From Amia ocellicauda (Eukaryota > Chordata > Actinopteri > Amiiformes > Amiidae), in NCBI RefSeq assembly GCF_036373705.1, contig NC_089867.1, forward strand, positions 24,599,823 through 24,663,822: DNA of 64,000 bases, in the 5' to 3' direction. A program made the translations under genes and the position numbers. This document shows, in pieces, positions 1-64,000 of the stretch (positions within the stretch are counted from its first letter, which is position 1; each line of letters opens with the position of its first letter). A model generated the notes under the pieces. It searched no databases and was not told the DNA's origin. It was given only the letters and a program-made list of their open reading frames with translations.

Positions 1-3000
1 GTTCTCAGTGTGTTAATGTGTGTGTGTGTCTGTGTGGCAGGTGTTCTCTGTGTTAATGTGTGTGTGTTTGTTGTGGCAGGTGTTCTCAGTGTGTTAATGT
101 GTGTGTGTGTCTGTGTGGCAGGTGTTCTCAGTGTGTTCATGTGTGTGTCTGTGTGGCAGGTGTTCTCAGTGTGTTAAGGTGTGTGTGTGTCTGTGTGGCA
201 GGTGTTCTCAGTGTGTTAATGTGTGTGTGTGTCTGTGTGGCAGGTGTTCTCAGTGTGTTAATGTGTGTGTGTTTGTTGTGGCAGGTGTTCTCAGTGTGTT
301 AAGGTGTGTGTGTTTCTTGTGGCAGGTGTTCTCAGTGTGTTAATGTGTGTGTGTGTCTGTGTGGCAGGTGTTCTCTGTGTTAATGTGTGTGTGTTTGTTG
401 TGGCAGGTGTTCTCAGTGTGTTAATGTGTGTGTGTGTCTGTGTGGCAGGTGTTCTCAGTGTGTTAAGGTGTGTGTGTTTCTTGTGGCAGGTGTTCTCAGT
501 GTGTTAATGTGTGTGTGTCTGTGTGGCAGGTGTTCTCAGTGTGTTAAGGTGTGTGTGTGTCTGTGTGGCAGGTGTTCTCAGTGTGTTCATGTGTGTGTCT
601 GTGTGGCAGGTGTTCTCAGTGTGTTAAGGTGTGTGTGTGTCTGTGTGGCAGGTGTTCTCAGTGTGTTAATGTGTGTGTGTGTCTGTGTGGCAGGTGTTCT
701 CAGTGTGTTAATGTGTGTGTGTCTGTGTGGCAGGTGTTCTCAGTGTGTTAAGGTGTGTGTGTTTCTTGTGGCAGGTGTTCTCAGTGTGTTAATGTGTGTG
801 TGTGTGTGTGGCAGGTGTTCTCAGTGTGTTAAGGTGTGTGTGTTTCTTGTGGCAGGTGTTCTCAGTGTGTTAATGTGTGTGTGTGTCTGTGTGGCAGGTG
901 TTCTCTGTGTTAATGTGTGTGTGTTTGTTGTGGCAGGTGTTCTCAGTGTGTTAATGTGTGTGTGTGTCTGTGTGGCAGGTGTTCTCAGTGTGTTAAGGTG
1001 TGTGTGTTTCTTGTGGCAGGTGTTCTCAGTGTGTTAATGTGTGTGTGTTTGTTGTGGCAGGTGTTCTCAGTGTGTTAAGGTGTGTGTGTTTCTTGTGGCA
1101 GGTGTTCTCAGTGTGTTAATGTGTGTGTGTGTCTGTGTGGCAGGTGTTCTCTGTGTTAATGTGTGTGTGTTTGTTGTGGCAGGTGTTCTCAGTGTGTTAA
1201 TGTGTGTGTCTGTGTGGCAGGTGTTCTCAGTGTGTTAATGTGTGTGTGTTTGTTGTGGCAGGTGTTCTCAGTGTGTTAAGGTGTGTGTGTTTCTTGTGGC
1301 AGGTGTTCTCAGTGTGTTAATGTGTGTGTGTCTGTGTGGCAGGTGTTCTCTGTGTTAATGTGTGTGTGTTTGTTGTGGCAGGTGTTCTCAGTGTGTTAAT
1401 GTGTGTGTGTGTCTGTGTGGCAGGTGTTCTTTCAGTGTGTTAATGTGTGTGTGTCTGTGTGGCAGGTGTTCTCAGTGTGTTAATGTGTGTGTGTCTGTGT
1501 GGCAGGTGTTCTCAGTGTGTTAATGTGTGTGTGTCTGTGTGGCAGGTGTTCTCAGTGTGTTCATGTGTGTGTTTGTTGTGGCAGGTGTTCTCTCTGTGTG
1601 TGTTTGTTGTGGCAGGTGTTCTCAGTGTGTTAAGGTGTGTGTGTCTGTGTGGCAGGTGTTCTCAGTGTGTTAAGGTGTGTGTGTCTGTGTGGCAGGTGTT
1701 CTCTGTGTTAATGTGTGTGTGTTTGTTGTGGCAGGTGTTCTCAGTGTGTTAAGGTGTGTGTGTTTCTTGTGGCAGGTGTTCTCAGTGTGTTAATGTGTGT
1801 GTGTCTGTGTGGCAGGTGTTCTCTGTGTTAATGTGTGTGTGTTTGTTGTGGCAGGTGTTCTCAGTGTGTTAATGTGTGTGTGTGTCTGTGTGGCAGGTGT
1901 TCTTTCAGTGTGTTAATGTGTGTGTGTTTGTGTGGCAGGTGTTCTCAGTGTGTTAATGTGTGTGTGTCTGTGTGGCAGGTGTTCTCAGTGTGTTAATGTG
2001 TGTGTGTCTGTGTGGCAGGTGTTCTCAGTGTGTTAATGTGTGTGTGTCTGTGTGGCAGGTGTTCTCAGTGTGTTAAGGTGTGTGTGTTTCTTGTGGCAGG
2101 TGTTCTCAGTGTGTTAAGGTGTGTGTGTGTTTCTTGTGGCAGGTGTTCTCTGTGTTAATGTGTGTGTGTTTGTTGTGGCAGGTGTTCTCAGTGTGTTAAG
2201 GTGTGTGTGTTTCTTGTGGCAGGTGTTCTCAGTGTGTTAATGTGTGTGTGTCTGTGTGGCAGGTGTTCTCTCGGTGTGTGTTTCTTGTGGCAGGTGTTCT
2301 CAGTGTGTTAATGTGTGTGTGTCTGTGTGGCAGGTGTTCTCAGTGTGTTTGTTGTGGCAGGTGTTCTCTCTGTGTGTGTTTGTTGTGGCAGGTGTTCTCA
2401 GTGTGTTAATGTGTGTGTGTTTGTTGTGGCAGGTGTTCTCAGTGTGTTAATGTGTGTGTGTGTGTCTGTGTGGCAGGTGTTCTCTGTGTTAATGTGTGTG
2501 TGTTTGTTGTGGCGGGTGTTCTCAGTGTGTTAAGGTGTGTGTGTTTCTTGTGGCAGGTGTTCTCAGTGTGTTAATGTGTGTGTGTCTGTGTGGCAGGTGT
2601 TCTCAGTGTGTTAATGTGTGTGTCTGTGTGGCAGGTGTTCTCAGTGTGTTAAGGTGTGTGTGTGTCTGTGTGGCAGGTGTTCTCAGTGTGTTAATGTGTG
2701 TGTGTTTGTTGTGGCAGGTGTTCTCAGTGTGTTAATGTGTGTGTGTCTGTGTGGCAGGTGTTCTCAGTGTGTTAATGTGTGTGTGTGTCTGTGTGGCAGG
2801 TGTTCTCAGTGTGTTAATGTGTGTGTGTTTGTTGTGGCAGGTGTTCTCAGTGTGTTAAGGTGTGTGTGTTTCTTGTAGCAGGTGTTCTCAGTGTGTTAAT
2901 GTGTGTGTGTGTCTGTGTGGCAGGTGTTCTCTGTGTTAATGTGTGTGTGTTTGTTGTGGCAGGTGTTCTCAGTGTGTTCATGTGTGTGTCTGTGTGGCAG

Positions 3001-6000
3001 GTGTTCTCAGTGTGTTAAGGTGTGTGTGTGTCTGTGTGGCAGGTGTTCTCAGTGTGTTAATGTGTGTGTGTGTCTGTGTGGCAGGTGTTCTCAGTGTGTT
3101 AATGTGTGTGTGTTTGTTGTGGCAGGTGTTCTCAGTGTGTTAAGGTGTGTGTGTTTCTTGTGGCAGGTGTTCTCAGTGTGTTAATGTGTGTGTGTGTCTG
3201 TGTGGCAGGTGTTCTCTGTGTTAATGTGTGTGTGTTTGTTGTGGCAGGTGTTCTCAGTGTGTTAATGTGTGTGTCTGTGTGGCAGGTGTTCTCAGTGTGT
3301 TAATGTGTGTGTGTTTGTTGTGGCAGGTGTTCTCAGTGTGTTAATGTGTGTGTGTCTGTGTGGCAGGTGTTCTCAGTGTGTTAATGTGTGTGTGTGTCTG
3401 TGTGGCAGGTGTTCTCAGTGTGTTAATGTGTGTGTGTTTGTTGTGGCAGGTGTTCTCAGTGTGTTAAGGTGTGTGTGTTTCTTGTAGCAGGTGTTCTCAG
3501 TGTGTTAATGTGTGTGTGTGTCTGTGTGGCAGGTGTTCTCTGTGTTAATGTGTGTGTGTTTGTTGTGGCAGGTGTTCTCAGTGTGTTCATGTGTGTGTCT
3601 GTGTGGCAGGTGTTCTCAGTGTGTTAAGGTGTGTGTGTGTCTGTGTGGCAGGTGTTCTCAGTGTGTTAATGTGTGTGTGTGTCTGTGTGGCAGGTGTTCT
3701 CAGTGTGTTAATGTGTGTGTGTTTGTTGTGGCAGGTGTTCTCAGTGTGTTAAGGTGTGTGTGTTTGTTGTGGCAGGTGTTCTCAGTGTGTTAATGTGTGT
3801 GTCTGTGTGGCAGGTGTTCTCAGTGTGTTAATGTGTGTGTGTTTGTTGTGGCAGGTGTTCTCAGTGTGTTAAGGTGTGTGTGTGTCTGTGTGGCAGGTGT
3901 TCTCAGTGTGTTAAGGTGTGTGTGTTTCTTGTGGCAGGTGTTCTCAGTGTGTTAAGGTGTGTGTGTGTTTGTTGTGGCAGGTGTTCTCAGTGTGTTAATG
4001 TGTGTGTGTGTCTGTGTGGCAGGTGTTCTCTGTGTTAATGTGTGTGTGTTTGTTGTTACGGGTGTTCTCAGTGTGTTAAGGTGTGTGTGTTTCTTGTGGC
4101 AGGTGTTCTCAGTGTGTTAATGTGTGTGTGTCTGTGTGGCAGGTGTTCTCAGTGTGTTAATGTGTGTGTGTGTCTGTGTGGCAGGTGTTCTCAGTGTGTT
4201 AATGTGTGTGTGTGTGTGTGGCAGGTGTTCTCAGTGTGTTAATGTGTGTGTGTTTGTTGTGGCAGGTGTTCTCAGTGTGTTAAGGTGTGTGTGTTTCTTG
4301 TGGCAGGTGTTCTCAGTGTGTTAATGTGTGTGTGTGTCTGTGTGGCAGGTGTTCTCTGTGTTAATGTGTGTGTGTTTGTTGTGGCAGGTGTTCTCAGTGT
4401 GTTAATGTGTGTGTGTGTCTGTGTGGCAGGTGTTCTTTCAGTGTGTTAATGTGTGTGTGTCTGTGTGGCAGGTGTTCTCAGTGTGTTAAGGTGTGTGTGT
4501 CTGTGTGGCAGGTGTTCTCTGTGTTAATGTGTGTGTGTTTGTTGTGGCAGGTGTTCTCAGTGTCTTAAGGTGTGTGTGTTTCTTGTGGCAGGTGTTCTCA
4601 GTGTGTTAATGTGTGTGTCTGTGTGGCAGGTGTTCTCAGTGTGTTAATGTGTGTGTGTTTGTTGTGGCAGGTGTTCTCAGTGTGTTAAGGTGTGTGTGTT
4701 TCTTGTGGCAGGTGTTCTCAGTGTGTTAATGTGTGTGTGTCTGTGTGGCAGGTGTTCTCAGTGTGTTAATGTGTGTGTGTCTGTGTGGCAGGTGTTCTCA
4801 GTGTGTTAATGTGTGTGTGTCTGTGTGGCAGGTGTTCTCAGTGTGTTAAGGTGTGTGTGTTTCTTGTGGCAGGTGTTCTCAGTGTGTTAAGGTGTGTGTG
4901 TTTCTTGTGGCAGGTGTTCTCAGTGTGTTAATGTGTGTGTGTCTGTGTGGCAGGTGTTCTCAGTGTGTTAAGGTGTGTGTGTTTCTTGTGGCAGGTGTTC
5001 TCAGTGTGTTAATGTGTGTGTGTGTCTGTGTGGCAGGTGTTCTCTGTGTTAATGTGTGTGTGTTTGTTGTGGCAGGTGTTCTCAGTGTGTTAATGTGTGT
5101 GTCTGTGTGGCAGGTGTTCTCAGTGTGTTAATGTGTGTGTGTTTGTTGTGGCAGGTGTTCTCAGTGTGTTAAGGTGTGTGTGTTTCTTGTGGCAGGTGTT
5201 CTCTGTGTTAATGTGTGTGTGTCTGTGTGGCAGGTGTTCTTTCAGTGTGTTAATGTGTGTGTGTCTGTGTGGCAGGTGTTCTCAGTGTGTTAATGTGTGT
5301 GTGTCTGTGTGGCAGGTGTTCTCAGTGTGTTAATGTGTGTGTGTCTGTGTGGCAGGTGTTCTCAGTGTGTTAATGTGTGTGTGTCTGTGTGGCAGGTGTT
5401 CTCAGTGTGTTAATGTGTGTGTGTTTGTTGTGGCAGGTGTTCTCAGTGTGTTAAGGTGTGTGTGTTTCTTGTGGCAGGTGTTCTCAGTGTGTTAATGTGT
5501 GTGTGTGTCTGTGTGGCAGGTGTTCTCTGTGTTAATGTGTGTGTGTTTGTTGTGGCGGGTGTTCTCAGTGTGTTAAGGTGTGTGTGTTTCTTGTGGCAGG
5601 TGTTCTCAGTGTGTTAATGTGTGTGTGTCTGTGTGGCAGGTGTTCTCAGTGTGTTAATGTGTGTGTGTCTGTGTGGCAGGTGTTCTCAGTGTGTTAAGGT
5701 GTGTGTGTTTCTTGTGGCAGGTGTTCTCAGTGTGTTAATGTGTGTGTGTGTGTCTGTGTGGCAGGTGTTCTCTGTGTTAATGTGTGTGTGTTTGTTGTGG
5801 CAGGTGTTCTCAGTGTGTTAATGTGTGTGTGTGTCTGTGTGGCAGGTGTTCTCAGTGTGTTAATGTGTGTGTGTGTCTGTGTGGCAGGTGTTCTCTGTGT
5901 TAATGTGTGTGTGTTTGTTGTGGCAGGTGTTCTCAGTGTGTTAATGTGTGTGTCTGTGTGGCAGGTGTTCTCAGTGTGTTAATGTGTGTGTGTTTGTTGT

Positions 6001-9000
6001 GGCAGGTGTTCTCAGTGTGTTAAGGTGTGTGTGTTTCTTGTGGCAGGTGTTCTCAGTGTGTTAATGTGTGTGTGTCTGTGTGGCAGGTGTTCTCTGTGTT
6101 AATGTGTGTGTGTTTGTTGTGGCAGGTGTTCTCAGTGTGTTAATGTGTGTGTGTGTCTGTGTGGCAGGTGTTCTTTCAGTGTGTTAATGTGTGTGTTTGT
6201 TGTGGCAGGTGTTCTCTCTGTGTGTTTGTTGTGGCAGGTGTTCTCAGTGTGTTAATGTGTGTGTGTGTCTGTGTGGCAGGTGTTCTCTGTGTTAATGTGT
6301 GTGTGTTTGTTGTGGCGGGTGTTCTCAGTGTGTTAAGGTGTGTGTGTCTGTGTGGCAGGTGTTCTCAGTGTGTTAATGTGTGTGTGTGTCTGTGTGGCAG
6401 GTGTTCTCAGTGTGTTAATGTGTGTGTGTCTGTGTGGCAGGTGTTCTCAGTGTGTTAATGTGTGTGTGTGTCTGTGTGGCAGGTGTTCTCAGTGTGTTAA
6501 TGTGTGTGTGTTTGTTGTGGCAGGTGTTCTCAGTGTGTTAAGGTGTGTGTGTTTCTTGTGGCAGGTGTTCTCAGTGTGTTAATGTGTGTGTTTGTTGTGG
6601 CAGGTGTTCTCTCTCTGTGTGTTTGTTGTGGCAGGTGTTCTCAGTGTGTTAATGTGTGTGTGTTTGTTGTGGCAGGTGTTCTCAGTGTGTTAAGGTGTGT
6701 GTGTCTGTGTGGCAGGTGTTCTCTGTGTTAATGTGTGTGTGTTTGTTGTGGCGGGTGTTCTCAGTGTGTTAAGGTGTGTGTGTTTCTTGTGGCAGGTGTT
6801 CTCAGTGTGTTAATGTGTGTGTGTCTGTGTGGCAGGTGTTCTCAGTGTGTTAATGTGTGTGTGTTTGTTGTGGCAGGTGTTCTCAGTGTGTTAAGGTGTG
6901 TGTGTGTCTGTGTGGCAGGTGTTCTCAGTGTGTTAATGTGTGTGTCTGTGTGGCAGGTGTTCTCAGTGTGTTAATGTGTGTGTGTGTCTGTGTGGCAGGT
7001 GTTCTCAGTGTGTTAATGTGTGTGTGTTTGTTGTGGCAGGTGTTCTCAGTGTGTTAAGGTGTGTGTGTTTCTTGTGGCAGGTGTTCTCAGTGTGTTAATG
7101 TGTGTGTGTGTCTGTGTGGCAGGTGTTCTCTGTGTTAATGTGTGTGTGTTTGTTGTGGCAGGTGTTCTCAGTGTGTTAATGTGTGTGTGTGTGTCTGTGT
7201 GGCAGGTGTTCTTTCAGTGTGTTAATGTGTGTGTGTCTGTGTGGCAGGTGTTCTCTCTGTGTGTGTTTGTTGTGGCAGGTGTTCTCTCTGTGTGTTTGTT
7301 GTGGCAGGTGTTCTCTCTGTGTGTTTGTTGTGGCAGGTGTTCTCTCTGTGTTTGTTGTGGCAGGTGTTCTCAGTGTGTTAATGTGTGTGTGTTTGTTGTG
7401 GCAGGTGTTCTCAGTGTGTTAAGGTGTGTGTGTCTGTGTGGCAGGTGTTCTCAGTGTGTTAATGTGTGTGTGTTTGTTGTGGCAGGTGTTCTCAGTGTGT
7501 TAAGGTGTGTGTGTGTCTGTGTGGCAGGTGTTCTCAGTGTGTTAATGTGTGTGTCTGTGTGGCAGGTGTTCTCAGTGTGTTAATGTGTGTGTGTGTCTGT
7601 GTGGCAGGTGTTCTCAGTGTGTTAATGTGTGTGTGTTTGTTGTGGCAGGTGTTCTCAGTGTGTTAAGGTGTGTGTGTTTCTTGTGGCAGGTGTTCTCAGT
7701 GTGTTAATGTGTGTGTGTGTCTGTGTGGCAGGTGTTCTCTGTGTTAATGTGTGTGTGTTTGTTGTGGCAGGTGTTCTCAGTGTGTTAATGTGTGTGTGTG
7801 TGTCTGTGTGGCAGGTGTTCTCTCTGTGTGTGTTTGTTGTGGCAGGTGTTCTCTCTGTGTGTTTGTTGTGGCAGGTGTTCTCAGTGTGTTAATGTGTGTG
7901 TGTCTGTGTGGCAGGTGTTCTCTGTGTTAATGTGTGTGTGTTTGTTGTGGCAGGTGTTCTCAGTGTGTTAATGTGTGTGTCTGTGTGGCAGGTGTTCTCA
8001 GTGTGTTAATGTGTGTGTGTTTGTTGTGGCAGGTGTTCTCTGTGTTAATGTGTGTGTCTGTGTGGCAGGTGTTCTCAGTGTGTTAAGGTGTGTGTGTTTC
8101 TTGTGGCAGGTGTTCTCAGTGTGTTAATGTGTGTGTATGTGTCTGTGTGGCAGGTGTTCTTTCAGTGTGTTAATGTGTGTGTTTGTTGTGGCAGGTGTTC
8201 TCTCTGTGTGTGTTTGTTGTGGCAGGTGTTCTCTCTGTGTGTTTGTTGTGGCAGGTGTTCTCTCTGTGTGTTTGTTGTGGCAGGTGTTCTCAGTGTGTTA
8301 ATGTGTGTGTGTTTGTTGTGGCAGGTGTTCTCAGTGTGTTAATGTGTGTGTGTCTGTGTGGCAGGTGTTCTCTGTGTTAATGTGTGTGTGTTTGTTGTGG
8401 CAGGTGTTCTCAGTGTGTTAAGGTGTGTGTGTTTCTTGTGGCAGGTGTTCTCAGTGTGTTAATGTGTGTGTGTGTCTGTGTGGCAGATGTTCTCAGTGTG
8501 TTCATGTGTGTGTTTGTTGTGGCAGGTGTTCTCTCTGTGTGTGTTTGTTGTGGCAGGTGTTCTCAGTGTGTTAAGGTGTGTGTGTCTGTGTGGCAGGTGT
8601 TCTCAGTGTGTTAAGGTGTGTGTGTCTGTGTGGCAGGTGTTCTCTGTGTTAATGTGTGTGTGTTTGTTGTGGCAGGTGTTCTCAGTGTGTTAAGGTGTGT
8701 GTGTTTCTTGTGGCAGGTGTTCTCAGTGTGTTAATGTGTGTGTGTGTCTGTGTGGCAGGTGTTCTCTGTGTTAATGTGTGTGTGTTTGTTGTGGCAGGTG
8801 TTCTCAGTGTGTTAATGTGTGTGTGTCTGTGTGGCAGGTGTTCTCAGTGTGTTAATGTGTGTGTCTGTGTGGCAGGTGTTCTCAGTGTGTTAATGTGTGT
8901 GTGTCTGTGTGGCAGGTGTTCTCAGTGTGTTAATGTGTGTGTGTTTGTTGTGGCAGGTGTTCTCAGTGTGTTAATGTGTGTGTGTCTGTGTGGCAGGTGT

Positions 9001-9340
9001 TCTCAGTGTGTTAATGTGTGTGTGTCTGTGTGGCAGGTGTTCTCAGTGTGTTAATGTGTGTGTGTCTGTGTGGCAGGTGTTCTCAGTGTGTTCATGTGTG
9101 TGTTTGTTGTGGCAGGTGTTCTCTCTGTGTGTGTTTGTTGTGGCAGGTGTTCTCAGTGTGTTAAGGTGTGTGTGTGTCTGTGTGGCAGGTGTTCTCAGTG
9201 TGTTAAGGTGTGTGTGTTTCTTGTGGCAGGTGTTCTCAGTGTGTTAATGTGTGTGTGTTTGTTGTGGCAGGTGTTCTCAGTGTGTTAATGTGTGTGTGTT
9301 TGTTGTGGCAGGTGTTCTCAGTGTGTTAATGTGTGTGTTT
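1..9340. repeat. TG-rich minisatellite (about 41 bp unit) in a ZBTB48 intron
   Basis: An uninterrupted tandem array of about 41 bp units starts before the window and stops just before the first ZBTB48 exon. The unit begins GTGTTCTCAGTGTGTTAATG and ends in one of three tails: TTTGTTGTGGCAG, TTTCTTGTGGCAG or TCTGTGTGGCAG. Variants include units of about 38 bp lacking CAG (GTGTTCTCTGTG), units of about 30 bp (GTGTTCTCTCTGTGTG), and AATG, AAGG or CATG in the middle. At 41 bp per unit there are roughly 230 copies. The unit matches the true intron-exon junction at 9,350/9,351, so it seems to have been born from that splice acceptor. All open frames inside are artefacts of the repeat. Copy number may be wrong in the assembly. 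The + strand is G/T-rich with almost no A or C outside the GGCAG and TTAA positions. Confidence 0.97.
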
Positions 9341-9350
9341 CTTGTGGCAG

Positions 9351-11672
9351 GTGTTCTCGTGCTCTCAGTGCACATTGACTTTCCGCCGGCGGTTGGAGCT
9401 GCGTCTGCACATGGTCAGCCACACCGGAGAAATGCCCAACAAGGTACCGGCCAGTTCCTAATATTCATATTATTGTTATTTGACCGATGTAGTGTGTACC
9501 CCCGTGCCTGACGCCTCTGTGTGTCCTTCTGTCTGTGTACCAGTGCACCTCGTGTCCAGAGCAGTTCATGCAGAAGAAGGACTTGAAGAGCCACCTAATC
9601 AAGGTTCACGGCGCGCCCAAACCCCACGCGGTGAGCGCACAACACCCTACTCCCTGCTGTTGTCGGGATGTGTGTTCTGGGGAAATGGTTAATGTTGATT
9701 GTGCGTTGTGTGTGTGTGTCGTGCTCAGTGCTCGCTGTGTCCCAAGTGCTTCCTGTCCCGCACCGAGCTGCGACTGCACGAGGCCTCCAAGCACCGTGGG
9801 GAGAAGCTGTTCGTGTGCGAGGAGTGCGGACACCGCGCCTCCAGCCGCAACGGCCTGCAGATGCACATCAAGGCCATCCACCGGTGAGCAGGGGCAGCTG
9901 GGGTGGATAGGGGGAGAGGGGCAGGATGTGTTGTCAATGTGGGGGAATCCATAGACTGGTCTTTTGTTACCCTATAAAAAAAATATTGAGCAGTATTGTG
10001 AGTGACTTCCTCTCTAAGTGCTGTGCATCAACCTATTGCATGCTGGGAGAATAGGAGGGTATGTTTTGGCATAGGAGGGCAATTGTGCCGGCCTTGTGCC
10101 CAGGGTGGTCTGGGGTGGTTTAGTGTGTGAAGCAGCAGGAACCCCGCACTGATGACTCTGCTGGGGGCTGTTTGTGTGTTTGTGCGGCAGCAACGAGAGG
10201 CCCTTTGTGTGTGAGTTCTGCAGCCACGCCTTCACGCAGAAGGCCAACCTGAACATGCACCTGCGCACACACACCGGCGAGAAGCCCTTCCAGTGCCACC
10301 TGTGCGGCAAGACCTTCCGCACACAGGGTAACCCCTCTGCTACTGACACACACACACACTCACACACACCTGAATCTGAGTCTCACACCTGAACTACAGC
10401 GATACGGGCAATGGGAAAGCCTGGGGTTCAGGGACTTGTGCTTGTCCTTCCTCCTGATTGTGTGTGTGTTACAGCCAGCCTCGACAAGCACCACCGCACA
10501 CACACGGGCGAGCGGCCGTTCCGCTGTGAATTCTGCGAGCAGCGCTTCACGGAGAAGGGGCCTCTGCTGAGACACGTGGCCAGCAAGCACCAGGAGGGCC
10601 GGCCGCACTACTGCCACATCTGCAGCAAGACCTTCAAAGGTAACCACCGCACTGAAACACACACACAGCGGTCATGTGACTGACGATCGTCCGACCGGTC
10701 ATCTTTACCTGCCCTGTCCCCTTGTTTCTGCCCCCCAGCCATCGAGCAGCTGCGGGTCCATGTGCGCCGACACAAGGGGATGAGGAAGTTTGAGTGCTCC
10801 GAGTGCGGCTACAAGTTCACCAGACAGGTACGGTGAATCTGTGAGGATGTTTTTATTATACCCTTTGAACGAACTTCTGATTTAAAATGGGGGTTCGATT
10901 CTGGAAACCGAGCCGGTGGGTTCGAGGTAGATGCCAAACCCAGTTTTTTGTGGTCAAAATTTGCCAGCAGCTGTTTCAGGGGACTCTGAACCACATGTGT
11001 GTCCCATCTTCAGTTTAACAAGATGTGTATAGATACAGACGGGTGACAAATTAAAGGAAAAACCTGAATCAATGAGTGGAGGAACATATCGAATGCAGAT
11101 GCCTCCTAACAGCTGTACTGCATGATACAATTAAGCAATTAACATCCTGTCATGCTCTGTGGCATGTATAAACATGCTGAGCAGGCCCAGTTGACCTCGA
11201 TTTGTCACCTGTCTGTATATACACACACACATTTCATAATAATGTACTCCTAAAAACCGAAGTGAAACCAGTTTAAATCTCTCCCCCTCTCCAGGCCCAC
11301 CTGCGGCGGCACTCCCAGATACACAACCGGGTGGAGAACTACAACCCTCGGCAGAGGAGGCTGCGCAACCTGGTGGTGGAGGACGAGAAGGCCGAGGTGG
11401 AGGCGGGGGCGGTCCTGCCCGGCGAGGAGGCGGTGGAGGGCGAGGGCACGCTGCCCGGCGACATCATCAGCGTCATGATCCCGTCCGGCACCATCGTGGT
11501 GGAGGAGGTGGTCTCCACGCAGGGGTGCGGCACCAGGGGGGACGAGCCCGGCTTCACGGTGGCCGACGTCATGGAGCAGACCCTGCTGGTGACCGGGGCG
11601 TACCCGCTGCACCACGCCGCGGTCGTCACCGAGGAGCTGGTGGAGGGGGGGGGCACAGTGGATAAGGCCTGA
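9351..11672 (+). CDS. ZBTB48: ZBTB48/TZAP, 3' part: nine C2H2 zinc fingers and C-terminal tail
   Basis: Seven exons join in frame: 9351-9443, 9544-9630, 9729-9883, 10191-10327, 10475-10639, 10739-10827 and 11295-11672 (stop TGA). They encode 367 residues. The nine C2H2 fingers begin with CSQC, CTSC, CSLC, CEEC, CEFC, CHLC, CEFC, CHIC and CSEC. After the last finger comes the arm [20 protein letters not shown], the signature by which I recognise ZBTB48, followed by an acidic, Val/Gly-rich tail. Human ZBTB48 is 688 aa with a BTB domain and eleven fingers, so the BTB domain and the first two fingers should lie upstream of the window. The protein is a nuclear factor that binds TTAGGG telomeric repeats through its last fingers and arm, and limits telomere length. 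The first exon here opens with GTG immediately after a GGCAG acceptor that is itself part of the minisatellite unit. The gene is convergent with KLHL21, as in human. Confidence 0.93.
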
Positions 11673-11931
11673 GCTGGATGAGCCGGGGGTGGGGAGGATG
11701 GGGAAGGGGCGGTTAGAAACTGTCTTGCCCCACTCTCCGAAATTCCCCACCTGCGGTCGCTGCATTGGTCACGATCTGGACTCAGAGGGACCTGGTTAAG
11801 CTGTTATTATAAATGATCAGCCCCCTGTCAATGTGTCGATCAGATAAATCTCTCCGGCCCATGACAGGCTGCTCCACAGCTCAGGCGTGAGCGAAGCCCT
11901 CGAATGCCAAAACGCAAATCAAATGAACAAA

Positions 11932-11937
11932 AATAAA
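11932..11937 (+). terminator. Candidate ZBTB48 polyadenylation signal
   Basis: AATAAA lies 260 bp after the ZBTB48 stop, in ACAAAAATAAAACC, and is followed by a T/C-rich stretch. It is the first canonical signal downstream on this strand. The cleavage site is not verified. Confidence 0.5.
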
Positions 11938-14900
11938 ACCTCCAGTCCGTCAAGCAGTTCATTTCCACTCCTCTCTCCGCTGTTCTGGAATTCAAACCAC
12001 GCCGAGATGGGTGGGCAGATTTGCCGTTTCCCGGTGCTGCGGGTCCTCGAGACACGAGCCCGGCGCCCGTTATCGGGATAATTGGAAACGGCCTCGGCGG
12101 AATCGATGGCTCGCCAGATTAGAGCAAAATCATCAAAACCTTCCTTGCGGACGGGACGGGCATTTCAATCTCCCAGCATCGTTTCGATCTGCACAGAACT
12201 TTCAACATTTAACTGTCTTCCGTCTGCTTTCGGACATATATACCCCACCCCCCACCATCACACAACCCAAATATAAACACAACAGGCCCCCTTCCATCCC
12301 CCAATTACCCATATACCTGTATAATTACGTCTTTTATTGGATTGTGTTGATTAGAAGTCTGATACCATCTTCACCCCTGCAGTTAATTTCTAAATGCTTG
12401 TTTGAAAACCTAACGGCGGCACATCTTGAGTTTTATTTTGACTGGCTCTAACAATACATCTCCAGATATCGCAGCAATTCATCGATATCCAGAGGGAGAC
12501 GTGACTTCTAAACCTTACAAATTCAAATCGGTGAGTTTGCCCCGACATGCTGACCTGCCCATGCCAATATCCCACAATCCTCTGCTCCTCAACGTCTCCT
12601 ACTTCCTGCTAACAAGAGGAATAAAGGACAGGCTGGTCGGTTGCATGTAAAATGATATGGTTCTCAGATCATAGTTCATTAAAAGCATGCAAATAAAAAG
12701 ATTGTATAAATCTCACTGGTGAACATTATCTCCTCCATTGGCTTTGTACAGTAATTCATTGACGCAGTTTTAATCACGATTGATGTGTGTTTTTTTAATG
12801 TATTATACTGCAAAGAATAGTAATTAAAATCTAAAACTGACCCATGAAGTTTGAAGTTATTTATTTGGGAAATTAAGTGACAACTAGTCAAGATGTATTT
12901 GTTATTTAGTTTATTGGTTTGCGTAGCTGGAATACAGAACTACATTTTTATTTTTTTCCCATGAATATAAAATCATACCACTATGGTACAGTATGATACA
13001 CAAGCTCTCACCGCAGGCCTTTGTGTTGCCGGCGAATGCATGGATTTGTTTAGCGAGATGTGGGTTTATCAGCCACAACACTGAATCATCAGCACTTGAC
13101 AACTGTTAAGCAACTTTTATAAAATCGTTCAAGATGCAGTGAAATCCATCACACACTCAGTCCAAATACACGAGACAGGGAAATAAAAACCTATCCACAT
13201 TGACGCATAATAAAGAACATACTTCCCTCGCAAGCCGTTAGACACACAAGGACTCGTGACAGATGACAACGGCAAACAAACACCGCCTTTATACGCCACT
13301 GAAGTCTGTTACGCAACTGTTCTCAGTTTGGTTCTTTTCTTACCAAGTCCCAACTGTCCAGATGTGCAAACAACCCCCACACACATCTGGTCCACTGCCA
13401 GCAAATGGTGAAGGGTAGCCGTCACAAAAACCCGATATTAAAGCTTGTACTGGATCTGACAGTAGCCTCGTATTCCACAGTGGTTCAAAACTAAACATTC
13501 ACCAGCTTCGGCTAGGAACGGTGTTTATTTCGGCTTGGACTCGATTCCGCTGAGCCCACGTAAACGCTGCTCTGTTTCTGCTCCACAATCCGTGGGAGTG
13601 TTTTGCTCAAGTGAAACCTGTGGGCGCCAGACGCAGCCGGTCCGCATCTCCAAACACTCGCTGTAAACGATCCACAGACCCCCTAGTAACGCTCCGAGCT
13701 CCTCCAAGTGCAGGGTTTGTTAGCAACAGATTTATTTTCAGTTGTTTCCGCACATAACAGATAGTCTCTCCTGCTACACTGCCTCAAACGCCATCAACGA
13801 TAGCCCTGCTGTGGACCTGGACGCCTTCATCGTGCGACTCTACACCCAGTGACTCATCCACTGGACAATACTGGGCCACAGTCACTCCTTGTTGGTGGCT
13901 GTTGGGTTTTCTTCACCTCAGAGATTTCTGACAATCTTCCCAGAGTACGAATCGAACCCATTCAGTGCTGAAACGTATTCATTCACTGCAATTTGCGATC
14001 AATTGTGGCGGAACAAAACCCCCCACATACACACACAACCTGTGCTCGTGTGTTGTGAGAGGAAGCCCTCTAGACATGAATGGGGAGGAGACTTGTCAGT
14101 AGGTGTGCGATGAACGCTTTGCAGAAAAACTTTAGTTTGTGGCCACAGACACTAATCACTGACGATAAAACTGAAAAATCATGTTGTGCCAAACGACAGA
14201 TCAGAACAACACTGTAGTAAAAATGATACAAAACACACTAATAGGATGTCAAAACTGTGCTGTACTGCAGATTATACTTCACTTCTCTGCAAAGCTCACA
14301 ACTGAATACAAAAGAAATTAAAAATACCAATCGCTGCTTCCAGTTAACCCTACACTGGCACTGCTTACTTCACAACAGCTTAATAAAATGATATTCATTG
14401 ACACTTCATCTGAGCTCACAGAAGAGAACAGATCTGTTTTAAAGTATTGCCATGCAGCACCTACAACTACCCACGACAGTTAAATACATAAATAACATGT
14501 AATACACAACACATATATACTCATATATATATATATAAAACAAAGTTAAAATAAGTTACAAAAACAAACAGAAGCATCTTTCAACACGGCTTCGGCTCTT
14601 TGACTCTACGGAAGCCACATGCAGATGTTAGGTATGAACTGAAGAGCAAAGCCACGGATATAAAAACAGTCCAGGGGGTCGCAGGGACTTTGCCGATTGG
14701 CTAATCTGGAGGACCAGTCCTTTTTTCCCAAGTCACCCACGGGAGGCTGAGGGAACAGAGATCTGGACAAAAAACGACGTGGGCATCAGTCCTAGGGTTG
14801 AATGTTTTGTGGCCGTCGCTCTCGATCGGAATGTGCCGTCTTAATTGGGGTGCAAATTGGAGTCGAAGGCCCTGGGGTCTCCCACTAGCACCCCAGCCTT

Positions 14901-15178
14901 CCATGAGGGTCTCTGTTCTGTGTGAAGGTGTGGGGTGTCCAAGGATGAAGTCTGCATCAGCTGTCACGTCACAAATGAAAACTGGGCTGTTCCTCTTTAT
15001 GTGAACATGGTTTGTGTGCTAGCCTCACGAGCCCCAGAGCTCCCCTGTGTGTAAACACTGCCTCAATACTGAGCACCACTGTTGCATGCTGGGAGTGTGG
15101 AGTCCCCATGTTCCACAGGAGGAAGGAGAGGATGGATTGGGTTTGACGTCAGAGGGGGGGCGTGGGGCCAGACTGTGC
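11938..15178. other. Tail-to-tail spacer, mostly KLHL21 3' UTR
   Basis: No gene is visible here. The right part should be KLHL21 3' UTR read leftwards. It contains an AT dinucleotide run near 14,520-14,536 and is otherwise unique AT-rich sequence. The short open frames resemble no protein family I know. Confidence 0.5.
12860..12952 (-). terminator. Candidate KLHL21 polyadenylation cluster
   Basis: Three AATAAA hexamers on the minus strand (TTTATT on plus) fall at about 12860-12865, 12910-12915 and 12947-12952, in a very AT-rich stretch. Using them would give KLHL21 a 3' UTR of about 2.2 kb. Single hexamers also occur near 13,525 and 13,731, so the true end is uncertain. Confidence 0.33.
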
Positions 15179-18100
15179 TCAGTGGGCCTGGTTGAGGTTC
15201 TGGTTGTTGTTGTGGTTCTGCAGGGCCTGGGTGCGGTAGTGGTGCCGGTGCAGCTGGATGGCGTTGACCTCGGCGTTGTCCAGCGCCGGCTCGAACACGC
15301 TGGGCACCAGGGGCATGAACTGGCGGAAGATGCTGACGCTGCCATGCCAGAAGGTGGGCTGGGGCAGGCGGCCCGCGTGGCTCCAGGTGCGGGTGGTCGG
15401 GTCGTAGGCCTCCACCACGTCCGACAGCTCGAAGGTGTTGTCGTAGCCCCCCGACACGAAGATGCGCCCGCCCAGGGGGGTCACGCTGCCGCCGACGTGG
15501 ACCTGGGGGCAAAGACAGACAACAGTGTAGCTCACACACACTGCGGCACAGAGCGAGGGGCAGGAAGCCACGGCAGGGGTGGAAACAAGGGCAGCTTTGC
15601 AAAATAGTCTGAATCATTGAAGGCTTTTCCAAATTGCAGGCTCATAATATCTAATGTCTTCATTTTTTCTTACAATACACCTTAAAAACAAAAAGAACTG
15701 CAAGTATATAAATATTTTATCTGAAACATTTCTATGAGCTAATCTTGGCCCTTAGGCATTTGTTGTTTTTTGAGTTACCCCAAGACGACAATCTTTGACT
15801 TTCCTTTGAGTAAAAACAAAGGATATCAAAACCTACGCACAACTTAACAAAAAGGAGCAAAACTGAATGAAGGCCAAAGATTTTTACAGGTTGAGGACAA
15901 TTCCCGTTTCCTTCCCCACCGAGTAAACCACTCTGGACAGGGCTGTGATGCAGAAGGGACTTATGGGTACCTGAGTCATCGGGGGGATCTTGTCCCACTC
16001 GTTCTTCTGGGGGTTGTAGACGTCGACCTCCGCCGAGTCGTCCCTGGAACACAAGGCCAAGACAGTCACCTCACAACGTGCCTCTCTCCCTCCTCCAGCA
16101 CCCACTGAAAAACCCCAAACCCACACTTCCTGTACAGACTGAACTCTGAAACGCAACTTCCTGTCTTGCTCTGTGTAGAAATTCCCATCTACAGGGACAA
16201 TTCAATTAAGGAATAGTTAGACCTGCTGCAGGAATCATTGCAAGATGTCCGCAGCCCCTCCCTCCACCATGTACCTTATGTTTTTACCTGATGAAGTAGA
16301 TGAGTCCATTGAGCGTGACCGTCTTGGGGGCGAAGGACCAGGGCGGCAGCTGTCCGCAATTGACCAGGGCCCAGCGGTCGGTGTCGGGGTCGTAGCTCTG
16401 AATGACCATGGTCTCCTGGCCGGCCAGCGAGCCGATGGCGTAGAGGCGGCCCCGGCAGGTGGTGGTGGAGCAGTTGTCCATGGGGTGCAGCATGGGCCGC
16501 AGCCCCTCCCAGCAGTCCAGCGCGTGGTCGTAGCGCTCGGTGCTGTCGGACGCTACCACGTACAGCTGGCCCTTCAGCACCACGGAGCTGTGGTACTCGC
16601 GCGGCTTCAGCATGGGCGACACCTCCGTCCACTCGTTCACGCTCGAGTTGTAGCGCCACACACCATCGTAGAGCCGAGAGCCGTCAGATCCCCCTGCGCC
16701 GGGAAGGAGAGAGACGCGTATCACTGTGGTGTTGCCACCTGTGTGCCTGGTAATGCATATGCATATTGATGGGTATACTGTCAAAAGTGTAGAATTGAGA
16801 ACAAGGGCAGTGATGTTCAGACTGAACAATGCACAAGTTAGAGCTCATCTGGATACTGTGGACAGTTCTGGACTCCACACTTCAAGAAAGATATCGAGGC
16901 AGTTCAGACGAGAGCAAGCAGACTTATTCCAGGTCTGAAGGGAACGTCCTACTGAGAGACTGAGGACCTGAACCTTTTCACCTGGAACAGAGGACACACG
17001 CAGCCGGGGACACAAATGGAAATTGGGCTTCAAGGCATTCAAGACAGAAAACAGGAGACACGTCTTCACACAGAGAGGCGTCACAATCTGAACAAACTCC
17101 CCAGCGATGTGGCTGAAGAGACAATTTGGGAACATTCAAAAACAGACTGGATAGGATCCTTGGACCACTTAGTTATTAATGGACACCAAACGAGCACGAT
17201 GGGTCGAAAGGCCTCCTCTCGATTGGACACTTTCTTATGTTCTTACCATTTCAAAAGAGCATATTTAGCTTAAGAGCCGTCTAAGAGAGTTTGTCTTTTG
17301 TTTTTAAGTCTGGTCCCGGATAGCCACAATCCTGCTGGTCTTACAGACACGTTCAGAGCTTTACTGGGGCAAACGAAGACCATTAATGACTGAAGAGATG
17401 GAGTAACAGCCCAGGTACACTGGAGACTAGAGGACTATGTCTCTCCAGGAGACTTATAGGTCTTATATAAACCATTTCTACCCATATAGAAGACTTACCC
17501 TAGGTATTAACTATAAATTTGAATACCAGTACAGTCTGATAGATCTTAGAGGGCATACTCTCCAATAAGTCAATACAGGAGGAGTTTCAAAACCATTTTT
17601 GTCTGGAGGACACAATATTCTCTTTGTTTGTTGTCTCTAGGGGGCTCCTGTGATATCTGCATTTACTTGGCCCCAGCAGTACAAAATCTTTGGACGTACA
17701 TGGTGGCTAGGGGGGCTGTCCCTCAAATGGCCTGTTATGGTTATGGTCTCACACAGCTGTGGCTGTCCGCTATACCCCTGGGGTCCCCAGGGAGCAGCTC
17801 AAAGGGCTCTCCTGACACCCCCCCATTTACGTCCCTGACTTTGGAAAGACCAGCAGGACTGTTGGTCGGGGCAGCTTAGCGGCTGCGCAATCCTGTGACC
17901 GCAGCAGCGTCTCTGGCAGAACACAGCGTCCCCCCTCGCCCCTCCCTGGTTTAGACATGTATTTATACTCGAGCAGCCCGTTGTTTAAAAACACAGGGGC
18001 CTGGCGAATGTCACAGCTTTCCCCATCAATACACAACACAGCAAAACGCCAGGCAAAGCACAGAGCAAAAACACTCCTCTCTTTCTGGATCTCAGCTGTA

Positions 18101-19709
18101 CCACAAAAACAACTTGACACGGAAAACTTCCCAAAGAAACTCATTCCACAGAGACCACCACAATGTGGACACAGTGCAACTTTTAAATAAAAGTAAAATT
18201 CATTATTTTAGATACATTTACATTACATTACATTTACGTTTAAGGGTATTACATCATATTTGTGCACAGACCTGCCAGTTAGCTTAAGGTTAAAACTCCG
18301 TTCACTCTAACGCGATGTGACATTGCAAGGTAGCACATCTGAAAAGTGTAAATTCCTACCATACTTTTTGTACGGAAGCCACGGACAGCACTGAGTCGTG
18401 ACTCGTGCGTCTTAAAAAAAGAGCTACTCCAGAAACGGCCAGCCTGCCACCGAGATATGTTAATGACTTAATGAATGTTTGAATGGTATATAAGTTTGCC
18501 TGTGCCGGATACAAGCAGAGCCTGTGATGAAATTAGCATTCATTCATTCATAAACTACTATTTAAATATTATTTCATAAGATACTGTTGCATTACTCTCA
18601 TGATTGTGATCCCAGAAGCCCCAGACGGTACCTGGACGCCGCCCCGCTCCCCCCAGCGCCCCGCATCTCCCAGGTCACCTACCTGTGACGTACATGTCGT
18701 TGCCCAGCGCGGCGATGCTGTAGCCGCCACCCAGGTGGTCGGGGAACTCGGCCAGGTAGCGCCACTGTCCGGTCTGGGGGTTGTAGCAGTCCACGGTCAC
18801 CAGCTCGTCGCAGTCCTGGTCGCAGCCGCCCACCACCACCAGGATCTCGGCAAGGCCGGTGGAGGGGCGCGGCCGCATGCGGTGGCAGGGCTGGTCGTGC
18901 CGGTCGTACTCGCAAGACTGGAAGGCGCGCGCCTCGCTGACCAGGCGCAGGCAGGGCGGGGACAGGTACACAAGGGGGTCGCTCTCCACGTGGGCCAGCA
19001 GGTAGAAGCGGCGCACAAAGGGCAGCCGCACCTGCTGCAGCAGCTCAGGCCAGTAGTGCAGCCGGCGCTGGGGGCTGGCCTTCACCCACCGTGCGGCGAT
19101 CTGGTAGGCCGTCTCCTCCTTGTCCACGCAGAGCCCGTCGTCCGACACGAACTCCAGCAGCCGCTTCCAGGGCAGCCGCTCGAAGTCCTTGCCCTTGGCC
19201 AGCTCCACAATGTTCTTGAGCACAAAGAGGCGCGCGCTCTCGGCCAGGCCGCGGCAGGCGTAGGCCTCGGCGAAGTCCTGGATCTCCAGGCAGTTGGACA
19301 CGTCCAGCCGCTGCTCCAGGAAGGCGCAGCAGGCCTCCTTCACCGAGGGGAACTGGAAGAGGTCGGCGGTCTTGAGCAGCAGGTCCACGTTGTCCTGTGT
19401 GACGGTGACGCGGCCCGTGTAGCAGAAGTCCACCAGCAGCCCCAGCAGCTCGGCCGACACCTCGTGCAGCTCCACGCGGTCCATGGCGCTCTCGCGCAGT
19501 GTGCCGGCGAACATGGCCTTGAAGTAGTTGCTGGCGGCGGCCAGGACGGTGCGGTGGCAGGCGAACTCACGGCCCTCTGCGCACAGCGTCACGTCGAAGA
19601 ACTTGCACTCGGCGCGCAGCTCGTGGATGCCGCGGAGCAGGTTGAGGGCATGGGAGGAGTCGAAGAAAGGCAGCGTGGAGGCCTGCGTCTGCACCACGGG
19701 CTTCTCCAT
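15179..19709 (-). CDS. KLHL21: KLHL21, kelch-like adaptor of CUL3 ubiquitin ligase
   Basis: Four coding exons on the minus strand join in frame: 18683-19709, 16288-16693, 15971-16043 and 15179-15502. They encode 609 aa (human 597). The ATG at 19709 opens [24 protein letters not shown] domain (about 25-135, with FFDVTL and [17 protein letters not shown]) mediates dimerisation and CUL3 binding. A BACK domain follows (about 140-245), then kelch repeats from about residue 285, with motifs such as [40 protein letters not shown] and [20 protein letters not shown]. The C-terminus is Asn/Gln-rich ([14 protein letters not shown]). In mammals KLHL21-CUL3 ubiquitinates Aurora B and directs it to the anaphase spindle midzone. 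All splice sites are GT-AG: donors ACAG|GTAGGTG, TCAG|GTAAAAA and TCAG|GTACCC. Intron 1 (about 2 kb) holds a dead LINE fragment. A likely 5' UTR acceptor lies at 19,789. Confidence 0.97.
16840..17245 (+). mobile_element. Dead 3' fragment of a non-LTR retrotransposon (CR1/L2-like)
   Basis: It lies antisense to KLHL21 in its intron 1. Plus-strand translation gives pieces typical of a LINE reverse-transcriptase C-terminus: [17 protein letters not shown], then [11 protein letters not shown], then a stop, and later [15 protein letters not shown] before another stop. The segment ends with CGAGCACGATGGGTCGAAAG and a TTTCTTATGTTCTT tail, a 3' end I associate with abundant fish LINEs. Stops and an internal deletion show it is inactive. 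The exact family is not resolved. Confidence 0.7.
18208..18250 (-). repeat. Possible SINE tail (ACATTT/ATTAC repeats)
   Basis: ACATTTACATTACATTACA followed by TTTACG resembles the simple-repeat tail of fish SINEs read in reverse. No diagnostic head is visible, so this is only a hint. Confidence 0.25.
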
Positions 19710-19787
19710 TATGACGTCTCTCTCTCTATCTGTGGGTGTCTCGGTTTGTCCCCTTCTCTGTCCGGGAGTCTCAGGACGCTGTGCTCA

Positions 19788-20570
19788 TCTGGGGACAAAG
19801 ACAAGCGCTCTTGATTACTGGCAGATAACTGGCCGAGCTCCTGACAGTAGGCAGTACAGAACACAGTTCAACACAAGGATTACGTTTCGTTTCTGTTTAA
19901 CAGTTCACAACCAAACGCAACTTACAGGCAGTTCAGTAAAGGCAAGATCAATTATGTTATTAATGTGTTACACTTCAGTACCAGAGAGCACTTTTGTTTA
20001 TCCTTCATTTAATGTTTTGTTGTGGTTGTCGATCGATATATTTCAGAAACAATCCTCTCCTGTAAAGCGCATCGTCCACTTTGCCTTTTAAAAACTCACA
20101 GTAGCTTCTGCCATTCGACTGTGCTCAATCGTCACCCTTTCAGCCACAAAGTACAAAAGAAAACCCCCAGATATTCCCCCACATGGACTCTACAGCTCCC
20201 AGATCCTGTCGAGATTCATCTTAGAGTAAAGTTGAATTACCTGTGAGCCCTTAAACGTGGTCTAAAATTTGTAACACATACACAACAGCAGAAATTAGAC
20301 ACCAAAGAAAAAACGAATGGAATAAAACACTAACAATAGGTTCTCTAAACCGCGAGGCAGGAGCTGAAGTGAGTGCGACCCGTTCCTCTGTGCTCCTCTT
20401 AAGAAAAGGCGCTCGAGCCCGGCCCCAGTCTATAAATACCCTCAGAGACGCTTCTAGTGGAGGTGGATGGGGGAGGAGCGGGGGGGGTGTCATGCTATCC
20501 TGACTCAGAGCGCCAGGATGATGACATCACCACCTCCTCTCGCCTTCCCCCTCGTTGACTCAGTCCCCCC
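19788..20570 (-). promoter_or_regulatory. KLHL21 5' UTR acceptor and candidate promoter
   Basis: On the minus strand TTTGTCCCCAG precedes 19,788 and would be a good acceptor for the exon carrying the KLHL21 ATG, implying a noncoding first exon upstream. Between 20,340 and 20,570 there is GC-rich sequence with two AP-1-type TGACTCA sites (near 20,500 and 20,555) and a GATGACATCA CRE-like site. A TATAAATA box near 20,431 and another near 20,909 read in the plus direction. Which strand these serve is unclear. Confidence 0.4.
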
Positions 20571-23500
20571 TGAGTAACATCTAAAACATTTTTCACTCTT
20601 GTAGCTGGGCGGGCTCTCCTGCGTTACCCCCCTACAATGCAGGGGCCACACAATCAGCTGTCCGGTATTGCCCCGGTGTTCCAGGCGGGAGGCGGGGGGG
20701 CTATTTCTAGAGCTGTGTGAAGTAAAACCCAAAACCAAAAGAAATATCTTTATAACAGCCCCCCCCCCCCCCAATCTGCTCTCTGACACTTTCAGGAGCG
20801 AACAGGCGAGGGAAGGACAGGAGTCTTGTCGGTGTGAGGAGGGCGGTTGTCTGGGACCCATAACGAGGTGCTGCCTCTTTAACGCGCCATGGTCGCGCAT
20901 TCCCGGACTATAAATACACGGATCCAAAGCCAAAGCCCGCCTGCACACACGCCATCACCTCTGGCCTTCTCGGCATCCCCCCCACCTCTCCACTCTGCGC
21001 TCACGGCCTCTGCTCCAGCCCTGAACTTTCCAGGAGCACAGTTATATAAGAAACATGGTTCATCTGTAGAGTAGCCAGTGCCAGCCAGCCCCCAGTTTTG
21101 TAATCCAATGCCCGGATTATCTGAAGTTTTAAAGAAACAGCCTATTTACTACTTTCAACCTATTCCATATTACAAAGCATGTTTTCATGACTATATTAAT
21201 CTCAGAGCACATTCCACAGACCAATCACAACAGGACTCACAAGGGAAGCCTTATATAGAAAGCAATCCGTGACGGAAAAGGTATTTTTTTTTTCAATAAA
21301 GCCTCTGCAGTTGCAGTACTTTATATTCCACAACTCTTACAGGAAGCTCGCAGCAATCATTTCAGTTACTGTCCAAGAGGAACACAACCGACTTCGCAAT
21401 CTTCCTGGTCTTTCTACTGTTGATTTGTATATTTTAGATGCACCCGATGCTTTGTACTGGCCTGCACATTTGTCAATTACCAGCAGCACCAGACACCTCT
21501 ATGTGTGTTATTAATTAACTGTTTTATACATATTGTGAACAGTGATAGTCTTTTGTATTTTGCCTGTTGTCCCAACATAATGGCTCAACAACTACTACAA
21601 CCTCCCCTCGGGGCTTCCCAAATCCTCCACCCAGAGTCTGGATGGCTGGAGAGCACAAGGGGCCGGTCTGGGCCGAGCTGGGCTGAGCTCCTTCATGGGA
21701 GAGAGGAGCACGCCGTTCGGCAGAGATCAAGAGGGGTTTTAGTGAAAGCGCGGCTCGTTCCCGAGTATTTTCACACTCCATTACACAGGATCAGTTTTCG
21801 CAGCACAATAAAGTTGCCCGATCTGGTGTGAAGATAATGACGCTTTGCTCTCTCTGGCTGCCAGCCCGGGAGCACACAAACGGGACGGACTGCAATGAGA
21901 AAAGGTCCCCACATAGCCCAAGAGCCAGAGCCACCATGCAAGTTCACCCGGGGACAGTACAGGCATCCCAGAATTTACTCTGCATGTGGCAGCAAAACTG
22001 ACTTGAGAGACCTTGTAAAAACAAAGCCGAAGCCCTCCAGGCCACAGCAGGACAGTTTATTGTGTGGAGCAGGGCAAGTTTGTGTTTCTATTTCCAACTC
22101 CCCCTCCCCCGTCCTGTCTTTGAATGTTCTCGTTCAAGGTCTGTTTACCGACATGTGGTTCCACTCTCTGGGGTTTTGCCCGGTCAAGTCAGGCTCAGTC
22201 AGCGGTCTGCATCTCCGGCAAGATGATGGATGGGACCGATCCTCGCAGGTGTGTTTTTTTCTTTTTGGATGAAAGCAGCGAGCACGGAAAAATAAAGCAG
22301 ACCGACGTCCCGCAACAGAAATAAAAACTTTTCAGAGTTAGAGAGTTCAAAACAGAGCTATTGCCAAGGGATGCATATTGAGCAATCAGGGACGGTCTGG
22401 GACATTTTATTTATGAAAGCAGCCGCCAGAAGAGCCCCAGAATAGCAGAGATGGGCAATACTGTGGCGCGGGGGGGAGGCTGTGGTGACGAGTGTTTGTT
22501 TACTTGGTGAGCAGCACAGAGAGAGCAGTGTTTGGAGACCATGTGATCTTCACGGCCGCGGGCCCACGCTGCACATACCTAGCATACACTTCCCCAGCAC
22601 TCGTTTCCCCAACACTCAGCTCTGGTCTGGGGGGGGTAGGTGGCTGCCGAGGACTCACTCATCCTCTATAGTTAGATCCGGCGGACATTTCTGTAGGAGG
22701 CATTCGGGTGTCGGAAGAGCCCAGACTCGGTGGCGCGGTTATGAAGATAGCCTCCCCGATCCACACCTCGCACAGACCCGTCTGGCTTTGTATCGGCCAG
22801 GGTCAGTCCGAGTCCAAACTGAGCTGTGCCAGCCGGGCTGCTCTGGTTAGATTGAGGTGCTTTGGTCTCTTGAGAACCAAGAAATCCGCTGGGACCGAAT
22901 TTTCTTCTTTTGCTCGTTAAGATCAGTCATCAAGTCAGTCTCAGCCATGTTAAATTAAAGTAGCGGCTGTAATAGTGACAGGGAGGGGTGTGACGGACGC
23001 TGTCAGTGCAGCGAAGGAAGTGAAAGTTGGCGTCAACTGTCAGCACTTCTTCAGAAAGCAATTAAGTGTATGTGAATTTCGAGGGGGACTTTGAAAACCC
23101 CAAACATCAACAAGCATCCTGTGTACATGCTGGCCTCTCCTCTCTACCCACAAACCCCCAGCTGCCGCCCATCCCCCACGACCACAGCTCTCACCCCTGG
23201 CCTCGGCTCACTCACCTTTTTCTTTTTGTATCCGTGCATTTCACAAACACACAGTGCAGGATTGTACGGTACGCTCTGATACACGAGTGATGAGGTTCAC
23301 CTACAGATTGAGCCGGTTTTATTAAATGACAAAATACAGATTCATCTTTTTAAAATGTTTTCTGCTGAACGTTGATAAACTTAGACGGGAGGGAAGAAAA
23401 ACACATCTCAAGGACAGGATAAGGAATTCACATCTGGAAAGCAGCCGACAATATAACAGTAAATGAGAACCAGGCTGTGTTTGTACGCGCGGCCCCCTGC

Positions 23501-26480
23501 TGGTTCAATCGCACCCGGCACCCAGAGAAGAAATGATCAGCATGTAAACACTGACTGTAAATTCATAACGGGAGTTGCATTCTTCCTGAAGAGAGAGCAT
23601 ACGAACCGCAGTGATCATGGCAGAGGACTTTTGAAATCGGGTTTCATCTGATCCCACTTCAGATATGTATTTTTAATCGTTTGCTCAATTAGAGTTCATG
23701 AAATCGACATAATCAGTATTGATTTAATTGAACACCGTAATGCCACAATATAAAAAAAAAATGTATTACGCGGGCCTTGCACCTGTTCTTTTATAACGCT
23801 AATTTCAGCAGCAACAACAACCAAAAAGACCTGTTGCAGGATCTCTGTTCGTTTTTATACCATAAAGTACTGCAAGAACAAATTACTATGGGGGGAAAAC
23901 GCACCAGAGACTTGTAATGCGTTTCACGATTGATGAAAACCGTGCAAGGCCAAGCCCGGCTCTCCTGGACTGGAGCGAGCAGCCTTCAGGCCCAGTACTG
24001 CCTCCGTCCCCCCACCCTCAGGCATATGATCTTAATGAATCAAACAAATCACAATACTTCTGTACTTAGTTATAGACTAAGCTGCCAAACAACACAAATT
24101 TGTCAATGCCATAGTGTCCGAAAGTCATAAAATGTCACTTGTTTAGATGAGATTTCTTCCCTCAACCCCCTACTACGATTCCACCTCAACAATATAGCCT
24201 TGGACCTGGGCTGGACTACGAATCCTGCATCTCAGCATTGATGTTTACAGCGACACTGTTCTTATTAACAAGATACCGTAAAAGGCCTGATCTTGTCAGT
24301 CCCTCACTCTCGCATTGCTTCGGAGTTAATCTATAGAATGTAGGCCGGGCAGATAAGGATATGGGTCGAGTGTTTCTGCATTGTTTAAATTGTAACGGCA
24401 TCACTGGGAAACTGATAACAGGTTCAATGGATACCAGTTAGATCGCTTACTCCTTTCATGAGCTGAATGCTAGTGTACGTACTGCACTGATGAAGCAGCA
24501 CAGAAATATATATTGACTGACTGTTGAATCAGGGAACTGGAAATACCCCAGAATTGATACCGGGTTATACAGTGCGATAATCTGCTTAAATGGAAAACCC
24601 TGATGTACTAAGTCTGAGGTTTCCCTCAAACCATTACATCCACGTTCCTGTAAACTGTGACAATAAATCCCCAATTAGGACCATAAGGTCAAACCTCCGG
24701 TCAGATCCAGTCTGGACCACAAACATATTGAATCTGACCTGCCTGCCACCCATCTTTGCCCTCCGTTCAAAAATATAAAACTTTAACATTTTCTTAACTG
24801 CACCTGAATCTGTGATTTTATGCCATTAACACTTTTGCCCCAGTGGCTCTCAGAGAAGATAAGCACCACACATTGGGGAATATAGTCTTACAGCATCTTA
24901 TCAGACAGAAAGTATCTCCTGCTTTGTGAAGACTATAACACTGTTCTCCTCCTCTCATTACAACAGTATGTATGTACAGCGTACAGCAATATGCATTCAC
25001 AGTATATCTAAACACAAGGCTAGAGATACTTCACAACAAGCAGAAAAAGATGGTCACCATTAATTAAAGGTTTTTCTAACGACTAACAGTTTGTTCAAAG
25101 CATCTAAAAAGAACAGGTCAAAAACTGAAAATGCATCTCAAACATAATACGCAACACAAATCAAGCTACTTCTCAAGCACTTTTATTTTCCCCTTCTCAC
25201 TGAAACTTTAATTCATCAGGTGGGCAGCTGTGACTACCAAATCATTAGCACACAGACATAATTAGATTGAATCCGAAGAAGTCTTCTGTAAAACAGAGGT
25301 TATGTCATGAAAGCAACTACTTACATTTATGCTACAGGTTCTCACCTCACTTTATCTTGACTCACCAAACTAAACAATAGGATTGCTTAGTTTACAATGG
25401 CCATATAGAAGGTGCCCCAGTTTATAAGCTTTGAGTGGCTCCAGATAATTGAATAAGAGCCGTTATTTAATCAGTGCCACCCCTGGCTTTGGCCCGACCT
25501 GCGTGACCACATGGTGTGGACAGCTGAAAAGCAGCACACTGCATACCATATACAGACTAGAAACTACCAGCTGCCAGCCGCATTTTAACCTCTGCTGTGC
25601 TGGAGAATGCATTATACTTTGTGGCGAGTGCATAAAATAAATCCAGGCAACATACTGTACACACATATCATTAGTAGTATGGATACATATGAAACAACAC
25701 ATTGACTTCAGCATTGCAAAGTACCCAGATCCCAGATTGAGGACCACAGAACTAAAATGGTTCAACAACTCCTAAAACAACACGTCTATCCTCGATGGTG
25801 GAGATCTGAAAATAAAGACATGATCTCACCGCACCTCATTATACCACTACACACTCCAGCAGGGCAAAGCCTACAGCTTCAGCCTCCTGGAAAGGTGCAG
25901 TAAATCTCTCCACCCCGTTTTAACGGTGGCATCGGTATGTGTAAGATCACACACCCTTTCTTTCGAGGATAAAGTTGGTTTATTACTGGGAAGTGTAGCA
26001 GGCACGCAAACACGTATGTCTGTGACGTCGTGCGAGCTGTCAGCCCGTGCAACACTGTCACAGCACTGATGGTGGCTCAGACTGGAAAGGATACAGTAGC
26101 ACACAAAACAGAAAACCGGCGTCTGCATTGAAGAAAAACATTCAAATAAGATGCATGCAATGTGGAGGTGGATGCTAATCCCTCAGCAAGCCCGTCTGCG
26201 TGTCTTAGTGGGTCAGACATGCACGGCGCAGTCTCTGTCTGCTCACCCCTGGGTGCCTCCAGAGAAGGGAAAAAAGAAAGACACCCTCCTGTCCTGTCCA
26301 GTGACCCCATTATGACGCCACAACGGCAGGTTCCACTTACCCGATATGAATACTTATTATTTCCTCCACTGGGTCCCGTTGTTTACCTCTATGTCCACTC
26401 TTGTCTGGTCTTAAACTTCGCAGCGCACTGGCCTATGTGCGTCGCTCTGCGCCTGCGCCTCCCTCCCGGCCCAGCGTGAC
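20571..26480. other. Spacer between KLHL21 and PHF13, no gene seen
   Basis: About 6 kb without a recognisable coding exon. It contains a run of 14 C at 20,759-20,772 and mixed AT-rich and GC-rich blocks. The open frames are short and match no family I know. A noncoding first exon of KLHL21 could lie here. Confidence 0.5.
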
Positions 26481-26484
26481 TCCA

Positions 26485-26610
26485 TTCCAGCCCCCGGGGC
26501 GGACGCAACAGCTGCTCGCCGCTGATTGGCTGCCCGCCTCGTACGTCATTACGTATGCGGAAGTGGCATGTTGAACAACTATAAACTGTTGCAGAGACTA
26601 GAAAGATCTC
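26485..26610. promoter_or_regulatory. Candidate promoter with CCAAT, CRE-like and ETS sites
   Basis: Within about 100 bp there are GATTGGCT (inverted CCAAT), TACGTCATTACGTATG (CRE/ATF-like), GCGGAAGTGG (ETS/GABP-like) and ACTATAAAC (TATA-like). The left side is CpG-rich (CTGCGCCTGCGCC). It could be a distal KLHL21 start in the minus direction or a distal PHF13 start in the plus direction. No attached exon can be proved. Confidence 0.4.
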
Positions 26611-27339
26611 CCATCATGTGCCGATCTGTGTGTGTGAGTGTGCTTTAGGAGGGATGACAAGTCCTGCGCGGTTGAGACATTATTTATTAATAACATAGCC
26701 TGCTCTATGAGAGTCCGTGGTGACACATTTAGGTACCAAAGACGTATAAACCCGCAGGTTGCACACAATCATACAGTCACGAAATTGTGTGTAAAATGGC
26801 GGATGGGAACAGAGCAACTTCCTCACCGCGCTGGTGTGGTTGTTTATATTGAAATGTGTGTTTTGACGGCTATGGGAGAGTGATATACAGTGTTTGGTGT
26901 CTACGCTCATGTGACACGACCGTCTGGACGCCCCACGCAGCCGCCACCCCCGGCCCCGGCGTGTCTGGTGTCGGCGATAAGTGTCTCTCGGCCCCCTTCT
27001 GCATTGTGAGCCCGTTATCTGTGAGCAGCACACCGGCTCCCCCACGCCAGTGTCGGCAGCAGGAAGCGGGAGAGGCGTCTTTGCCGAGGCCGTGCAGCCT
27101 GCGTGTCAGCCTGATTAATGACTCTGACACGCGTGATTTAGGCATGACGCTAATTATGACCTGTGGCTAATCTATGCAAGGTAGTTGTTGCAAGCTAAGT
27201 CAATAGTGCACGCTTTTAAAAATAAAATATTGTTACTTTCTGCAGGTTTAGCTCATCCACACAACGTGGGGTTCTTCCATTTGTGGGAAACCATTATTCT
27301 TCCATTTTGTATAAAACACAATTGGGAGAGTTTAGTCGC

Positions 27340-27519
27340 TACTGCGCATGCGCCGACTGACCTGCCGCCGCCCGCCCAGTGAAGATGGCGGCACTTTTCT
27401 TTTTTCGGGGGGTGGCCAGAGTTCAAGTTCGGTGTATGTGCGTGTTTTTCTTTTCTTTTCTTTACTTGATTGATTTTATTTGTCTCAGAATTATAGGCTA
27501 CTGTGATATAGTATATTAA
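27340..27519 (+). promoter_or_regulatory. Orphan NRF1/YY1-type promoter with a 44-codon open frame
   Basis: TGCGCATGCGCCG near 27,345 is a near-perfect NRF1 site. It is followed 35 bp later by AAGATGGCGGC, the YY1 element found just downstream of many housekeeping starts. The ATG inside that element (27,385) opens a 44-codon frame ending at 27,519, beginning MAALFFFRGVARVQ and then becoming low complexity. The opening resembles a nuclear-encoded mitochondrial presequence, but I do not recognise it and no second exon is identified. Human has no gene at this position. Confidence 0.4.
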
Positions 27520-28029
27520 AATATGTTACATAGTTTACACATAAATACATATTAATATATACAAACACTACGCACACCCCTCGTACGTCAAGTAATAAGA
27601 CCGTCGTTTATATGACAATTTCAACCAACTTTGTCACTTTTAAAACAGAGCGACCCACAGTGCGGAAAGTTTCCTGTAACAACAAAACGTGTTGAAGTGA
27701 AAATAAAACAATCACGCATGAAAAAATACCCCATATAACCTCAACTGTACCGTCGACATCCGTGCTATAAAATAACACAAACATTTCCAAGCATGAATGG
27801 ATAAATCCCATTTTGGAGCATACGACTGTGGCAAATCATTGGGGGGGGTAGCCGAGAGATCATACACGATTATTAACACCAACAACACACATGACATACA
27901 TTAAAACTCGTTTACTATGTTAGTAACACTCACACACATGTAGCTGAGGTTTGCATTGAAAGTAATTGTGTTCTGTTTACTACGTAGCTCTGGTTTTAAA
28001 TAGCTCCCCCCCCCGTGTTGACTTAGACA

Positions 28030-28781
28030 ATAGTCGGCCCCTCATGAATATGTAAGTAGCGTGGAGCGGCCGGTGTCTGCTGCTGACGTCACGGATTGGG
28101 TCACTCCGCGCTGGGTGGGTTCAGAGCAGCCCAGTCGAGCTGCTTCAGGGCCGGAGGAGAGAGCCGTCATCTCCCAGGACAGCGCGCAACTTCGGGGGGA
28201 CGTTTCGCTTCATTCCTCCCTCCGTAACTTGCAATGCCCGGCGATACTGCTGGGGCATCCTCCAGAGGCGAACTCTGACCGGTGTCTGCCGCCGGTCCCG
28301 ACACTCCCGACTCGGAAAGTGTGTTTGTTTCCAGCAGCACGATGCGCGGCTGATCCGTGCGGGTCTCTCCATCCCCTCCACCCCGGCGGTCCTGCACACC
28401 GACTGCCAGAGGAGGCTACTTTCTTCGGCAACTCGCAGGGCTGACCACCAGCACCCCCTTGCATTTGCATCCGCACTCTGCAGAGGTTAACCAGCCCTGC
28501 CTTCTTTATTTCCCGGCGAGCCCATACGCCGTGCCCGGGACTTCAGCACCGCGACCCCTCTGTGTGCGATGGAGCTCGTTTAACTCCCCCTGAAACGGGC
28601 TCAGAAAGCATCGCCCTGCCTGCTGCCGGGAGCACCCAGCCCAGGGACAGAGCTCCGGCTGTCTGTAGTATTGCCCCCTGCTTTGAAGAAGTGCCGCTGC
28701 CTGGTTTTTCTGGACCGGTCCAACACCCATTTTTCTCTCCTGTGGCACCGGTTCCCTCCGCTCGCCCGTCCCCGCGTCGCG
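28030..28781 (+). promoter_or_regulatory. PHF13 promoter and 5' UTR
   Basis: A CpG-rich block ends at the PHF13 ATG. It contains a perfect CRE, TGACGTCA at 28084-28091, followed by ATTGGGTCAC (inverted CCAAT). The remaining 650 bp are GC-rich, with short upstream open frames that are probably not coding. The transcription start is not mapped. Confidence 0.55.
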
Positions 28782-31700
28782 ATGGACACATCCTCCTCCT
28801 GCACGCTGGACTCCGAGGTGAGCTGCTCTGTGACGTTTACACGATTGATACAATGTGCTGACAGCGGCCACTAAATAGCCATTTGCATGTTTGTGCTCCA
28901 GCCTTTGGGGGTTTGGGAGGGGGAGGGCAGTTTATCCCCCCACAACAGTCCAGATAACGTTACACAAACGCCCTGTTTCAGGGTGGCTTTTATACCCCAC
29001 TACCCCGTCTTCCATCAGACGAGCACATTTGAACTCTGCTGTAACAGCTGACGGAGCAATATCCCTTGATCGTTTAATAAGTGATCGGTTTCTCATTACA
29101 CGTCGCGCCATCTTGTTTGTCTACTGTCAAAAAGTACTTTAATTGTGTGATCGGGGGCATTTTCCGCCGCGGCACTGGGGTTTCTGGTCTCCACACCCTA
29201 GTGCCACCGATGTCCACTTGGATCAGGGCTGAGGAACACCTTGTTGTGTTTCTTATGGGGTTGCGATTTCTCTTTTTTTGATCGGGGGGGTGTCCGGGGA
29301 GTATGGAAAATCGCCATCTTGTTTCAGTCATACTATTTATTGGTTTTGATAGACAGTCTCTCATTGTTTTATGACCCACGACACTTCATAAAAGTTACTT
29401 AGAAGTGAGTGGGGGGTGTTGAAGGACGTGTCCAGGCCGGTCCTGCGGTGTCGCAAACCTGTCCTTTTACACTGACCACCGTGATCCGCCCGGCGGATGA
29501 ATGTGCCAGACAAAATGTCATCGCAAACCCGCACCCAAAAAAGTTCGTTTTGGAGAGTTTTAATCTGCAATTTTCAAGCCGATGGGTACGTTAAATATTT
29601 GAAATGCCCTAAACGGCTTCCGACGCCATGCACACTCGATTTTGTCATGTAGCCCCTTTGTTTTCAAATGAGACACTAGTGTGTGTGTGTGTGTATGTGT
29701 CTGTATGTGTGTGTGTGTGTGTATGTGTCTGTGTGTGTGGAGGGTGGGGGTGGGGTCGACGTTGCATTATGATTATGGTACGATATGCTTTTACTAGCAT
29801 AGCTGACACGGTTCAAACTTGGAAGACAAAACATTTTATTTGTGTTTTGCGAGGCAGCGACCGCCGTAGTCAGTGGGGATCTTGTGTGCACACGGTATAC
29901 CGCCTGGTATCGGGAGCACCGCGCATTCATATGTTGCATTGGGTTCATTAGGTTCATTACAGTGGACTGGACTCATGGCACCAGCTCGTACTGCAGCCGA
30001 ATCAAACCAGTTCATCTCGGACCCGGCCCGGTGCACTGAGGACTGTGCCGATCTGCTTGTGTGCGCTGCTCTGAGACTTGAACCGACGGCTGTCGTATGT
30101 GTATGTGTGTGTGTGTGTGTGTGAGAGAGATGGGAGGGGTAATCGCGCTGTGCATGTGTGTGGACACTTACATACAAGAAGATCGTGGTTTAAACGTCTT
30201 CTTGTGCAGTTGATTTCACCTAACCGGTGTGAAAGGGATCCTCTGGTCGCCGGTTGTCAGACTGTCCGCCGGCTGAGCGTCGGTGCCGGGAAAGGACGTG
30301 AACACGGCGGCGCTGAACTCTTCGTGCAAGTTGCGGCTGCATGTTTTCTGACGTGCAGCTGTGGGTGTGTGCACAGGCAACACGGCGATCAGAAACGCCG
30401 ACTTGCTTTTATAACGCAGGGTTTCGTGAGACATTTACTGGGAAGGTAAAAACCTTTTCGTTTGGCTCGACGGGCTCAATCGGTTAACCGTGGTCTGGTT
30501 GTTAGATGTCCGCAGTTCTGCTCGGCTGCACCAATCAGATCGCGAGATTCTGCAGGTCTGCGCAGAGCTGCGCATTGTGACGCGGCGGCTCCCCGGCTCG
30601 CTGGCTGTTACAGTCGCAGTTTCTCGCTGGGGACAGTGAGCCGCGCTGGGCTGGGAGGACCCGGGAGGACCCGGGAGGACCTGGCGCTTCAACAGCCCGT
30701 CTTCCCACGCAGATCTAGTTTTCAGAGGCGTTTGTGACCTTGCATTGCATTGCATTGCCCTCGCCCGCTGGGTACTGCCCCCGGGTATCTGCCCCCGGTA
30801 TCCGTGCACTGTGTGGAGTGCTGCGCTCGGCGGTACCGGCTCTGTGAATCTCTGGGTTTTGGATCCGCAGCCCAGCTCCGTCCGATCTGCCTGGTTTAAT
30901 TGCTGTTTAAAGGCGTCTGATCTGGTGCTTTCCGACGAGGACCTCCCTCGCCCCGGGACTAATGCTGTGTTTAATGGCTGCACATGTAACATTGACTCAC
31001 TGTTGTAAAGTGTGCGGCGCAACTCCACTCCTGCCCCTCTTATGCAATGGCAGCTGATCGGGGTCACTGTTGTCTTCTAGTTATTCTTGACGTTTTCTTT
31101 TGACGTGATCACTGACTTATATTGGTTTCCGGTGTAGTTTTTTTTTCATTTTATATAATATCTGCAGACCTTTATGTATATTTACGGCACTAAACCTAAT
31201 CAACAGAGAGGGCTTCGTAGCCATAATATTTAAATTAATGTATACTACGTTTGGTAGTAGGAATCTGACTGGCCAAAAGTGACCTGCTTTCCCAACCCCT
31301 AGTGACCAAATCTATCACTGCTGATCAGGACTCCGGTGCGATTTTATTTAAGGGAGATAGAGAAGCGTGTTTTGAGGGAGAGGGAATTCAATTAATTAAT
31401 TATCATTGTAAACGGTGTGGCTGTGAGGCTACTCTAACACAGAAACGCCAGAACAATTACAGAATATATTCTCAGAGCATTTTGTTACTTAGATCATTAC
31501 AGGACAGGAGTCTGATGGTTTTCAATGCAAAAATGCATAATGTTAATGCTCATTATTCACCTCCGTGGATTTAACCGTTATTTCATGTTTCTACTTGTTG
31601 AATCGCAAGAAGAGCGCATTGCATGAAAGATTTTAAGTAAATACTCAAACCACGTCTAACAGTAGCCGATAAGAGATTGCGAATTCACATTCACCGGCTC

Positions 31701-34700
31701 AGGAAAATGAAATTCTAGCGGATTAAAGGGTCGATATTTCATTATGATGCAGGCTATTGCGATTTTCATTGCCTTAATAAGTAGTTGGCTATGCAAAACT
31801 GTCTGCCATGAATTATTTTTTTTTTCCCTGTTTGTTTGTGACTAACAAATAGAAAGGCACAGAACTGTGATTCACTGCATTGTGCCTGTTGAGGATAATA
31901 GAATAATATCAGTAATGCTGGTTACTGCTTTTTATGTGTATTGTGTACGTTACATGCTATTTTTGTTTTCAGTGCACTATAAGATGATTTTTATTTTGTT
32001 CCTATGTCAGGACTACAGTCCCAGTTACAAGAGGCGCCGGACGGTGGAGGATTTTAACAAGTTCTGCACCTTTGTGTTGGCCTACGCAGGTTATATTCCA
32101 TACCCTAAGGAGGTAAGTACCGGCTGACCGGTGGAGCAGCTAAATTATAACCATCTTCCAATTTCTTTCTTTCTTTTTCTTTCTTTCTATCATACCATGA
32201 CGCACCACAAAAAAACTAAACAAAAAAATAAATAACCTACAGCCTTCTAAATGCATTTTTTGGATCCTCCGCACTTTCTTTCTGGTAATCCAACGTCTGT
32301 AACCCACCCCCCCTTCACGGTAGTCCAGTGTAGGCATTCTCCGCCATGCTGTCCACTGTCACATTCCCTCCATCGCTTTTTTTATTGAGGTGAATCAGTG
32401 ATGACACGACTGATTAAATTATTTAAGGAGGGCAATTAAGCTGGTCGGCAGAGTGATCTTCTGGGTCAAGAGTCGCCTCCCCTTGTGATTAAAGTGCGGG
32501 AGTCAGCGTTTTCCAGGCGATCTGGAAGCTTTGTCTTTAAGTGAGCTGTGGCTGTTCGAGGAGCTCTCTGTCCTGGAAGTGTGGAGGTCTTAAACCGCAC
32601 AAACCCGTGTGTCCAGGCTCGGGTCTGCAGCCGCAGGTCTCGCGACCGGTGTGTGTGTCATGGTCCTATTCTGTGCTACTGTTCTTCTACTCTGTTTATC
32701 CCACAGATCAGTTACAGTGCGGCAGCTGCAGTGCCGGGCTTCCCCACACACTGCCCCGCCAATCCTCCTCATCCTCCTCTTCCTCTCCATCTCCTCCTCC
32801 TCTCTGTCCTGGAGGGACCCCCCCTCTCCCAGGGTAAGAGGGCCGTTGCAGTCTCCATGCTCCTGTCTCTCTGCCATGCTCTGCAGTGTAGCGCTCTCGG
32901 GACACATGTGGAACGAACAGGGACTGAGCTGAGACCCTCCCCCAGCCCCTAACCCCCCCAACTTGTTTAGCTCTGATCTCTGGTGACAAGAGGATGAGAG
33001 GAGACCCCAACTGTACTCTGGCCATCCCCCCACCCCTTTAAAGACTGCCCCCTGCGATGGCATGACCTGTTCACCTGCCAAGCTGTCCAGTCTGAGTTTC
33101 TTTGTTTTGTTTTTTTGTGTGTGTGTGTAGCATCAAAGATCATCTCCCCCTCTTCCTTGTTCTCGATTTGCTTGCTGTGGATCTTCTGGTTGATGCCTGA
33201 GTTCTCGGGTGCTGTTCCAGTGAAGCACTGTAGTCTCTCTCCTATCCTGACTTCATTTTGATGGATCTCAAGACCATTTTAAATTAAAAGTCCATCAGTG
33301 GAAAATCAGAACTCAAAGCACCGAGGACTGAATTCAGAGATGATGCCAAAGCAAGGGGAAGGAGAAGTGGATCTTGGGCTGAATTGTCTGATGGTGATGT
33401 GCGTTTATACGAGATTACGATGTTGTAGTGAAAGCTTTGCAATGATTTAGTATCTCTGGGAGTCTCGATACATCGCCTGGTCCACAAGTGGAAGGAAAAC
33501 TTGGCATGGACGTTCAGGATTTCAGTAGCAGGTTAGAAGATCCTGCACGTGGGCTGAGGAACACTGGAGGAGATGGAGGAGCAAACTGGTGGCTTCGGTG
33601 TTCTCACGTCCACTGCAGACTGAGGCTGATCAGAAGAGGGTCAGTAGATCAGGACATTGTAGTGCTGTCATGATCACCGTACTCCAGGGGCCTGGTGGCA
33701 CCAGGTCTCCCTAGCACTCCAGTGTGGTCTCGGGTTTTGGTCGATGGGAGACGTTTCAAACTGCTGGTGGTCTTGTGGAGGTACTAATCTTATGTACGTA
33801 TCTGACTTGACTTTTTTTTTCTTTGTGTCTTCAGGAGACTCCACTGAGGACGAGCTCCAGCCCCCCCAACAGCACGGGCAGCACGGTGGACAGCGATGGC
33901 TGGGAGCCGCCACGCTTCGGCAGCGACCTGCACCCTGGCGGCAGCCTCTCCGTGACCCCCAAGAACCGGAGGAGCTTCGGGAGCTTCAAGCGGGCCGAGA
34001 AGGCGTCCGACCCTCTGGCGCCCCTGATGAAGCGCTCCAAGTCGGCGGGCTTCCTGCTGGATGGGAAGAAGACGGACAAGGTGAAGAAGAAGAAGAAAAA
34101 GCTGAAGATGAGGGAGTCGGGGGAGCGGCCGGCAGCTCCCGCGGTGACGGTGAAGGCCGAACCGGAGCTGCCTGCAACGGACCGACCGATCAAACAGGAG
34201 CCGGCGGATGACTTCAGCATCTCCTCGGAGGCGGTGGACGGCACGGAGACGGGGAGAGACCCCGAGCCTGCCTCTCCCGGGATCTACTCCCCCGCCGACG
34301 GTGCCGCCGGCCGGCCCGACTGGGAGGTCCGCTTCAAAGAGGAGCCGCAGCCCGACAGCCCCAGCTCGGACTCCTCCGCCTACGAGGGGCTTGAGGACGC
34401 AGAAGGGGAGCAGGATGACACGGAGGCGCCAAGACGGGAGGCAGTTCCCGGGAAGAGGACGGTGATCCGACAGGGGAAGCAGGTGGTTTTCCGGGACGAG
34501 GACGGCTCTGGGAACGACGAGGACATCATGGTCGACTCTGGTACGTGTCAGATTTGTGTTTTATAGTGTTTGCTTGTGTAGGAAATGGGTATATACACTC
34601 ACCTAAAGGATTATTAGGAACACCTGTTCAATTTCTCATTAATGCAATTATCTAACCAACCAATCACATGGCAGTTGCTTCAATGCATTTAGGGGTGTGG

Positions 34701-36109
34701 TCCTGGTCAAGACAATCTCCTGAACTCCAAACTGAATGTCTGAATGGGAAAGAAAGGTGATTTAAGCAATTTTGAGCGTGGCATGGTTGTTGGTGCCAGA
34801 CGGGCCGGTCTGAGTATTTCACAATCTGCTCAGTTACTGGGATTTTCATGCACAACCATTTCTAGGGTTGACAAAGAATGGTGTGAAAAGGGAAAAACAT
34901 CCAGTATGCGGCAGTCCTGTGGGCGAAAATGCCTTGTTGATGCTAGAGGTCAGAGGAGAATGGGCCGACTGATTCAAGCTGATAGAAGAGCAACTTTGAC
35001 TGAAATAACCACTCGTTACAACCGAGGTATGCAGCAAAGCATCTGTGAAGCCACAACACGTACAACCTTGAGGCGGATGGGCTACAACAGCAGAAGACCC
35101 CACCGGGTACCACTCATCTCCACTACAAATAGGAAAAAGAGGCTACAATTTGCACAAGCTCACCAAAATTGGACAGTTGAAGACTGGAAAAATGTTGCCT
35201 GGTCTGATGAGTCTCGATTTCTGTTGAGACATTCAGATGGTAGAGTCAGAATTTGGCGTAAACAGAATGAGAACATGGATCCATCATGCCTTGTTACCAC
35301 TGTGCAGGCTGGTGGTGGTGGTGTAATGGTGTGGGGGATGTTTTCTTGGCACACTTTAGGCCCCTTAGTGCCAATTGGGCATCGTTTAAATGCCACGGCC
35401 TACCTGAGCATTGTTTCTGACCATGTCCATCCCTTTATGACCACCATGTACCCATCCTCTGATGGCTACTTTCAGCAGGATAATGCACCATGTCACAAAG
35501 GTCGAATCATTTCAAATTGGTTTCTTGAACATGACAATGAGTTCACTGTACTAAACTGGCCCCCACAGTCACCAGATCTCAACCCAATAGAGCATCTTTG
35601 GGATGTGGTGGAACGGGAGCTTCGTGCCCTGGATGTGCATCCCACAAATCTCCATCAACTGCAAGATGCTATCCTATCAATATGGGCCAACATTTCTAAA
35701 GAATGCTTTCAGCACCTTGTTGAATCAATGCCACGTAGAATGAAGGCAGTTCTGAAGGCGAAAGGGGGTCAAACACAGTATTAGTATGGTGTTCCTAATA
35801 ATACTTTAGGTGAGTGTATATTGCACACCTGTCCCTCAATGGGGACGCTTGGCACTGACCCGCTCTCCTCTCTCCCCCGCAGACGACGACTCCTGGGACC
35901 TGGTGACGTGTTTCTGCATGAAGCCCTTCGCCGGGAGACCCATGATCGAGTGCAACGAGTGCAACACCTGGATCCACCTGTCCTGCGCCAAGATCCGCAA
36001 GTCCAACGTCCCCGAGGTCTACGTCTGCCAGAGGTGCAGGGACTCCAAATTCGACATCCGCCGCTCCAACCGGTCGCGCATGGGCTCCCGGAAACTCTTC
36101 CTGGACTAG
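28782..36109 (+). CDS. PHF13: PHF13 (SPOC1), PHD-finger chromatin protein
   Basis: Four exons join in frame: 28782-28817, 32011-32112, 33835-34540 and 35883-36109. They encode 356 aa (human 300). Exon 2 has the conserved [13 protein letters not shown] and [11 protein letters not shown] blocks. Exon 3 carries a Ser/Pro-rich linker, a lysine-rich nuclear localisation signal (about 124-139, [16 protein letters not shown]), three PsiKxE sumoylation-type motifs (VKAEPE, IKQEPA, FKEEPQ) and the conserved [12 protein letters not shown]. Exon 4 encodes the PHD finger, with [18 protein letters not shown] and [18 protein letters not shown], and ends RKLFLD. In mammals the PHD reads H3K4me3 and the protein acts in chromatin compaction, germ cells and DNA repair. 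All introns are GT-AG. Intron 3 (34541-35882) would be only about 119 bp without its transposon. The linker is longer than in human. Confidence 0.97.
29679..29745. repeat. (TG)n microsatellite in PHF13 intron 1
   Basis: An interrupted TG run with TATG and CTG interruptions. A second, shorter TG run ending in GAGAGAGA lies near 30,096-30,130. Confidence 0.85.
30240..31060. other. GC-rich, CpG-dense block in PHF13 intron 1
   Basis: This block has long overlapping open frames on both strands, a usual by-product of high GC, and none matches a family I know. It includes three tandem copies of an 11 bp unit, GGGAGGACCCG, at about 30,652-30,682. It could be an internal CpG island or alternative promoter. 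Confidence 0.4.
32163..32190. repeat. (TTTC)n microsatellite in PHF13 intron 2
   Basis: TTTC tetranucleotide repeats, slightly interrupted, directly after the exon 2 donor region. Confidence 0.7.
34596..35816 (+). mobile_element. Complete Tc1-like DNA transposon in PHF13 intron 3
   Basis: A 1,221 bp element is flanked by TA target duplications (34594-34595 and 35817-35818). It has 29 bp terminal inverted repeats, 34596-34624 and 35788-35816, starting CACTCACCTAAAGG and ending GGAACACC, with one mismatch. It carries one intact transposase frame in the same direction as PHF13. Near-identical termini, intact TSDs and an uninterrupted frame suggest recent insertion. It lies 53 bp after the exon 3 donor and 64 bp before exon 4. 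Confidence 0.96.
34744..35784 (+). CDS. Tc1/mariner transposase, DD36E type, intact
   Basis: A 346-residue frame with no stops or shifts. The N-terminal third has a paired-type helix-turn-helix region (residues about 8-60, with [20 protein letters not shown]) and a second one up to about 125, which bind the inverted repeats. The catalytic triad is visible: D155 in WSDESRF, D246 in FQQDNAPCH and E283 in [11 protein letters not shown]. There are 36 residues between the second D and the E, so this is DD36E rather than the usual Tc1 DD34E. That spacing is described for the Incomer group of Tc1/mariner elements. It should catalyse cut-and-paste transposition at TA dinucleotides. Transcription would be in sense with PHF13. 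Confidence 0.95.
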   Translation: MGKKGDLSNFERGMVVGARRAGLSISQSAQLLGFSCTTISRVDKEWCEKGKTSSMRQSCGRKCLVDARGQRRMGRLIQADRRATLTEITTRYNRGMQQSICEATTRTTLRRMGYNSRRPHRVPLISTTNRKKRLQFAQAHQNWTVEDWKNVAWSDESRFLLRHSDGRVRIWRKQNENMDPSCLVTTVQAGGGGVMVWGMFSWHTLGPLVPIGHRLNATAYLSIVSDHVHPFMTTMYPSSDGYFQQDNAPCHKGRIISNWFLEHDNEFTVLNWPPQSPDLNPIEHLWDVVERELRALDVHPTNLHQLQDAILSIWANISKECFQHLVESMPRRMKAVLKAKGGQTQY

Positions 36110-38830
36110 TCGGGCAAGGGATGCGGACCCGCGGGGCGGACTGGGACCGTTCTCGCCGCGAGGGGCTGGGGTGGGGGGGCGGCCGGAGTGTTTTCTGTAA
36201 AGAGGGAGGGAGGGAGGGGATCAGCCTGGTCTTCAAGTACACCCCGACATTGAACTTTGTGTATATAGTTTTCCCCCTTTTTCTTTTTTACTCCCTGTCC
36301 CGCCCTCCTGCCAAATAAGGGTTGCCCTCCCGTGTGTGCAAGGCAATCGCTGTACAGACTACTGAGGGAAAGACCGACAGTGATTTAATTATTCTGATGA
36401 GCCTGTCTGTAGATGAATGTCTTTACTGTACACTGGAAAATGACACCATTTCAAATACTTGTATATCTATATATCATGCGAAATGAATACTTGACAGGGG
36501 GGAGGTACTTGAAGACTGGATTGGCGATGGTGTTAAAGAAGCACCTTTGATAAGAAACGAAGGGAAGCTCAAAGAGAAAAGTACAGGGGTCCCACGAACA
36601 AGTATAGGGGTTCTCGGTACCGTCTGACCAGAAATAAACTGGGGTCCTCTAGTGGGTCTGACCGATCAGCGTCCATCTCCCATTGACCTTCCTTGAGTCA
36701 CAGTATCGCCATTTCCTCTGCTGTGCTTCAGAAGTGAGTTATTTATTTAAGGATAGATGAACAATTGATGATTTTAGTTTTGTTTTTGGGGGGTGGGGGG
36801 TTATATCAACAGTAAAAACAGCTCAAATGGTTGCTGTCTCTGTATACAGACTTTAAGGTGTTATTTTTTTAATGACAAAAGCAAGTAGCGGGTTTGTGTG
36901 GCCGAGGCGAGTTGTCTCTTGTGTCGAGGGGGTAATGCTGTTGTGCCTTAATGTCACTGGAGCTGTAGAGGGGATTGGGGGTTGAGTTTTTTTGGGGGGA
37001 AGGGAACAGGCCCAGCACTTGTGGTCACCTGTTGCACAAAACTATTCACAGTGACCTTTCTCACCCTGAAAACGCTGGTGCTGGCGATACCCCACGCCGG
37101 ATCACCACCCCTGTTCTCGGGACTCAAATTTCGGATCTGTTTTAAGCACATCTACCCCGAGGAGTGCCTGACTTGTTTGACGGATAGGAACAGGAATTTA
37201 AAATGCACTGTGTTATCGGATGTCCAGCAGTGATTCAGTGTCCTTTCTTTTGTCCTTGCATATTAAAGCCCTCCCCGCCCCCCACACACAGACGCACATG
37301 AATGCTTATTTAATCGTTAAATGCTAAACAAAAAGCATAAGTATCCCAAAGACAATCGCTTACACTTGGAAGTGTGTGTTAAGGAATTCCCTACAGGGCG
37401 GTTTCTGTGACTTCTTAAAATGTCACTTCACGGACAACCTAGGTTTTGACTCTTCACTTATTTTTGAGTGGGACTCTTCTCAGCTTTTGCTGAAGCAGAG
37501 AAGGCAAGAATATAAACTCTTTTTAGGGTTTAATTTCATCCTGTTTGGGGAAGCGCAGGCCGGGGACAGGACAGACTAAAACCTGTCAGCTTTATGCCCC
37601 CTGAAGCATGTCTGTCAGCGTCTCAATAGGCCAGCGATTGAGCGAGTCCCCCTACTGCCTTCCTTAAGCCCGTGGACTGAGCTGCAGGTCTTTTTAATGC
37701 CCTCTTCTGTGTTCAGGAGAGGTGGGATACCCTAACGCGTGATACGGGCTGAAGTTTTGGTTCTGTTTTTTCTCTGGTGTTCACTGTGCAGCTCGGAGGC
37801 GCTGCTCGGCGGTGCTCGTGTGCAGAACCATCTTGTTCTGCCAGGCAGTGGACGGTACCGTGCGTTTGGTCTCCTTTGAGCCGTTTAAGGGCACGTTTTT
37901 CATTTTCATTTGCTTTCTCTGTGCTGCAGCCTGTATTTCCTGTGAGGTTTTGTACACGGGAGGCAGCGCTTACAACACCGGAAACCGCACAGGCAAAGAG
38001 GACGAGCTGGTGACAATATAAACCTGGGAGATTAAATGCGAGGTTCTGACTGGCAGGGGAAGAAAGTCTGGTTGATTAAATATCAATGTACATTTAGGTT
38101 TGTCTGGTCAAAAGGCAGTTATAAGAGACTAAGTCGTGTTTTAGATTCCATAAATCGGAAAGGCTTTTTTTTTTATTTTTTATTATTACATTTTCTACCC
38201 AATATTGGTTCTAGTTACTGAGCCTTTTTTAGTTCAAAACATTGTTTGAAATTGAAAACGTTTATTACTGGACGGTTGCAAGAGTTCAGAGACGAGATGC
38301 GTTTGATTTGCCGTTTGAGATACATTGAAATGTATACATTTTGAAGATCCTGATCTATGTATTTTTTTTCCCCCGTTTGGTCCTGCCACATTTCCTCAGT
38401 ATATCTGTAACCAAGACGTAATTCCTGGTGGATTTTTTTCTATGAAGATGTTTTTTTTGTAAGTTATTGAGGATTTAAAACTGGATGTAATTTAGGCAGC
38501 ATTGCAGTTGGAATTGAATTGCAGAGGCAGGCGGTTTTGTTCAGTGGTTTTGTAAATATGTGTATTCTACTGTACAAAGAAGGATTTACCAAAGGAAAAC
38601 AAGTTTGTTCCCTTGTTCTTTTTTTTCTTTTTTCTTTTTTTTAAACAAACACAACAAACGAGAACAATGTTATTAGTTTGGTACACAGACTTATTTGATG
38701 CGGTCTTTGCTGGCCGGGAGAAATTGGCGCTGTGTTGGGGGAACTGAAGTGGGACGGAAGAGAGAGCTGTTTCTGTGAAACTGTAAATTGTAAAATACTT
38801 TGTAAATAAAATCTAACTATTGATTATTTT
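36110..38830 (+). other. PHF13 3' UTR
   Basis: About 2.7 kb of AT-rich noncoding sequence follows the PHF13 stop. AATAAA occurs near 36,633 and again at 38,805. The presence of both suggests alternative polyadenylation. Poly-T and poly-A tracts near 38,168 and 38,620-38,641 are typical of long fish 3' UTRs. Confidence 0.55.
38805..38810 (+). terminator. Candidate distal PHF13 polyadenylation signal
   Basis: AATAAA in TTTGTAAATAAAATCTAAC, preceded by TGTAAAT elements typical of CFIm (TGTA) sites. It would end a 2.7 kb 3' UTR. Confidence 0.5.
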
Positions 38831-38984
38831 AATCTGCAACAAGGGTCTGGTGTTAATTAGCATTGCACACATTTTCCAGTTCAGTTTTGAAAGTGCCATT
38901 TTTGTTAAGGGAATTCATGGTTTTGAAAGCCTGAAAGGTGTTTACCGATATCTGAAGTGTGCCACCAGTTACCACAGATTGAAA

Positions 38985-39200
38985 GTCTATCCATCGCAGC
39001 AGCCTTTATCGATCCACTGCTGGATGAAGGCTCTCCAATGGCGTCTTTTCCAGGTCACGCCAGCAAAGCTTCTGCCTTCATCTTGCCTTTTATGTGGTCG
39101 TCTTCTATGTCTATTTTTCATCTCTAGGGATCTATTCTAGAACTTATTTTTGTCCATCTTCGGTCTGTTCTTCTTGCAATGTATCCGGCCCATTGTCCTG
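38985..39200 (-). mobile_element. Dead LINE C-terminal fragment
   Basis: Minus-strand translation at about 38,995-39,055 gives WKRRHWRAFIQQWIDKGCC. The AFIQQWIDKG ending is a C-terminal signature of an RT-encoding LINE found widely in fish. Flanking sequence (CCTTTTATGTGGTCGTC, CGGCCCATTG) fits the same family, but the frame is broken elsewhere. It is an inactive antisense remnant between PHF13 and THAP3. Confidence 0.6.
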
Positions 39201-40284
39201 TTAACATGTTCACTCTTCGGTCTCCTGTCTTTATTCCAATCATACATGTTCAATGCTTTAGCAAATATACACAAGTGTGATGTACATTAGCTTCAAATTA
39301 ATATATATATTTTTTCTACTGTAACTTTTAATGTAGTGTATACCATCCATACCATTGTTGCCTCTATTTGTACACTACACACACGTATCATAGTTGTATT
39401 ATTATTTGCATTTTGCAGGTAATGTGAGTCACCACATAATACTCCTAAATGATTGCATCACATATATCAGAAAGACTAAGATTTTGATAAATGGTTTTAA
39501 GACCCCTATTGTGTCTGACCTTGTGGCACACCTTTGGCTCATGCTGGACCACTAAGTATTAACAACCTTGATAAAAATATGACTGTTCATGAAATCCCCT
39601 TCCTGTCAGACAGTCATGGTCCTTTTTTTTTTAAATATATTTATTTTACACAAAGCACAGTCTTCCAGAAATGAAGCTGAGCACTGCGTGAGTGCATCAC
39701 AATGCAATCATGGTCTTTGGAAACGCAAAGTGGCTCCTCATGCCTGTAACAACGACAGCTCTGAAGAACAGTTTAATATGAAATTGCCAACAAAATCATT
39801 TCTTTATTTTGTCAGAACAGTTATTTTAAAAAGAAGATGCATGGATTGAAGGAGTGGATCCGGGCCTCTGAACGAACTGGCTTCCCCAATTGGTGATGAC
39901 GTCACAGGATTTAATTGTGCAATGTCTCATCACTACTGCAGTGACTCGTAATTGTTTAAATATAATAATCATTATGATGTAAATGCCACCTTTGCCCTTA
40001 AAACAAAAAAACTGTCAATGACTCTGAAAATAGTGTCATGTCTTCCCAAATCAACAGCCGCTTGCTGGTATTGGGAAAGGGAAACCATATGCAAAACACA
40101 ATTAGTACATATAATTATGTATACACACTGGCCCCCAGGGTAGCTGTTTATGTAGTTTATTTACATCCATCAGTATCTCCCCGGGGTGTGAGGAGGGGGG
40201 CAGTGTAGCTAATGCACAATTTCACAAAGACACGAATGGTCAAACTTCATGCAACCTGAGTCTCAAACTGCTACGGAAAGACCC
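39201..40284. other. Short spacer between PHF13 and THAP3
   Basis: About 1.1 kb of AT-rich sequence with no recognisable gene or repeat beyond a T-rich run near 39,622. Confidence 0.5.
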
Positions 40285-40734
40285 GAAAGCTTCCGGGAAA
40301 GACCGAAGCAAGCCGGCCATCTTTCTTTTTCCTTGTTTTTTTTTTAAGGTGGCAGGATCTCAAGTGCGTGTCGGACAGAGCATGCGCACACCGCGCTGCT
40401 GGATCAGACACGGAGCAGACCCGCAGTCGGACTTTAATTGCCCGCAGCCGAGGCACCGGGTCGCCTGGCGGACAGAGACGGCAGCCCGTCTGCGCAGCTC
40501 GGCCGAGCACAGGGCCGATACACCGGGACCCGCACACGTCGCCCGGCTGGAGCTCAACACACCGCAGACCGTCTCTTCCGGGGTTGCACAGGGCCGCGTC
40601 ACCGGCCGCCGGGCTCGGGGGTCTTGCTTGTGCCCCCTGCCGCTGCGCTTGAGGGGCGCCGGCCGAGTGCGTCGCTGCTGGAATGGTGTCCGCCATTTTT
40701 ATTGGGGGCAAAGAGACAAGTACGCACAGAGGAG
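40285..40734 (+). promoter_or_regulatory. THAP3 promoter and 5' UTR
   Basis: A CpG-rich block just upstream of the THAP3 ATG. It contains CTTCCGGGAA (ETS-like), GCCATCTT (YY1, reverse), GCATGCGCAC (NRF1-like) and, close to the ATG, GTCCGCCATTTTT (YY1, reverse). This is a TATA-less housekeeping arrangement. The start site is not mapped. Confidence 0.6.
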
Positions 40735-42996
40735 ATGCCCAAGAGTTGCTCTGCCTATAACTGTACGAACAGGTACAGCAGCAAGAACCCGGATCTCACC
40801 TTTCACAGGTAAACGTGACTAATATTATTGCTATCATGGTTATCAGTAGTTTTATTAGAGTGCAGTATCGTTCTTCACATTGAGACAAAACACAAAGCAT
40901 AAAACATAGCACACCCCTATCTCACAGATATGTCTACTGGGGGCAGCTTTGTAATATTGATACCACCATCATTCTCATTATTCTCATCTCCAGCTCTTCA
41001 TTAACCAGCACCCCCCGTCCCCCTCTCTGTGCGTCTCTGGCAGGTTCCCCCTCAGCAAGCCCACCGTGCTGAAGGAATGGCTGCACAACATCGCCCGTGA
41101 CGACTTCCAGCCCAACCGGCACATGGTCCTCTGCTCCCAGCACTTCACCCCCGACTGCTTCAACAGCTACGGCAACCGCAAGAACCTGCTGTGGAACGCC
41201 GTGCCCACCGTCTTCTCCTTCCCCCCGCTCAGCTCCAAGGCGAGGCTCGCGTGCGGCCCCTTCCTCGTGATCCCACGCTCTGTGGCCCCCCGTTCTGGAG
41301 AGTGTCACTGCTTCACTGTCAGACATGTGACAAACGCTCCAATTAGGTCCCCAGGTCTGACGCACCGGGAGTGTAGTCTGCATGAAAACACAGCGGCGAC
41401 AGAGTGGAGCGCCCCACCATCTCAATACCGCTGCCTGTAAGAGGCGCAGAACAAATACAGTGCAGGAATAAGGACCCCAGTGAGAGAGTCATGGACCCCC
41501 TACCCTGCTGGTTTGTGTTCCAACCATACTCTCAATTACTTAATTGAACCCTTAATTGAACTACTAATGTCCTAAATCAGAGCCTTTTAATGATTTTAAA
41601 CAGTAGAGGGTTTAAGTTAAGTATAGACTTGTATAAATAACTTATTAAGGAACCAAGTCTTTTATTACACAATATAAAAAGTCAAATCTAAGCTGATTGT
41701 TACTTCAGTTAAGGGTTCAATTAAGTAAGAGCTCGGTTGGAACAAAAACCAGCAGGGTAGGGGGACCTCCAGGGCCAGGGCTGAGAACCACTGCATTACA
41801 GTACCAGTGCTGTGTTTGGAGCAGGGTATGAGGTATGACACAGGCGTGCTGCAGTGTGATGTGTGGTGTGCTCTCGAGGGGAACGTCTGCTTCTCTGTTC
41901 GTTCATCCCTTCATTAAAGCATTTCACACCCAAAACAGCGGCAAATCCCAGACGTCTGGAGCGTCTTTATCCCCTGCGTTTTTTTATATATATTTTTAAC
42001 TCTGTATCTATTCGGTCACGAGGACATCCCCCCTGCCGTCGTGCTCTGGGTTTGTGTGTCGTCTGAATCTCAGATCTCTCGCTTCTCATCTTGCAAACCA
42101 TTTTTTGGTCTGTCTTCGGTTCTGTCCCTTCTCTGCAACGTGCTGCCAGCTGTGAGACTCCAGCCCCCGGGTCCGTAGGATCACGCCGTCTCTGTTGTTT
42201 CCCCCCAGAGGAAGAAATCTCGCAAGAGGCTGCGGGCCGAGTCTCCGGCGGTGGTGCCGCGGTGGGAGGAGCTCTGGCTGGAGGAGGTGGGGCCGCAGCA
42301 GGAAGAGGTGGGGCCAGAATGCCGGGAACAGCGGGAGGGGCCTGTCGCTATGGCAGCTGCAGAATGCAGAGATGACCAAAGCTCTGACTCCGCCCCCCAG
42401 GTAAATTACCTAATTGAACTCTAATTGAAGTAACAACCTGCTTAGATTTGACTTTTTAAATTGTGTAATAAAATAGTTGGTTCTTTAATACAATTTCTAT
42501 ACTTAAATTAAAACTCCTACTGTTTAAATAATGAAAAGGCTCCGATTCAGGACATTATTAGTTAAATTAAGGTTCAATTAAGTCTTGTGTCCCCCCCATC
42601 CCGGTGACCTCCCTGGGGTGCTTTCCGATCATCTGTCTGTGGTTTCTGCCCCAGGAGCTCTGGCCCTGCGACCACAGCTACTCCCTGGCAGAGCCCGGCG
42701 CGGTCAAGGCCCGTCTCTTCAGCACCCTGGAGGCCAACGAGCGGCTGCGCAAGAGGTTGAAGGTCAAGTGCGAGGTCATCCGCAAGATGAGCCAGAAGCT
42801 GCAGGCCGCGCACCGGGAGCTGGGCACCCTGCGGGCCGAGCTGAGCCAAGCCAGGGCCGGACCGGGGCAGGCGCCGCCCACGCGCACTCCAGAGACGGCA
42901 GGGGAGCGGCCCGTGGACCTGAGCCGGGCCGAGGAGGACCATGGACCGGAGGGGGCCCCGAAGAGCCCCAAACAGGAGCTGTGCAGCCAGGACTGA
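40735..42996 (+). CDS. THAP3: THAP3, THAP-domain transcription cofactor
   Basis: Four exons join in frame: 40735-40808, 41044-41239, 42209-42400 and 42655-42996. They encode 267 aa (human 239). The THAP zinc module spans residues 1-85: MPKSCSAYNC (C5, C10), C55 and H58 in VLCSQHF, W37, and the closing AVPTVF (77-82). It binds DNA. Exon 3 encodes a basic then Glu-rich linker (RKKSRKRLRAESP). Exon 4 holds the HCF-1 binding motif DHSY (160-163), followed by a coiled coil (about 173-218, LFSTLEANERLRKRLKVK). THAP3 in mammals recruits HCF-1 and OGT to cell-cycle promoters such as RRM1. Intron 2 appears to start with GC (AAG|GCGAGG), the only site that keeps both the THAP end and the phase of exon 3. 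Intron 3 is filled mainly by a fold-back repeat. The ATG at 40735 is supported by the conserved MPKSC start. Confidence 0.95.
41492..41790 (+). mobile_element. Fold-back (MITE-like) element, copy 1, THAP3 intron 2
   Basis: Its arms are inverted repeats: CCCTACCCTGCTGGTTTGTG on the left and GGAACAAAAACCAGCAGGG on the right, with the inner arms TTAATTGAACCCTTAATTG and GGTTCAATTAAG. The core has GAGCCTTTTAATGATTTTAA and AAATCTAAGCTGATTG. It has no coding capacity. The same element occurs at 42.4 and 48.3 kb. Confidence 0.8.
42402..42596 (-). mobile_element. Fold-back element, copy 2 (inverted), making up THAP3 intron 3
   Basis: Reverse complement of copies 1 and 3, sharing in turn CTAATTGAAGTAACA, TTAGATTTGACTTTTTAAAT, AAACTCCTACTGTTTAAAT and GGCTCCGATTCAGGACAT. 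The outer arms are missing. Similarity begins within about 7 bp of the exon 3 donor and runs to about 58 bp before exon 4, so roughly three quarters of the 254 bp intron is this element. Confidence 0.8.
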
Positions 42997-43561
42997 GAGC
43001 CCGCTGTGCTTTCGTTTTTCTTTTTTAATCCATCTGCAGTTGTATTTATTTATTGGTTGTTGTTTTTCACGGCCGCCGCGTGCTCCGTGTTGGGGGCGCA
43101 GGACTCTGTCCAGACCGCACTGCACCCGCGGCTCGGGCAACGAGAGTCCCGTTCTCTCTACGTGGCTCAGTCCTAGTGCAGCTCTTTCTGACGCCGAGCT
43201 ACAGCACAGGTCTGCAGAAACCACCCGCCGAGCAGAGACAGCAGCAGCTCCCACTGTGTCGCTACAGCACGGTGCGTAGGTCCGCTTAAAGGCCCCCGAG
43301 AAGCTCAGTTCTAGAGATCCCAACACCCCAGATCCTCAGACTGGGCCGGGCGAGCCGCTGAGGGTGAATGATGGCTTATGACCGATTCTGTGCATCAGTC
43401 GCCCTCCTCTCTTGGGCCCGTTGTGAAAAGCTTTAATTCCAGTCCGCCGCCCCTGCCAGACTCCCGGGGATCTGTCCAAGATGCACGTCGTTGACACCTG
43501 GACCAAGAAACCGTTATTTCCATCGTGTCTCAGTCAATCAAAGACCGATCTTGTTTTCAGC

Positions 43562-43567
43562 AATAAA
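43562..43567 (+). terminator. Candidate THAP3 polyadenylation signal
   Basis: AATAAA 565 bp after the THAP3 stop, in TTCAGCAATAAACAAAG, followed by a TG-rich stretch. Two further AATAAA near 44,656 and 44,667 could serve a longer form. Confidence 0.55.
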
Positions 43568-46500
43568 CAAAGCACTGGTGTTGATACGGTAAAGGTGTCA
43601 TGACTGTGGCAGAGCACTCCATTCACAGTTAGCTTGGTACTTTTAATTTGACTAACTGGGCGAGTCGCACATCCCGGGGGAAACACACAGCTTAAAGGTC
43701 GAGCAGAACGCCTTATTTATTCGGAAATGAAAAGGGTGTGGGAAGATATTACACATTAAAAAAATAGCTACTAAAAATGTTTTGCCTGTTTCTTTCCTTG
43801 CAACAGTTGCCTTGGCTATAGGAGTCAAGCAACACAAACACATGCAAAACACTTTCCAGAAACTGCAATAAACCGGGAGATCTAAAGCACCGACTCTGTC
43901 TGTCCTGATGTTTTTAAAATACTGACAGAAGCCAGTGAAGAAGAAAGTCCCCGAGCAGCACGTTTTTATTGCATTAAAAGTAGTTCCTCTATTGTTTTGT
44001 TTCTGGTACTTGAACAGCATGCACAGGCACACGTGAAATGTGTCCAGAATGAAGTGAATTGTATATATTGAGCTCATTTATTTATTTAGGGGGGGTTCAC
44101 ATTTAAACACCATATTTACACATCATATAGTATATAACCTACTGTAAACCTCATTTGAAGGGTTTGAGCTTTGCGAGGAGCACAGGGTGAAACGTGATGG
44201 GACTCTCAATCGCTCGAGGAAGGACTGGCTCTCGCCTCCAGTTGGTTGACAGTTGTGGGGAAGACGAGTCGTAGGTCTCCGTTTGAAAGGGAACGCTTGG
44301 TGAGGACAACACAGCCACCGGGATTGAAATGTCCATTTCAACAGCCCGGTGTCTCAACCCAGATCCTCACGGGCTGCAGTGTCTTCTGGGTCACACCACA
44401 CGAGAGCTTCCTATCCTCCAGGCGAGCGAGGGACGCGGACACAGGGAACCACTTCTGTCATGCGATTAGATGGCTGCTTTATGAATCCATTCATTTTAAC
44501 ACCATTTTTCTACTGTTTTGTACTTGTTTTAGCTCACTTGTAGCCAGACTTAAGCTTCTCAATGTATTTTGCACTTATTGTACTTACTGTGTTTTGTAAA
44601 GCTTCAAAATGTTTCTTGTGAAAACTGTGAGCAGCTCTGGCAAAGAGCGACCGCTAATAAACAAAGAAATAAAAGTAATCCCTGATAGGTACTGACATTG
44701 ATTGACTTTACTGATGTATTTCTATAATCAGATTCATTTTAACAGCTATGCAAATCCAAACAACTCACTTTGACAAATAATTTGCAAGGTAGTCTGGGAC
44801 TTCCTCACTGCACGGGTGCCCACTGCGGCAAAGGGTACATTGGAGGGGCCCCTTCACTCGCTCTCTAAGGTATCGGGACACCCCTTAAGATGGGGAGCAG
44901 ATTATATCCGCCCCAGGAGGGAAGGGAGTGGTCCAGGACACAGTGATGTAAAAAGACACTACTGCCAGCTGTACGGTGGCCTGCAAGGACCAGAACTGAC
45001 ATCTTCAACACTGCAGCCATTCCACGCCATAGAGAAAAATGTAAACAAAAGAACCTTTGAATCTTAAAAGACTCACATGAAAACTGCAGTATCAAGCGGT
45101 TGGTGTTTTTGTTTCCCCATTTTTAATCCTTTTGTACATTATTCAGTAGGAGCCGCTTGGCTTCACACATTTCCACAACAGTCATAAACACGGGTATGAA
45201 GCACCAGGGAGAGACACTGGCAGTCACTACAGGAAGTCCGGATGTCTTATTTCACAGCATGCGGATGGGAAACGAACGAGGGGATCGACAGCTTTAGCAA
45301 ATCCCTTTTTCTGACAGACGGTTAAAACATTTGGTTCCCAAAGAACAGCATAGATGGCTGAAGAGACCGAACACATTTCTGTAACCTCTGCAGCGGGTTC
45401 CGCAGACCTCCATTAGCGCTGGTCTCGGACTGACTGACCTACAATAACAGCAGTCCAGGGCCGGCGCTGATGTGGGTGAGAAACCCGCCTGTGACGTGTG
45501 GAATCTGAAGGAGAAGAAAATGGGAGGAACAGCAATGAAACAAACACAGTTACACACTGTTTAGCTTCATCACTGATCAATCTGATGTCGAGGCATGTGT
45601 CTCGGAGTTACGGGGACAGGGAACAGGCAGAGACTCGGACCGACGCGTCAATCGAACCCCGGAGTAGGCCCCGTCTTGGTCTCTAGTAACAGTATAAATT
45701 CTAGAACTAATAGACATGGTTAGGCAGTAACAATAACAATCAGACCATGTGTGGCTCTGGCACAGCGGAGAGGAAGGCTCGACCGTTTCACTGATAAGTG
45801 AAGGGGGTGTAGCTTAACGGAGGGGTTCCATTAGTGAGAAAACTAAATATTGACCGTGTTAGACGGGTCGGATCGAAAGCCTAAAGCTACAATGAAAAAC
45901 ATCAGGCAGCGTTTGTGAGGCTGGACGTTTCTAATTCCTCGCAGAACAGACCCACATTCTGCGGGTGGCGGGACAGGCAGGGTCTCGCCCACAACCGGGG
46001 GATTTCCCGGACTGAGAGAAGTCCTCGCACTAACGGGGAGACGAGGGAAGCGGCTGCTCGGGATGCAAAGCAGAGACGCCAGGGCCGCTGTAAAGGAGCG
46101 CCACAGACACGAGCCTCGCTGGGGACACTGGTCTGACTGACTCCCGGGCACCGGGGCAGGTATCGCAGACCGCTAGGGGCGCAGGTCTTAGTCCTTTGGC
46201 ACATTCAAGAAAGAAAGAGAAAAAGGACACTATTCAGGAATTCAGGGGGAACTAGATTCCCTTTTCCCCACGATAATGTGAAATATCAGTCTCTGAGTGC
46301 ACTACTGTGGCCCCTTCACACAGCCGGGCCAGTCACGGGGCTTCACCTATCACTGCCCTCGTGATCCCTTTAGTGTCAACAAACTGCTCAGTATGAGAGG
46401 GGTGGGGGGTTAAGGATTCCCCTAGTGTTGTCCTTTAATGTACTTCCAAAAAACAGGCTTATCCACAAATAAACAAGACTGCCGCAGTTTTCTCCGGGCC

Positions 46501-48027
46501 GTATTCCCGTCATTTTCTGCGGGGCTGCGCCCTAGACGGAGCGGTTCGCTTCACGGGCTGCACAACCGAGACGTTTGCAGCAGTGTGGCTCGGGGCCGAG
46601 GAAAACACCGCCACGTGTTCCGGAATGTTTGAATCGAGTTGTGCGCATGGATTCCGTGATTATTATTATTATTAGCTTTTTCTCCACACGAGGGGGCTGC
46701 TGTAACCGAGAGGCGACAAGAAACAGGACCGAGACCCCCCCCCGGCCCAGAGAACACTGTAGGTTTGTAGATGGAAGCACCAAAGAGAAGCAGAACCGCA
46801 GCTCCTCCGTTCACCCATTCAGAACGAGCTCTACCAACCGGTACGAGACACACTGTAAACACATGAAACACGCTTTGAGACACTTTGAAAAGGAACCTCA
46901 TGTGTGTAATGTGTGCAGATCCTGACCGCTAAAGTCACACTCACAGATCACGATGCCTGTGCAGTGCTGGTCCACGGCCACAAGAGGGCAACAGAGGGCA
47001 GTCATACTTGGGAGGTGGGCACTGGTTGGACCAAAACACAGACGGAGCATAATCGTTCCCTCAGGGGCGGCTCACATTGGAAACACATGGCATGCGTTCC
47101 CACAGTCATACAGCACAATCTCCTTCTCACGGGCCTAACATACAGAGATGTGTGTGTGTGTGTGAGAGAGAGAGGTCTGTGGGCAGTGTAGCTCAAATGC
47201 AGCCCTTGACATCCACAGCTCCTCCACCGACCGGCTGCAGGACACCTGTGACCCGGGGGGGTTTGGTTTAAAGGTACAAACAGCTCAGACATGGTTTTAG
47301 CGCTGCCGTGTTCAAAGAGGACACCATCTCTCTGTTCGCCGTGACCCGTGGCAACCCGCAGGATGTGGGGTCAGCTGGGCCAGGCGGCACACGCAGGCCA
47401 CGGGCAGAGCCGAGGGGCTGCCACCGATTTCACACACACGGCCAACAGCATCAGGGTCGCACTCCGGCACGGCTGGGTTCTGCATTTGGTGCTACACCGG
47501 ATAAGACACGAGGCTCCTTAAGATCTTTAGAGACTAGATGAGGTCAGCTAGGAACCGGAGGGGATTTCGGTCACTGTGATCGTGAGGTGAAATGGTTAAT
47601 TCACATTCTTTAGACCTGTCCTCTAGATATTGCTTGGAATATAAATCAGCTCACCCCCCCCCCCACCACACACACACACACCTGTATATCTCATGGACAT
47701 ACTTAGAAATGCACACTGTCTTTATATACGTTATATATATGATTGTTTTTGTCAAAAATCTTAAATAAGCAACAGCCTGTACATTTTTCTCTGGCAAGTC
47801 GTGTCAAAGCCGCTGTAGAGGCCTTTTCAGACCCTGAAGTATCTGTCACAGGACAATGTAAAAAGTAAAAAAAAAAAAAAAAGAAGAAAGAGGGGTCGCG
47901 CGTGGGTCAGGACTGCGGGGGTCCGGATCTCTTCGTGGCACAGTCCGTCTGTCCCCGTCCCTTCGTCTCAGCCGGTCTGTGTGTCTGTCCAAGTTCTTGT
48001 CCCTTTGGGCCGCACGGCGCCGGGCTC
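43568..48027. other. Spacer and DNAJC11 3' UTR, no other gene seen
   Basis: THAP3 and DNAJC11 are tail to tail. The right part should be DNAJC11 3' UTR read leftwards. No clear AATAAA is close, but ATTAAA on the minus strand lies at 46434-46439 (a 1.6 kb UTR) and AATAAA hexamers occur near 43,716-44,080. Simple repeats include a C/CA run at about 47,655-47,682 and an A run at 47,866-47,882. Confidence 0.45.
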
Positions 48028-49941
48028 CTAGGTGTCGGCATCAATCCTATGAGCTGCGGAGGGAAGAGCAGACAAGGGAGTCATCTGGAGAAAAACGAGA
48101 GGACGGTCACCTGACACAACCGGACCACGGAGCTGCTTCTCGGCTGGAAAGTCAGGATCCACTCCCAGAGTCTGGACTTCCTGGGACAGGGCTTTGACCC
48201 CAATGCCAGGAGGACATGTAACCCAGTCAGACACGAGTGATATGGTACCAGAACACCTCAAACCAGAGAACTCGGCCACCCTGGTCCTGAGGAGCCCGTC
48301 CTGCTGGTTTTTATTCCAGCCGAGCTCTCAATTACTTAACTGAACCTAAATTGAACTAATAATTTCCTGAATCAGAGCCTTTTCAATTAATTATTTTAAA
48401 CAGTAGGGGTTTTAATTTGAGTATAGAATTGTATAAAGAACTTATTAAAGAACCAATTTTTTGATTACACAATTTAAAAAGCCAAATCTAAGCTGACTGT
48501 TACTTCAATTAGAGCTCAATTAAGTGCCTGGCCCTAAGGCTCACGATCCACTGGTTTGGCAGGAATCCCAGCGGTCCGAGAGGCCAGACGGCACCCAGGC
48601 GGAGATTCCTACACAGTTCCTACGCGGCTCCCGTGCGACTCACACTGCTTTGGTATCCTGAGCGCCTCGGTGTCGCCCGACAGGACCTGGTGCATCACGC
48701 CCCGGAACTGATACAGCACCTTGAGGCTCTTCTCCTCCCCCAGACAGGGGTCGTAGAAGCCCGGCAGGCCCGCCTGGGGAGAGGGGGACACAGACAGCTC
48801 CGTCACACAATTGATGGCACACACGCTGGCACTAAAAAGCCGTGATGCAAGAGTCCCTAACACCCGTTAACACAGCAGAATACATACATTAATACCGTGC
48901 AGGGGCACAGACAGAAGATTATTTTATATCAGTTGTTCCGGGAATCTGTTTTTTTTACTCTTTTGTTGACAGATATGTGCTCCTAGTAGTAAACAAACAT
49001 TTCAACTTATTTACACATTCTAAGAAATAATCTGGAATAAAAGGAACGTGTAACAGTGGGACGGCTGAGTGAAGCGCTTCAATGCCTAACAGTGACTGAT
49101 TGAGACGATTAACGGAATCAGGGGATAATAAATGGTTTCATTAAGCTGAATACATGACCATCTTTCACTGGGGGGAGCAACCTGAGAAAATTAGTGGCGT
49201 GTGCGGTGTATTGTGGGGCGTGTTGTGGGGCGGTGGGAGCGTGCCGGAGCGTATGGGGTGCGTTGTGGGGCCTCCTGTACCTTGGAGGCCTCTGTGAGGA
49301 TGAGTTTGGAGTCTTTCACCAGACACTGCAGGGGAACCGTCACATCTATGACTTTCGCCCTCTCGTGCCGCCTGCTGTTGTCTGTCACAAACTTCCCGTA
49401 CCAAGCGTTGAGGATGATGAGGCCTGAGGAGGAAGTCACTTTAATCTCCGGGATCAATTAAATAAATAAATACAGGCTGTACACCTTCATCAACAAAAAC
49501 AACAAAAATGCAGTAAGAAACACAACGAGGCGTCCGCAGTATCGTACGCTGGGCTCCACTCACCCATCCTGGACTCCTCGGCCTCAATGATCCGGCGCAC
49601 CGACTCCTGCATCAAGCGCACCTGTGTGGGGGACACGTTACACGAGAGGGTCTGTGCTCTGCGGCAGGGTGTCGACATCTTCCTCTTCTCTTATTAAAAT
49701 CCACACATGCGGCTCAAATCCCAGCCCTCGATTGCAAGGCATCGTTTCAGCACAACACAGTCACACATCACACCCCCACACGCACCGTCCACACACTCCC
49801 GGGACACTGCAGTTTGAATAGCCCTCCCCCACACGAACACACGCGTCCTTTGCCAACGCTTACCGCAGACTCTGCCTCCTGCTTCCTCCGGGCGATGTCT
49901 GTGGCGGCACTCTCTCTGTGCTTCTCCAGCTCTCTGCACAC

Positions 49942-49977
<36 letters not shown>

Positions 49978-50005
49978 ATACAGTGAGAGACTGATAGACA
50001 GAGAC

Positions 50006-50046
<41 letters not shown>

Positions 50047-51410
50047 AAGAGAAAGAGAGAGAGAGACATTCTTACTCTTCTTTCTGGGCGCGCATGTAGG
50101 GCTTGATGACCAGCCGGTGCATGGCCAGGTAGAAGACCAGCGGCCCAACCGTGGCATAGAAGACCGCGCTGGGCAGGAGCTGGTCCGTCAGGTGGATGGG
50201 GAAGAAGTAGTTCTGGCTGGCCCTATTCAGCCTGCACCAATCAGAGACGAGAAGTCAGAACCACAGCGGGCCTCGGCCAATCACCGCTCACGGCCTCGAA
50301 CCAATCAGAGACACCGAGCGGCTTCCATCGCCAGAGCCACGACCAATCACAACTGTTTTTCACTGTGCCAAACCCAAACAACGCACAAATTCTTACTGTA
50401 GTTTACTACACTGCTAGGCTTGAGTTTGTATATTGTTGTTTATGTTCAGTTACCTGCTTGGATGTGTGCGAAAAAAAAAAACACACTGCTCTATGAAAGA
50501 AGGAAAATCAAAGCAAAGGACAATCACTTCAACACAATGCAGTTATTCCCTCTAGTGGCGAAACTAAAAACAGCATCTGACCTGAAGAGAGACGTCTCCG
50601 ATCCGGCTCATAATTACATCACAAACACTGAATTGCAGAAGCTGTACCTGAATGAATCAATTGATAAACCCAAACCCATCGAAAACCAGTTCCTAACTAT
50701 CCGGTGTATCTGTACAGCAGTTACGGGATTATCTGAAACCCCGGGGACCTACTTGATTTTGAGGGAGACCCCCTGCGGCACCCCGACACTGACGGTGGCC
50801 CCTAAAACACTGTGCCGGCTGATCTTCCTCTCAGCGCCATACTCCACCACTGTGCCGAAGAAACCCGTCCTGCAGAGTCGAGACAGAGAGAGAGACACCG
50901 GCACTCAGGAGGTCGTTTCCGAGACTCTGTGACTAAAGCTTGCAGTGGAAGACAAAACCACAGTCTTCGCTCAGGACTGCGCGGTTATAAACCACACCAT
51001 GGCGTCGGCGAGGCGGGACACTCTTACTTGACGGAGCCCTTGATCCGGGTCTGATCCTCGTCCTGGAATTTGTACTGGTAGCTGAGCATCATGAAGGAGT
51101 GCGGGATCCCCAGCTGCAGAGAGCAGACATAGACATGAGGGACGGCTCCCACACGTGTGAATCGAGCCGTTCACGCCAGCCCCCTGGCCCCTCTCACCTG
51201 CAGCGCGAATGTGAAGTGACTGGTCTTGGTGTCGCGGACGATACTGGTGTTCATGGCGGACTGGGTGCCCCAGCGCCACTGCAGGTAGCCCATGGTGTTC
51301 TTGTCTAAGTGGCGCGCCAGTACCGTGGTGAGGCCCGGCCGCACGCCACGCGACGAGAACTGCAGCCCGCACTGCGTCGTCACGAAGCTGGGGAGACGGA
51401 GACGCGCGCA

Positions 51411-51471
<61 letters not shown>

Positions 51472-54400
51472 TGTCAGAAAGGTGCACCGGTGAGCGGCTT
51501 GTTTAGACACCTCTCACTCTCACCGAATCACCGGCGTTTCTGAGCTCCTGGGTCGGCTCAGTGTCCTGTTCTAACGCAAACAGCGGTTTTCTGTGTTCAA
51601 AGCACATATTCCTGATGCACAAATAGTTGCCCACACTTAAACTAAAACTATAAACTGGAAAAACAGAAAACTGAGTTAGTTTCCACCGACAATTACATTT
51701 GTTGCATCAGAAATATGCCGATTGATCTCAAACAGTCTTCTTTAAATGTATACTTTTTTATTAATAACCCTGTACAACAATCCTGACAGTCGGTGCTGTG
51801 CGCAAAGGAGCTTTGAAAGAGGTAGACGTGTGAACAAATAAAAACAATCTCTGTCCTTTGTGGGGGGAGGGGGACGTTAAAAAAAACAAAACAACCAAGG
51901 ACCTCCGACAACAATAACACTGGATTCAGAACGGATTAGGCAAATTAACATACACCTCCTTGTTCCGCTATAAATAACACGTCCCCGGGAACGAGTGAGG
52001 AAACAGGACGCGTCTCCGGTGCCAGCCTGCAAGCCGCTCCACTTTTTAATTTTGAATAATCTGTTTATCTGCTCCCCCCCACAGCATATTGCTAAAAAGC
52101 TGTACAAACACCGCACTCTGGCAGAAGACAACAAGACCTGCCGAAGACGACGCTTAACGGTCCCTGTGTGAGGGTTATGAGATTACCAGCTCCTTCTGGA
52201 TTTTTCCACCCACCGAATACAGGGGAAAAGCTCCTAATTGGAGTGAAACGTATAAAACAGAGGACAGGTCTCATATCTGGCCTGGTCCCGGGGGGGGATC
52301 CCACCGCAGCTCTGGGAACCTGCTCTGGGCGGCCAGGTGGATATATCCCCCCTGCATCGGCCTACACAGCATCTGATTTAATAAGGGGGCGAGGATGCCT
52401 ACTGCGGTGTTTTAATATCATTACTCTCAACTCTCTTTTCAGGCAGCAGCTCTGATTCATCATATTGACATGCACCTAGACGAGCCCCCATACTGGTGGC
52501 AAGGCTCCCGGAGGCCTTTAAACACAGTCACTCACACCGTCTTCATGTCTGCGGGGGCCGAGGCCCTCATACACTCCACTATTTCACACACGGGGCACAG
52601 ATTTCATTTTGAAGGAGATAACACTGACATACGACCGTTAACTCGGGCCTAGACACCATCGAGACTTCTGCCCTTCTGCAAATCTCAAATAACAAGCCTC
52701 GAACCCTTTCCTCAAAAGTAAAAAGGGTCTTCTGACAGTAAATGGAAACCGCGTCAGGACGCACGGTTTTAAACGTGAGGTTTGTGGGGCAGGGCGAGGT
52801 TCTGCCCGGGTCCAGGCCTCGGCACGTCTACGCCCAGAGCCGGACTCACCAGCGCGGCGTCAGGTTGCGGAACAGCTTCATCCCGAAGAGGGGGCCGTGC
52901 GTGTCCCCAGCACCGAACTCCACCTGTGGGGGGGGCAACACACTGTTTGTATCAACATCTGTGTCTGTGTGTGGGTGGGTGCATGTGTGGGTGGGTGCAT
53001 GTGTGTGTGTGTGGGTGCATGTGTGTGTGTGGGTGCGTGTCTGTGTGTTTGTGTGCGTGTGATTGGGTCCGTGTGTGGGCGTGCGTGCGGGTGGGTGTGT
53101 GTGTGTGTGTGTGCCATCGGCCCTCACCTCTCCCCAGCCCTTGGTGGAGGTGACGCGGCGCAGGGCCAGGTTGATGTTGCCGCCCCCATTGCCGTTCTGT
53201 GTGGAGAGCGAGCCGGAGAGGATGGCCGTATCCGTCGTGGTCAGCGGGGCCTGCGGGGGAGAGACGAACACACACAGCTGGCCTGAGCACACACTCGCAA
53301 CACGGAGCGCCCCTCCCGACAGCAGCCTCACACTCATATATACTATATACACACTCATATATACTATATATTATATACACACACACACTCATATATACTA
53401 TATACACACACATTCGTATATACTATACATACATACACACTCGTATATACTATATATTATATACACACACACTCATATATACTATACACACACACACACA
53501 ATAAGTCAAGGCTGGGATTTCAGCAGCTGCCAGTTTAGAGGGAGCGCACTGACTTCTGTTCAGGTGCAAATATAAACGTCTGCCTCCCTGCTGTGCATCC
53601 ACCAGCTGTTTTATTTATTTTATTTTTAATACTGATTCGAGATCTGATACTGACGAATGGGATTAGTTTCCTCACATTGCATCACCCCGTCCTCAGCACT
53701 TGACTCAAAACCACTAACGCGCCTCATGAAGCTGGGATGCCATGAAGAGAGAGACGCCGACTTCCTTTAAATGCCTTTTCTGTTTTCAATTCTGTGCTTT
53801 TTATTTTTTATTCGGGTTTCTCTCCACAAGGAAGCGCGGCTGTGCAGCTGATCCCGAACGACGACAACAACAACACATCAGAGCAGAAACCCTTGTGCGG
53901 GGAAGCTGTGTCACGACGGATGCAGAATAAAGCGCGCTAAAATTAGGTCCCGGAGCGATGGGAGACAAAGGACAGAGCCCGGCGGAGGGTTGGGGAGCTT
54001 ATCTCTGTGAGTCGGCATCACACGCTTCCAGAAAATAGTGAGGCTGCTCATCCCAAAATACATCAGCTAAAATTCCTTCTGTACCGAATCTGCACTGAAG
54101 TCTACATTCATGGGGGAAAATCTCAGCTATCTTCAAAGGCAGACGCACAGCTAGACAATAAGGTTCGATGTAAACTGACTGTCGGCGCTGTGTGTAGGGG
54201 AATGCAGGCTCGGCCAGAGGGCAGTACCTCTATGGACTGTGATATGTGCATCTTGTTGATCTCGATCTGAGGGAAGCCTCCTCCGGGCAGGTCCTCATAA
54301 TCCTCCTCGTAGCGATCGAACAGGTCCGTGGCGTCCACCCCCACACTGATTGTCCCCTGGGAAACACACAGGGACACGAGAGAGACAAGACAGAGAGAGA

Positions 54401-57400
54401 GACGGAGAGACACGAGAGACAGAGAGGAGAGAGACGGCAAACGTAATTAGACAGCAGGTACAGGATGGAAAAAATATATATAAATTGTGAAAGGACCTAA
54501 ATATTTAGTTCTTGAAGTGAGAGTGTTTGGCCTAAGTTGACCGAAGCAGTTTAAATGATTTGTTATTTGGCAAATTTTTAAATTAACTTTTTTAATGAAG
54601 ATCATTAGCCGATCCAATTGGATGATATTTCTTCTGGAGTCACACCGGAATTGACGCGCTCTGTAAAACACGCTGTATTCTAACGGAGCGCGTGGTGCCG
54701 AGGCGTGTGCCGTACCTTGGGGTTGGTCCTCTGCTGCAGCCGCCGCTCGTCCCTCTCCCTCTGCAGGCGCTCGAACTCCTCTCGGATCTCGGCGGGGCTC
54801 CTCTTCCTCTCCACCACCTGATACGCACACACGCGTACACACACACAGCATGAGTCGGCATCTACCGACGCAACCCACCGCCACAACGATCGAAAGAACG
54901 AGACTCACAGCCTCGGTGGGGATAAAACACAGAGCACGAGACGGAACAAACCCTTACTTCTCTGCCCTAGTCTGGCTTTGAGGACCGCACAGGGCATGCG
55001 AAGCGAGGAAGGCTTGAAGGTCCGGCTGCGAGGGGTGAGGGGGTTTAACACGTCCGCACTTACCTCCCATCCTTCCACCTCCAGCCCCCGTTTCCCATAG
55101 ATGTCATAGATGGCCCTGGACTGCGGATCGCTGAGCACTGCGAACGGAGACAGACAGACCCAGGTTAGCCGAGCCACGGCAGAGGCACCACGAGGCAGCC
55201 GTCAGAGCGAGCCGTCTCCGGTTTCCTACAAACCCCAGACAAAGGTCTCTCCGGAGTTCTGGCCCGCGCCCCCGGACTCACCTTCATAGGCCTGGTGCAC
55301 CAGGTTGAAGAGCTGCTCGGCCTGCCTCTTCAGCTCGGGGTCTCTGTGCTTGTCGGGGTGGTAGAGCATGCATAGCCGCCGGTACGATGCCTTCAGCTCC
55401 TCCTGTGTGGCCTGAGCACAGAACCAGGGAGGGACAAAGGGGGTAGGGGGGTTACTCGTCTGAATGCTGGGAGCCGACTGATCAACCGAACTCATCGAGT
55501 CGCACCCGGAAGGATCCTGTCGGTCTAAGTCGGTCTAGAACTGTCTGTGTGAAGGAATGCCCACTAATATCTGTCCTAAAATCCTAGACAGCTGTTTAAA
55601 ATGGCTGCTGCTTCTGTCCTGAGATGGGGACCAAGACGGAGCACATAAGGGATGGAACAAAGCATGCTGGCATAAGGTTCTCAGATGCTGTTGTGCGACC
55701 CGTGGAGAGAGAACCAACTAAGGCCAAAAGCACAGAACTGCCTTCAGAGGGTGAGAGAACGAATAGGAGGGAATGTGATTGTGTAGGCTGCTGAGAGAGA
55801 GAGAGAGAGAGGTGTGAGAGAGCACAGAGATGTGTTTGAAAGAAAAAATGGTGAACAGGAAGGTGGAAAGATGAGGGAAAACCACGCACAAAGGGAGAGA
55901 CCGCAGAAAAGACAAGGCTGATGATGAGACGACTACGGTGAGAAACCGCGAGTGAAAGAGTGAGAGAGAGAGAGAGGGGGGGGGAGGGAGAGTCGAGTCT
56001 CATCTGGCTAGGACTCTCTCTCCTTCACCTCTCAAGGACAAGCCTGTCCACAACACAACCTTCCCGAGAAGCGCACATCAAACTCACAGCATCCTCCTCA
56101 GAAGGACACCTGGCCAAGTCACATCCCGACCGCTGCCAGAACCATTTATTTCAATAAACGCCAGGCAAGGCTTGATGCTGAAAGCCTCCCGTCCTCCTCA
56201 GCGCTGGCCCGGCTCTGTCGGTCTATAATCCGATAAAGATGAATGGCCACACGGGCTATCGACAGGCAAGAACGCTCTCATTTTGGTGTAACAACAGTCG
56301 TCTCTGATACAATATCAGATGGGGCACTTCGTCATGTCAGAGGCAGCTACGGTCACCGGTTCGATACCGCCGGACTGAAAACTGAGTTATAAACGTCAGG
56401 CACGGTGACAGCAGACTTGGTCCTCGGGGGACTTGGGAGACGGCGATATAAATAGACCTTTATGTTCCATTTACATCAGTGACATTTGCTCCTTCAGAGA
56501 TGATGACATAAGAGCTTCATTTTTCTATCGACGAATTTCATTTTTTGTTCCACGTCCTGACGACGTGAGAGGCTTGACACCTCACCTTGACAAAACAGAT
56601 CAATCATAGAGTATAATAGAGTAGGTGTGTTAATAAATCCCAAGGTCAAATACCTGTTATTTGTTCTAAAGCAGAACCCTATCCAATACAAGGATAGATT
56701 TTGTTCTGGCCTGAACGATTCAAGCCAATACAGATAAAGAAGCACACAGGGAGAGACCTATTTGAATAGATTTTATAAGAGGACGATGCAGGAAAGGCAG
56801 ACTGGTCTTACTGGATCTTTGATCTCTTTGTAAATGTAAAGCGCAGTGAGAGCGTCTCAGTGGAAAGAGGAAATGTGCCCTGAATGTTACACCAATTGCT
56901 GCCCCAGGGATGCAACTCTGATAGTTTCATATCATTGCAAGATCCAAATGTGTATCAGAGACGCAAGGAAGATATCCATGAATGCAGCTGAAAATGGGGG
57001 GGGGATTAAGGAAGCGGACAGAAACTGGAACTGTGGTTTTGAGACATTCACTGTAAACTAAGCAGGCTGCTGTGAAGACAAACCTTTTTCGTGCGTCTGT
57101 TTCTCTATTTGAAACAATTGATTTATTGGAAGCAGTTGGAGGAAATCGTGACTTTACTTTTCCATTCTGGCAAAACCTAATGAACAACAAACGCACAAAA
57201 AGTGCAACTGCAAGACTTAATTCCCCTGCAGATGCACAGTGATCTGTTAACGTCTGGATATTAATTATTTACGCCAAGCTTCATTTATCTCCGCACTCCC
57301 ATTAGCCGTGTTGTGAAACATTCATAATATTAAATTACGAATATGATCAGACCATCAAGTGCACTGTCTGAGCCTAATGTGTCCTGTAATGCGAGTGATT

Positions 57401-58391
57401 AACCCTTCCCGGAGAAAGCGACACATCTCAGGTTTACACGACAGTCTACAGAAATGTGTTTATGCGTCTGTGTCCAGCAAATGCAATAGGATGCATCATT
57501 GTAATACACGTAATCAACATGATATGGATGAATGCAGACATGATATGGATGAATGCATGCCCTACTGCTCTCCTCCAGTGCCTTTAATCTTGAGACTGCA
57601 CTTAATAAAAGCGTAAACGCATCCAATAGCTGTGCCCTGGCAGTCTTTAGGATACACAGTTACAGGATCTGTCATGGCTTTTATACTATTTTGAATATAT
57701 TTGCATCAACATGTGCAGATCAAATAAAATGTGCTCCACCTGTTAATTTAGCATAAACCCACCGAATAGTGCAACTGAATGATTATGTGTACATTTGCAG
57801 CGCCAGATATAACCTAATATAGCAAATATGAAAGCACCCCGTGTGTCACAACGAAGAGAAACTAGCCTAATTCATTCCTTAATAACATACAGCCCATCTG
57901 CACCCTCGGTTGGCGACTAGGATAGTTTATTTAGGGATGAAAGTATATGTAAATATGTGTAAACATTGGTTGCGATCAATGTACGGGTGGGAGAGACACA
58001 GAAACGCGGCTGTGCGGCTCGACGCGCTCGTATCCCGGCGACAGGACCCGACCTTTCTGGGTTGGGCTTCCCAAATTAAACCGTTTTTATATCGTCGCAA
58101 TGAGACCGTGTGGAGAAAACCGCTGACACCGCGCTGCGCCCCGAGCCTCGCCGGCTAGAGAGCTCGCCGCCGCGGCTGGGCTCTGAATGATAAGCGGGGG
58201 TCATCCATTCACGCCACCGCGCAGCGCCCGGACAGGCCCAGCGGCCCGCACGCCCGGCCCGGCCCGGCCCGGCCCGGCCCGGCACCACGACGTGCGGCTC
58301 GGTACAAACACCAGCTCACCTCCCTCCTGACGTTCAGAAGAGAATAGTAGTCATCGTTGTCTATATCCTCATCCCCCAAGGCCGCCGCCAT
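48028..58391 (-). CDS. DNAJC11: DNAJC11, mitochondrial J-domain protein
   Basis: Sixteen coding exons on the minus strand: 58320-58391, 55282-55411, 55064-55137, 54716-54817, 54228-54356, 53128-53250, 52850-52923, 51198-51387, 51028-51113, 50753-50869, 50076-50231, 49864-49933, 49564-49621, 49281-49423, 48644-48773 and 48028-48053. Together they give 1,680 nt, 559 aa, the same length as human. The J domain (about 14-80) has [23 protein letters not shown] (HPD at 42-44) and [16 protein letters not shown] charged helix follows ([15 protein letters not shown]), then a beta-rich central region and a C-terminal DUF3395 domain (about 410-550, ending KQSHRIDADT). A hydrophobic stretch, [17 protein letters not shown], precedes a Glu/Arg-rich helix. 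DNAJC11 associates with MICOS/SAM in the mitochondrial intermembrane space bridging complex and supports cristae. All introns are GT-AG, and phases close throughout. The ATG is at 58391 (GAACATGGCGGCG). Confidence 0.98.
48274..48580 (+). mobile_element. Fold-back element, copy 3, in the last DNAJC11 intron
   Basis: Same family as at 41.5 and 42.4 kb: CCTGGTCCTGAGGAGCCCGT, CCTGCTGGTTTTTATTCCAG, CTCAATTACTTAACTGAACC, GAATCAGAGCCTTTTCAATT, AAATCTAAGCTGACTGTTAC, then GAGCTCAATTAAGTGCCTGG. It is antisense to DNAJC11 and noncoding. Confidence 0.78.
49945..50063. repeat. (GA)n microsatellite filling DNAJC11 intron 11
   Basis: Two GA runs, about 49,945-49,975 and 50,011-50,063, with short interruptions. 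In the direction of DNAJC11 they are (CT)n. The whole intron (49934-50075) is 142 bp, so it is almost one continuous pyrimidine tract ahead of the exon 12 acceptor. Confidence 0.92.
51414..51464. repeat. (CA)n microsatellite in DNAJC11 intron 7
   Basis: About 25 uninterrupted CA units, read as (TG)n in the DNAJC11 transcript, beginning 27 bp upstream of exon 8. Confidence 0.95.
52957..53113. repeat. TG/GGGTG-rich simple repeat in DNAJC11 intron 6
   Basis: Interspersed TGTGTG, GGGTGGGTGCATG and GTGCGTG motifs occupy most of the 204 bp intron. In the transcript it reads as CA-rich. Confidence 0.85.
53330..53502. repeat. CATATATACTATA minisatellite in DNAJC11 intron 5
   Basis: Repeated blocks of ACTCATATATACTATATA separated by ACACAC runs, about six to seven imperfect copies. 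It is AT-rich and self-complementary in parts, so it could form cruciforms. Confidence 0.85.
54370..54432. repeat. GA-rich tract in DNAJC11 intron 4
   Basis: An imperfect GAGA/GACA tract just upstream (in gene direction) of exon 5. On the transcript it is a long pyrimidine-rich stretch before the acceptor. Confidence 0.7.
55790..55985. repeat. Dispersed GA-rich tracts in DNAJC11 intron 1
   Basis: Short (GA)n runs at about 55,793-55,812 and 55,958-55,976, with a purine-rich stretch between them. Confidence 0.6.
57518..57559. repeat. Tandem duplication of a 21 bp unit
   Basis: ACATGATATGGATGAATGCAG occurs twice head to tail with one mismatch, inside DNAJC11 intron 1. No function is suggested. 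Confidence 0.8.
58252..58283. repeat. (GGCCC)n repeat beside DNAJC11 exon 1
   Basis: Six tandem copies of a five-base GGCCC unit lie 37 bp into intron 1, within a CpG-rich promoter-proximal block. Slippage or G-quadruplex formation on the transcript strand is possible. Confidence 0.9.
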
Positions 58392-58520
58392 GTTCACAAC
58401 CTTTCAACCCCGCCTCCTGGCAGCGAGTTTCTTGGTGGGGATGACGGACGGGGCCGCCGTGGGCCGCAGCGCCGCCTGCTGGCTCGGAGGTCCAGCAGCC
58501 CTTCGACATTCTCGTTTTGT
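58392..58520 (-). promoter_or_regulatory. DNAJC11 5' UTR and promoter region
   Basis: CpG-rich sequence upstream of the DNAJC11 start. The ATG itself sits in ACATGGCGGCGG, a YY1-like element common at housekeeping starts. No TATA box is seen. Confidence 0.45.
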
Positions 58521-59260
58521 ATGTTTACCTGGTTGATTTCAGAACCTCAGGGCCGCCGTAGAAAGCGCCCTGCTGCTGTGGAAGTGAGATAAACTGAAGC
58601 AAATAGTCGGTTTACACTTCGACGCTGCATCGACACACGTGGGATATATATATAAATATATATACATATAGCCTAGTCAGAAATAACTTCCTTCAGGTGC
58701 ATATATACATAAACATATAAACAAACTGAATAGAAACACCAGTAATACATCCCACATATCTGTAGCCTATAGCAGATCATTAAACACTGATATATTCGTT
58801 TGCAGTAAATTAAGAACAATTAACTGATGATTTATTAGTTTGATTGTGTAACATTTGATTGGGAGGACTGGTTTGATTGGGCCCACATTTATGCTCTCTA
58901 TATCCATACATAGATAACACTATGTAACACAATTTTTGTTCCTGTTATTTCCTAATTGCTTATGCCTCAAAAGTATAGAAAATGGTTATTATTCCCCACA
59001 AACTTTGCTTTTGTGACCAGGACAGTGATATTTTGAAATGGAACTAATTCCAATGAGAAAACAGGCGAATTTGTTTCTTTTCGTTCAAAGTCATACTTAC
59101 AGTATAATCGTAAATCTCAAAAAACTACTCACTTCTAAATCTTTTGTAGTCATTTTTGTATTTAGTATAAATACATGTTAATTTGGATTAATGTGGATTC
59201 ATTCACTTTATGTGAACAAAACTGTATTCACTGTATTTCTGCACTTTGTTTTCACTTATG

Positions 59261-59295
59261 TTGTAAGTCACCCTGGATAAGGGCGTCTGCCAAGA

Positions 59296-59352
<57 letters not shown>
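59261..59352 (+). mobile_element. SINE/LINE 3' tail with (AAT)n
   Basis: TTGTAAGTCACCCTGGATAA and GGGCGTCTGCCAAG form the 3' terminal module of an abundant ray-finned-fish retroposon. It is followed by about 19 AAT units (59,296-59,352), the expected tail. The 5' part is not recognisable, so the copy is truncated. Confidence 0.75.
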
Positions 59353-59353
<1 letters not shown>

Positions 59354-59561
59354 TCAAAGACAATTTAAGGGTCAGCATAACGTTTTCCCGTTTACATGCT
59401 AAGATTGGTTTCACAAGATACATGCTTACATCCTTAACACATGAGTTCGCAGTGTATAGAAGCACACACGGGCTGCAATCACACACACAGTGGTGGACTT
59501 GCTTGATTTAACTGCGGGACGCACTCGGGGGTGTCTTGTCCGTTTCACAGTTAAAGACGAT

Positions 59562-59595
59562 GCTCTCAGCTCTCAGCTCTCAGCTCTCAGCTCTC
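59562..59595. repeat. (GCTCTCA)n heptamer repeat
   Basis: Nearly five tandem copies of a 7 bp unit. Confidence 0.85.
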
Positions 59596-60474
59596 TCCCT
59601 GCTGGAGCCCAGGCGACCCCGCTGGCAGGATATTAACTTTGTGGAGTGGCCGTGACTGCAGCCCCCCGCCTTACCTGCTACTGCGCATGATGGGGCCCCG
59701 GGGGATGGTGTAAGAGCGGCGCAAGGATATACTGAACAATAATGTCACCATCAAGGACAACAACGCCGGGCCCCCAGGGCCCACAGGGGCCGCAGCCGGC
59801 AGCGGCCTTGACGGGACTGATGTCTGGGACACGTGAAGGTGACACATAATTGGCATCGCGGGCCTGTGAGGGGCCCCTCGGCACGCATTGAACTGTCTCT
59901 GAACTGATGCATGCATCCCCGGGCAGACGGGCTGTAAAGTTCATCTGGGAAACTTTGTATGTATTTATTGAATGTGTTTTAATGAGTCTGTTCGTGAGGA
60001 CGGGCCTGGCAGTGATGCTCTGAGACGCCTGGTGCTGCCACAGGACCTTTGCATCTGCCAGACCTTTCCTTTTTACTGTCCTGTCCTCTGTTCTTCTCTT
60101 TCTTTTTCGATCCCGTGCTTATACAGTTCCCTGAAATGCAAGTGCAAAATAAGACTAACTTGCTATTTCAGGAACAACATCAGTTGGTTATAAAACAGCC
60201 TCGGGGTGGCGGATATAATGAACATTCAGAGTACAAGGCCAGCCGTCCCTTCATGCTTAGAAGTCCTCAAATTAGTGAAATACCTGCGCATCTGTCTGTT
60301 TTCACAGGCAATCGACGCGTTTTTGCGTTGGATGAGTATTATTAATTACATTATTACTACTATTAATATTATTATCATTGCATGTTTGAGTCAGGAAAAG
60401 GTCACGTTTTGGGAAAGTGCATGCGTGGCTATCAATTCCCTGCGAGCTGTAAAGATCACACTTTAATAATGCCA

Positions 60475-60790
60475 CTCACGTTAGAGCACTCCGGCTTTTG
60501 CTGCGGGCGAAGTAACATTTAATCCATTATCTATGAATGCATTCCAATTAGCGTTTAAATATGTTCATTAATTCGCCACCGAATTGCATATTCATAAAAG
60601 CGGCCTTTCGCAGCTAGGTGGGCTTTCAGCTCGGCGTGCAATTAGTGCTTTAAAAATAGCATCCAGAAGAGCTTGTTTCCTAATGTCTTTCCGGACAGAG
60701 ATGCTCCTGGGTCTGTGACACAGTGTGACTTCAGGTTATTAGCCGCATAATCGTTCCTAACGGTCGGTCATAACACCCTCTTGAGCTTTG
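60475..60790. promoter_or_regulatory. Candidate conserved noncoding element 1
   Basis: An AT-rich, non-repetitive block dense in homeodomain and POU-like motifs: TCCAATTAGCG, TTCATTAATTCG, TTGCATATTCAT, GTGCAATTAGTG. It also has CTTTAAAAATAG (MEF2-like) and intact-looking CpGs. This composition is typical of the enhancer-like elements around developmental genes such as CAMTA1. Conservation itself is not tested. Confidence 0.35.
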
Positions 60791-61879
60791 CGTCCAGGTA
60801 GCCTGACAAACAAGTGTCCCCAAAGGCCACGGAAACACAGCGTCCAGCCTGCTGAAGTTTGGTCATTGATATTCAGGGGACTCGCTCGGTGCTTCATTTA
60901 CATTGCGGCCATGTCCTCTTCACAGCCTGCCTCCACCGTGAACCAATGAGCTCCAGGTTTCTAGTAAACGGAGAGGCTGAGAGTGAATGAAGTCCTTGTA
61001 TTAGCCTCCGTGCTCAAGACGCAACCACCAGCCGGGTTGTGGAGTTAACCCCGTGACACTACATTATACGGCACATACAAATTCGCAGAGCACTCCATGG
61101 CACCCCACATGGACAGTGAAGGTGAAGTTCCCAGGTCTTTTTTTTATCCCCCCATTATCCGTCTTTGAGAAATCATGCATTTAAGAAGGATCATCTACAG
61201 AACTCCGTGCATACTTTATACAGTGATGTGTAATTTATGGTATGGCACGCAATTCCTAATTCATTAACTCGCAACAGCCTTTAAATTAGATATATTTTCT
61301 TCTGGAAACATGGAATTCAACACTACCAATCCCTTGATTTTTCCCATTTTTAATCTTTGAGACAGTAAATGGGATTCTTGTAGTCCAAACCAGTCTCGGC
61401 TCTATTATTCGGGAATTGATCATTGAACCCTGGAGAGGAGAGGTTATAAAACTGCAATGCCAGTCTTGATTGGATGGCTGTTTAAGTAGAATTACAGGAG
61501 ACGGAGAAGGACTCGTTGACCCGTCCCCACTCCTCAGAATGGGCTGGTATTGGAAACTGGACCCTAATGATGTAGGGTAGCATCATTAGCAGGATTAAAG
61601 CAGTTTGTTGGCTGGTAGTTTGGAGTTCATCCAGAAAGCATTCTTGGCACCCTTTTATAATTTTGAAGAAAACTGTGTTAGTGGCCTTCGTTAAAACTAG
61701 TTAAGAGCGTGTGTGTGTAGAGGGGAACCTTGTCTATTCAGCATCAGATTCAGAAAAGTATAAGCCAATGAGACGCTAGGATGTAGACACAGTCAGATCC
61801 ACCCCCCAGCACTTTGGCTGGTCTGGTTCCCACTACCCATAAAGCATGTTTCCATCCGCTTTCATATAGCGGCCTTCAC

Positions 61880-62060
61880 GTCGCAGTCCAGGTGTCCGTG
61901 TTCATTAAATTAATTCAATCGATCAATTAGGGGGATTAACACTCATGCAAAGCAAATTGCAAATTACCTCTGGAATTAAAGTACGGTGCTAAACGGTTCA
62001 CCAATTAGTGGGGACGGACTAATTAACCTTCACAAACCAGATTGAGCTGGGGTGGTTTGG
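61880..62060. promoter_or_regulatory. Candidate conserved noncoding element 2
   Basis: Clustered TTAAATTAATTC, ATCGATCAATTAG, ATGCAAAG (octamer-like), CACCAATTAGTG and GACTAATTAACC motifs in 150 bp without simple-repeat structure. It may be an enhancer, but conservation is not tested. Confidence 0.35.
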
Positions 62061-64000
62061 GGGATTCATCACAACTATGAAAAAAATGTTATTAAAGTGT
62101 ATGAAGAAGTATCCCACTGTTAGGCACGCACTCAGCAAACCAATCTGAACAAGCAGTGCATTGCGAGGAAGAGAGAAATCAACTCACAGTTCATCCACTT
62201 TTGCAGCAGATTAGAAGAAGGATCCCACTCTGAAGTGATCTGAAAGCATCTGAAAACACACAGGATCACATACCTGCTTATTGACATGTTGCAGCCATAC
62301 AACCTGTTTAGTCCATCACTGTGACACGGGAATAAGGAAAGAGTTCAAACAAGTAACATGACCAAGTGCAAGTTTACTAGAAAACAAATAAATTATATAA
62401 ATTCCAGATCATTAAGCACCACTTAACAGCGCCTCCTTTGGCTGTTTGTACCCGATTGTAATCAGTGTACTGATTGAACTCCCCAGGAGAGAAATTTAGG
62501 AATGGTTGGTTTGGTCTTCCTATTCCATGAAGCATTAAACAGTGCGCTGAGTTTGCATGCATTTTCGATGATATCGGGGGTCCACAGGAGAGGTATGAGG
62601 TGAAGATTTCAGAGATGAGCCATGCTTTGAGGGAGTTGTATAAGTGTAAAACTCCTGTGAGCCACTGAAGAGGCACTTGAGGGCGGGAGTGGCAGTCCGG
62701 GGCTGCTGCTCAGATCTTATCTCGGCTTTGTGTAACATCTCTCTAGTCTTCTAATATGGGAGGAGAGCAAGAGGGATCCTCATTGAGCATGTGATCTCTG
62801 GACATCGCTCATGTGTGTCTCCATATTCAGCTGGTCTACAAATTCTCACCCTTGCCTCGGCTGCTGAATGCTTAGCAGTTACCAGAGCCAGACAGAAAAG
62901 TGGTCATGGCCGGGCACGTCCACTGGAGACCCACAAAATTACAGACCCAGCAGCCCACGGCCACCAGCGGAGATGAGGGATTGGTGCCAGAATAAGTGGA
63001 AGGGTTAAGTGACTTCTATGGCTGAAAATAATGGTAGCAATGAACTCCAGTCCTCACCCGGATAGGATGATTTCAACCTTTACTGTGATCCCATTGCTGT
63101 CAGAAAGTGGAAACTCCGACCGCATCTTAAACACAACCTTGGTTTGAGTGTTAGGGTTAGGGTCACAGTTTCACTGAGTAATTACTCTTATAATGCAGCC
63201 TTGCCCTGACCGCACAGCTCACCCTGGTATGATATCTTCAATCCTAATGCTACCAGAAAGTGGAAACCTTAACTCTCAGTATGAACCTTTGCTAGTGAGG
63301 GCTGGGATTAGTGCTGGAGTGATTAATTAGACTCAATGTCAAGTTTGATCCTCAGTCTAAATGTGAAGTTTGTGAAGTTCAATGGGAAGGGGCTGGAAAG
63401 GGTCACAGTTTCAATATGAGAGTGCGTTAAATACCAGTAATAAACTAACATTTGAAAAGCAATTAACTGCTATTGTTGCACTTTCATTTCTGCTTTTCCT
63501 CTGGACAGTTCTTGGATATTTGGGGGAAAGAACAATCCTGAAGGGAGCACACATTAAATTAAATCATTACGCATCCGCTGTACTATCAGACTTCATTGAC
63601 TGTGCTCAATACAATACGGTTCAAGACGATGATACAGGGTTGCAAGGATTATGAAAAATCAATTAGTTAATTAACAATTAAGTATCTTGTCACGGATCAA
63701 TTACATATATACAGTATATATTTAATCTTAATTTTCTTCAGACATTCGTGCTTAGGCTTCCAGCTTCACCAGCGCTGATGAACAGCCAAGGACAATGTGT
63801 TTCAGAAACCAGGAGGCTAGTTATAGCATGATCTCTCCAGGATAAGAGCGCAATTTGACACCTACATGTAGACAGTTTCAAATGCAGGAATATTTTAACT
63901 GGGTCTCTGTGTAGGTGATGGTGATGGGAAAATAATAATGTGGTTGAAATGACGTGTATATTTGATCTTGGATAACATGATCACCTGCATAACTGTTCTG

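Follow-up and report, generated by a model that had tools for sequence, protein, structure and literature searches.

Minisatellites whose units carry splice sites have been described in two human genes that are the closest relatives, in organization, of the locus presented here. Turri, Cuin and Porter are said to have described in 1995 a minisatellite of IFI6 that provides multiple splice donors, in an array of far fewer units than that of ZBTB48. In published accounts of IFI6 (6-16, G1P3), its minisatellite gives multiple splice donors, and two downstream units are used as such (PMC4526556; PMC2572611). The VNTR of ABCA7 intron 18 is reported to consist of ~12 to 427 units of 25 bp (298-10,678 bp), the first GT being the exon 18 donor; a longer VNTR leads to more skipping of the in-frame exon 19 (132 nt) and to lower expression, and one unit can be retained via a cryptic donor, a retention described as unchanged with array length (PMC5954066). 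In CFTR, a TG tract of intron 8 lies by exon 9, and TDP-43 is reported to silence this next exon, six or more UG repeats reportedly being required for it to bind with high affinity (PMC3985631).

Intron 3 of ZBTB48 in Amia ocellicauda shares features with each of these systems. Like IFI6, it contains minisatellite units bearing splice sites, which are donors in the human gene and acceptors in ZBTB48. Like ABCA7, it has an in-frame exon directly after the array; the ABCA7 unit carries a donor, whereas the ZBTB48 unit carries the acceptor of the exon that follows the array, together with a branch point and coding bases. Like CFTR, it is UG-rich in the stretch that immediately precedes a 3' splice site, in the form of copies of a whole acceptor instead of a dinucleotide tract. 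Introns can also be created by tandem duplication of AGGT, and an AG|GT segment is duplicated in tandem in both cases; at ZBTB48, however, it is an existing intron that has grown, and its strong donor does not belong to the array. Intron gain by this route was rejected, as the donor (GTG|GTGAGT) stands 47 nt before the array and outside the unit. The C. elegans repeat CeRep25B was also considered as a precedent and set aside, since the source describes motifs near alternative exons and not copied splice sites (PMC4039745). No acceptor-side precedent was found among the matches listed from the open-licence literature, which weakly supports the absence of one. We propose that the ZBTB48 array is a new, acceptor-side variant of the splice-site-bearing minisatellites (of the IFI6/ABCA7 kind, broadly defined), with a unit made of a whole acceptor module and of coding bases.

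Anatomy of the array and of its host gene

The window, i.e. the whole stretch of 64,000 nt that was analysed, was joined to the 40 kb that precede it in the same 988-Mb assembly (contig C24), and the 104 kb of joined sequence contain no N. ZBTB48 intron 3, which precedes coding exon 4, is 20,968 nt long and is nearly entirely composed of a tandem repeat of its own 3' end. It extends from the donor GTG|GTGAGT (window -11617), found in the joined upstream sequence, to the acceptor at 9350, and its 3' part occupies positions 1..9350 of the window (+ strand). From the donor, 47 unique nt lead to the array, which fills the remaining 20,921 bases before the acceptor, or 99.8% of the intron. The other eight introns of the gene measure 98, 99, 100, 121, 147, 206, 307 and 467 nt.

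The complete array spans positions -11570 to 9358 relative to the window (C24:24588252-24609180, + strand), its last 8 nt lying inside exon 4, and the sequence is unique on both sides. Its window portion (1..9358, + strand) was delimited by TRF and unit splitting, TRF giving a period of 41, 232.1 copies and 87% matches. The sequence GGCAGGTGTTCTC is present in 220 copies in positions 1-9400 and in none in the remainder of the window. In total, the array comprises 524 units of 27-58 nt, of which 487 measure 38-44 nt (most commonly 41, 40, 42 or 39 nt), this copy number coming from a single assembly in which identical blocks could have been miscounted. The units belong to 47 sequence types arranged in a varied order. 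The array is thus a minisatellite in the usual sense (tandem units of 10-100 bp), whose units carry the splice site of the exon that it abuts. The initial annotation had proposed that about 230 decoy acceptors precede a ZBTB48 exon: the array and its acceptors are confirmed, but under half of the array had been seen, 11.6 kb more being located upstream.

The coding exons of the gene, whose borders were set by eye from consensus and frame, yield an open frame of 748 codons when joined by consensus borders, intron 3 joining its flanking coding exons. The encoded protein has a BTB domain followed by C2H2 fingers that match HKR3/TZAP, which assigns it to ZBTB48/HKR3/TZAP; among the 117 PDB sequences matched are HKR3 (2dlq, 8jq0) and TZAP (telomere zinc finger-associated protein, 5yj3), the rest being other zinc finger proteins. 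Coding exon 4 (9351..9443) is 93 nt long, in phase 0 at both ends, and encodes one C2H2 finger (VFSCSQC...); its first 8 nt are those common to the array units. It is followed, also on the + strand, by coding exons 5 (9544..9630), 6 (9729..9883), 7 (10191..10327), 8 (10475..10639), 9 (10739..10827) and 10 (11295..11672, to the stop codon). To look for another haplotype or a duplicate of the gene, the C-terminal exon was used as query; the only match among the two candidates scored was the ZBTB48 locus itself, and this possibility was discarded.

Several other features are present in the window. A BTB-BACK-Kelch gene (16287-19784, - strand) is, judging by position, perhaps KLHL21, and a THAP domain is encoded at 40961-41437 (+ strand); with ZBTB48, we take these to resemble the gene order of human 1p36.31. 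A stop-free frame of 346 residues at 34744-35781 (+ strand) has the HTH_Tnp_Tc3_2 and DDE_3 domains of a Tc1/mariner-type transposase, and TRF detects tandem repeats of various periods, TG-rich or AT-rich, clustered at 52960-53500.

Acceptor content of the units and singularity of the last one

CAG directly precedes 514 of the 524 units, and GTGTTCTC, the first 8 bases of exon 4, opens 507 of them in register, 16 of the others matching 7 bases and one beginning with A; as the units were split on [GA]TGTTCT, this 8-base agreement between exon and units is partly by construction. As no unit exceeds 58 nt, no unit start was skipped by this split. Six other coding exons served as a control: none of the six has a copy of its initial 8 bases in the preceding 5 kb. 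Counting the true site, 359 of 515 acceptors have a strict yUnAy branch-point motif whose A falls between -27 and -19. Most array units retain a complete acceptor, consisting of a branch-point motif, a short TG/T tract and CAG|G. The unit tails had been described as all pyrimidine/TG-rich and ending in GGCAG. The window portion has 228 GGCAG boundaries, but not every tail resembles that of the true site: in a 522-unit split, which merges two pairs of units relative to the 524-unit count, 84 end in TTTCTTGTGGCAG, 262 in GTCTGTGTGGCAG and 148 in TTTGTTGTGGCAG.

Splice sites were scored with Shapiro-Senapathy matrices and the branch-point consensus, both in approximate form. The 514 decoy acceptors have a mean score of 6.11 bits (SD 0.93), compared with 7.98 for the true site; on this score alone, 83 decoys tie with the true site and 3 exceed it. 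Elsewhere in the window there are 3,518 AGs, of which 2.0% reach the score of the true site and 5.0% the decoy mean. The other acceptors of ZBTB48 (seven of the eight were scored, that of exon 2 being left out) range from 3.18 to 12.02 bits, four of them being under the decoy mean. Those at 9544, 9729, 10191 and 10475 have TG-rich tracts and low scores (3.18-5.22 bits), and TG-rich acceptors seem to be usual for this gene.

The true acceptor reads TTTCTTGTGGCAG|GTGTTCTCG and opens the exon at 9351-9443. The last unit (9312..9350, + strand) combines a TTAAT branch-point motif, with its A at -22, and the TTTCTTGTGGCAG tract, and its exact sequence is unique within the array. Among the units with a TTTCTT tract (522-unit split), 77 carry TTAAG, 4 carry TTAAT, including the last unit, and 3 carry neither. 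Because these units nearly all have TTAAG instead of TTAAT, only 5 of 515 acceptors, true site included, combine the strict motif with a score at least equal to that of the true site, a comparison that was made post hoc and is descriptive, not a test. The other four are located at -11300, -11060, -10780 and -8310, the nearest one being 17,661 nt upstream of the true site. Furthermore, only the last unit abuts the remainder of exon 4 and the exon 4 donor. The view that the splicing machinery must pick the last of a series of identical copies is thus not supported in this form: the last unit is distinguishable, as one of five out of 515 by score and branch point, and it alone adjoins the exon. 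Its oddity may nevertheless be an array-edge effect, the first two units at the far end being also singletons. As for the decoys close to the exon, they keep their AG, the two nearest ones also keep the TTAAT motif, and they score about equal to or above several real ZBTB48 acceptors.

Splicing to the decoys was then evaluated in silico. For 375 of the 514 decoys, the frame stops after exactly 5 codons (VFSVC, then TAA), as predicted from the standard unit, and the natural stop is reached from none of the 514, in agreement with the prediction that any decoy would truncate the protein. The shorter units do run into the next unit, as also predicted, but every decoy still meets a stop. Among 420 TYTCAG sites, one passed a loose read-through criterion, but with an insertion of 70 nt it falls out of frame. 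The ten decoys nearest exon 4 would give exons of 132 to 487 nt. As exon 4 is 93 nt long and in phase 0 at both ends, its skipping would remove one zinc finger in frame and leave a readable protein. The exon 4 donor (AAG|GTACCG, window 9444) is, with 4.51 bits, the weakest of the seven scored in the gene, and such a weak donor would favour exon 4 skipping.

Origin and growth of the array

That the array is an amplified intron-exon junction, as initially proposed, is well supported. The exon start carried by 507 of the 524 units is conserved in HKR3 (PDB 2dlq, which we take to be the mouse protein): the HKR3 chain reads NCMNRSEQVFTCSVC where the Amia gene reads NCMNRAEVVFSCSQC, i.e. VFTC versus VFSC. 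Since the shared exon start belongs to old, conserved coding sequence (VF[T/S]C is also present in HKR3), copying ran from exon to array, and the reverse direction, from array into exon, is ruled out by the HKR3 protein. With one unit, intron 3 would be of 94 nt (47+47), and we infer an ancestral one-unit intron of about this length. A weak lead is that, with a gap of 6 nt, the first unit and the exon have TCAGTG in common past the shared 8 bases.

Runs of 56, 35, 35 and 33 units recur exactly, as identical stretches of 2,262, 1,372, 1,428 and 1,345 nt, at offsets of 63, 138, 138 and 75 units, respectively. These exact blocks of 1.3-2.3 kb suggest a recent change in copy number, by unequal exchange or a similar process, or else an assembly error. 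The latter would mean a real array much shorter than the assembled one, inflated by duplicated blocks. The identical blocks, that of 2,262 nt among others, and the use of one assembly are in its favour, but 47 unit types in varied order, the absence of N in the joined sequence and the unique sequence on both flanks make such an inflation quite improbable.

The unit is restricted to this locus as far as exact matches are concerned: the 22-base unit core is found 388 times on the + strand and never on the - strand of the 988-Mb assembly, 388 copies being counted at the locus, and no other locus with this exact 22-mer exists in the assembly. In 170 kb sampled at 17 places, in the rest of the window and in 28 kb upstream, TRF (88 rows) gave no array with a period of at least 10 and a length of at least 300 bp. 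As this sample amounts to ~0.02% of the genome, it tells no more than that arrays of this kind are uncommon.

Possible consequences for ZBTB48 splicing

We consider it rather probable that amplification of the junction has produced an intron of decoy 3' splice sites, the last unit of which is distinguishable, with some leakage to decoys and some skipping of exon 4. The 3' end of a short intron would have been amplified in tandem, along with the initial 8 bases of coding exon 4, into a 21-kb minisatellite, its latest growth occurring through duplication of the 1.3-2.3 kb blocks, which are observed, by a process that their identity suggests. Each branch point would scan to its own AG, so that the choice of an acceptor would amount to that of a unit. 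Definition of exon 4 from its donor would favour the units near the exon and, among these, branch point and tract would be best combined in the last one. ZBTB48 is probably still expressed, since its last unit is distinguishable and alone adjoins a definable exon with a donor. Some of the near decoys probably leak, giving truncated transcripts predicted to be prone to NMD, and the UG richness of the array probably favours skipping of exon 4 in frame, by analogy with CFTR exon 9 and ABCA7 exon 19. An unbroken UG run of at least 12 nt is found in 122 of the 524 units, the runs being shorter in 402 and of 9 nt in the last unit; as about six UGs are reported to be needed for high TDP-43 affinity, these mostly short runs count against the UG/TDP-43 part of this explanation. 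In ABCA7, exon skipping changes with array length but the use of a unit as a splice site is reported not to, which also counts against it, as decoy use would not be expected to rise with the number of decoys.

A possible, though less favoured, alternative is that the array is a neutral passenger, a junction-derived minisatellite without measurable effect on ZBTB48, exon definition always taking the last acceptor and the decoys remaining silent. The open frame of 748 codons is consistent with it, as is the ordinary style of the units in this gene, four of its seven other scored acceptors being TG-rich and under the decoy mean. In zebrafish, zbtb48 knock-outs are reported to show no obvious abnormality over two generations (PMC11846949), so that ZBTB48 may tolerate reduced output and weak constraint could let the array persist. 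Against silent decoys stand the features of those near the exon, namely their intact AG, the TTAAT motif of the nearest two and scores that rival those of several real ZBTB48 acceptors, and the similar human array of ABCA7 is reported to alter splicing (PMC5954066). The array could also generate poison exons, its acceptors being paired with donors inside it to be spliced in as truncating cryptic exons. The TTAAG variant of the unit creates the donor-like site AAG|GTGTGT, present 120 times in the array with 9.0 bits; these sites outscore six of the seven scored ZBTB48 donors, which range from 4.51 to 9.15 bits (seven of nine, those of exons 1 and 2 being left out). They form, with the acceptors, 862 pairs 15-300 nt apart, of which 837 contain a premature stop and 25 are open. 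These pairs are predicted from sequence with approximate matrices, and cryptic exons silenced by TDP-43 typically have UG-rich flanks; we regard this outcome as rather unlikely. As to recursive splicing, by which each CAG|GT would act as a ratchet point for stepwise removal of the 21-kb intron, the 513 copies of CAG|GTGTTC in the array would provide the sites, but the regenerated donor GTG|GTGTTC reaches only 0.76 bits and CAG|GTGTTC 3.8, versus 4.51-9.15 for seven donors of the gene (approximate matrix), and we hold it to be highly improbable.

A further reading is that the array acts as a length-dependent splicing dial: its size would set the shares of correct, decoy-truncated and finger-less in-frame ZBTB48, and selection would keep the branch point and the strong tract in the last acceptor. 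We find this reading doubtful. The initial annotation had likewise suggested that copy number could tune ZBTB48 output.

The choice among near-identical 3' splice sites is usually studied in minigenes with few copies. The Amia gene offers a natural series of more than 500 near-identical 3' splice sites in an open-frame gene, with graded variants of branch point and tract. Every decoy fails in its frame, and the skipping of exon 4 would be readable. The gene constitutes a striking natural experiment on 3' splice-site choice, and RNA from the species could show the weight of branch point, tract, distance and exon definition, as well as that of array length, to be compared with ABCA7.
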